Positions 1 to 41,595 of a DNA stretch of 41,595 nt are shown piece by piece. The notes under the pieces are model-generated. The model saw only the letters and a list, made by a program, of their open reading frames with translations, was not told where the DNA came from and did not search any database. The DNA is taken from IMG/VR virus record IMGVR_UViG_3300034101_001399, positions 1 to 41,595 of that record; one strand, 5' to 3'. This DNA comes from a virus. The position numbers and the translations under genes were made by a program. Position 1 is the first letter of the stretch. Each line of letters opens with the position of its first letter.

Positions 1-1
1 T

Positions 2-553
2 ACTTTTATATCAGATTACTTTGAACAAAATACTTTGGATGATGTGGATGCTATAAAGTACGATATAGTTAATAATACAACAATTAGAACAAATAAAGCA
101 GCAAAAGCGTACTTTGATAAAAATGGTAAATCTCTTATCTTCCCAACTGAATATTCTGCATCTATATTTGCTTTAGATTATTTAAAAGTATTATCAAATC
201 AAATTATAAAAAATCAATCAACAACTGGTTCTGATGCATCTCCATTATTATTTCAAAATGGTGTTACTCAATCTGTATTAACTGGATTTAATAATGGAAC
301 TGAATTTGGTGTATCCGCATCTATATATTTGGTGAATTCTTTAGTGGATGTTATTAAAGCTACAATTGAATCTCCTGTATTTATTGAGCAAGAAGCTGTA
401 AGATTGGTTACTAATGTAACAATACCACCAGCAGACTCACTTTCACCGGTAGTTTCTGGTAAATTAGTATTAGAAGAAACATACGGATTTATTGTTTCTG
501 GTTCAACTGAATTAACTGTGGTTCTTTCCTTGTTAGAAAGTGCGAATGAATAA
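2..553 (+). CDS. 3' end of an unrecognised phage structural-region gene (5' truncated by the window)
   Basis: The reading frame is open from base 2 to the stop at 551-553, with no in-frame stop before the window edge, so the true start lies outside. The first apparent start, TTG at 35, need not be real. About 183 residues are visible. They are rich in Ser, Val, Thr and Ile with no Cys, which suggests a beta-rich virion or fibre-associated protein. I see no signal peptide, transmembrane segment or catalytic motif, and I do not recognise the family. It sits directly ahead of a late-promoter motif and a giant fibre gene, so a tail or fibre role is plausible by position only. Confidence 0.6.
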   Translation, partial: TFISDYFEQNTLDDVDAIKYDIVNNTTIRTNKAAKAYFDKNGKSLIFPTEYSASIFALDYLKVLSNQIIKNQSTTGSDASPLLFQNGVTQSVLTGFNNGTEFGVSASIYLVNSLVDVIKATIESPVFIEQEAVRLVTNVTIPPADSLSPVVSGKLVLEETYGFIVSGSTELTVVLSLLESANE

Positions 554-570
554 CAATAATATCATTGATT

Positions 571-600
571 GATATTTATAAGGGATTCTCTATATTTATA
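571..600 (+). promoter_or_regulatory. Tandem late-promoter motifs ahead of the giant fibre gene
   Basis: Two ten-base boxes, GATATTTATA (571-580) and TATATTTATA (591-600), lie exactly 20 bases apart. The second ends 20 bases before the ATG at 621. The same motif recurs ahead of most transcription-unit heads in this window. It is the only doubled copy, and it precedes the largest gene. Confidence 0.6.
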
Positions 601-620
601 ACAAAGCTGGAAAGTAACGC

Positions 621-3600
621 ATGGCAATAAGTAATCTATTAACGGGTAGGGTAAGGGTAGTAAACCCGAAAAATGTAACATCTGATAGGTATCAATTCTT
701 GGATATATCTCAAGCAGAGCCAAATTTGGGTGTTCCTAATTTCTCAGCTTCTCTATTAACCAATCCTGCTATTGTAGTTTCGGATGACCAGGGTAATAGA
801 GGATTTGCAAGAACAATTAGTTTAGACCAAATTTCAGGTTCTTTTTCTGGTTCATTTCAAGGAGATGGTTCTAATTTAACAGGTGTAAAAGCTGATGTAT
901 CTCCACAAATATCAAGTGGTTCGGCAACAGCATCAATTTCTCCTGATAGAGGATTGCAAATAAATGTAGATACTACTATTTTAGGTAATTTATATGTATC
1001 TCAGTCAATTATAGCTGACCAACTTATTGTAAATATAATTTCTTCTTCTGTAATTTATTCATCTGGTTCAAATATTTTTGGTGATGCAGAAAATGATAAG
1101 CAAGAGTTTACTGGTTCTGTACAAATACAATCAGAATTAATAGTTAATACTGTTACCGGTTCATCGTTTAGTGGTTCTTTTACGGGTTCATTTTTTGGAG
1201 ATGCAAGAGATTTATTTAATTTACCACAAGCTACTAGATTAGCAAGTGGTAGTGTAACAGCATCTGTAGCGCCTAATACGGGATTTGTAGTAACATCAAT
1301 AGCTAGTGGCTCTAAATTTACTGGTTCACTTTTTGTAAGTGGAAATGTAGTAATACCATCTGGAAGTGGATTCTTTAGTGGTAGTGGTGAGGGATTATTT
1401 AATATTCCATTATCAGCACTTAATATTGATTCATTAGTATCAACTAGAATAGCTAGTGGTTCTGCAACGGCATCAATTTCTCCAAATAGAGGATTGGTAG
1501 TTAATACAACTATCACTGCATCAATGTATTCTGGTTCTGGTAAAGGACTATTTGATATTCCTATTTCTGCATTATCACAAGAAGTATTTAGAATCGCCAG
1601 TGGTAGTGTAACTGCATCAGCATCTCCTAATTTTGGTTTTAGAGTACAATCCGCTACGGTAGGTTCTCAAATAACTGGTAGTATGTTTGTTAGTGGTAAT
1701 ATTGAATTAGCAGTGGGTGCATATTATAGTGGTAGTGGTGAGAAATTATTTAATATACCTCGTTCAGCCTTAACTCCTGATGCGTTAGTTGCAACATTAA
1801 TAGCAAGTGGTAGTGTAACAGCTTCAACTTCTCCTGATTTTGGATTTAGAGTACAATCATTTCAAAGTGGTTCACAATTTACTGGTTCTCTTTTCGTAAG
1901 TGGGGCTAGGGGTATTGAAATAACTTCTGGTTCATCTTTCTCTGGAAGTGGTGAACGATTATTTGATATACCTGTTTCTGCTCTTAGAGACTTAGACCTT
2001 ACTAGAATTAAATCCGGTTCGGCAACAGCATCAATTTCTCCAAATAGAGGATTGGAAGTAAATATATTTTCAACATTTACTGGAAGTATGATAGTATCGG
2101 CATCTATAAAATATTTGCCATCCGAATCAATACAAACTGTATTTAATGTAACTAATAGCGGAGTTAGTCAATATGTTTTTAGTGGAGCTACAGAAGGTAA
2201 CAATCCTACATTAACTTTAGTAAGAGGTATTACTTATACATTTAATCTAAATGCAACTGGGCATCCGTTTTGGATAAAAACAACAAGTAGTAGTGGAACA
2301 GGAAATGCATACAACACTGGCGTAACTAATAATGGCGATGATAATGGAGTAATAACGTTTACTGTACCAAGTAATGCACCTAATATGTTATACTATAACT
2401 GTCAGTTGCATTTAATAATGGCTGGTACTATAAATGTAGTTGATGCAATAGTTCAAAGAGATAGTGGTGTTCTTATATATGGTGATGAAGTTATTACGGG
2501 TAGTTTAAATGTACGAGATGTTGTAAGAGCAAGAGAATTTACTGGTTCATTAAGTGCATCATTCATCCAAGGGGATGGAAGTGGATTATATAATATACCT
2601 CGTTCTGCATTTACCGGAGATTCACCAAGAATATCAAGTGGTAGTGTAACCGCATCGGTATCTCCAAATTTTGGATTTAAAGTAGAAACCCCAGCAACTG
2701 GGTCTGGAATAGGTTCTCAATTTACGGGAAGTGTAAGTGTTAGTGGTAGTGTTAATGCGTTTTTCTTTGAGGGAGATGGAAGTAGATTAATTAATGTAAC
2801 TGTACCACCTCAAATTGCAACTAGAATAGCAACGGGTTCGATAACCGCATCAGTAGACTCAACAAGAGGATTTAGAGTTGAATCTTCTGGAATTGGTTCT
2901 GAATTTACTGGAAGTATTAGAGTAACTGGAAGTGTTGAAATTAGTTCTGGTTCTTCTTTCTCTGGTAGTGGTGCTAGATTATTTGATATTCCAAGAACAG
3001 CATTAACTCCGGATGCATTATTAACAACATTTATTGCATCTGGTTCTGTAACAGCATCCGTATCACCTAACGTTGGATTTGATGTAAAATCATCTCTATT
3101 AGGTTCTAGATTTACTGGAAGTATATTTGCAAATGCCGGCATTAGATTAATGTCTGGTTCGTTTAGTGGTAGTGGTAGAGATTTATTTGATATACCTGTA
3201 GCAGCTCTTTCGGATTTAGATACATCAAAAATATTTAGTGGTTCTGCAACAGCATCCATTTCTCCAAATAGAGGATTTGAGGTATTTGCGGCAACATCTA
3301 AATTCTCTGGTTCAATATCAGCATCAATATTTAGTGGTAGTGGTGCAGGATTGACAAATATACCATTCTCAGCACTTTCACAAGAATTATTTAGAATTAC
3401 CAGTGGTAGTGTAACTGCATCAGTATCCCCTGGCACTGGGTTTAAAGTTGAATCATTGGCAAGTGGTTCTCAATTTACTGGTTCACTATTTGTAACTGGT
3501 GGATTTATTAGAGTAGCAACTGGTTCATTCTTTAGTGGAAGTGGTGCTGGTTTATTAAACATACCTCGTTCTGCATTAAATGATGATGCACTTACAGCAA

Positions 3601-6600
3601 CTGAAATTAAATCAGGATCTGTAACGGCATCTGTATCACCAGCAGAAGGATTTAAAGTAATATCATTAGCAAGTGGTTCTCAATTTACTGGTTCTCTTTT
3701 TGTAACTGGTGGAAATGTACGAGTAGCAACTGGTTCATTCTTTAGTGGTAGTGGTAAGGGATTATTAGATATTCCTCGTTCTGCGTTATCTCCGGATGCA
3801 TTACTTTCTACATTTATAGCTAGTGGTTCTGTAACAGCATCGGTAGCACCTAATACTGGATTTGTAGTAAATTCATATTCTACAATTAGTGGCAGCCTTA
3901 TTGTATCATCATCAGCAAGAGAAAGGCCTAATTCTGATATAGATACTGTATTTACTGTTACTAATGCTGGAAGTAGTGCATATAACATAAGTAATAGATT
4001 AGTAAGTGGTTCAAATCCAACTTTAACTTTAGTTAGAAATGTAGAATATGTATTTAATGTAAATGCTAGTGGCCACCCATTTTGGATTAAAGATACAAAT
4101 AGCACAGGTACTGCAAACTCATATGATACATGGGTAACTAATAATGGTGATGATGTTGGTGTTATAACATTTTTAGTTTCAGGAAGTGCACCGGATACAC
4201 TTTATTATAATTGTCAATTGCATGGTTCAATGGCCGGCACTATTAATGTAGTAGATGCATTTTATGTACCGGCCGAAATAAAATTAATTGGTGAAACAAA
4301 AGTTGAAGGAAATGTTACCGCTTCAATGTTTAGTGGTAGTGGTAGAGGATTATTTGATATTCCTCGTTCCGCATTATCAGAAGAAGTATTCCGTATTGCA
4401 AGTGGTAGTGTAAGTGCGTCTGTATCTCCTGATTTTGGATTTAGAGTAGAATCATTTGATAGCGGTTCTGATTTTAGTGGAAGTATTAGAATTGATTCAT
4501 CTTCATTCTTATATGCAGTTGGTACTTACTTAAGACAAATTCCTAGAGCAGCATTAACTGAAGATGCATTAATATCAGCAGAAATTAAATCAGGTTCGGT
4601 AACGGCATCGGTGGCACCTGATTATGGATTTAGAGTTACAACTCCATTTACATCTTCAATTGATGCAAACGGATATTTCGCTACACAAATTGCTTCTCAA
4701 TTTACTGGTTCTATTAATGTAAGTGGAAGTTTATTTATAAATGATGTTAGCGGTGGTGTTTATATTGCATCATCTTCATTCTTATATTCCGATGGTACTT
4801 ATTTAAGAAATATACCTCGTTCAGCATTAACCGAAGATGCATTAGTTTCAACTGAAATTAAATCAGGATCGGTAACAGCATCTGTTTCTCCTGATTATGG
4901 ATTTAGAGTAATAAGTGATAGAACTGGTTCACAAGTAGCGGCCCAAATTACTGGTTCGGTTGATATTAGTGGTTCGCTAACTGTTAAAGATTTTATATTC
5001 GGTGATGGTAGATTTATTACAAATGTACAAGCAGCAGCATCTCCATTGATAGCAAGTGGTTCTGCAACGGCATCGGTAGCAGATGGTGAACGATTTGTAG
5101 TAACAACTGCAAAGACTGGTTCTGAAATAGGTTCTGAATTTACTGGTTCTGTTGAAATTAGTGGTTCATTAATTGTATCTAACTTTTTAATTGGTGACGG
5201 TACTTTTATTACAAATGTAGTAGCTGCAGCATCTCCTAAAATTGCTAGTGGAAGTGTAACCGCATCCGTATCACCTAACTTTGGGTTTAGAGTAGAAACA
5301 CAAGCAACTGGTTCTGGGATTGGTTCTCAATTTACTGGTTCTATTTCAGTTAGTGGAAGTATTCAAGCTGTTACTTATTTTGGTGATGGTTCTAATTTAA
5401 CAAATGTAGCAGCTGCGGCTGCACCAAGAATCGCATCTGGTTCTGTAACGGCATCGGTAGCACCTAATACTGGATTATTAGTAAATTCATATGTAAACAT
5501 TAGTCAAACTGTACCATCTTCATCTGCTGGTTTAATAGTAAGTGGAGCAGCTTTAATTAGTGGTTCAATCACTGCATCTCGTTATGACGGAGATGGTGGG
5601 GGATTATTTAACATTCCGGCATCAGCATTACAAGATCTTGAATTGGATAGAATACAATCTGGTTCTGGTAGAGCAATAGTAAGCCCGCAGGAATTAAATG
5701 TTAATGTACCAATAACAGCAGCTCTTTTCATAGGTGATGGTGGTGGATTATTCAATATCCCTGCAAATGCATTGGAAGATTTACAATTAGATAGAATTAG
5801 ATCTGGTTCTGTTGAAGCAGTTATTTCTCCTAACAACGGATTGGAAGTAAATACAAAGACTAGAATATCATCATCATTATCTGTTAGTGGTGGATTATTT
5901 GTAACAGGTGGAAATATAGTATTAAATGGTAGTGGTTCTGCATTTGTTGGTGATGGTAGTGGATTATATAATATTACTATTGCTAATTTATCATTTGAAA
6001 CATCTATAATGAAATCGGGCTCATTTACGGCATCGATTTCTCCTGATAAAGGATTTGTAGTAAATACATCGGCTAGTATTTGGGGTAATTTATATGTTGG
6101 TGATAATTTAAGAGCAACAACTATAACTGGTAGTACTCAAATATATTCTCCAATAGTAAGTGGTGGTTTATTGGGTACATACACATATCAAGGAAATGGA
6201 CCAACTGCATCTGCTGAATATGATATTTTAAGATTTGATGAAAATAGAGGGCATTATATTCCTCAACCTGAAACTTCATTAACTGAAACTGTATCGTTTA
6301 ATAATGTAAGTAGTTTAACTATTGTACATAATTTAGGGATTAGATATCCAATGGTACAGGTTTACGCCACTGGTTCGGAAGACCAAATTTTACCAGGTAC
6401 AATAAAATCAATAGATGATGATACTATTCAAATTGTATTTAGTGGATTGACAAGTGGACATGCTGTAATTGGTAGTGGTGGTTCTCTAATTAGTGGTACA
6501 ATAGAAGGTGGTAGAGTAATTGGTACGGTATTATCAGCATCATTTGCACAAGTAGCTGGTACAGCTAATAGTCTTGTTGGATTTGATTCATCATCATTAG

Positions 6601-9600
6601 CAGCATTAGGTGACTTGCAAAACTTTGTAAGAAATTCACAAACATCATCAATGGCGGTGTTTAGTGCAGTAAGTTCTTCTTACGCATTAACCGCATCATA
6701 CGCATTAAACGCAGGTGTAGGTAGTGGTACTGAATTATTTATATATCAAACAAGTTCATTAGTAAAAGCACAAGTAGGAAAAATTCATTTTACTGGTTCT
6801 GGTGTTGATGTAATATCATCTGGGTCAGATGGTGTATTGGTAACCATACTAGGTGGTGGAGTAACATCATTAACCGCATCGTATGTTGCATCATCTGATG
6901 TTGATGGGCCTTTGGGAATGGATAGTATAACCTTTGCAAGAACTGCATCTTATGCATTATTTGCATTAAATACTCCATCATCTGATACATCATCATTCTT
7001 ACAAATTAATACAAACCAAACAATAAACGCATCACTTACAATTAGTGGTAGCTTGGGTGTTACTGGTAGTAGTTTTTTAACTGGACCGGTTGTAGCAAAT
7101 AGTTCAGTACAATTAAATAATTTACCAACAGGTTCATCGGAAGAAGTTGTAGTTTGGAATAATGTAACAAAAAGATTAGAAAGACGAAATATAGCAGCAG
7201 CAGTGGGTTCATCTGGTACAGGTGGTAGTAGTGGTACAACTGGTTCATCTGGTTCATCAGGAAGTAGTGGAACATCTGGAACGTCTGGTTCAGCTGGCTC
7301 ATCTGGAAGTAGCGGAACATCTGGTTTTGATGGGACATCTGGAACGTCTGGTTCATCTGGTACATCTGGTAGTAGTGGAACATCAGGAACATCTGGTTCA
7401 TCTGGCACATCAGGTTCATCTGGTACATCTGGTTCATCTGGCACATCCGGTTCTTCTGGAACATCTGGTAGTAGTGGAACTTCTGGTTCGTCTGGAACAT
7501 CTGGAAGTTCTGGTTCATCGGGAACTTCTGGTTCTTCTGGTACATCTGGTTCGTCTGGAACATCTGGAACATCTGGGTCAACTGGTTCGTCTGGAACATC
7601 TGGTAGTAGTGGTACATCGGGCTCATCAGGAACTTCTGGAACATCTGGTAGTAGTGGAACATCGGGAACATCTGGTTCATCTGGTACATCAGGTTCATCT
7701 GGTACATCTGGTTCATCAGGAACTTCTGGTTCGGCTGGGTCATCTGGTTCATCTGGTTCTACGGGTTCATCTGGTTCATCTGGAACATCGGGAACATCTG
7801 GTAGTAGTGGAACATCGGGAACGTCTGGTTCGGCTGGTTCGGCTGGTAGTGGTGGCTCGGCAGGTTCTTCTGGTTCAAGTGGTTCTGGTGGTACTACTGG
7901 TACTGGTGGTAGTGGTGGTTCGTCTGGAACTTCTGGTTCATCTGGAACTTCTGGAACGTCTGGAACGTCTGGTTCATCCGGAACATCTGGCTCTGATGGT
8001 CAATCTGGTACATCGGGAACTTCTGGTACTTCTGGTACTTCTGGAAAAGATGGTACATCTGGTAGTAGTGGAACTTCGGGAACATCTGGTTCAACTGGTT
8101 CAGCTGGTTCTTCTGGTACGTCTGGTATAGATGGAACTTCGGGTTCATCTGGAACATCTGGTTCAGCTGGTTCATCTGGAACATCTGGTACGAGTGGTTC
8201 TACTGGCTCATCTGGAACTTCTGGTTCTTCTGGAACGTCTGGTACAAATGGTTCTTCTGGTTCTTCTGGTACATCCGGAACATCTGGTTCTACCGGTTCT
8301 GCTGGTACAACTGGTTCATCGGGAACTTCTGGAAGTAGTGGGACAAGTGGAACGGATGGTACATCTGGAACGTCTGGTTCGTCTGGAACATCTGGTACTG
8401 ATGGTTCAGCTGGTACTACGGGTTCGTCTGGAACATCTGGTAGTAGTGGTACATCAGGAACGTCTGGAACTGATGGAACATCTGGTTCGGCAGGTTCTTC
8501 TGGAACTTCTGGTACTGATGGTTCAGCTGGTACTACGGGTTCATCTGGTTCATCTGGTTCGTCTGGAACATCGGGAACTAATGGTTCATCTGGAACGTCT
8601 GGAACTGATGGAACATCTGGCACAAGTGGAAGTTCTGGTACTGATGGTTCAGCTGGTACATCGGGAACATCTGGTTCATCCGGTACGTCTGGAACAAATG
8701 GAACGTCTGGTACTTCTGGTTCAGCTGGTTCATCGGGCTCTGCTGGTTCGTCTGGTTCGGCGGGTTCTTCTGGAACTTCTGGTACAAGCGGTACATCTGG
8801 TTTAGATGGTACATATTTTGGTTCATCTGGTACATCGGGAACGTCTGGAACATCTGGAACGTCTGGTACATCTGGTACAAGTGGTACAAGTGGTACTTCT
8901 GGTAAAGATGGTACGTTTAATGGTAGTAGTGGAACTTCTGGATTATCAGGAACGTCTGGAACTTCTGGAACATCTGGCTCTAATGGTTCAGCTGGTTCAT
9001 CTGGAACGTCTGGAACATCTGGTACGTCTGGTTTAGATGGTACATATTTTGGTTCATCGGGAACTTCTGGTTCATCGGGAACTTCTGGTATATCTGGCTC
9101 GTCTGGAACATCTGGTAGTAGTGGTACATCGGGAACATCTGGTGTTGATGGAACATTCAATGGTAGTAGTGGAACATCCGGTACATCGGGAACATCTGGT
9201 TCATCTGGTACAAGTGGTACATCTGGTTCATCTGGCACAAGTGGTACATCTGGTTTAGATGGAACTTTATTTGGTAGTAGTGGTACAAGCGGAGAAAGTG
9301 GAACTTCTGGTTCTGCTGGTACATCGGGTGTATCTGGTACTAATGGGTCTGCTGGTACATCGGGAACATCTGGTTTAGACGGAACTTTATTTGGTAGTAG
9401 TGGTACATCGGGAACATCTGGTACATCGGGAACTTCTGGTTCAAGTGGTACATCGGGAACTTCTGGAACATCTGGCTTAGATGGTACATTCTTTGGAAGT
9501 AGTGGTACGAGCGGAGAAAGTGGAACATCTGGAACTTCTGGTACTGATGGTTCTGCTGGTAGTGCTGGTTCATCTGGTTCATCTGGGTCATCTGGTACAT

Positions 9601-10826
9601 CTGGATTGGATGGTACATTCTTTGGAAGTAGTGGTACTTCTGGTACATCCGGAACGTCTGGAACATCTGGTTCAACCGGTACAGCTGGTAGTGGTGGTTC
9701 TTCTGGTACTTCTGGTAGTGGTGGTTCGTCTGGTACTTCGGGAACCTCTGGGGTTAATGGAACTTTCTTTGGTAGTAGTGGAACGTCTGGTTCATCGGGA
9801 ACATCTGGAACTTCCGGAACATCTGGTGTAAGCGGTTCATCTGGAACAACAGGTTCTTCTGGTACAACTGGTTCGTCTGGTTTAGATGGTACATACTTTG
9901 GTAGTAGTGGTACGAGTGGTGTATCTGGAACGTCTGGTACAAGCGGTGTAAGTGGTTCATCTGGAGTAAGCGGTACATCTGGTACAACGGGTTCATCCGG
10001 AACTTCTGGAGTAAATGGTACAATGTTTGGTAGTAGTGGTACATCTGGTACATCTGGTACTGGTATTGCTGGTACGTCTGGTACATCGGGTGTAACTCCT
10101 CCTGGTATGACTTCGGGAACATCTGGACAAGATGGAACTTTATTTGGTAGTAGTGGTACATCTGGGAATAGTGGAACTTCTGGTACAACACCTCCGGGTA
10201 TGACTTCGGGAACATCTGGACAAGATGGAACTTTATTTGGTAGTAGTGGTACATCTGGATTAGCTGGAACATCTGGCACAACTCCTCCTGGTATGACATC
10301 TGGTACATCGGGTACATCTCAATTCCCTGTAAATGGAAATACTGATAATGGTTTACTAACATATGATGTAGCAACTGTTGGAGCAAACGTAGAAGCTAAT
10401 ATTACATTTAATGGTTCTACTTTAACAATTGTAGGAAATACAACTCAAACTGGGGATGTAAATGTAACAGGAGCAGTAACAGCAACTACACATATAACTT
10501 CAACAACATTTAGAGAAACATTTAATAATTTAGGAACTGGTGGTAGTGTTAATTTAGACCTATCAACGGCTAATAACTTTAGAAGACAATTTAATGCAAA
10601 TGCAACAATAACATTCACTAATCCTCCTGCATCAAACGCATTTGGATTTACAATACTTACTGTAAATGCAGGAGCATATACATTAAACTGGCCAGCAAAT
10701 ATCCAATGGCCGGGTGGAATTGAATTTCCACTATTAACAAATACTGGTGTAGATGTTTTAGTATTCTATACTTATGATGCAGGGACAACCTATTATGGAT
10801 TTGTAAGCGCTAAAAATTTAAGTTAA
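621..10826 (+). CDS. Giant modular tail fibre / adhesin with collagen-like shaft (3401 aa)
   Basis: This is a long fibre expected to project from the tail and bind the host surface. Residues about 95-1815 hold some 22 copies of a module with the core SGSxTASxSPxxGF, alternating with GDGSxLxNIP-type motifs common in phage fibres. Two cupredoxin-like domains are inserted at about residues 500-609 and 1103-1213. Each has a His in GHPFW (H548, H1152) and a C-x2-H-x2-M cluster (C594/H597/M600; C1198/H1201/M1204). Residues 2196-3233 are an almost unbroken Gly-X-Y repeat, mostly GTS and GSS, with interruptions such as GLDGTYFGSSG. The last 168 residues are a non-repetitive, probably globular tip with no S74 chaperone motif. 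The chassis is shared with the gene at 12863. The fibre call is firm; receptor and trimeric state are inferred. Confidence 0.88.
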   Translation: MAISNLLTGRVRVVNPKNVTSDRYQFLDISQAEPNLGVPNFSASLLTNPAIVVSDDQGNRGFARTISLDQISGSFSGSFQGDGSNLTGVKADVSPQISSGSATASISPDRGLQINVDTTILGNLYVSQSIIADQLIVNIISSSVIYSSGSNIFGDAENDKQEFTGSVQIQSELIVNTVTGSSFSGSFTGSFFGDARDLFNLPQATRLASGSVTASVAPNTGFVVTSIASGSKFTGSLFVSGNVVIPSGSGFFSGSGEGLFNIPLSALNIDSLVSTRIASGSATASISPNRGLVVNTTITASMYSGSGKGLFDIPISALSQEVFRIASGSVTASASPNFGFRVQSATVGSQITGSMFVSGNIELAVGAYYSGSGEKLFNIPRSALTPDALVATLIASGSVTASTSPDFGFRVQSFQSGSQFTGSLFVSGARGIEITSGSSFSGSGERLFDIPVSALRDLDLTRIKSGSATASISPNRGLEVNIFSTFTGSMIVSASIKYLPSESIQTVFNVTNSGVSQYVFSGATEGNNPTLTLVRGITYTFNLNATGHPFWIKTTSSSGTGNAYNTGVTNNGDDNGVITFTVPSNAPNMLYYNCQLHLIMAGTINVVDAIVQRDSGVLIYGDEVITGSLNVRDVVRAREFTGSLSASFIQGDGSGLYNIPRSAFTGDSPRISSGSVTASVSPNFGFKVETPATGSGIGSQFTGSVSVSGSVNAFFFEGDGSRLINVTVPPQIATRIATGSITASVDSTRGFRVESSGIGSEFTGSIRVTGSVEISSGSSFSGSGARLFDIPRTALTPDALLTTFIASGSVTASVSPNVGFDVKSSLLGSRFTGSIFANAGIRLMSGSFSGSGRDLFDIPVAALSDLDTSKIFSGSATASISPNRGFEVFAATSKFSGSISASIFSGSGAGLTNIPFSALSQELFRITSGSVTASVSPGTGFKVESLASGSQFTGSLFVTGGFIRVATGSFFSGSGAGLLNIPRSALNDDALTATEIKSGSVTASVSPAEGFKVISLASGSQFTGSLFVTGGNVRVATGSFFSGSGKGLLDIPRSALSPDALLSTFIASGSVTASVAPNTGFVVNSYSTISGSLIVSSSARERPNSDIDTVFTVTNAGSSAYNISNRLVSGSNPTLTLVRNVEYVFNVNASGHPFWIKDTNSTGTANSYDTWVTNNGDDVGVITFLVSGSAPDTLYYNCQLHGSMAGTINVVDAFYVPAEIKLIGETKVEGNVTASMFSGSGRGLFDIPRSALSEEVFRIASGSVSASVSPDFGFRVESFDSGSDFSGSIRIDSSSFLYAVGTYLRQIPRAALTEDALISAEIKSGSVTASVAPDYGFRVTTPFTSSIDANGYFATQIASQFTGSINVSGSLFINDVSGGVYIASSSFLYSDGTYLRNIPRSALTEDALVSTEIKSGSVTASVSPDYGFRVISDRTGSQVAAQITGSVDISGSLTVKDFIFGDGRFITNVQAAASPLIASGSATASVADGERFVVTTAKTGSEIGSEFTGSVEISGSLIVSNFLIGDGTFITNVVAAASPKIASGSVTASVSPNFGFRVETQATGSGIGSQFTGSISVSGSIQAVTYFGDGSNLTNVAAAAAPRIASGSVTASVAPNTGLLVNSYVNISQTVPSSSAGLIVSGAALISGSITASRYDGDGGGLFNIPASALQDLELDRIQSGSGRAIVSPQELNVNVPITAALFIGDGGGLFNIPANALEDLQLDRIRSGSVEAVISPNNGLEVNTKTRISSSLSVSGGLFVTGGNIVLNGSGSAFVGDGSGLYNITIANLSFETSIMKSGSFTASISPDKGFVVNTSASIWGNLYVGDNLRATTITGSTQIYSPIVSGGLLGTYTYQGNGPTASAEYDILRFDENRGHYIPQPETSLTETVSFNNVSSLTIVHNLGIRYPMVQVYATGSEDQILPGTIKSIDDDTIQIVFSGLTSGHAVIGSGGSLISGTIEGGRVIGTVLSASFAQVAGTANSLVGFDSSSLAALGDLQNFVRNSQTSSMAVFSAVSSSYALTASYALNAGVGSGTELFIYQTSSLVKAQVGKIHFTGSGVDVISSGSDGVLVTILGGGVTSLTASYVASSDVDGPLGMDSITFARTASYALFALNTPSSDTSSFLQINTNQTINASLTISGSLGVTGSSFLTGPVVANSSVQLNNLPTGSSEEVVVWNNVTKRLERRNIAAAVGSSGTGGSSGTTGSSGSSGSSGTSGTSGSAGSSGSSGTSGFDGTSGTSGSSGTSGSSGTSGTSGSSGTSGSSGTSGSSGTSGSSGTSGSSGTSGSSGTSGSSGSSGTSGSSGTSGSSGTSGTSGSTGSSGTSGSSGTSGSSGTSGTSGSSGTSGTSGSSGTSGSSGTSGSSGTSGSAGSSGSSGSTGSSGSSGTSGTSGSSGTSGTSGSAGSAGSGGSAGSSGSSGSGGTTGTGGSGGSSGTSGSSGTSGTSGTSGSSGTSGSDGQSGTSGTSGTSGTSGKDGTSGSSGTSGTSGSTGSAGSSGTSGIDGTSGSSGTSGSAGSSGTSGTSGSTGSSGTSGSSGTSGTNGSSGSSGTSGTSGSTGSAGTTGSSGTSGSSGTSGTDGTSGTSGSSGTSGTDGSAGTTGSSGTSGSSGTSGTSGTDGTSGSAGSSGTSGTDGSAGTTGSSGSSGSSGTSGTNGSSGTSGTDGTSGTSGSSGTDGSAGTSGTSGSSGTSGTNGTSGTSGSAGSSGSAGSSGSAGSSGTSGTSGTSGLDGTYFGSSGTSGTSGTSGTSGTSGTSGTSGTSGKDGTFNGSSGTSGLSGTSGTSGTSGSNGSAGSSGTSGTSGTSGLDGTYFGSSGTSGSSGTSGISGSSGTSGSSGTSGTSGVDGTFNGSSGTSGTSGTSGSSGTSGTSGSSGTSGTSGLDGTLFGSSGTSGESGTSGSAGTSGVSGTNGSAGTSGTSGLDGTLFGSSGTSGTSGTSGTSGSSGTSGTSGTSGLDGTFFGSSGTSGESGTSGTSGTDGSAGSAGSSGSSGSSGTSGLDGTFFGSSGTSGTSGTSGTSGSTGTAGSGGSSGTSGSGGSSGTSGTSGVNGTFFGSSGTSGSSGTSGTSGTSGVSGSSGTTGSSGTTGSSGLDGTYFGSSGTSGVSGTSGTSGVSGSSGVSGTSGTTGSSGTSGVNGTMFGSSGTSGTSGTGIAGTSGTSGVTPPGMTSGTSGQDGTLFGSSGTSGNSGTSGTTPPGMTSGTSGQDGTLFGSSGTSGLAGTSGTTPPGMTSGTSGTSQFPVNGNTDNGLLTYDVATVGANVEANITFNGSTLTIVGNTTQTGDVNVTGAVTATTHITSTTFRETFNNLGTGGSVNLDLSTANNFRRQFNANATITFTNPPASNAFGFTILTVNAGAYTLNWPANIQWPGGIEFPLLTNTGVDVLVFYTYDAGTTYYGFVSAKNLS
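911..6063 (+). repeat. About 22 degenerate copies of a fibre beta-module (SGSxTASxSPxxGF)
   Basis: The encoded core recurs roughly every 60-100 residues. It is usually followed by a hydrophobic strand, then a GS-F-T/S-GS strand and a GSG-LF(D/N)IP turn. Copies 20 and 21 are the most divergent (GSGRAIVSP, GSVEAVISP). One further copy lies in the second giant fibre near residue 93. DNA identity between copies is patchy, with many synonymous differences, so this is an old protein-level repeat rather than a recent DNA duplication. Confidence 0.8.
7206..10319 (+). repeat. Collagen-like Gly-Thr-Ser / Gly-Ser-Ser triplet tract, fibre 1
   Basis: Glycine occupies every third residue for about 1038 residues (about 346 triplets). 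The other positions are nearly all Ser, Thr, Ala, Asn or Asp. Proline appears only in three late TPPGMTSG blocks. Interruptions of the form G(L/K/V/I/Q)DGT(Y/F/L)xGSSG break the tract at irregular intervals. Synonymous codons are mixed throughout (GGT/GGA, ACA/ACT/ACG, TCT/TCA/AGT/AGC). Reading the other frames gives long artefactual ORFs on both strands. Confidence 0.9.
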
Positions 10827-10830
10827 AATT

Positions 10831-11733
10831 ATGGGAATATTTAGAAGATTAACAGAATCAACAGAAAGTACAGCAGTGTTTCCCTTTGTATTTAAGATAA
10901 CAACATCGTCTGCTAATACTCAATTTACTGTACCATTAGCTAATTATTTAGGTTTAACTCCATCTGTAACAATAGATTGGGGAGATGGCACATCATCGCC
11001 ATTAATAACATCAACTACATCTCCGGATAGAATTCATACATACGCATCTGCAGCTACTTATATAATAACTATTAGTGGATTTATGCCAGGTTTTGTGGTA
11101 AACAATAATGCATCAATTAGAAGTTTAATTACTGAATTAGTTCAATGGGGAATCGTTGGATTGAGAACAGTCAATTTTTATGGATGTAATAATTTAACAG
11201 TAATACCTGGAAGTGCAGCATTGGATTTAGTGGGTGGATATACTGGACTAAATGAAGTACAAAGCTTTGTATATTTTATGAGAGGTACTGGAATAACATC
11301 AATACCAGCTGACCTTTTTGATTATTCCCCAAGCGCAACAATATTTACGGATGCTTTTTCAACTACGCCAATTACAACAGTACCAAATGGTTTATTTGAT
11401 GAAGTTACTAATGCAACTACGTTTGCATCTTGTTTTTTCAATTGTACATCTTTAACTAATGTACCATCTACATTATTTGATAATTGCCCAAACGTAACAT
11501 CCTTTTCTGCAACATTTAGAAATTGTAGAGCATTAACAAATGTATTACAATTTACAAATAATTTAAATGTATCTACATTTAATAACGTATATAATATGAG
11601 TTCTACAACAAATGCATTAGTAGGAAATGCTCCTACATTGTGGACTAGAACACCAACACCATCTGGTGTAGATGCGTTTAATAATTGTACAGGTTTATCA
11701 AATTTCGCATCAATACCTGCAAACTTTAAATAA
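10831..11733 (+). CDS. PKD-like plus BspA-type leucine-rich-repeat adhesin (300 aa)
   Basis: Residues about 25-90 look like a PKD/Ig-like beta domain, with a DWGDGT turn and a later HTYASAATY strand, the usual landmarks of that fold. Residues about 100-300 contain irregular leucine-rich repeats of the BspA / DUF285 kind, with units such as LTxVPxxLFDNCPNVTSFxxTFxNC. Several Cys-Asn-type capping positions are visible. There is no signal peptide, so it is probably assembled onto the virion. The ATG follows the giant fibre stop by only four bases, suggesting co-translation and a partnership, perhaps as a tip adhesin. Domain assignment is by motif recall; receptor binding is inferred. Confidence 0.65.
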   Translation: MGIFRRLTESTESTAVFPFVFKITTSSANTQFTVPLANYLGLTPSVTIDWGDGTSSPLITSTTSPDRIHTYASAATYIITISGFMPGFVVNNNASIRSLITELVQWGIVGLRTVNFYGCNNLTVIPGSAALDLVGGYTGLNEVQSFVYFMRGTGITSIPADLFDYSPSATIFTDAFSTTPITTVPNGLFDEVTNATTFASCFFNCTSLTNVPSTLFDNCPNVTSFSATFRNCRALTNVLQFTNNLNVSTFNNVYNMSSTTNALVGNAPTLWTRTPTPSGVDAFNNCTGLSNFASIPANFK

Positions 11734-11734
11734 T

Positions 11735-12178
11735 ATGTATTTAAGAATAATAGACAATATAATTAATTATCCATATGATATAATTACATTAAGAAAATCG
11801 CATCCTAATGTAAGTTTTCCTGTTAATTTAACAAATGAAGTTTTGGCTGAATGGGGTATGTATGAGGTTACACCAAATCCAAAGCCAAATGATTACACAA
11901 AAAATATTACCGAAGGAACTCCTGTTTTAACGGATGGTATATATTATCAAAATTGGATTCAAACCGATGCATCTCAAGCTGAAATTGATTATAGAATAGA
12001 AAATCAATGGTTTGTTGTTAGAGAAACTAGAAATGAATTATTGGCAGAATGTGATTGGACACAATTAGCAGATATTCCGAATGAAACAAAAGAATTGTGG
12101 ACATCATATAGAACACAATTAAGAGATATTACATCTCAACCTAATCCTTTTTCTATTAATTGGCCTGTGAAACCTTAA
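11735..12178 (+). CDS. Tail fibre assembly-like protein (phage tail assembly chaperone, APC type; 147 aa)
   Basis: The C-terminal half contains R-x-RNELLAECDWTQLAD followed about 15 residues later by W-x2-YRxxLRDIT. This signature belongs to the small tail assembly chaperone family found beside tail fibre genes in many phages (Phage_tail_APC). The family is thought to help fold or attach fibres. I place the start at the ATG at 11735, two bases after the previous stop. The frame is open further upstream, but that would overlap the adhesin gene by 60 bases. Its position right after the fibre and adhesin genes fits. The N-terminal 90 residues have a Trp/Tyr-rich segment that I do not recognise. 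Confidence 0.7.
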   Translation: MYLRIIDNIINYPYDIITLRKSHPNVSFPVNLTNEVLAEWGMYEVTPNPKPNDYTKNITEGTPVLTDGIYYQNWIQTDASQAEIDYRIENQWFVVRETRNELLAECDWTQLADIPNETKELWTSYRTQLRDITSQPNPFSINWPVKP

Positions 12179-12190
12179 AAGGAAATTTTT

Positions 12191-12200
12191 TATATTTATA
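12191..12200 (+). promoter_or_regulatory. Late-promoter motif TATATTTATA
   Basis: Perfect consensus box preceded by a T run, ending 26 bases before the ATG at 12227. It heads the unit that includes the second giant fibre. Confidence 0.6.
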
Positions 12201-12226
12201 CACATAACAAACGTAGATAAATATAG

Positions 12227-12505
12227 ATGGTAATACACAGTCCCATATTTTCAGGCTCAATTTCACAAGCTTCAAATGCGTACGCAAATTTAAGTGGTTC
12301 ATTTACTGGGTCCTTTACTGGTTCATTTAAGGGTACAATCAATGTGTCACAAGCATCGTTTGATTACCTTGATGTAAATCAAAGATTATATGTAAGTGGT
12401 TCACAAATTATGTCTGGGTCTATTTATTTGACACAAGGCGGATATTTAGTAGATGGGGTAAACGTATTAGATTCAGCTATAGCATTTGCAATAGCATTAG
12501 GATAA
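12227..12505 (+). CDS. Small fibre-module protein (92 aa)
   Basis: The protein consists of Ser/Gly-rich beta strands (SGSFTGSFTGSF, YVSGSQIMSGSIYL) of the same style as the repeat modules of the two giant fibres. It lacks collagen-like triplets and any C-terminal chaperone. It could be a short fibre, an adaptor joining the second fibre to the baseplate, or a fibre fragment left by module shuffling. It begins a promoter-headed unit and is followed by a gene 13 bases downstream. No catalytic or export signal is visible. The function is inferred from composition and context only. Confidence 0.6.
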   Translation: MVIHSPIFSGSISQASNAYANLSGSFTGSFTGSFKGTINVSQASFDYLDVNQRLYVSGSQIMSGSIYLTQGGYLVDGVNVLDSAIAFAIALG

Positions 12506-12518
12506 AAATAAAAAAGAA

Positions 12519-12851
12519 ATGGCAAATACATTTAAAAATAGTATAACAAGTTTAGTAGGAACAACCGGTGTTAATGTATATCAAGCACCATCGGCAACAT
12601 CAACAACAGTTATAGGAGTTAGTGTAGCTAATGTTAATACACAAAACATTTCAGTTAGTGTAATGATACATGATACTTCAACAGCTAAAGCTGTACATCT
12701 AGTTAAGAACGCTTTAATTGTTCCTGGCGGTGCATCTGTTTTAGTTGGTGGTGAGCAAAAATTGGTTTTAGAATCTACGGATTTTCTATCGGTGACATCA
12801 TCTTTAGCAAATTCAGCAGATGTAATTGTTTCGGTTTTGGAAATAACATAA
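12519..12851 (+). CDS. Small beta-rich virion protein (110 aa)
   Basis: The sequence begins MANTFKNSITSLVGT and alternates hydrophobic and Ser/Thr residues in the manner of a compact beta-sandwich, with no Cys. It resembles the 100-120-residue structural proteins often encoded near fibre or neck genes in environmental myoviruses, but I cannot name a family with confidence. It lies between the short fibre-like protein and the second giant fibre, with 13-base and 11-base gaps, so it should be co-transcribed with both. A tail or fibre-attachment role is inferred. Confidence 0.6.
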   Translation: MANTFKNSITSLVGTTGVNVYQAPSATSTTVIGVSVANVNTQNISVSVMIHDTSTAKAVHLVKNALIVPGGASVLVGGEQKLVLESTDFLSVTSSLANSADVIVSVLEIT

Positions 12852-12862
12852 AGTTTTAGATA

Positions 12863-15800
12863 ATGCAGAATTTAGGTAATAATCCTAATGGTTTAAATCA
12901 ACTAAGCGCAAGTTTAGTTTCTTTATTTGTAAGTGGAAGTAGAATAGCTAACTTTTCATCTGCGTCTGGATTGCAGATTGATAAGGTTGGTACATTTTCT
13001 AATACAACCCTTGAGATAACAGCTAATACAAAAATTAGTGGTTCAATAACAGCATCATTATTTAATGGTGATGGTGGTGGATTATTTAATATTAATGCAG
13101 CTTCAGTAGGAGATTTAGATAGATTAAAATCAGGTTCGGCAACAGCAATTATTTCTCCAAATAAAGGTTTAGTAGTAAATACTGATTTAACAGTAGCAGG
13201 TACAATAAATGCAACTGAATTAAAAGTAACATATATATCATCATCAATAATCTACGCAAGTGGTTCATCTAAATTTGGTGATGCACAAAATGATAAGCAA
13301 GAATTTACTGGTAGTGTTAATATAACTGGTTCATTATTTTTTGGAACGGGCTCTTTAAAGCAAGATATAACAACTGAAGAAGTTTTAGTTTATAACATAA
13401 CAACTGGTAAGGTTGGTATTAAAACTTCAGCAGCTTCATCTGGAACATCGGGAACATCTGGAACATCAGGAACGTCTGGAACATCGGGAACGTCTGGTAC
13501 AAGTGGTACATCTGGAACTTCTGGTAGTAGTGGAACTTCTGGAAGTAGTGGTACAAGTGGTTCTTCTGGTACAAGCGGAACATCGGGTACATCTGGAACT
13601 TCAGGAACATCTGGTACATCTGGTACAAGTGGTACAAGTGGTACAAGTGGTACAAGTGGTACATCGGGAACTAGAGGTACATCGGGAACAAGCGGTACAT
13701 CAGGAACATCTGGTACAAGCGGTACGTCTGGTGTTAGTGGAACTTCAGGAACATCTGGTACAAGCGGAACAAGCGGAAGTAGTGGAACATCTGGAAGTAG
13801 TGGAACATCTGGAAGTAGTGGAACATCTGGTACATCTGGATTAACCGGTACAAGCGGTACATCTGGATTGACAGGAACATCTGGAACATCTGGATTAAGT
13901 GGTACAAATGGTACATCGGGAACTTCTGGAATAAGTGGAACTGCTGGTACATCAGGCACATCAGGAACATCTGGTACATCTGGAACTTCTGGATTAACTG
14001 GTGCTGGTGGTGGTAGTGGTTCTTCTGGTTCGTCTGGTATATCTGGTACTTCTGGAACATCCGGTACTTCTGGAACATCTGGAACATCAGGAACTTCTGG
14101 AACATCAGGAACTTCTGGAATTAGTGGAGCTGGTGGTGTAAGTGGTACAGCTGGAACATCGGGAACATCTGGAACGTCTGGTACATCTGGAACTTCTGGA
14201 ACACGTGGTACATCTGGAACATCTGGTGTAAGTGGTTCGGCTGGTTCTTCGGGAACAAGTGGAACATCTGGAACGTCTGGAGTTAATGGAAGTAGTGGTA
14301 CATCTGGAACATCTGGTGTAAGTGGTTCGGCTGGTTCTTCAGGAACAAGTGGAACATCTGGCACAAGCGGTACATCTGGTATAGGTAGTAGTGGAACATC
14401 TGGTACATCAGGAACATCAGGAACAAGAGGTACATCTGGAACGTCAGGTACATCGGGAATAAATGGTAGTAGCGGTACATCTGGCACATCTGGAATAAAT
14501 GGTAGTAGCGGTACATCTGGCACAAGTGGAACATCTGGTACAAGTGGCACATCTGGAATTAGTGGAAGTTCGGGAACATCTGGCACATCAGGTACATCGG
14601 GAACTTCTGGTACTTCTGGAACATCGGGAACATCTGGGATATCAGGAACATCTGGAACTTCTGGAACATCAGGTACATCCGGTACACGTGGAACTTCTGG
14701 AACATCGGGAACTTCTGGTACAAGTGGAACATCGGGCACATCGGGAAGCAGTGGAACTTCAGGAACTTCTGGTACATCCGGAACATCTGGTACATCTGGG
14801 GTTAATGGTAGTGATGGAACATCTGGCACATCAGGAACTTCTGGAACTTCTGGCACATCGGGAACATCTGGAACTAGAGGTACATCCGGAACTTCTGGCA
14901 CATCGGGAACTTCTGGAACATCTGGCACATCCGGAACAAGAGGTACATCTGGTACTTCTGGTACGAGTGGTACATCAGGAACTTCAGGTACATCTGGAAC
15001 ATCTGGTTCATCGGGAACTTCTGGATTATTATCATTAACTGGTACAACTGATAATGGTGTAATCACATTAAACGGAACTGCACCAAACGCAACCGTTGAA
15101 GCAAATTTAAGATTTGATGGTACTACATTAGCAGTAACTGGTAACGCTACAATTAGTGGTGACCTTACTGTAAGTGGTACTACAACATATATTAATACAA
15201 CAACTCTTAACATAGGTGATAATATTATTACACTTAACGCAGATATTGGAGCAGCAACTGCACCAACCGAAAATGCAGGTATAGAAGTTAAGAGAGGTAA
15301 TGCCGCAACAAAAGCATTTTATTGGGAAGAAGCAAATGATAGATGGTATGCTGAAGATGGTCTTTATGTAGCTGGTAATGTAGTTCTTAGCGGAACAGTG
15401 GATACTGGACAGGGAGCTACGGAAGTTCATTTAATGAATCAAAATCTTAGAACAACCGATTCACCAACTTTTGTAAATGTGACAGCAACTTTAATAGGAA
15501 CTGCTGATAGAGCAGAAGCTGTTGATTCAAACGATACTAGAAATACAAACGATACCCCTTCAAGTAAAAATGCTGGAGTTTATTTTGATTTTAAAGCAAA
15601 TAGTACAAACGGATTAAGTGATGGTGGTACATATAACGGACAAATGTTTTGGAGAAGTTATGGTGGTAGTACCGATTTAAGTGGTGGATATCCAATACAA
15701 ATTGCATACACTGCTGCTGGTAGAATATGGAGTAGATTGGGCACATCATCATCTGCTTGGGCATCTTGGCAACAAATATTAAATAGTGTTGACCAAGCAT

Positions 15801-18800
15801 TTGCATATAATATGAATCAAAACGTTAGAACAACGGATAATGTTATACATAATCAGGTAACAGCAAACTCTGGTGGTAATGGTGGAGCATTTTATCTATC
15901 TGATACTGGTGCTGGTTTATATAGAGATAATACTTACGATGTTGTACTATTACAAGGTAATTCATCTGGTAATAAATTATTTATGGCAGGTGCTGGTGAA
16001 GTTAGAGTAAGTATAGATTCTAATGATAATGAAACTGCACAAAAATTCGTAGTTGGTAATAACGCAATTAAATCAACAAACGAATTATTCTCTGTAAATG
16101 AAAGTGGCACAACATTCGCATCATCTGATTTCAGAGCACCAATATTTTATGATTCAGATGATACTACATATAGAATTGATGGACTTGGTGCATCTGTTTT
16201 AAATGAACTTACAACAAACGGAATATTTAGAGCAAATGGATCTGGTGCACCATTTATGAGATGGCATAATACATCAGCATCTGGATATCTATTATTGGGA
16301 TTATATAACGACCAAGGAACACAAAGAGTTTGGTTTGGTTTAGGTGGAAGAACACAAACATTTGGTTCATATGCAGCATATTCACAGGATGGGTTATCTA
16401 TGAATTTAGATGGAGCTGGAGCAATCAATATTTCAAATAGAGGTTCATCTAAAAGAATTAATTTAAATACTGGTACTGAAGGGGCTACGAATTTTACTAC
16501 ATTAAGATTAGATAATCAGAATGTGTATATAACACCTGATTCAAACACAGGTACTTTAGATGCACCTATATTTAGAGAATTAACAAACACAGCATATTAT
16601 GTAGACCCATCAAATAGTGGTACATCATTTTATATGGGTGGTGGTATGGTAACAACCGCACCAGGTGGTACTATCCTAATGAAACACGCAGTTAGTGAAG
16701 TTGATGCATGGATATTCCAAGAAAACGCAGCAAACTGGGGATTGTATTGGAAAAACAACCCATCCGGTCACCATGCATTCGGAGCATATACAACGGTAGG
16801 AGCTGAATTGGTGGGTATGTCAGCAGCAAACGCAAGTGGAGCTGGTGTACAAACATCTAACTTTGTAGGAGCATCATCTGCATGGGCACAATGGATGTTA
16901 TCTAACTACACTGGATACATTTGGTCAGCTAGTACAATTGATGCAGCTGGAGACATGAGGTCACCAATATTTTATGATAGAAATGATACGGGATTCCGTT
17001 TAGACCCAACTGATTATTCATATTTAAGATATCTTAAAATTAGAAGTAGTGGTAGTTCGTCTGGAACTAGAGCATTGACAATATTATCCGAAGGACAGGG
17101 AGAAATTAACTTTGGGGCTTATCCAGCATCTTGGACAGCGGCATTACAAATTCAAAATAATAACAATACAGATTTTGTTTGGATTTCACCAATAGATGAT
17201 GGCTACAACGCAAGATTTAGAACTGGTGGATGTGGATTGGATTTTTACACAGATGGTAGTACGGATACTGGTAATTATTCCCTATTTGTAGGAAGTGGAT
17301 ATGCACAAGGTATTAATTCATTGAGAGCACCAATATTTTATGATTCTAATAATACTTCATATTATGTGGATCCTGATGGTGGTGGGTTTGTAATGAGAGG
17401 TGGTTCTAGTAATAGAGTTAGTTATTATACTAATGATTCTGGATTTAGAGTTCAGAATCCGGAAGGTAATGGTACTAGTGATGTAAGATTGGGGGCAGCA
17501 TGGGGAAGGCCTGGTGTATATTCTAGTAATTATTTAAGTTTAGGTTCTGAAAGTTACATTGAATTTGTAACTGGAAATGGGCAAAGAGCTTATATAGATG
17601 GTGGTTCAAATGTGTTTGCATATGGTTCTATGAGAGCTCCAATATTTTATGACCAAAACGATACGGCTGGATATATAGACCCAAATACACCTGTTAATGG
17701 TTTTAGATTTTATAGTGGCGCTGGCTGGTGGCAATTAAGAGGACAAACTCATTGGGATAGTCAGCCTGGTATTGATTTAAGTGGTGGTACATCGGAATTC
17801 CGTTTTAGTTCAACTGGTGGAAACTGTAATTTAAGAACCGATGGTTGGCTTATTGCACATGATTATCTCCAATCACTTAACCAATCGTACTCTACAATAC
17901 ATTATGACCAAAATAATACGGGATACTATATAGACCCTAATAATGTATCACAACTTCATTATGTGATGGCCGATAACTGGTTTAGAGCACAAGGTGGTAG
18001 TGGCTTCTATACACAAGATTATGGTTCACATTGGAGAACTTCATTTGCATCAGCATATGGAACCTGGGAGTCCTTTGGTTTTTCTAGAAATGGATGGGCA
18101 GGATTAAATGTTATAGACCCATCTGGATATTGGAATAACTATATGCACGAAAGTGGTAATGGTGGTTTATATCAACAAAACGGAAGTGGCTGGGTATGGT
18201 ATTGGAGCAGAGGAAATGGATGTTTAGGTATCGGTGGTTCATCTACCGTTGGTGGATATAGAGCAAGAGTAAATGGAGGATTATATGTAGACTCCACCTT
18301 ATATGTTCCAGCTGCTGTATATGGTACTATATTCTATGATGCAAATGATAGTGGATATTATTTAGACCCTAATGGTGTAGACAACCAAGGTTTAAGAATT
18401 AGAGGTGGTACACTTCATGGACCTAACTGGAGTTGGGGAGCATATCTACGTGTTGGTACTAATGGTTATCTTGATGGTTGGGCACACGTAATGACAACCA
18501 ATGGTAACTTACACTTAGATTGTAGAGCTGGATATGAAACTTATATCAACCACTATACTGGTAATAGAACTTATCTTTATGAAATAAGAACAAACTTTAT
18601 TTACGATAGAGATAATACTGGATATTATTCTGACCCGAATGGTACATCTCGTATGAACTATGTTATACATGATAACGTTTATTCATATAGCTGGATTTTC
18701 TCTCAAAACAATATTATCGCTTACTATTCGGATGAAAGATTGAAAACTAATTTAGGACCAATTGAAAATCCATTAGATAAAGTGAATCAACTTAATGGAT

Positions 18801-19105
18801 TCTACTATATTGAAAATGATTTAGCACGTTCATTTGGATATAAAGATGAAAAGGTTCAAGTAGGTTTATCAGCTCAGCAAGTTCAAGCAGTATTACCACA
18901 AGTTGTAACTCTAGCTCCGTTTGATATGGATATAGATAACGAAACTAAAGAGATTAAAGGTTCTAAAACTGGTGAAAACTATTTGACTGTTGATTACGAA
19001 AAGATAGTACCTCTATTAGTAGAAGCTATCAAAGAACTTAGTGATGACTTAAATAAAACAAAAGCTGAAGTTACCGAATTAAGAAAATTGATAGAAGAAA
19101 AATAA
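12863..19105 (+). CDS. Second giant collagen-like tail fibre with C-terminal S74 self-cleaving chaperone (2080 aa)
   Basis: Residues 1-192 match the module style of the first fibre, including SGSATAIISPNKGL and a block SSIIYASGSSKFGDAQND nearly shared with it. Residues 193-721 are Gly-Thr-Ser triplets. A domain beginning TDNGVITLNG, also found after the first fibre's triplets, comes next. From about residue 1090 to 1925 there are eight copies of an (A)PIFYDxNDTxYYxDP motif, each followed by Trp/Gly-rich beta sequence. The end is a peptidase S74 intramolecular chaperone with the SDERLK signature (S1956, K1961), a GLSAQQVQ motif and a terminal coiled coil. The family cleaves just before the Ser, which would leave about 1955 residues of fibre. 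The S74 call is strong; the receptor is unknown. Confidence 0.9.
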   Translation: MQNLGNNPNGLNQLSASLVSLFVSGSRIANFSSASGLQIDKVGTFSNTTLEITANTKISGSITASLFNGDGGGLFNINAASVGDLDRLKSGSATAIISPNKGLVVNTDLTVAGTINATELKVTYISSSIIYASGSSKFGDAQNDKQEFTGSVNITGSLFFGTGSLKQDITTEEVLVYNITTGKVGIKTSAASSGTSGTSGTSGTSGTSGTSGTSGTSGTSGSSGTSGSSGTSGSSGTSGTSGTSGTSGTSGTSGTSGTSGTSGTSGTSGTRGTSGTSGTSGTSGTSGTSGVSGTSGTSGTSGTSGSSGTSGSSGTSGSSGTSGTSGLTGTSGTSGLTGTSGTSGLSGTNGTSGTSGISGTAGTSGTSGTSGTSGTSGLTGAGGGSGSSGSSGISGTSGTSGTSGTSGTSGTSGTSGTSGISGAGGVSGTAGTSGTSGTSGTSGTSGTRGTSGTSGVSGSAGSSGTSGTSGTSGVNGSSGTSGTSGVSGSAGSSGTSGTSGTSGTSGIGSSGTSGTSGTSGTRGTSGTSGTSGINGSSGTSGTSGINGSSGTSGTSGTSGTSGTSGISGSSGTSGTSGTSGTSGTSGTSGTSGISGTSGTSGTSGTSGTRGTSGTSGTSGTSGTSGTSGSSGTSGTSGTSGTSGTSGVNGSDGTSGTSGTSGTSGTSGTSGTRGTSGTSGTSGTSGTSGTSGTRGTSGTSGTSGTSGTSGTSGTSGSSGTSGLLSLTGTTDNGVITLNGTAPNATVEANLRFDGTTLAVTGNATISGDLTVSGTTTYINTTTLNIGDNIITLNADIGAATAPTENAGIEVKRGNAATKAFYWEEANDRWYAEDGLYVAGNVVLSGTVDTGQGATEVHLMNQNLRTTDSPTFVNVTATLIGTADRAEAVDSNDTRNTNDTPSSKNAGVYFDFKANSTNGLSDGGTYNGQMFWRSYGGSTDLSGGYPIQIAYTAAGRIWSRLGTSSSAWASWQQILNSVDQAFAYNMNQNVRTTDNVIHNQVTANSGGNGGAFYLSDTGAGLYRDNTYDVVLLQGNSSGNKLFMAGAGEVRVSIDSNDNETAQKFVVGNNAIKSTNELFSVNESGTTFASSDFRAPIFYDSDDTTYRIDGLGASVLNELTTNGIFRANGSGAPFMRWHNTSASGYLLLGLYNDQGTQRVWFGLGGRTQTFGSYAAYSQDGLSMNLDGAGAINISNRGSSKRINLNTGTEGATNFTTLRLDNQNVYITPDSNTGTLDAPIFRELTNTAYYVDPSNSGTSFYMGGGMVTTAPGGTILMKHAVSEVDAWIFQENAANWGLYWKNNPSGHHAFGAYTTVGAELVGMSAANASGAGVQTSNFVGASSAWAQWMLSNYTGYIWSASTIDAAGDMRSPIFYDRNDTGFRLDPTDYSYLRYLKIRSSGSSSGTRALTILSEGQGEINFGAYPASWTAALQIQNNNNTDFVWISPIDDGYNARFRTGGCGLDFYTDGSTDTGNYSLFVGSGYAQGINSLRAPIFYDSNNTSYYVDPDGGGFVMRGGSSNRVSYYTNDSGFRVQNPEGNGTSDVRLGAAWGRPGVYSSNYLSLGSESYIEFVTGNGQRAYIDGGSNVFAYGSMRAPIFYDQNDTAGYIDPNTPVNGFRFYSGAGWWQLRGQTHWDSQPGIDLSGGTSEFRFSSTGGNCNLRTDGWLIAHDYLQSLNQSYSTIHYDQNNTGYYIDPNNVSQLHYVMADNWFRAQGGSGFYTQDYGSHWRTSFASAYGTWESFGFSRNGWAGLNVIDPSGYWNNYMHESGNGGLYQQNGSGWVWYWSRGNGCLGIGGSSTVGGYRARVNGGLYVDSTLYVPAAVYGTIFYDANDSGYYLDPNGVDNQGLRIRGGTLHGPNWSWGAYLRVGTNGYLDGWAHVMTTNGNLHLDCRAGYETYINHYTGNRTYLYEIRTNFIYDRDNTGYYSDPNGTSRMNYVIHDNVYSYSWIFSQNNIIAYYSDERLKTNLGPIENPLDKVNQLNGFYYIENDLARSFGYKDEKVQVGLSAQQVQAVLPQVVTLAPFDMDIDNETKEIKGSKTGENYLTVDYEKIVPLLVEAIKELSDDLNKTKAEVTELRKLIEEK
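13439..15025 (+). repeat. Collagen-like Gly-Thr-Ser triplet tract, fibre 2
   Basis: About 529 residues (roughly 176 triplets) have Gly at every third position, dominated by GTS. Occasional GTR, GVN, GIN, GLT and GAGG variants occur, and proline is absent. Compared with the first tract it is more uniform, with fewer aromatic interruptions. Synonymous codons are again mixed, so long identical DNA runs are short. Confidence 0.9.
16137..18639 (+). repeat. Eight copies of the IFYDxNDTxYYxDP fibre repeat
   Basis: Copies begin near 16137, 16561, 16960, 17328, 17634, 17893, 18324 and 18595. Each encodes an I-F/H/I-Y-D (once IFRE) core, an Asn/Asp-Thr pair and an aromatic pair before D-P. Spacing of about 270-430 bases implies one motif per beta-prism-like unit. 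The second copy (IFRELTNTAYYVDP) has lost the Tyr-Asp pair, and the first ends in DG instead of DP. Confidence 0.75.
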
Positions 19106-19112
19106 AAAGTTA

Positions 19113-19122
19113 TATATTTATT
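19113..19122 (+). promoter_or_regulatory. Late-promoter motif variant TATATTTATT
   Basis: Nine of ten positions match the consensus box. It ends 23 bases before the ATG at 19146, the spacing seen at other copies. Confidence 0.45.
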
Positions 19123-19145
19123 AAAAAGAATTAAATAATTTAATT

Positions 19146-19541
19146 ATGGGATATACATACGAATGGTCTTTAGTAGGACTTAGAAAACAAAATACTGATA
19201 CTCTAAGTGATGTTGTAGTTGGTACTAACTGGAAAGTAATTGCAACCGATACTGATGGTAATGTGGGTACTTTTGTTGGAGCAACTCCATTTGCACCACA
19301 AGACCTTAATGGTGATGGGTTTGTAGATTATAGAGATTTAACCGAAAATTTAGTATTGGGCTGGGTTAAAAATGTAGTAAGTGGTTCAGCTCCTACTTCA
19401 TATTGGGACCACATCAATGGACAAATCACAAAAGAAATAGAAGCTAAAAAGTATCATAGAATAACTGTTAGTGATGCTGATTTACCTTGGTCCCCTACAT
19501 CTGGTAGTAATTTATACGGAGCAGACCCTCAACCGGTATAG
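19146..19541 (+). CDS. Small phage protein with an EF-hand/dockerin-like loop (131 aa)
   Basis: The start MGYTYEWSLVGLRKQN and the block GNVGTFVGATPF resemble a group of about 130-residue proteins found near tail genes of many myoviruses. I cannot give it a firm family name. Residues 53-64 read D-L-N-G-D-G-F-V-D-Y-R-D, which satisfies the Ca-binding loop pattern DxNxDGxxDxxD of dockerins and EF-hands. Only one loop is present, so it is not a full dockerin. The gene lies alone between the second fibre and the sheath, headed by a late-promoter variant and followed by a hairpin. A structural role, possibly calcium-stabilised, is inference. Confidence 0.6.
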   Translation: MGYTYEWSLVGLRKQNTDTLSDVVVGTNWKVIATDTDGNVGTFVGATPFAPQDLNGDGFVDYRDLTENLVLGWVKNVVSGSAPTSYWDHINGQITKEIEAKKYHRITVSDADLPWSPTSGSNLYGADPQPV

Positions 19542-19563
19542 TAGTACAAGCGATTTTATATAC

Positions 19564-19609
19564 AATGTTCAAAATGCAGATTTATAAACAAATTTGTGTT
19601 TTGAACATT
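19564..19609 (+). terminator. Inverted repeat after the 131-residue gene, possible terminator
   Basis: AATGTTCAAAA (19564-19574) is perfectly complementary to TTTTGAACATT (19599-19609), with a 24-base loop and a T-rich tail. It could end transcription entering from the fibre genes. The downstream arm can pair instead with 19657-19670 next to the sheath start, so a regulatory role is also possible. Confidence 0.45.
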
Positions 19610-19670
19610 TTCTTTATATTTATATGAGTATTAATGTAACTATTTACAAATATACATTCAAAACACAAAT
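19592..19670 (+). promoter_or_regulatory. Alternative 14-bp pairing in the sheath leader
   Basis: ATTTGTGTTTTGAA (19592-19605) is the exact reverse complement of TTCAAAACACAAAT (19657-19670). The second arm ends just before the GGAG at 19672-19675 and the ATG at 19683. Because the first arm also belongs to the upstream hairpin, the two structures are mutually exclusive. A transcript started at the late box between the arms would lack the first arm and could form neither. Confidence 0.4.
19615..19624 (+). promoter_or_regulatory. Late-promoter motif TATATTTATA ahead of the sheath gene
   Basis: Perfect consensus box 58 bases before the sheath ATG. This is the longest spacing in the set and implies a leader of about 50 bases, unlike the short leaders elsewhere. 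Confidence 0.55.
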
Positions 19671-19682
19671 CGGAGAAATAAA

Positions 19683-22031
19683 ATGGCAGAAAGAATCGTA
19701 TCACCCGGCGTATTCACAAGAGAAAATGACCTATCCTTCTTAGCGCAAGGAGTAGGTGAAATTGGAGCAGCATTTATAGGACCTTTCAAAGAAGGGCCTG
19801 TTTTTGTACCAACAATTGTGAGAAGTCAATCAGAGTTTGAAGAAATGTTCGGAAAACCTGATGGAACTTATTATACTGAATATGCAGTACAAAACTATTT
19901 AAGAGAAGCTGGTACAGCAACAATCGTAAGGGTTGGTGGAATCGGTGGATATCAACAAATTGAACCATTGGGTATATTTGCATCCAACGGAGCTGGTGCA
20001 GCTAGATTAGTTGCAACATTACATTCAACTAAAACTGGTGATGAGAAAGTAGGTTTCCCATCTGCAGTTATTGCTAGTAATAATACAGCAGCTAACTCTG
20101 GTTCATTCTTATTATCATCTTCATTTGGTTGGATATCATCATCTATATTACCAAAAAATACAAACGATATTTCTGATGTATTTGGTGAATCTACTTTTGG
20201 TAGTAAAACCGCATATGCATATACATACTTTGAGTATTTTGCATCATCATCATTTAGTAATCCATCTAACGGTACTATAATGAGCGTTGAAACATTACCA
20301 ACTCAGGACTTTGCATTTGATGCATCAGCAGCTGAAACTCCAGTGGTTAAATCTCAATTAGTAGATGGTACAAGATATAATCTATTTAAGTTCGTAACCA
20401 AAGGACATGGTACAGGATACAATACTAAATTTAAAGTTGGTATTTCAAATGTAAAAGCAGCTGGTGAAGATGCTTCTACTGATTATTCTACATTTACTGT
20501 AACGATTCGTTCATATAGTGATACGGATAAAAGAAAGACTGTTTTGGAATCATTCCAAAATGTAAACTTAGACCCTAATTCAGCAAATTATATTGCTAGA
20601 AGAATAGGTGATAGATATTTTACAATTGGTGATACTGGAAAAATTACTGAATTTGGTAATTATTCAAATCAATCAAAATATATAAGAGTTGAAGTTCAAA
20701 ATACTACTGATTTGGCTGGACCTGGTTCATACCCAATATCAGCAGCACCATTTGGACATGGGGCTTATACAAACCCAATTGAAGCAACTAATAATGCACA
20801 AGCATTAAGATTACCATCTGTAGTTTATCAAACAAACTCAGCAGGTAACACTTCATCATCTCCAGTATATTATGCTGGTATGGATTTTGAAAGTGAAGGT
20901 ATATCTGGTGATAACGCTCAGTTCTTAAAACCAATTCCTGTTGGAGCACAAACTGGTTCAAATCTTGATTTTGGATTTGATGGTAATATAAGTGGTATAG
21001 GATTAACATATCAAATTACAGGTTCATCAGCAACTGATATGGTTAAGAGACAATTTGTATTAGGTTTCCAATATGGATTTGATGGTTTAAACCCAACATT
21101 AACTGTAGCAAAACCTGGAGATGCAGATTGGGGTCCGGGTAACACTCAGGGATTCAATTGTTCAACATCAGCAACATCTGGTTCGGTAGCTTACAATAAA
21201 GCATTAAACGCAATTTCAAATCCTGATGAGTATGATATTAATATGTTAGTAACTCCTGGTATTGTAAGAAGTTTACATCCATCTATTGTTACTAAAGGTA
21301 TTGATATTTGTGAAGATAGACAAGATTGTTTTTATATAGCTGATTTTGTTGATTATAACGCAACTATAACAGGTGTAACTGAAGCAGCTAACGCGGTTGA
21401 TACAAACTACGCAGCAACTTACTATCCTTGGGTTAAAACAATTGATACTAACACAAATAAATTAATAACTGTACCACCATCAGTATTGATGCCGGCTGTA
21501 TTCGCTGCAAACGATAGATTAGCAGCTGAATGGTTCGCACCTGCTGGTTTGAATAGAGGTGGTATTACTGGAGCAGTTTCAGTATTAGATAGATTAACAC
21601 ATGCTGAAAGAGATACTCTATATGAGAACAAAGTAAATCCAATCGCAGCATTCCCTGGACAAGGTATTGTAGCATTCGGACAAAAAACATTGCAAGATAG
21701 AGCATCAGCATTAGATAGAATCAACGTAAGAAGATTACTTATCACAATGAAGAAGTTTATAGCATCTACATCTCGTTTCTTAGTATTTGAACAAAATACT
21801 ACTGAGACAAGACAAAGATTCTTGAACACTGTTAATCCTTACTTAGAGAGCATACAACAAAGACAAGGTTTGTACGCATTCAAAGTAGTAATGGATGAAA
21901 CAAACAATACACCTGATGTAATCGATAGAAACATATTAGCAGGACAAGTGTTCTTACAACCGGCTAAGACAGCGGAATTCATAGTAATTGATTTCAACAT
22001 CTTACCAACAGGAGCATCTTTCTCAGCATAA
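19683..22031 (+). CDS. Contractile tail sheath protein, T4 gp18-like (782 aa)
   Basis: This protein polymerises around the tail tube and contracts to drive it through the cell envelope. The N-terminus (MAERIVSPGVFTRENDLS, then GAAFIGPFKEGPVFVPTIV and a SEFEEMFGKPD block) and the C-terminus (LETIxQRQGLYAFKVVMD-type block, NILAGQVFLQPAKTAEFIVIDF) are the usual conserved ends of phage sheath proteins. The middle, about residues 120-520, is variable and probably surface-exposed. Its length exceeds T4 gp18 (about 660 residues), with the extra sequence in that middle. A weak GGAG lies eight bases before the ATG, which is uncommon here. The tube gene follows directly, the standard order. Confidence 0.93.
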   Translation: MAERIVSPGVFTRENDLSFLAQGVGEIGAAFIGPFKEGPVFVPTIVRSQSEFEEMFGKPDGTYYTEYAVQNYLREAGTATIVRVGGIGGYQQIEPLGIFASNGAGAARLVATLHSTKTGDEKVGFPSAVIASNNTAANSGSFLLSSSFGWISSSILPKNTNDISDVFGESTFGSKTAYAYTYFEYFASSSFSNPSNGTIMSVETLPTQDFAFDASAAETPVVKSQLVDGTRYNLFKFVTKGHGTGYNTKFKVGISNVKAAGEDASTDYSTFTVTIRSYSDTDKRKTVLESFQNVNLDPNSANYIARRIGDRYFTIGDTGKITEFGNYSNQSKYIRVEVQNTTDLAGPGSYPISAAPFGHGAYTNPIEATNNAQALRLPSVVYQTNSAGNTSSSPVYYAGMDFESEGISGDNAQFLKPIPVGAQTGSNLDFGFDGNISGIGLTYQITGSSATDMVKRQFVLGFQYGFDGLNPTLTVAKPGDADWGPGNTQGFNCSTSATSGSVAYNKALNAISNPDEYDINMLVTPGIVRSLHPSIVTKGIDICEDRQDCFYIADFVDYNATITGVTEAANAVDTNYAATYYPWVKTIDTNTNKLITVPPSVLMPAVFAANDRLAAEWFAPAGLNRGGITGAVSVLDRLTHAERDTLYENKVNPIAAFPGQGIVAFGQKTLQDRASALDRINVRRLLITMKKFIASTSRFLVFEQNTTETRQRFLNTVNPYLESIQQRQGLYAFKVVMDETNNTPDVIDRNILAGQVFLQPAKTAEFIVIDFNILPTGASFSA

Positions 22032-22050
22032 TATGAAAATAAACAAAATT

Positions 22051-22060
22051 AATATTTATT
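22051..22060 (+). promoter_or_regulatory. Late-promoter motif variant AATATTTATT
   Basis: Eight of ten positions match TATATTTATA. It ends 23 bases before the tube ATG, and could boost tube expression relative to sheath. Confidence 0.4.
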
Positions 22061-22083
22061 AATACAAATAAAAGGAAAAGAAA

Positions 22084-22572
22084 ATGGCAACAGTATTAGA
22101 ATACAACGATATGTTCTACAAAACCTGGGAACCGAAAACCAAAGCTCGTTTTAAAATGAGTATAGATGGGATTGATGCATATTTGGTAAAGGCAGGTAAT
22201 AGACCTCAAATCAACTTTGAAGTTGTAACTTTAGACCACATTAACGTGAAAAGAAAGTTACAAGGTAAAGGTGAGTGGCAAGATATCACACTTACACTTT
22301 ATGACCCAATTGTACCATCAGGTGCACAGCAAGTTATGGAGTGGGTTCGTTTAGGACATGAATCAATCACTGGTAGAAAGGGATATTCTGAATTCTATAA
22401 AAAGACTATCAAAATTGAAATGTTAGGACCTGTTGGTGATGTAGTTGAAACTTGGACTTTATATGGAGCATTTCCATTGCAAGTAAACTTTGGTGAATTA
22501 GATATGACATCTAATGACCCAGCACAAATCGAATTGCAAATAGCATATGATTACGCTGTATTAGAATTCTAA
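22084..22572 (+). CDS. Tail tube protein, T4 gp19-like (162 aa)
   Basis: It forms the inner tube through which DNA passes, stacking as hexameric rings inside the sheath. The whole protein matches the T4 gp19 pattern: RFKMSIDGIDAYLVKAG near the N-terminus, a DHINVKRKLQGKGEWQDITLTLYDPI block, V-x-W-x3-GHE, a WTLYGAFP strand and a C-terminal strand QIELQIAYDYAVL. Length is as expected (T4 gp19 is 163 residues). A purine-rich AAAGGAAAAG just upstream of the ATG may act as a ribosome site. A strong terminator follows, so sheath and tube form a separately terminated unit. Confidence 0.93.
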   Translation: MATVLEYNDMFYKTWEPKTKARFKMSIDGIDAYLVKAGNRPQINFEVVTLDHINVKRKLQGKGEWQDITLTLYDPIVPSGAQQVMEWVRLGHESITGRKGYSEFYKKTIKIEMLGPVGDVVETWTLYGAFPLQVNFGELDMTSNDPAQIELQIAYDYAVLEF

Positions 22573-22590
22573 TCAAAAACATATAAAATT

Positions 22591-22619
22591 AAAGGGGATA
22601 CTACAATATCCCCTTTTTT
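22591..22619 (+). terminator. Rho-independent terminator after tail tube
   Basis: A perfect 10-bp stem AAAGGGGATA (22591-22600) / TATCCCCTTT (22607-22616) has a six-base loop and runs into a T tract to 22619. Confidence 0.9.
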
Positions 22620-22644
22620 ATGCTTTCTAATTTTTTTAAAAAGA

Positions 22645-22654
22645 TGTATTTATA
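22645..22654 (+). promoter_or_regulatory. Late-promoter motif variant TGTATTTATA
   Basis: Matches the consensus at eight of ten positions and ends 26 bases before the ATG at 22681. It lies just after a terminator, where a new promoter is needed. Confidence 0.45.
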
Positions 22655-22680
22655 TATACAAACTTAAAACAAGTAAAGTT

Positions 22681-23442
22681 ATGAACGAAAAACAATATGA
22701 TTTTCCAACGGAAGTTATCAGTTTACCATCGGAAGGTAAATTATATCCAAAAGACCATCCATTATCATCTGGTCAAATAACAATTAAGCACATGACTGCA
22801 AAGGAGGAAGATATCCTTTCTTCACAAAACCTTATCAAAAAAGGTATTGTGTTAGATAAGTTATTTGAATCGGTTATTGTTGATAATGTTAATATAGATG
22901 ATATTCTTATTGGAGATAAAAACGCTATTATATTAGCAACAAGATTATTAGGATATGGGCCTACTTATCAAGCATCTGCATATTCTTCTCTAAAAGGAGA
23001 TGTTATAAATATTGATGTGGATTTATCAAAAATTGAAACAAAAAAAGTAGATATATCCAAATTTGAAAATAAAAATGAATTTGAATTTATTACTCCAACT
23101 AGTAAAAATAAATTAACATTTAAATTATTAACTCATGGTGATGAAAAGGCTATCGATAAAGATATTACCGCATTAGAAAAGGTTAATAAAGATACTTCAC
23201 ATGATATTACTACTAGATTTAGACATATAATTAAAGCCGTAGATGGTGATAATAGTGTAGCAGCTATTAATAAATTTATAAATGGATTTTTAGCAAAAGA
23301 TAGTAGAGCATTTAGAGATTACATTAAAACAATTCAGCCGGACATGGATATGAGAATCACATATACACATGAAGACGGACAAGAGGAGGTACTGCCCATA
23401 GTAATGGGCGTAGGGTTTTTTTGGCCTAGCTCCGAATCATAG
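22681..23442 (+). CDS. T4 gp26-like baseplate/tail assembly protein, zero-frame product (253 aa)
   Basis: It belongs to the T4 gp26 (T4_baseplate) group, acting in hub or tail assembly. Landmarks are LPSEGKLYP at residues 15-23, IKHMTAKEEDILSSQNLIKKG at about 38-58, and VDNVNIDDILIGDKNAIILATRLLGYGPTY at about 67-100. The zero-frame product ends GVGFFWPSSES, and an FFWP end is what I remember for this family. A seven-T run at 23416-23422 lies under the FFW codons. A long ORF in the +1 frame overlaps it, so part of the product is probably extended by frameshifting. The gene starts a new unit after a terminator and precedes the tape measure gene, the usual place for tail assembly chaperones. Confidence 0.85.
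   Translation: MNEKQYDFPTEVISLPSEGKLYPKDHPLSSGQITIKHMTAKEEDILSSQNLIKKGIVLDKLFESVIVDNVNIDDILIGDKNAIILATRLLGYGPTYQASAYSSLKGDVINIDVDLSKIETKKVDISKFENKNEFEFITPTSKNKLTFKLLTHGDEKAIDKDITALEKVNKDTSHDITTRFRHIIKAVDGDNSVAAINKFINGFLAKDSRAFRDYIKTIQPDMDMRITYTHEDGQEEVLPIVMGVGFFWPSSES
23394..23422 (+). promoter_or_regulatory. Probable programmed frameshift site: hairpin plus seven-T run
   Basis: A hairpin GCCCAT-AGTA-ATGGGC (23394-23409) ends six bases before TTTTTTT (23416-23422), read GGG TTT TTT TGG in the zero frame. The +1 frame is open only from 23414 onward, because TAG at 23411-23413 closes it upstream, and the zero frame ends at 23442. Any shift must therefore happen in this 29-base overlap. Shifting by -1 meets TAG at 23427; only +1 or -2 gives a long product. 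Confidence 0.65.
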
Positions 23443-23629
23443 TATTCAACTCCATACTCAAATTTTTGAGATGGTAAACTATGGTAATGGGTTCACAATA
23501 ATGGATTTGTATAGAATGCCAACCTATCTTAGAATGTTTTACTACCAACAATTAGTAAATGCTAAGAAAAAGGAAAACGAAGCTATAGAACAACAAAATA
23601 AGCAATCAAAAGTTAGGATTAATAGATAG
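23414..23629 (+). CDS. Frameshift extension of the gp26-like protein (about 68 aa, +1 frame)
   Basis: After the T run the +1 frame reads GLAPNHSIQLHTQIFEM, then VNYGNGFTIMDLYRMPTYLR, then MFYYQQLVNAKKKENEAIEQ and a basic end, stopping at 23627-23629. The pattern of a short helix, a DLYRMPTYLRMFYYQQL core and a charged coiled tail is what I recall for C-terminal parts of phage tail assembly chaperones. Joined to the upstream gene it gives about 315 residues. An internal ATG at 23471 could yield a separate 52-residue protein, but it has no clear ribosome site and would drop the first 16 codons, which look protein-like. The stop falls in the loop of the terminator that follows. Confidence 0.7.
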   Translation, partial: GFFGLAPNHSIQLHTQIFEMVNYGNGFTIMDLYRMPTYLRMFYYQQLVNAKKKENEAIEQQNKQSKVRINR

Positions 23630-23642
23630 TCCTAACTTTTTT
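23608..23642 (+). terminator. Rho-independent terminator after the frameshifted gene
   Basis: Stem AAAAGTTAGGA (23608-23618) / TCCTAACTTTT (23630-23640) is 11 bp with an 11-base loop and a T run. The extension ORF ends inside the loop. Confidence 0.85.
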
Positions 23643-23650
23643 GTTTATAT

Positions 23651-23660
23651 CATATTTATA
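23651..23660 (+). promoter_or_regulatory. Late-promoter motif CATATTTATA
   Basis: Nine of ten positions match. It ends 25 bases before the ATG at 23686 and restarts transcription after the terminator for the tape measure and baseplate genes. Confidence 0.55.
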
Positions 23661-23685
23661 GTTGTATTATTACAAATAACCGCAT

Positions 23686-23919
23686 ATGGCAAAGAAGTAT
23701 AAAATAAAAAAATCAAATTTAACGGAGTTTTTTGGTTGGTTTTCAAAAAAAGACCCGCCTAAGCAAATTCAACAATTGATTGATGATGATCCTGAGCTAC
23801 AAAAATTAAGAGATAAGATTGATTCTATAACAAGACAGTCTATTCCCAAATTTGAAAAAATGAAAAAGGAAAATCCTAAAGAATACGAAGCACTTAAAAG
23901 TGTAGGATTAGTACCATAA
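23686..23919 (+). CDS. Small basic protein of unknown function ahead of the tape measure gene (77 aa)
   Basis: The protein is lysine-rich and predicted mostly helical: a basic start (MAKKYKIKKSNL), an aromatic FFGWFSKKDPP segment and a charged helix PELQKLRDKIDSITRQS. There are no Cys residues, no signal peptide and no known motif. It lies between the gp26-like chaperone and the tape measure gene, 15 bases ahead of the latter. A role in tape-measure folding or tail initiation would suit the position, but nothing in the sequence proves it. Confidence 0.7.
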   Translation: MAKKYKIKKSNLTEFFGWFSKKDPPKQIQQLIDDDPELQKLRDKIDSITRQSIPKFEKMKKENPKEYEALKSVGLVP

Positions 23920-23934
23920 TAATTGAATTAAATA

Positions 23935-26349
23935 ATGGCCACTATACCTCAACAAGAAGAGCAAAGACTAAAACTATTAGAGCAGATTGAAGCAGCTGAA
24001 AAACGAATTAATGCGCAAAATGAAAAGATAGCTGTATCTAAAGCTAAAGAAGCTAAACGTCTTGAAAAAGTAATGGCTGCTGAAAAAAAGAGTTTAGAAA
24101 CACTAAAGGAAGAACTCAAAGTAACTGAAAAACTTTTATCTACAAATCAAAAGAGGTCAGAGACTTTAAAAAAGCAGGCTCAATTTAAAAAAGAAATATT
24201 AGAAGATAGTGAAAACGAATTAAAATCATTTTCAAAACTATCAACAAGACTTAAAGCAGCATTAAATGATGAAAGCACAGGTTATAGTGCTATAGCTAGT
24301 GTATCTGCAAGAATAAGAGAAATTAATACAAAAATACTTCTTGTTAAAAAAGATGGTAAGAAGTTTACAGACGATGATAGAGCAGCTGCAGCTGATAAAT
24401 TACAAAAATTATTTAGTGAAAAAGAACTTTTAAAACAGCAAAGAGAAGCTCTTCTTTCACAAGTAGAATCTACTCTTGATATTAGAGATACTACTAAAGG
24501 AATGAGTGAGGCTGCAAAAGAAGAATTAAAATTCAAAGAATCTATAAAAGATTTTGATGAAAACACTCAAAAAATCTTTATGGATATGTTTGAGCAACGA
24601 AAGGCATTTCTAGCACAAGAAAAAAGAATTGGGGAAATACAAGAACAGCAGAAAAAAATGTATGATGTAATACCAGATGGTTTAAAATCTATAATTGAAG
24701 GTGTTAGTACATTTCTTAAAATATCAAGTCTTGTAGTACTTGTTTGGGCTGGTATCGCGGCAATCTTTGCATTGGGTGTAAAGGCATTCACAGAATTATC
24801 TGCAGCAGCGAAGAAATTCAGACAAGAAACGGGAATTTTAAATTCTCAAATGGGTGATATTAAAGATAAAGCTGCAGAAGTTACTCAAGAAATGGCTCAT
24901 TTAGGAGTAGAAGCTGAAGATGTATATAATGTAATTACTGAACTTAAAAACGAATTTGGTGATATAGCTAATATATCAAAAGATACAGTAAGAGCATTAA
25001 CGGTATTAAATTCTAATTTTGGAATAGCTAACGAAGATGCAACTGAATTTGTTGCTCAATTACAAGCAATGACTGGATTGAGTGAACAAACTGCAACCAA
25101 TTATGCAATACAGGTAACAAACGTTGCAAAATTGGCAAAAGTAGCACCATCTAAAGTATTTAAAGATATAGCAGAGGCAGCCAAAGATAGTGCTGAATAT
25201 TTTGGAACTGGATTTGATAATATGGCCAAAACTGCAATTGAGGCTAGAAGACTTGGTACTACTTTAAAAGAAGTAATGGGAGTTAGTGAACAACTTTTAG
25301 ATTTTGAAGGTAGTATAGAGCAGGAGTTAAAAGCTAATGCATTTGCACAAGGGCAATTTAATTTAACTCAAGCAAGAGCATTAGCAGCAACAAAGGATTA
25401 TTCGGGTGCATTGGATGAGGTGTTAGACCAAATGGAAAGAGGTGGTAGATTTGCCGATAAAGACCTTTGGACACAAAAAGAATTAGCAAAAACAGTAGCT
25501 AGTACACCTGCGGTTATCCAAAAATTAATTCACCAACGAGAAAAATTAGCGCATTTGGGTGATGATGAAAAGGCATTAGCACTTCAAGCAATAGAAAATG
25601 GATTAGATATTACTAATGCAAGTAAAGAAGATTTACAATTAGCAATAAGTAAATTAAAGACAGAGCAAGAAATGCAAGGACAATTAACAAAAATTATAAA
25701 TTCATTCAAAGGAATTGGTATGGTAATTGGAACTGCAGTACTTCCACTTATACAAGCTATGGTAATGGCTTTAGAACCATTTGCGATGCTTATTAATGGA
25801 ATTGCAACTACATTTGGAAAAATAGGAAATGTGTTAAGTGGAGTATCTAAATCTTTATTTGGAGCAACTGAATTTGGTAGAGGTTTTTTCAAAGTATTAA
25901 AAGGAATAGCTACGGTTGCGTTAATAGCAGGTGGAGCTATGATGGCATTAAGTGGTAATGTATTTGGTGGAGCTGCTTTGGTTATTGCTGGTAGTTCTTT
26001 TTTAAATGGTATTAGTATAGATGATGGTGAAATTGATAAAGAAGGAAATGTTGTAAGTACTCCAAAAGGAACTGTAAGATTAAATTCTGAAGATACATTT
26101 GTTGGAAATAAAAATGGAGTTGTAGCTGGAACAAATTTATTCGGAGGTGGTTCTGAAAATGCAAGTTCTTTATCAAACCAAAAAACATCACAACAAACAA
26201 ACTTTGCTCTTATTAATGAAATACGAGCAATGAGAAACGATTTGAAAACAGGAGGTATCCAAGCGTACGCAAGTATAGACGGTAAGAAATTAAATTCAGG
26301 TTTAATGTCAGTTCAATCTAAAAATACAAGAAATACATTAGGATTATAA
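23935..26349 (+). CDS. Tail tape measure protein (804 aa)
   Basis: It sets tail length and is probably ejected with the DNA. Residues 1-240 are almost continuous charged coiled coil rich in Lys, Glu and Ala. Three hydrophobic segments follow, at about 263-285, 593-627 and 659-690, the last two with the Gly/Ala/Val-rich character usual in tape measure proteins. Between them is a helical region with TAxxFVAQLQAMTGLSEQTA-type sequence. The C-terminus is polar. If the usual figure of about 0.15 nm per residue holds, the tail would be near 120 nm. It follows the chaperone and tube genes in the standard order. Assignment rests on architecture and synteny rather than a motif. Confidence 0.85.
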   Translation: MATIPQQEEQRLKLLEQIEAAEKRINAQNEKIAVSKAKEAKRLEKVMAAEKKSLETLKEELKVTEKLLSTNQKRSETLKKQAQFKKEILEDSENELKSFSKLSTRLKAALNDESTGYSAIASVSARIREINTKILLVKKDGKKFTDDDRAAAADKLQKLFSEKELLKQQREALLSQVESTLDIRDTTKGMSEAAKEELKFKESIKDFDENTQKIFMDMFEQRKAFLAQEKRIGEIQEQQKKMYDVIPDGLKSIIEGVSTFLKISSLVVLVWAGIAAIFALGVKAFTELSAAAKKFRQETGILNSQMGDIKDKAAEVTQEMAHLGVEAEDVYNVITELKNEFGDIANISKDTVRALTVLNSNFGIANEDATEFVAQLQAMTGLSEQTATNYAIQVTNVAKLAKVAPSKVFKDIAEAAKDSAEYFGTGFDNMAKTAIEARRLGTTLKEVMGVSEQLLDFEGSIEQELKANAFAQGQFNLTQARALAATKDYSGALDEVLDQMERGGRFADKDLWTQKELAKTVASTPAVIQKLIHQREKLAHLGDDEKALALQAIENGLDITNASKEDLQLAISKLKTEQEMQGQLTKIINSFKGIGMVIGTAVLPLIQAMVMALEPFAMLINGIATTFGKIGNVLSGVSKSLFGATEFGRGFFKVLKGIATVALIAGGAMMALSGNVFGGAALVIAGSSFLNGISIDDGEIDKEGNVVSTPKGTVRLNSEDTFVGNKNGVVAGTNLFGGGSENASSLSNQKTSQQTNFALINEIRAMRNDLKTGGIQAYASIDGKKLNSGLMSVQSKNTRNTLGL

Positions 26350-26362
26350 AAATATAATATAA

Positions 26363-28300
26363 ATGGCATCTTTAAAAGATTTATTTAAAACAAAAACTAT
26401 ATCAAGCGGACAAACCGCTGAAGTTACATATGCGCCTAAGAATAGTAAAGAAAGGCCAATTAGAACAAATAGTGTTTTAATAAATAATAATGTAATTTCT
26501 ACTTTTAATAAATTTAGATTAAGAAACTCGGAAACAAATTCAGAAACTTTTATTGAAGAAACTCTAACAGGTTTAAGACCATTAAGATTATTATCTTCTC
26601 CATTTTTATATGGTACTAACATTATAAGACTTGCAACAAAAAGTACTTACGCAAAAGATTTGATGATTGCAAATAGAAATACCGGAGATGGTGGTATTGC
26701 TGGTATAGTTGCTGATGTGAGAGTTTCTGTGGCAGGTGCAGTTAATAGTGTGGGATTATATCCATATCCGATTTATCCATCGTTATTGGTAAAGGAAACG
26801 TATAAAGGCCAGAATTTACAAAACGCTTTTGATAAAGGTGAATCTATGAATTTTATTTATGGATTAAAGAAAAAAAGTGAGGGAGTTCCATTTATAGGAA
26901 ATATTATTAATGGTACTATAAAAAATTTAAGAACATCGTTATTAACTAATCAAACCATAGGAGAATTAATAACCGAAGGTAAGAATATAACTACAAAATT
27001 ATTTTTAAGAAATAACGCACTTCAATTTAGAGAGGCAAATACTAGATTTATATTATCTAACACCGCTAATATAAAAACAGGACCATTTTCATATACTCCT
27101 GATAGCACGTACTCTTCACTGTTACTTAAAAAAGATTCGCCGGAAATAAAAGATAGACATGATTTATCATCATTATTAAATTTATATAATAATCCATCTA
27201 CCGAAGAGCAAATAGAATTAGATGAGGCCAAATTACCTTTTAATGCATTAAGTCTTAATCCCGAAAATGCAAAAAAATACAAAGACAAAAAAGGAAAAGA
27301 CCGAAATAAAAGAGTTTTTGGAAATAATCAAAGACTTGCATTATTAGCTGGAGAAAAAAGTGAAGCTGAGATAGCAAAAATGTATTCTTATTATGGAGAG
27401 AAAGGTGATGGTACTGATACTTTTTCAAAAATAGCAGATAATTCTGATTATTCATTACAAAGAAAATATGGAATAAAGAATGGGTCGGATTATATAAATC
27501 AGTTATTACCAGCCTTAAGTGAAAAGGATGCGGCTAGTAAAGCAGATGAGGCTGATTTTGTTACTTTAAAATTTAAATCACCACTATTAACACCAGCTCA
27601 AACTGTTAGGTTTAGAGCAACTATTACTGGATTAACTGAAACGATGACGCCAACTTGGGATACTGCTAAATTTATTGGTAACCCATTCCCATTATACACA
27701 TACAATCAAGTTGAAAGAATGGTTACATTTAATTTTAAAGTATTTTCTTTAAATAGAGCAGAACATGTAACAGCTTGGGAAAAATTAAATTTTTTAACTT
27801 CATTATGTTATCCACAAGAATATAGTAATGTATATTCTCCAACGGATTTTGAAAACGATAAAATGGATAATTACACTCATGTAACTCCACCTTTTATTGA
27901 ATTTACATTGGGTAGTATGTTTGTAAATAAATATGCAATAATAGATAGTTTAAGTTATACTGTTGATGATAGTTACACTTGGGAAACTGGAATTAGTCCA
28001 TTGGAATTTAACAAAGAGACGATGAAATGGGAACGTAACCCCGCTGCATCTAAGGTAAATGTTGAAAATGTTCACATAGGCGGTAAAGGTAAAGCCCAAC
28101 CAGAAAAAGATAAAGCTGAAAAATCATCAACAACTAATTTATCTAAATATATTCTACCTCAAATAATAGATGTGGCTATTTCACTAAAATTAATAGAATC
28201 GGTTGGTACTACAATTGGTAGAAGATATTATACACCACAACCATTCACAGCGGTTTCTGATTTACCTGAAGTTGTGGTACAATCAACTCCTAAACAATAA
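26363..28300 (+). CDS. Baseplate / tail-tube cap-like protein (645 aa)
   Basis: Residues about 405-560 contain a block I associate with T4-like baseplate tube-initiator or cap proteins: VRFRATITGLTETMTPTWD, then FIGNPFPLYTYNQVERMVTF, LNRAEHVTAWEKLNFLTSLCYP, PPFIEFTLGSMFVNKYAIID and DSYTWETGISPLEFN. The N-terminal 400 residues are less familiar, with a lysine-rich low-complexity stretch near 300-320. No signal peptide or catalytic motif is seen. It lies 13 bases after the tape measure and three bases before the LysM wedge-like gene, which fits a central baseplate component such as the gp48/gp54 layer. The exact T4 equivalent is uncertain. Confidence 0.65.
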   Translation: MASLKDLFKTKTISSGQTAEVTYAPKNSKERPIRTNSVLINNNVISTFNKFRLRNSETNSETFIEETLTGLRPLRLLSSPFLYGTNIIRLATKSTYAKDLMIANRNTGDGGIAGIVADVRVSVAGAVNSVGLYPYPIYPSLLVKETYKGQNLQNAFDKGESMNFIYGLKKKSEGVPFIGNIINGTIKNLRTSLLTNQTIGELITEGKNITTKLFLRNNALQFREANTRFILSNTANIKTGPFSYTPDSTYSSLLLKKDSPEIKDRHDLSSLLNLYNNPSTEEQIELDEAKLPFNALSLNPENAKKYKDKKGKDRNKRVFGNNQRLALLAGEKSEAEIAKMYSYYGEKGDGTDTFSKIADNSDYSLQRKYGIKNGSDYINQLLPALSEKDAASKADEADFVTLKFKSPLLTPAQTVRFRATITGLTETMTPTWDTAKFIGNPFPLYTYNQVERMVTFNFKVFSLNRAEHVTAWEKLNFLTSLCYPQEYSNVYSPTDFENDKMDNYTHVTPPFIEFTLGSMFVNKYAIIDSLSYTVDDSYTWETGISPLEFNKETMKWERNPAASKVNVENVHIGGKGKAQPEKDKAEKSSTTNLSKYILPQIIDVAISLKLIESVGTTIGRRYYTPQPFTAVSDLPEVVVQSTPKQ

Positions 28301-28303
28301 AAA

Positions 28304-28594
28304 ATGACAAGTAGATATCAAAATAATTCAACCAAAAAAAATAAAGAAGGTAAGGTTGTATATCAATCTAGAATATATACTAAAATTCCTTTATCTGATA
28401 ATGATGTGTATGTAGCAACTGAAACGGGTGATAGATTGGATTCATTGGCATATGAATATTATGGAGATTCTACTCTTTGGTGGATTATAGCAGCTGCAAA
28501 TAAATTACATAATGGTAAATTTGCATTAGCAGATGGTACGGTGTTAAGAATACCTGCAAATTATATCAATATAATTAATAATTTTATAAACTAA
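28304..28594 (+). CDS. LysM-type baseplate wedge protein, T4 gp53-like (96 aa)
   Basis: Residues about 38-90 form a LysM-like fold of the baseplate type: ETGDRLDSLAYEYYGDSTLWWIIAAANKL, then an LADGTVLRIP strand. This sequence pattern is shared by T4 gp53 and tail protein X, which use the LysM fold to hold baseplate parts together rather than to bind peptidoglycan. The first 30 residues are basic and flexible. The gene starts three bases after the preceding baseplate gene and ends seven bases before the hub-like gene, indicating a co-translated baseplate set. Confidence 0.85.
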   Translation: MTSRYQNNSTKKNKEGKVVYQSRIYTKIPLSDNDVYVATETGDRLDSLAYEYYGDSTLWWIIAAANKLHNGKFALADGTVLRIPANYINIINNFIN

Positions 28595-28601
28595 AAAATA
28601 T

Positions 28602-31028
28602 ATGTTTCCGCAGTTTGAAGAAATTGATTCAGTAATATATAACACTATACTTTCAAGAAATCCAATTAATATTGCAAAAAAAAGTATTTTTATAAGAGCA
28701 ATTTCTGGAGCGGATGATGGTCTTATTTTGGAAAGTAACCCAAATAGAAATATATTTACATCACGTACAGATGGTGTTCTTGGAAGTGTTGCGAATGGAG
28801 CATCAATATATGGTACTAATACATCATCTGGAACTGTTGGTACTAATTGGAACGGTAAAATTATAAATCCAAGTGTAGGTAGGGCTGGTAGACCCAATCC
28901 AATAATTACAATGTTGCATATTGCAGAGGGAACTGACCAAATATCCAGAGAAGCTAATATGAATATAAGTTGTTTTTCATTAGAACAATTAGAATTGATA
29001 CAAAAGTATTTTATGGAACCCGGATTTAGTTTGTTTATTGAATGGGGCTGGAATTCAACGGATGGGCAATTAGGACTAATTAAACCTAATGCAAATAATA
29101 CAAAAGGATATATAACTTCTAATGAAATTTTAGCAGCTGCAAAAGGTAGGGGATTGAATAATGATACGTTAAAAAATATAAGAAAGCAATGTAAGGGAGA
29201 GTATGATTGTTATTTTGGATTCATAACAGGAGGTAGCGTAAAAAGTGAAAGTGATATTTTTAATATTGAAATTAAAATGCAAGGAGTACCATCATTACCA
29301 ACTTACCTTCAATCTCATAATCAATCATTTGTTATTAATAAAAAAGATGGAGCGGTTGATTCAAATAATGGAGTTAATTTATATCCATTGACGGAGGTGT
29401 ATGGTGAACGTGCAATTGGAACTGATGAAGATACGTTAATGAAAAGACGATTTAAAAATATGTTTAATAAATTACCATCACAAAGACAAACCGAAGAAGT
29501 TAAGGAATTGATGTCAAGTTGTAAATCTGGATATTTTATAAACTTTGATGATGTAGTAAAAAATAAAATTACAACTTCAAGTACACTTACTTGGAAAAAA
29601 TTCTTTAATTTAGATTTTGAAGAAGATATTGAAGCTGAGAATGGGCCCATACCTAAAACAAGCTTCATTCAATCCGAAGCATATATAAAATTTTCATTAG
29701 CTATGGATATTTTAAATTCAAATGGTGGATTAATTTACACATCAGCTGGTTCTGATGTATCCATTAAAATAGATACATCGGATACAATATTACCAGCATT
29801 CCCTAATATCTTTTCAACAAAAAAAGATAAAATGGTAATACCTGGCTTTATTCCTGATTTTTCTAAATATTTTGATAATGCACAATTTGTGGACCAGCGT
29901 GATTTATATGAAAAAACTTGGGATAATGAAGGAACTTATAATATAGATACTCAAACGAGAGAAGCAATTGGTTCTGAAAAATTTATTAGATTTGGCCAAC
30001 CAAAATCTATTGAAGAAACAGATGATACACTACCATACAGAGAAGAAGCAAATTATTGGGGTTATTTAAATGACCTTTATGTAAATTTTGATTTTTTTAA
30101 AAATACAATAAGTCAATCAAATAAAAATATAAGAGAAATATTAGAAGATTTATTAAATGGAATGTCCGATGCCGTTAATTCATTTTGGAATTTTCAAATT
30201 ATAGAAGCAAAATCAAAAACAGACGGTAAACTAACTTTTAAAATAATTGATGAAAACTGGTCTGGTCAACTTACTTCGGATACTGGAATTAGAAAATTTC
30301 AACATAGTGGAATGCGTTCTAAATTCTTAGAAGCAAGTTTAGATATGTCAATCCCCGCTGATATGGCAAATCAAATAATAGCTAGACGTAACTCAATAGC
30401 AGTTAATGCAAATCAACCGATAATAGATGCAAACTCTGATAGTAATGTGTCTTTTTTTGGTGGTATTAAGGATGCATTTTTGCAAGTAAGTACAAATAAT
30501 ACTCTACCAACTGCGGAAATTACTGCAGCACCCACACCTACGGCTGTAACAACATCCACAGAGGCAGGAACAACCGAGTCAACAACCCAACCAACAACAA
30601 ATACAGCAGCACCAGAGGAACCTGATTATTATTCTGAAAATTTAGAAAAATTAACTATACTTCCAAAGACAGATTTTATATCCGATAACTTCAGCTTCCC
30701 AACAAACAGAGCTGAACTTAATTTAAGTTTTAATATCTATACATTTGATGATATTAACTTATTTGATGTTATTAGAAATAAAACATTTTACACATACAAA
30801 AAAGGTACAGAATCATCAAACAAAAGAGTTTCTCCTTTATTACCTATAAAATATTCATTCAAAACATATGGTATTAGTGGATTGGAGAGGGGCAATATAT
30901 TTCATGTGGATGGTATCCCTAAAAGATATTCAAATTTTGGATTTTTTCAAATAACACAATATGAGCAAGAAATTAGTGATTCATTATGGACTACTACAGT
31001 ATCTGGCGATTTTAGACAATATCAATAA
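28602..31028 (+). CDS. Large baseplate hub-like protein (808 aa)
   Basis: The N-terminal third contains NPIITMLHIAEGTDQISREA followed by MNISCFSLEQLELIQKYFME and PGFSLFIEWGWNS, a segment I recall from large baseplate proteins of environmental myoviruses. The last 110 residues (YSFKTYGISGLERGNIFHVD, then FFQITQYEQEISDSLWTTTV) look like the end of hub proteins of the gp27/gpD type, in which a strand-rich domain interfaces with the tube. Residues about 640-680 are a Thr/Ala/Pro-rich linker. No lysozyme motif is visible, so if this is the hub the cell-wall enzyme is elsewhere. It follows the LysM wedge gene by seven bases. Confidence 0.65.
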   Translation: MFPQFEEIDSVIYNTILSRNPINIAKKSIFIRAISGADDGLILESNPNRNIFTSRTDGVLGSVANGASIYGTNTSSGTVGTNWNGKIINPSVGRAGRPNPIITMLHIAEGTDQISREANMNISCFSLEQLELIQKYFMEPGFSLFIEWGWNSTDGQLGLIKPNANNTKGYITSNEILAAAKGRGLNNDTLKNIRKQCKGEYDCYFGFITGGSVKSESDIFNIEIKMQGVPSLPTYLQSHNQSFVINKKDGAVDSNNGVNLYPLTEVYGERAIGTDEDTLMKRRFKNMFNKLPSQRQTEEVKELMSSCKSGYFINFDDVVKNKITTSSTLTWKKFFNLDFEEDIEAENGPIPKTSFIQSEAYIKFSLAMDILNSNGGLIYTSAGSDVSIKIDTSDTILPAFPNIFSTKKDKMVIPGFIPDFSKYFDNAQFVDQRDLYEKTWDNEGTYNIDTQTREAIGSEKFIRFGQPKSIEETDDTLPYREEANYWGYLNDLYVNFDFFKNTISQSNKNIREILEDLLNGMSDAVNSFWNFQIIEAKSKTDGKLTFKIIDENWSGQLTSDTGIRKFQHSGMRSKFLEASLDMSIPADMANQIIARRNSIAVNANQPIIDANSDSNVSFFGGIKDAFLQVSTNNTLPTAEITAAPTPTAVTTSTEAGTTESTTQPTTNTAAPEEPDYYSENLEKLTILPKTDFISDNFSFPTNRAELNLSFNIYTFDDINLFDVIRNKTFYTYKKGTESSNKRVSPLLPIKYSFKTYGISGLERGNIFHVDGIPKRYSNFGFFQITQYEQEISDSLWTTTVSGDFRQYQ

Positions 31029-31037
31029 TAATTAAAT

Positions 31038-31397
31038 ATGGATGTAAATAGATACAATAAACTAAATGGCTCATTTTTAAACAATAATTTTTCTACCGAA
31101 AAAATAGCAGCATATATCCCAACGCCAACGGATAATGATTATAAAAATGCTTATATTTACAGATATTTTGCACAAAAATCCAATGATACAAATTCATATA
31201 TTTATGAAATTGAAAGTAAATCTGTAGGTAGTATTGAATTGAAGTTTTACACAATTGTTAAAGTAAAGTGGAGATTGATTGGAAATGCTGAACAAATAAA
31301 ACAATCTAATTTTAATTCTATAAAATTGCATTTGAAAAAGATACCATTACTATATTTGTATCTTCCCAACCTTTTACAATTCGCAACCCCAAACTAA
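31038..31397 (+). CDS. Small protein at the end of the baseplate cluster (119 aa)
   Basis: The sequence begins MDVNRYNKLNGSFLNNNF and includes AYIYRYFAQKSNDTNSYIYE and a C-terminal LYLYLPNLLQFATPN. It is aromatic-rich with no export signal. I associate this pattern (R-Y-F-x-QKSND near the middle, LPNLLQF at the end) with unnamed baseplate-neighbour proteins in T4-related environmental phages, without knowing a function. It starts nine bases after the hub-like gene. It is the last gene before the tmRNA, whose promoter begins one base after its stop. Confidence 0.6.
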   Translation: MDVNRYNKLNGSFLNNNFSTEKIAAYIPTPTDNDYKNAYIYRYFAQKSNDTNSYIYEIESKSVGSIELKFYTIVKVKWRLIGNAEQIKQSNFNSIKLHLKKIPLLYLYLPNLLQFATPN

Positions 31398-31429
31398 TTT
31401 GGTGGATTGGATTATTTTTCGTATATTTA
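31398..31429 (+). promoter_or_regulatory. Host-type promoter for the tmRNA gene
   Basis: TTTG (31398-31401), a 20-base spacer and TATATTTA (31422-31429) match the Bacteroidetes TTTG / TAnnTTTG consensus with one change in the last base. The tmRNA 5' end is 11 bases after the box. Confidence 0.6.
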
Positions 31430-31439
31430 CATATTATAT

Positions 31440-31825
31440 GGGGATGCCTTGGACTTGATTGCAATGAGAATGGTAGTACCACACGTAGACAGAAGTGCTA
31501 GATGTCTTTAAATCTGTACAAAACAATAACTGACGAAATGTCAACTATGACCTTTGATTCTATGATGGAATTCATTGGTGCATCTGAGTACGCATACGCT
31601 GCTTAGTTCATTCCGCATCACTCGTGGAACATTTAAATAGAAGTGAACAAAACGGAGCTCTACTTATCGGCTCTTAAAAACTGATAGGTTGGTGGAAAGC
31701 TGTACTAACCATACGGCCCCAATTATTTTGGAAAGTGAATAAGATTAAACTTTACCTAAACGTGTAATATGCTGGTATTATGATTACTTTGTAAGACAGG
31801 GGTTCGATTCCCCTCATCTCCACCA
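31440..31825 (+). ncRNA. ssrA: Transfer-messenger RNA (tmRNA), about 386 nt
   Basis: tmRNA rescues stalled ribosomes: charged with alanine, it adds a degradation tag. The ends form an alanyl-tRNA-like domain. GGGGATG (31440-31446) pairs with CATCTCC (31815-31821), including one G-U. A T arm AGGGG / TTCGATT / CCCCT spans 31798-31814, and an encoded CCA ends at 31825. The D-like region GGACTTGATTGC resembles the usual GGATTCGAC. The tag frame reads GGT GCA TCT GAG TAC GCA TAC GCT GCT TAG (31577-31606), giving GASEYAYAA. It is nine residues long like the Bacteroides tag I recall (GETNYALAA). Paired blocks after the tag fit pseudoknots. It has its own promoter and terminator. I see no gene for SmpB in this window. 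Confidence 0.92.
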
Positions 31826-31867
31826 AAATCCCATTCTACATTAATTTGGTAGTTTGGGATTTTTTTT
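31826..31867 (+). terminator. Terminator immediately after the tmRNA
   Basis: AAATCCCA (31826-31833) pairs with TGGGATTT (31855-31862). An inner CTAC / GTAG pairing extends the stem, and a run of Ts to 31867 follows. It overlaps the next gene's promoter. Confidence 0.85.
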
Positions 31868-31876
31868 GTATCTTTG
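31845..31876 (+). promoter_or_regulatory. Host-type promoter for the polymerase-like gene
   Basis: TTTG (31845-31848), 20 bases, then TATCTTTG (31869-31876) is a full match to the Bacteroidetes consensus. The ATG at 31883 begins seven bases after the box, so the transcript may be leaderless or nearly so. Confidence 0.65.
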
Positions 31877-31882
31877 TATCCT

Positions 31883-33166
31883 ATGATAATTGTTGAGTCT
31901 ATTGATGAATTGAACGAATTGAGTACAAAATTGGAAACCGAAGCTTCCATTTGGTATCCTATGTGGGTGGACAATGATAAGCACCCTAATAACACTCATA
32001 TATCGTTTATATTCATTAAAACCCAAACGGACAAGTATATACTACCACATCAACACACAGACGCTATATGCTCCTCTAATTACGAAATAGGGAGTGTGTT
32101 GAATACTGCCGGAGAAAAATGGGTATTCCAAAAGAAAAAGCTACTACAATCTTTTACGGATGTAAGGGAAGGCTTGAATGATGTTGACACTGCTTACTTC
32201 TTAAAGCATGGTAAAACAATAGACTACTCTCAACCAATACAACACTTAGTGGCTCCCTTTATTCATAAGGGTTACAAAGAGGACATCATTCAATCCATTC
32301 CCATTCTTAAATTGTGTGAAGCAATTGAAAACGAACTAAATAGATATACAAATCAGAATTCTAAAACTTATAATTGGTATAATGATATATTCATTCCAAC
32401 CTTAGCCCGAATTGAGATGACGGGGATTCGTGTCGATAGGGAAAAATTTATTGATAGATGGCCACAAGCTTCCAAGCACTTAACCAATGGTAATTGTGTG
32501 TTTACGGAATACAATCCATTTACGGTGACAGGTAGACCATCCAATAGGCATGGTGGTGTGAACTATGCCGCCCTCAATAAATCGGATGGGACGAGAGAGG
32601 TATTTGTGGCTAATGGGATATACCTACAAATGGATTATAACGCATATCACCCTCGTCTTATCGGTAAGTTGATTAAGTTCCATATGCCGGAAGGTAATGT
32701 ACATGAGTGGTTAGCCGAACAATATGGATGTGATGTGAACGAAGGTAAGGGGATTACATTCCGTTTGTTATATGGTGGTATTGATGATGATTTCCGCCAA
32801 ATTCCATATCTTAATTCCGTAGCTGATTACATTGATAACCTATGGATTGAAACACAAAGAAACGGATTCCTACAAACACCACATAGAGAAATTCCGTTGG
32901 AGTGGATAGAACAACCTAACCCACAAAAAGTATTCAACTATCTACTTCAAGCGGTAGAGACTGAAATGAATGTGGATAAGATGAGAACGATATTGGATTA
33001 TATTGAAGGAAGTGGAATTACATTGGATTTATATACCTATGATTCGTTTCTTTTTGATGTTCCTACGGATGTTGACCCGAATATGATTAAGGATTTGAAG
33101 GATATTATTGAAGAAGGTGGTTTTCCTGTTAAAGCTAGTTGGGGATTGGATTACGGAAAACTATAA
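31883..33166 (+). CDS. Divergent, shortened family A DNA polymerase-like protein (427 aa)
   Basis: The order of Pol I landmarks is visible. FIPTLARIEMTGIRVD (about residues 156-171) is the segment before the palm. FTVTGRPSNRHGGVNYAALN precedes motif A MDYNAYHPRLIG (D251). Motif B EGKGITFRLLYGG keeps the Lys, Phe and Tyr positions (K289, F293, Y297) but lacks the Arg four residues before the Lys. Motif C reads TYDSFLFDVP, keeping Asp (D387) where Pol I has HDE. The N-terminal 150 residues are shorter than a 3'-5' exonuclease domain and show no clear DEDD residues. At 427 residues it is well below normal Pol I size. A TTG at 31874 lies inside the promoter and is not the start. Both catalytic Asp residues remain, so activity is possible. 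Confidence 0.75.
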   Translation: MIIVESIDELNELSTKLETEASIWYPMWVDNDKHPNNTHISFIFIKTQTDKYILPHQHTDAICSSNYEIGSVLNTAGEKWVFQKKKLLQSFTDVREGLNDVDTAYFLKHGKTIDYSQPIQHLVAPFIHKGYKEDIIQSIPILKLCEAIENELNRYTNQNSKTYNWYNDIFIPTLARIEMTGIRVDREKFIDRWPQASKHLTNGNCVFTEYNPFTVTGRPSNRHGGVNYAALNKSDGTREVFVANGIYLQMDYNAYHPRLIGKLIKFHMPEGNVHEWLAEQYGCDVNEGKGITFRLLYGGIDDDFRQIPYLNSVADYIDNLWIETQRNGFLQTPHREIPLEWIEQPNPQKVFNYLLQAVETEMNVDKMRTILDYIEGSGITLDLYTYDSFLFDVPTDVDPNMIKDLKDIIEEGGFPVKASWGLDYGKL

Positions 33167-33171
33167 GAACC

Positions 33172-33181
33172 CATATTTATA
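33172..33181 (+). promoter_or_regulatory. Late-promoter motif CATATTTATA
   Basis: Nine of ten positions match. It ends 24 bases before the ATG at 33206 but only 12 before the ATG at 33194, which favours the later start. Confidence 0.5.
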
Positions 33182-33205
33182 GTATATACAAAAATGTGCT
33201 ATAAT

Positions 33206-33808
33206 ATGAAAAAAACAATGTTTCTTATTGGTTTCCTATTTGTTTCTTTAATTTCGTTTGGACAAAATGTAAGAATTAAAAACAATGTGTTTGAGGTTTT
33301 ATACTCACAATCATTAGAACAACCCTTAGTAATTAAGTATCGTTCAACAAACCGTCCTACAAATGTGAATAGAGGAGCTATGGATTTCTACAAAGAACCA
33401 AACATCAAAACATCAGATGGGGATGATTATAAAGCAAACATATACGATAAAGGACATGGTGCACCCGCTGCAACATTTTCTGATAATATGGTAAATCTAA
33501 AACAAACATTTTCTTACTTAAATTGTATAATGCAGGACAAGTATCTTAATAGAGGTGAGTGGAGATTATTAGAAGAACAAATTCGCAAATGGGATGATAC
33601 TGAAAATATTACAGTATTAATAAAAACATTCTTTGATAAACCTGCTAAAAGAGTAGCAACTGGAGCAGCAATTCCATCTCATTTACAAAAACACATCTAT
33701 TTTGAAAAACAAAAGAAATGGAAGTGTTATGTATTTCTAAATGAAAAACCTAAATTTTCTTGGGAAGAATTGGAAATGCTATGTGATAGTGTAGACCACA
33801 AATTTTAA
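33206..33808 (+). CDS. Exported DNA/RNA non-specific endonuclease (NUC family, 200 aa)
   Basis: The first 20 residues, MKKTMFLIGFLFVSLISFGQ, are a clear Sec signal peptide ending in the FGQ common in Bacteroidetes. The mature part carries a variant of the catalytic DRGH motif, Y-D-K-G-H-G-A-P (D81, H84). A strand TFSYLNCIMQDKYLNRGEWR follows, with N106 and N115 where this family binds its metal. The Arg-to-Lys change in DRGH is the one oddity. Such enzymes cut single- and double-stranded DNA and RNA. I choose 33206 over 33194 because of the promoter spacing and a cleaner signal peptide. The last base of its stop is the first base of the next gene's ATG (TAATG), suggesting coupled translation. 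Confidence 0.8.
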   Translation: MKKTMFLIGFLFVSLISFGQNVRIKNNVFEVLYSQSLEQPLVIKYRSTNRPTNVNRGAMDFYKEPNIKTSDGDDYKANIYDKGHGAPAATFSDNMVNLKQTFSYLNCIMQDKYLNRGEWRLLEEQIRKWDDTENITVLIKTFFDKPAKRVATGAAIPSHLQKHIYFEKQKKWKCYVFLNEKPKFSWEELEMLCDSVDHKF

Positions 33809-36800
33809 TGAATATGAATTTATCTGAATTAATTAATGAGATATTGGTAGAATGGGCATATAGAGTAGATGATGGCCAGCCAAATCCAAATAACCCAAAG
33901 CATATTAATGAGCTATCATCAGTTCTTTCCGAAATGGGATTGAACGATATTAAAGATGAATTAATACAAACTCTTACTGAAGCTGATGGTAAACAATTTA
34001 CTAATCCAATTCTTAATAAATCAATTAAATATAAAAATGCCAAAGGTGAAGATGCCGAAGGTATTGTTGGTAACCTTTTAAGATTGCCAAAAGACCATCC
34101 CGGTAGAATAGCAGCTGAGAAATTATTACCAGCAGATGCAGATGCAAAAGATGCAGCAATGCAGGATTTGGGAAGTGAGAAAGATGGTAGAAGTGGAGAG
34201 TTAGCAGGTCAAAAACCAAGTGGTAAAGAAGATGAAGCTCCTCAAGCGGGAGGTGAAGAAGATAAAATGAAACAGGCAGCTGCAATGTTCGATCCTGAAG
34301 TGGACCCAGCTATGGCTGCTAGATTAGATAGAGAAAAAGCAGCAAGTGCTAAATTAGCAAAGGCTGATAAGGAAGATGCGGCGGCAGATAAAAAAGCCGA
34401 AGATGAAACAAATCCATTAGATGCTAAATTTAATCCAATAGAGGCTCAGGATGTAGCAAAGGAAATGCCACAAGCTGACCCGAATGTTTTTGGTGGAGGT
34501 TCTGATATACCAGATGGAATAGATTCTGGTGATTTAGCTAAATTTAATACTGATATTCAAAAAGTTAAAAAAATAGTTGATGATGCAAAAGCTAATGGTG
34601 AAAAAATACCAAACATTAATCTTTGTCAAATAACTGTACCGGGTACAAACTTATATTGTGATGATAACTTAGGAATTCCAAGAGAGGAAATGCCACAATT
34701 CAAAGGTAAAGCAATTGCTGGTAGTAGAGCAGCAGATATGCCGGTTAATAAAGATGGTGAAGTTGATACTGAGCCGGTATTTAAAGAAATGTTAAATCAA
34801 AAAGGTATTAAGGTTACTCAAACTGAAATACCTGCTGATAAATTAAAAGCAACTCAAAATGAATTAGTTGGAGCTAAAGTAGTTGGTATGTTGGGAGCAT
34901 TAGAAAAAGACCCAAAGAATCCAGAAATTACGGCACCAATTTATGTAAGTAGAGATGGATATGTAGTAGATGGTCATCATCGTTGGGCAGCAATAGCAGC
35001 ATATAACGCAGCAAATCCTGATTCTCAAATACAAATGAAGGTTAATGTAATTGATAGTGATATTAAGGATGTAATACCAATGGCGAATAAGTTTGCAGAA
35101 GATATGGGTATTGCGGCTAAAAAAGCAGATGCTAATAAGCCTGAGACAACTCAACCAATGGCTGCAGAATTAAAACCATACAATGATAATCCTGAATCAA
35201 ATATCAAAACATTTAAAGGTGAATCATCGGGTATTGATGTAAAAACAATTGAATTTGATAATGGTGGCCAACTTTATGGAGTACCACATAGAAACGAAAA
35301 AGCAATAGATGATATTGTTAATCAAGTTAAAGCAACTATACCAAAAGAAAGATGGAAAGATATAGTATTTGTAGGTGAAGGTGGTAGAACTGGTGATGGT
35401 GGTGAATTACAATTCAATGATGAGCAAATACATGCATCAGAAGAATTTAAAAAATTAGGAGCAAAAATAGATACTTGGGATGGTGATGAATTAGATGTAC
35501 ACACTCCGGAATCAAATTTATATAAGTCACAAGAAGAACAAACTGGCCTTTCACAAACTAAAATCAAAGCTGGTAATTGGGCTAGTATGATTGGACAGGG
35601 TGAAGGTACTGATACAATGAGTCCATCTAAATTTTTAGATGAGGAAGGAAAACAATTCTTACAAGATGCAGCTAAAGAAGCTGGATTTCCTCCAATAGAA
35701 AATTGGAATACTCCAACGGAGCAAGATAAAGATACATTGTATAGATTATCATTCCCAGACGATAATGGTGATACTGAAACACAGGTTAATGATGTTCAGG
35801 TTGCATTTAATAGAGCAAGAGATTTAAACATTATAAAAAAACAAAACGAAATATCTTCCGATGGAAAGATACCAGTTGTAGTTGCAGGTGATGGACATGC
35901 TGATTTAGTTGATGATATTATAAATGGTAAAAAAGAAAACCCATCAGAAAAATTACCTGAACCAGAACCTGCAGATGAAAAGCCGGGTGGAGTAATATAT
36001 CCTATTGGTGGTAATTATTATTCAGATACTCCAGATGGACCTGCACAATATGTAAGAACTGAAAGTATAGTAAATGGATTTTTATTAGAGGGTAATGAAA
36101 AATGGATACATTTATTGTTTGAAAAAACTATAAATAAAACAACTCCAAGTGGTAAGAGTGTTACTGTAAATGTAATTGAACCTAAAGACCAAAACCAAGC
36201 TACATCAGCAGCAGATACCGCTGAAAAAGAATCGGGTAGACAAGAAATTGATTCCCCTAAAACTGAGAAAGAAAGACAAGCAATGAGAGCATTTACAGAT
36301 AAGTCTGTAACTGATTCATTAAGTTTAACCAAATCAGATATTGAGAAGCAAGAGAAAAAAGCAAAATTAGATTTGTTAAAGAAAATAGATGCTTGGGAAA
36401 AAAGAAAAGCTAAAGCTAAAGCTAAAGGACAAAAGTTTACTGAAAAGAAACCATCTGTTGAATCAAAAGGAGTTGGATTGGGTAGTCCTGAAAGTAGAGC
36501 AGGTGAATCTGCCGTAGTTAAAGGTACTCTTGTGTTAAAGAACGCTTTTGATAAGTGTATGGTTAAAACAAAAGATGTAAATAAATGTTATCAAGCTTCA
36601 AGAGAAATTACTAGAAAACATTTAGAAACTTATTTAGGCTCTGATTCATTCTTAACAAAAGAGTGGATAGACTCAGCTATGAATACAATTGATTTAATTC
36701 ATAAAGAAATTGGATTCCATAATATTGAAGAAATTGGATGGGATAACCAAGAAGGTAGAGCTTTAGTAGGCTCACAAGGACATGGTACATCTGCTGATAT

Positions 36801-38157
36801 GTTTATAAAAATGAAACCTGATAAGGAATATCCAAATGGTAAAAGATTGGGTATATCTCTTAAAAAAGATTTAAAGGTATTCATATTTAGTGGTGGGTGG
36901 AAAAAGCTAGAAGGTACAATGCAAGAAAAAGGATTTGTTTTAGGTGAATCATCTAAAGCATCTCATTATGAAAAAAGAAGAAACGAAGAATTATATGAAG
37001 TTTCAAATTTTGCACAAACTAATAAAGATGAATTTTGTAAAGATTTTGATAATTTAAAAAAGAATCCGGATAGATTGAGTAGTAAGCCGGCTACAGTTAA
37101 AAGTAGAGTAGCTGATATATTAAAATTAACTAAAGCTAATGATTTATCAAAAGTTAAATGTGATAATTTTATACAAAATGTAATGAGTGCAAGACCTTTA
37201 AGTGGAGATGCTATGAAAGTTATTGGTGATATGTGTAAAACATCAACCAATTCATATTTGAAATCAGCCTATGGTAAAATGAGAGCTCTTGATAGAGAAA
37301 TGACAGATTCAATAGCAGATGATTTTGATAAACCGGAAAACCAAACGGTGGTTAAAAAATTGGTAAGAGATGAAACTCATATTACCGATATCCTATTTGC
37401 GGATAATCCTAATTTAGATGAATTGAAAGTAGTATATGGTACTAACCCAGCTATTGAAATGAAAAAAGAGGAATTATCTAAATTGTTTGGAGTAGATGAT
37501 TTATATGCTAAATATCAATCTGAAACAGACCCTGCTAAAAAAGCAGAAATAAGAAAGCAAATTGAAGATACGATTGATAGTAAAATAGTTATTAGTAGAA
37601 AAAAAGGAGTAATGTCTGTGGCAATCAATGTTAATGGTCCGGATGGTAAACCATCTCAACTTCCATTATTTGAAGCTAAGATTAGAACTAGAGGATTTGG
37701 TAACGCTCCTACATTTGAGATGTCACAAAATACATTCGGTGGTATATCTTACAAATATGGACATACTGATTATAATGGTACTGGTGTTGATTCGCAGGGA
37801 AATCCAAATACACCTTGGTCTGATGAAGATAAATCAATCGTTGTACTTTCTATGTTGGGTGATATAACTAATGATTTTGAAGAAGATTTAGATTCTTTGG
37901 ATGAAAAAACAATGGTGGAAATAGGAGCAAGACTTCAGGATTTAGATAAAATATATCCTAATCATCCTAAAGTTAGATTGTTTAGAAAAAAATATTTAGA
38001 AAGTGCTAAACAACCAATTGAAAGACCTGTACCAAAAACAGCTACTAAAAAACCAAAAACAAAGACTCAAGCTAAAGCACCGGTTAAGAAAGCAGCAACT
38101 AAAAAGCCTGTAAAGAAAGCATCCGCTAAAGCACCTGTTAAGAAAGTAAGAAGATAA
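33808..38157 (+). CDS. Giant multidomain protein with ParB-like and nuclease-like regions and a histone-like tail (1449 aa)
   Basis: The start MNMNLSELINEILVEWAYRV resembles N-termini I recall from large phage virion proteins. A Lys/Glu/Ala-rich linker (about 115-215) follows. Residues about 355-425 contain APIYVSRDGYVVDGHHRWAA, the ParB/sulfiredoxin-like signature (D388-R392). Residues about 470-710 hold an unrecognised domain with VFVGEGGRTGDGGE and VVVAGDGHADLV motifs. Residues about 890-1040 include GHGTSADMFIKM (D997) and LGISLKKD (S1017-K1019), which could be a PD-(D/E)XK-type core with Ser replacing Glu. The last 45 residues are Lys/Ala/Pro/Thr repeats like histone H1 tails, suggesting DNA binding. 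A virion or injected effector is plausible. Domain calls beyond ParB-like are tentative. Confidence 0.75.
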   Translation: MNMNLSELINEILVEWAYRVDDGQPNPNNPKHINELSSVLSEMGLNDIKDELIQTLTEADGKQFTNPILNKSIKYKNAKGEDAEGIVGNLLRLPKDHPGRIAAEKLLPADADAKDAAMQDLGSEKDGRSGELAGQKPSGKEDEAPQAGGEEDKMKQAAAMFDPEVDPAMAARLDREKAASAKLAKADKEDAAADKKAEDETNPLDAKFNPIEAQDVAKEMPQADPNVFGGGSDIPDGIDSGDLAKFNTDIQKVKKIVDDAKANGEKIPNINLCQITVPGTNLYCDDNLGIPREEMPQFKGKAIAGSRAADMPVNKDGEVDTEPVFKEMLNQKGIKVTQTEIPADKLKATQNELVGAKVVGMLGALEKDPKNPEITAPIYVSRDGYVVDGHHRWAAIAAYNAANPDSQIQMKVNVIDSDIKDVIPMANKFAEDMGIAAKKADANKPETTQPMAAELKPYNDNPESNIKTFKGESSGIDVKTIEFDNGGQLYGVPHRNEKAIDDIVNQVKATIPKERWKDIVFVGEGGRTGDGGELQFNDEQIHASEEFKKLGAKIDTWDGDELDVHTPESNLYKSQEEQTGLSQTKIKAGNWASMIGQGEGTDTMSPSKFLDEEGKQFLQDAAKEAGFPPIENWNTPTEQDKDTLYRLSFPDDNGDTETQVNDVQVAFNRARDLNIIKKQNEISSDGKIPVVVAGDGHADLVDDIINGKKENPSEKLPEPEPADEKPGGVIYPIGGNYYSDTPDGPAQYVRTESIVNGFLLEGNEKWIHLLFEKTINKTTPSGKSVTVNVIEPKDQNQATSAADTAEKESGRQEIDSPKTEKERQAMRAFTDKSVTDSLSLTKSDIEKQEKKAKLDLLKKIDAWEKRKAKAKAKGQKFTEKKPSVESKGVGLGSPESRAGESAVVKGTLVLKNAFDKCMVKTKDVNKCYQASREITRKHLETYLGSDSFLTKEWIDSAMNTIDLIHKEIGFHNIEEIGWDNQEGRALVGSQGHGTSADMFIKMKPDKEYPNGKRLGISLKKDLKVFIFSGGWKKLEGTMQEKGFVLGESSKASHYEKRRNEELYEVSNFAQTNKDEFCKDFDNLKKNPDRLSSKPATVKSRVADILKLTKANDLSKVKCDNFIQNVMSARPLSGDAMKVIGDMCKTSTNSYLKSAYGKMRALDREMTDSIADDFDKPENQTVVKKLVRDETHITDILFADNPNLDELKVVYGTNPAIEMKKEELSKLFGVDDLYAKYQSETDPAKKAEIRKQIEDTIDSKIVISRKKGVMSVAINVNGPDGKPSQLPLFEAKIRTRGFGNAPTFEMSQNTFGGISYKYGHTDYNGTGVDSQGNPNTPWSDEDKSIVVLSMLGDITNDFEEDLDSLDEKTMVEIGARLQDLDKIYPNHPKVRLFRKKYLESAKQPIERPVPKTATKKPKTKTQAKAPVKKAATKKPVKKASAKAPVKKVRR

Positions 38158-38185
38158 CCCGTTTTTACCCTTCCTTTTGATTTTT

Positions 38186-38195
38186 TATATTTATA
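38186..38195 (+). promoter_or_regulatory. Late-promoter motif TATATTTATA
   Basis: Perfect consensus box preceded by a T run, ending 26 bases before the ATG at 38222. Confidence 0.6.
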
Positions 38196-38221
38196 GGTAA
38201 TAAAAAGAAACAAGAGGAAGA

Positions 38222-38653
38222 ATGAAGACACAGTTACTTTGTACATTTACAACAAAAGAGGAGTTGCAAAACACTCTACAACAAATAAGAGAGACTTATC
38301 ATATAGTCTACAACTATATTTATATACTACAAAACAAGTCCAATTTAGAGGAATTATTTGTAACATATAACATAGATACTCAATTCCAACCGGAAACTCC
38401 GTTGGAAAACACAATCTTAATACATAGAAAGAAAGAATCAAATTCACTTTACACTATCAATGCTCTTAACGAATTAGTTAAAGAGGAAAATGGTGGCGTA
38501 TTAGATACCGCATTTGTCATCAATTGGCAAAAATTCAAAAATTCAATTATATTAACAAACGCCGAAGGTACTAAGAAAATTCAGACAAGAGTTTTTGAAG
38601 TAATTGATTTCGGACAAGGAAATAAAGAAGTTACGGAAGAACAATCTAAATAA
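38222..38653 (+). CDS. Small phage protein of unknown function (143 aa)
   Basis: The protein is of mixed alpha/beta character. It starts MKTQLLCTFTTKEELQNTLQ, has a middle segment YNIDTQFQPETPLENTILIH and ends in an acidic tail. No signal peptide, membrane segment or catalytic motif is seen. A purine-rich AAACAAGAGGAAGA lies just ahead of the ATG and could serve as a ribosome site, stronger than most in this window. It heads a late-promoter unit and precedes the endolysin gene by eight bases, so it may be a lysis accessory or simply a co-expressed structural protein. I do not recognise the family. Confidence 0.65.
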   Translation: MKTQLLCTFTTKEELQNTLQQIRETYHIVYNYIYILQNKSNLEELFVTYNIDTQFQPETPLENTILIHRKKESNSLYTINALNELVKEENGGVLDTAFVINWQKFKNSIILTNAEGTKKIQTRVFEVIDFGQGNKEVTEEQSK

Positions 38654-38661
38654 TTTTTATT

Positions 38662-39504
38662 ATGTTATTAAAAAAAGGTGATAATAACGAAAATGTTAAG
38701 TTGATGCAACAAAAGCTGGGTATTGAACCAGCGGTAACTAACTTTGGACCTAAAACTGAAGCGGCTGTAAAAGAATGGCAAGCAAAGAATGGTTTAACTG
38801 CAGATGGTATTGTAGGACCATCAACTTGGGCAAAGATTATGGGTGAAACAACAACATCTGTACCAACCCCAGTAGCAGCTGTACCAATAGCACCAGTCGG
38901 TGGATTGAAATTAGATAAATTAAAAGGACATATTCCTGATGCAGTAATCGCAATGATTCCTGATACGGCAGCTAAGTTTCAAATCAATACTCCATTAAGA
39001 TTGGCACACTTCTTAGCACAATGCGGACATGAGAGTGGCGGTTTTAGAGCAACACAAGAAAACTTAAACTATTCAGCAAAAGGTTTGAATGGTATCTTTA
39101 AAAAATACTTTCCAACTGAAGCTGCAGCAGCTCCATATGCTAGACAACCACAAAAAATTGCATCTAAAGTATATGCAAATAGAATGGGTAACGGAACTGA
39201 AGCAAGTGGTGACGGTTATAAATTTAGAGGTAGAGGATATATTCAATTAACAGGTAAAGATAACTACACTGCATTTGGTAAATCAATTGGTGAAGATATG
39301 ACAGCAAACCCTGATAAGGTAGCATCATCTTACGCATTATTATCAGCAGCATGGTTCTTCTCTAAAAACGGATTACATAAGATGGCAGATGGTGGTGCTA
39401 CTGATGCAGTTGTAACATCTATTACTAAAAGAGTAAATGGTGGAACTATCGGATTAGCAGACAGAATTAAACACTTTAAGGAATATTATCATTTATTGAC
39501 ATAA
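38662..39504 (+). CDS. Endolysin: peptidoglycan-binding domain plus GH19 lysozyme (280 aa)
   Basis: It degrades host peptidoglycan at lysis. Residues 1-60 are a PG_binding_1 domain (LLKKGDNNENVKLMQQKLGI, then FGPKTEAAVKEWQAKNGLTA and DGIVGPSTWAKIM). A Pro/Thr/Ala linker runs to about residue 80. Residues about 85-280 are a glycoside hydrolase 19 domain, with LAHFLAQCGHESGGF carrying the catalytic Glu and YKFRGRGYIQLTGKDNYTAF the substrate groove. Length and domain order are typical of phage GH19 endolysins. There is no signal peptide, so it would need a holin, and I cannot identify one in this window. A strong terminator follows. Confidence 0.93.
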   Translation: MLLKKGDNNENVKLMQQKLGIEPAVTNFGPKTEAAVKEWQAKNGLTADGIVGPSTWAKIMGETTTSVPTPVAAVPIAPVGGLKLDKLKGHIPDAVIAMIPDTAAKFQINTPLRLAHFLAQCGHESGGFRATQENLNYSAKGLNGIFKKYFPTEAAAAPYARQPQKIASKVYANRMGNGTEASGDGYKFRGRGYIQLTGKDNYTAFGKSIGEDMTANPDKVASSYALLSAAWFFSKNGLHKMADGGATDAVVTSITKRVNGGTIGLADRIKHFKEYYHLLT

Positions 39505-39507
39505 AAG

Positions 39508-39537
39508 AAAGGGAGAAACTAAAAATTCTCCCTTTTT
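39508..39537 (+). terminator. Rho-independent terminator after the endolysin
   Basis: A 10-bp stem AAAGGGAGAA (39508-39517) / TTCTCCCTTT (39526-39535) has an eight-base loop, followed by Ts. Confidence 0.9.
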
Positions 39538-39545
39538 GTTTCATT

Positions 39546-39555
39546 TATATTTATA
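39546..39555 (+). promoter_or_regulatory. Late-promoter motif TATATTTATA abutting the ADP-ribosyltransferase start
   Basis: Perfect consensus box, but it ends only three bases before the ATG at 39559, unlike the 20-26 bases seen elsewhere. A transcript from it would be leaderless, or would start inside the gene. Confidence 0.45.
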
Positions 39556-39558
39556 TGT

Positions 39559-41421
39559 ATGATTTTACTTAAAGAATTATTTGAGGCTAAACCAAAAACA
39601 ACTGATTTTTCGGCAATATCCAAAGAAACAGGTAGATTGGTATATTTTAGTACTAAAGATAATATGGATGCCGCAGTTAAAGATGGTACACATGATAAAC
39701 CTAAAGTAAAAGGAAAGGATGTAAAGGCTCCAAAATCTTCTGATTTATTTAAAGGAGATTATGAAAAGGAAAGAGGTGGTACAATTGATGATACCCAAAA
39801 AGTAGCAGATGATATAATAAACGGAATTAAAAATATTGGATACGGTAGTGAGGTTACCCTTTATAGAAAAAATAGAAATGGTAAACTTGTACAAGATGTT
39901 CGTTTTAATTCAAGAAAAGATATAACTCCTGAGATAATTAAATCAACTGCCAATGAATATGGTATTGATTTAAATCTTATAAGTAAATTAGGAGTAGATA
40001 CTCAAATAAAAAATTCCGATGGTAGAAAACAATCTATATCAGAATTAATATCGGGCTTAATTTTATCACATTTGGAAGCAAAACAATATGCACCCGATGG
40101 AGTTGCGGCTAATGATTATTATTATAAAGCATATTCCGATAGTGCAAATAAACAAGCAAACGCAATTAAAAGAGGAATTGACCCTAATGTAATTCAAAAG
40201 CAAGCAGATAAAAAAGTAGCTAAGAAAGAATCAGATAAAACGGATTTGTATAATGTAGATACTGCTAAAGATATAACAAACGAACTTGCAAAGATAAATA
40301 ATAAAATCATAGATGCACCAGAGTTTACTCCGGCTCAAGTAGCAAAGGTAGCTAACAAATATAAAATAGATGTAAATAGAATATTGCAGCATCCTGAAAT
40401 GTATTTTGATATATTGGGATTCACTCCAACTAAAGAAGATTTAGAACAATTGGGTTATAAAAGTTTATCAGAGTATGCATTAGTTAAATTAGGAAATACT
40501 ATTTATTTTGGAAAAGATAATGAAACGGATGCTATGGAGGAATTATCAACCTTACAATTAGCATATCCATTAAAATACAAAAATCTTTCAGATGATGAGT
40601 GGAGTAAGAAAATGCAAAGTGAATTAGAAAATCCAACAACTGTAGATGGTGGACTCCGTAATTTTATTAAAAAAGAAAAATTCATCAGTAATTACAATCA
40701 GTTATTCGGTATTTCGGAAGCTAATGATAAAAATCAAGCTAAGTGGGTTAAGAAGCAAGCTAAGAAAAATCCAAATTATATAAAAGATATGTTTTCCTAT
40801 CAATCAATGATAGATAAAAACGCTCTAAATAGAATTGATGAAATGTTAAAATCAGAACCACCGCCCGTAGTTCACGCAAAGGCTTTGTATAGAGGCATGG
40901 CTATGAAATCTTCTGATTATACTAAGTTTATGAAATCATTTAAGGAGGGTAGTACTATTGATTTACCAATATCTTCATTTTCATTTGATGCAAACACAGC
41001 TACCGAATTTGCTAATAATGTTGGTAACGCAAATGCAACAATAGATAAAGCAAACAACCAATCTATAATAATAAAGGTAGTAAACTCAACAAATACATTT
41101 AATGGATTTTGTATGAATGCAAATATAGGTAATGTATCTGGTAGAGATAAAAACAGCATGTTTCCGCAAGATTTTGGAAGTTGGGCAGGTCAACATGAAG
41201 TATTATTACAATCAAATAATAAATACAAAGTTGTGAAAACAGAAGTTAAAAAAATGGAAGGTGGTCGCACCCTTACAATAATAACATTAGAGCAAATTGG
41301 TACTAAAAACGAAATTAAGTTAAGAGAATTCATAGATGATAACGAAAAGGACATTTTAAAGAAACATCTACAATACCCAAATAGAACATCATTATTATAT
41401 ACAAAAGAAGCGGAAAATTAA
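39559..41421 (+). CDS. Phage mono-ADP-ribosyltransferase with long N-terminal region (620 aa)
   Basis: The C-terminal 190 residues have the R-S-E signature of NAD-dependent ADP-ribosyltransferases in order. ALYRGM gives the conserved Arg (R445). ISSFSFDANTATEFA gives the S-x-S motif (S473, S475). GQHEVLL gives a Q-x-E pair (Q545, E547). Q-x-E rather than E-x-E is the arrangement in C3-like toxins, whereas T4 ModA-type enzymes acting on Arg use E-x-E. The N-terminal 430 residues are charged and helical and start MILLKELFEAKPKTTDFSAI, a style seen in injected phage proteins. T4 Alt is packaged and modifies host RNA polymerase. A similar early role is inference, and the target is unknown. The fold call is firm from the motif order. 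Confidence 0.8.
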   Translation: MILLKELFEAKPKTTDFSAISKETGRLVYFSTKDNMDAAVKDGTHDKPKVKGKDVKAPKSSDLFKGDYEKERGGTIDDTQKVADDIINGIKNIGYGSEVTLYRKNRNGKLVQDVRFNSRKDITPEIIKSTANEYGIDLNLISKLGVDTQIKNSDGRKQSISELISGLILSHLEAKQYAPDGVAANDYYYKAYSDSANKQANAIKRGIDPNVIQKQADKKVAKKESDKTDLYNVDTAKDITNELAKINNKIIDAPEFTPAQVAKVANKYKIDVNRILQHPEMYFDILGFTPTKEDLEQLGYKSLSEYALVKLGNTIYFGKDNETDAMEELSTLQLAYPLKYKNLSDDEWSKKMQSELENPTTVDGGLRNFIKKEKFISNYNQLFGISEANDKNQAKWVKKQAKKNPNYIKDMFSYQSMIDKNALNRIDEMLKSEPPPVVHAKALYRGMAMKSSDYTKFMKSFKEGSTIDLPISSFSFDANTATEFANNVGNANATIDKANNQSIIIKVVNSTNTFNGFCMNANIGNVSGRDKNSMFPQDFGSWAGQHEVLLQSNNKYKVVKTEVKKMEGGRTLTIITLEQIGTKNEIKLREFIDDNEKDILKKHLQYPNRTSLLYTKEAEN

Positions 41422-41431
41422 TCCCCTTTTA

Positions 41432-41463
41432 TTTGGTAGTATCAGGAATATTTCGTATCTTTG
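41432..41463 (+). promoter_or_regulatory. Host-type promoter after the ADP-ribosyltransferase gene
   Basis: TTTG (41432-41435), a 20-base spacer and TATCTTTG (41456-41463). It shares the surrounding TTTGGTAGT and CGTATCTTTG/TGTATCTTTG wording with the promoter at 31845. Confidence 0.6.
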
Positions 41464-41485
41464 AGTAAACCTCAAACCCATATAA

Positions 41486-41539
41486 ATGCTTAAATTGGTT
41501 ATAAAATATACTTCAAAAAAGATTTGGAAAGTCCAATAA
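41486..41539 (+). CDS. Possible 17-residue basic micropeptide
   Basis: ATG at 41486 opens a frame encoding MLKLVIKYTSKKIWKVQ, ending TAA at 41537-41539. It lies 22 bases after a full host-type promoter and ends before the -7 box of the next one. The peptide is basic and amphipathic. At this length a chance ORF is entirely possible; the alternative is a short untranslated RNA. Confidence 0.2.
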   Translation: MLKLVIKYTSKKIWKVQ

Positions 41540-41554
41540 ATTGTTGTATATTTG
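41523..41554 (+). promoter_or_regulatory. Second host-type promoter at the window end
   Basis: TTTG (41523-41526), 20 bases, TATATTTG (41547-41554): a full match. It sits ten bases upstream of a late-type box, so the next gene would have stacked promoters. Confidence 0.6.
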
Positions 41555-41563
41555 TAATCTCTT

Positions 41564-41573
41564 TATATTTATA
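41564..41573 (+). promoter_or_regulatory. Late-promoter motif TATATTTATA at the window end
   Basis: Perfect consensus box. By the usual 20-26 base spacing, a gene should start at about 41594-41600, at or just past the window edge. The AGAGGGTGAAGG between could include its ribosome site. Confidence 0.55.
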
Positions 41574-41595
41574 TACATAGAGGGTGAAGGACACT

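Follow-up and report, generated by a model that had tools for sequence, protein, structure and literature searches.

The window, the whole 41,595-nucleotide stretch of viral DNA analyzed here (positions 1 to 41,595 of IMG/VR record IMGVR_UViG_3300034101_001399), carries a T4-type tail module that profile searches identified on the plus strand in the order sheath, tube, chaperone, T domain, and tape measure. A tail sheath protein (19683 to 22031; PF04984, E=3e-14; phrog_23, E=2e-72) is followed by a tail tube protein of the gp19 family (22084 to 22572; PF06841, E=7e-12; phrog_4542, E=3e-32) and by a 253-aa zero-frame ORF (22681 to 23442) of the T4 gp26-type short tail assembly chaperones (TAC-N, the analogue of lambda gpG). 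Downstream are a 77-aa ORF (23686 to 23919) matching a family of unknown function (phrog_23470, E=0.0009) and an 804-aa tape-measure-like protein (23935 to 26349), recognized by its match to phrog_4200 (tail length tape measure, E=0.0009) and by its position. The chaperone ORF therefore sits between tail tube and tape measure, as expected of T4-like tail assembly chaperones.

This ORF matches phrog_150 (E=3.8e-7) and PF12322 (E=7.8e-5; 22.9 bits, slightly below the 24.5-bit cut-off), and its relatives in phages SP-15, GXN1, and RM378 score above the PF12322 cut-off. The initial annotation of a gp26-like tail assembly gene holds, and for this gene tail assembly chaperone is a better label than the usual "baseplate hub." Modeled with AlphaFold (pLDDT 89.6), the short form had one sensible fold match in the PDB, the HK97 tail assembly chaperone 2OB9 (probability 0.66, E=0.4), which is suggestive only; among viral models, its matches included many T4-type hub proteins.

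We also observed a 2080-aa protein (12863 to 19105) in which a very long SGTSGTSG repeat tract precedes fibre-like repeats; the C-terminal end of the protein resembles, by eye only, an intramolecular chaperone. Downstream of the tail genes, a 430-aa ORF with a TTG start (31874 to 33166) matches phrog_17 (DNA polymerase, E=3e-8) over residues 316 to 422. The strand opposite a 3401-aa ORF (621 to 10826) holds a 759-aa open frame (8000 to 10279) that is probably an artifact of composition or repeats.

The 3' end of the chaperone ORF reads GGG TTT TTT TGG CCT AGC TCC GAA TCA TAG, the TAG at 23440 to 23442 ending the short form. The seven-T run reported in the initial annotation is present exactly at 23416 to 23422, and the +1 frame is open from 23414, with 68 codons and a stop at 23627 to 23629; these codons and the stop (23423 to 23629) make up the T domain. 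The -1 frame is closed by a TAG at 23427, which excludes the classical lambda-type shift and, with it, a -1 shift as an explanation for the clade with this arrangement.

Recurrence of the overlap and slip site

We compared IMG/VR relatives, 78 further IMG/VR loci, and cultured phages, counting the window in the totals. The +1 arrangement was present at 136 loci, of which 85 representatives were left at <90% identity. These loci belong to phages of Flavobacterium, Bacillus, Listeria, Streptococcus, Rhodothermus, and Microcystis and include the cultured phages immuto, Mel-JY01, SP-15, LIS04, GXN1, and RM378. Aligned across these related phages, the overlap and the +1 extension recur at all 136 loci, with the T7 run kept in most. 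No examined relative has an indel joining both parts in one frame, the pattern that would have pointed to an assembly error at the T run, and such an error is ruled out by the recurrence.

At all 136 of 136 loci, the P-site codon is UUU or CUU and the next base is U or C, an arrangement that would let the tRNA re-pair one base 3'. The sites were TTT TTT TGG (72 loci; next codon CCT, CCA, or AAT), TTT TTT TAC/TAT (41), TTT TTT CCC (13), and TTT CTT TGG (5), with one locus each for TTC TTT TAC (L105), TTT TTT CAC, TTC TTT CGT (GXN1), AAC TTT CTA (LR756508), and GAG TTT TTT. The codons in the A site across these loci (UGG, UAC, UAU, CCC, CAC, CGU, and CUA) include no stop and none that is obviously slow, unlike the RF2 site. 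Among the 85 representatives, the Phe codon in the E site is TTT in 81 of 83, and the P codon is TTT in 80, CTT in 5, and TTC in 0, versus 626 TTT to 216 TTC (about a quarter TTC) elsewhere in gp26, although the representatives share descent and these counts overstate their independence.

A proposed +1 shift and its alternatives

We propose, with a probability of about 0.88 given these sequences, that some ribosomes shift +1 at the T run, so that one gene yields a short and a long chaperone. The majority of ribosomes would translate 22681 to 23442 into the 253-aa short form. In a minority, arriving at GGG_UUU_UUU_UGG, the P site would hold tRNA-Phe paired with the second UUU (E codon, 23416 to 23418; P codon, 23419 to 23421), and this tRNA would re-pair one base 3' on the UUU at 23420 to 23422, within the U7 run; in relatives, the equivalent re-pairing would be from UUU to UUC or from CUU to UUU. 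With GGC then read in the A site, translation in the +1 frame to 23629 would give a predicted long form of 315 aa (TAC-NC, the analogue of lambda gpGT), composed of zero-frame codons 1 to 247 and the T domain. If the two products work like lambda gpG/gpGT, coating of the tape measure would fall to the short form, and the T domain would bring in subunits of the tail tube. The analysis itself established sequence, conservation, coding selection, and homology; we infer the occurrence of the shift, its direction at the window's own site, its efficiency, and its function.

Tail-chaperone frameshifts are -1 in lambda and -2 in Mu, and the initial annotation had left the choice here at +1 or -2. Conservation among highly diverged phages, selection upstream of the first +1-frame ATG, and homology to gp51 support frameshifting into the +1 frame, and +1 is favored over -2. 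In a shift of the Mu type, which we consider improbable, the P-site tRNA would move back two bases on the T run and one extra Phe would be added. The T7 run permits cognate re-pairing of this kind in the window and in most relatives, and re-pairing is conceivable at TTT CTT TGG as well; at the L105, GXN1, and LR756508 sites, however, it would put UCU or ACU under the Phe tRNA, mismatched at the second position, whereas re-pairing in the +1 direction stays cognate. Re-pairing two bases back is thus not available in all relatives, and the sites TTC TTT CGT, TTC TTT TAC, and AAC TTT CTA disfavor both a -2 shift and transcriptional slippage.

A very improbable alternative is that the T domain is a separate gene with its own start, either the ATG at 23471 or a non-ATG codon. 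The T domain is annotated as a stand-alone gene in KVP40 and cyanophages, is a stand-alone ATG ORF at two of our loci, and has a GGAGG upstream. Over 31 separate representative pairs, however, dN/dS was 0.165 between the zero-frame stop and the first +1-frame ATG, matching the value for gp26 (0.157), so that independent initiation at an ATG is no explanation for this segment; beyond the zero-frame stop, the T domain had a dN/dS of 0.144. The first +1-frame start codons are scattered from 27 codons before to 36 codons after the slip site, with no conserved position, and in the window there is no ATG, GTG, or TTG between the +1-frame TAG that precedes GGT TTT TTT and position 23471. Expression from ATG 23471 only, named in the initial annotation as a competing explanation, is therefore unable to account for the conserved residues before it.

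The two loci with a stand-alone T (L052 and L054) carry a homing-endonuclease-like ORF (GIY-YIG-like, identified by eye) exactly at the junction, splitting the chaperone from the T domain (in L054, 4772 to 5347, with T at 5340 to 5660). In both, T starts with ATG and the slip site reads TTT TTC TTC CCA, which is no longer +1-slippery; sister loci retain TTC TTT TTT CCC. Judged from these sequences, the split is a natural experiment tying the slip site to the frame overlap.

Transcriptional slippage, in which RNA polymerase would add two U's or drop one on the T7 run and so produce mixed mRNA, is barely credible: the run exists and is kept at most loci, but relatives in which it is broken to T3 (TTTCTTTGG, TTCTTTCGT, and TTTCTATTC) retain the +1 extension.

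The GGAGG element and hairpin upstream of the slip site

In the window, an SD-like AGGAGG (23384 to 23389) lies 29 nt upstream of the P-site codon. Relative to the P codon, GGAGG occupies about -34 to -30 in most representatives, even though the residues encoded there differ (TEA, EEA, KEA, DGG, and KEF). An SD-like motif was found at this place in 67 of the 85 representatives, versus 6.4 expected from a synonymous codon redraw, and at control positions placed at random in the gene in 18 of 340, versus 21.9 expected.

A hairpin separates this element from the slip site. The perfect 6-bp stem noticed at the outset (GCCCAT-AGTA-ATGGGC, 23394 to 23409; core stem, 23394 to 23399 with 23404 to 23409) does lie six bases before the T run, is lengthened by TAC/GTA pairing to 23390 to 23412, and has a folding energy of -10.5 kcal/mol (z=-3.55 versus synonymous recoding). 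It is not conserved base for base, though a hairpin at this place is conserved in shifting registers. Relative to synonymous recodings, the segment from SD-like motif to slip site has a family mean z of -1.3, reaching about -1.6 in folding windows over -51 to 0, versus mostly 0 to -0.5 farther upstream in the gene. The third bases of two hairpin codons that lie opposite one another covary, with 30 of 56 forming Watson-Crick pairs versus 19.4 expected (permutation p 0.00025, uncorrected for kinship). Hairpin formation cuts the distance from the SD-like motif to the P codon from 29 nt to a median of 8.5 nt. We found no fixed downstream pairing partner for GGAGG, the predicted partners being mostly the T run. 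An SD-like sequence 3 nt upstream, as in RF2, was also considered, based on the AGGG before the first TTT in the window, and proved not to be general (the preceding codon is AAC, GGG, GAC, or others).

An upstream hairpin adjoining the E site is known to stimulate +1 shifting on 70S ribosomes (PMC6321510), and at the T4 gene 26-25 junction an arrangement of SD, hairpin, and AUG, with 27 nt cut to 11, has been proven (PMC3014915). We infer that GGAGG and the hairpin are the likeliest stimulator of the shift, which they may promote from the E-site side of the ribosome. Their presence could equally reflect mRNA processing, pausing, or other regulation without stimulation of the shift, an explanation that is compatible with frameshifting and has close to an even chance of being correct. 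It fits with the scarcity of SD motifs before the window's own genes (4 of 20), which leaves the role of SD in the host not assured, with the varying register of the hairpin, and with the missing GGAGG at its usual place in SP-15, GXN1, RM378, LIS04, and group B. It fits less well with the restriction of element and hairpin to the ~50 nt that immediately precede the slip site and with the near-fixed distance of GGAGG despite varied residues.

More tentatively, with odds somewhat below even, GGAGG and the hairpin may represent a new type of +1 stimulator. A GGAGG located 29 nt upstream would be brought to the P site by the hairpin, or the hairpin itself would push at the E-site side, as an elongation counterpart of the split ribosome-binding site of T4 gene 25, and the choice among +1, -1, and gene duplication would follow the spacing of element and slip codon. 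If it works, the element would count among bacterial stimulators of +1 shifting as one with a long linear distance to its slip site.

T4 gp26 and gp51 and comparison with known systems

Profile comparisons link the T domain (phrog_634, E=0.008) to gp51. T4 gp26 and gp51 each match PF12322 over its full length, and gp51 extends farther at its C terminus. In KVP40 and cyanophages, which are -1 lineages, the small gp51 is matched by the +1 T domain (hhalign probability 92.5, E=4.8e-7; best hmmsearch value, 1.9e-9 in a set of 14 sequences), and the gp51 of these lineages matches residues 207 to 246 of T4 gp51 (E=4.6e-7, single-sequence database). A direct profile match between the window T domain and T4 gp51 alone is weak (E=0.04 to 0.23); by way of the -1 lineages, these matches indicate that the T domain is homologous to the C terminus of T4 gp51. 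The presence of PF12322 in both T4 proteins, together with the match of the T domain to gp51, implies that T4 has the short and long forms as two paralogous genes, 26 and 51 (6803 to 7429 and 7480 to 8229 of L064), which lie on opposite strands. T4 gp51 is essential for assembly and absent from the virion, with a function listed as unknown (PMC3004832); being essential yet not in the virion fits a chaperone.

At 82 of 82 cyanophage/KVP40-type loci, the chaperone gene ends with the -1 heptamer T TTT TTC 10 nt before its stop, and the -1 frame of gp51 is open across it; Atu_ph07 and PA5oct share this heptamer. The T TTT TTC end is seen in L066, L067, L068, L069, L070, and L151 to L232, where the annotation lists gp51 as a gene of its own with an ATG start, and loci of this type often have GAGGG or AGAGG ~10 nt before the P codon. 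SD-like motifs occur in 10 of 11 of the -1 set versus 5.3 expected, an excess modest enough that we base no claim on it. On the gp26 tree, the +1 label requires three changes, a count made unsafe by long deep branches. By comparison of these loci, three solutions occur within the T4-type chaperone family at a single homologous position (a +1 shift, a -1 shift, or duplication of the gene), which makes the switch in direction experimentally testable. We also observed that gene 26 of T4 ends with the split site for gene 25 (AAGAGG, hairpin, and AUG), in the place that GGAGG, hairpin, and slip site occupy in +1 relatives; relic and convergence are both possible.

The T4-like tail assembly chaperones gp26 and gp51 were identified by Vladimirov, Gautam, and Davidson (2022, Virology 566:9), as cited in the PRFect and Adele papers (PMC10885494, PMC12846349), whose accounts mention poly-T -1 signals in T4-like phages and the two-gene solution of T4. 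The initial annotation, which knew of no +1 or -2 case described for the T4 gp26 group, was thus only partly right, since the chaperones were identified in 2022 and poly-T -1 signals were cited later. These systems share with the window the protein family, the place before the tape measure, and the short and long forms; they differ in that T4 uses two paralogous genes and the signals in the citing accounts are -1, whereas the window has one gene and a predicted +1 shift. A recoding review describes G-T frameshifting as conserved among long-tailed phages "except T4" (PMC5009743). Apparently new here are the +1 version in T4-type genes and the conserved SD-like GGAGG 29 nt upstream with a hairpin. 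The inspected records of immuto, SP-15, LIS04, GXN1, RM378, and Mel-JY01 either lack the long chaperone or annotate it wrongly, and many other phage genomes probably do so too.

The RF2 gene (prfB) shifts +1 at CUU_UGA, with an SD-like sequence 3 nt from the P codon and a stop in the A site. It shares with our loci P-site slippage at CUU_U/UUU_U with an upstream SD-like sequence, and it differs in the 3-nt spacing and the stop, the window having a 29-nt linear distance and a sense codon. In influenza A PA-X, mass spectrometry showed +1 shifting at UCC_UUU_CGU and yielded no -2 peptide (PMC3498833); a P-site UUU followed by C is shared with TTC TTT CGT of GXN1 (UUU_CGU), although virus and ribosome are eukaryotic and there is no upstream SD element. 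A +1 shift was proposed in the chaperone region of HF1-group haloviruses, at TTT-CGC (PMC7230728), and for the chaperone of HSTV-2 (PMC5009743). These proposals have in common with ours a +1 shift before the tape measure; the viruses are archaeal, the likeness noted is one of position and shift, and no SD-hairpin element was seen in the passages on these sites. Lambda gpG/gpGT (Xu 2004; PMC5009743) likewise comes in two forms, one short and one long, encoded by frames that overlap immediately upstream of the tape measure gene, with a -1 shift as opposed to the proposed +1 in the window, and we claim no protein sequence similarity. The split ribosome-binding site of T4 gene 25 shares the order of SD, hairpin, and P site at the end of gene 26 (PMC3014915); there, the arrangement serves initiation at an AUG, whereas the window has a slippery codon in that place, without a start codon.
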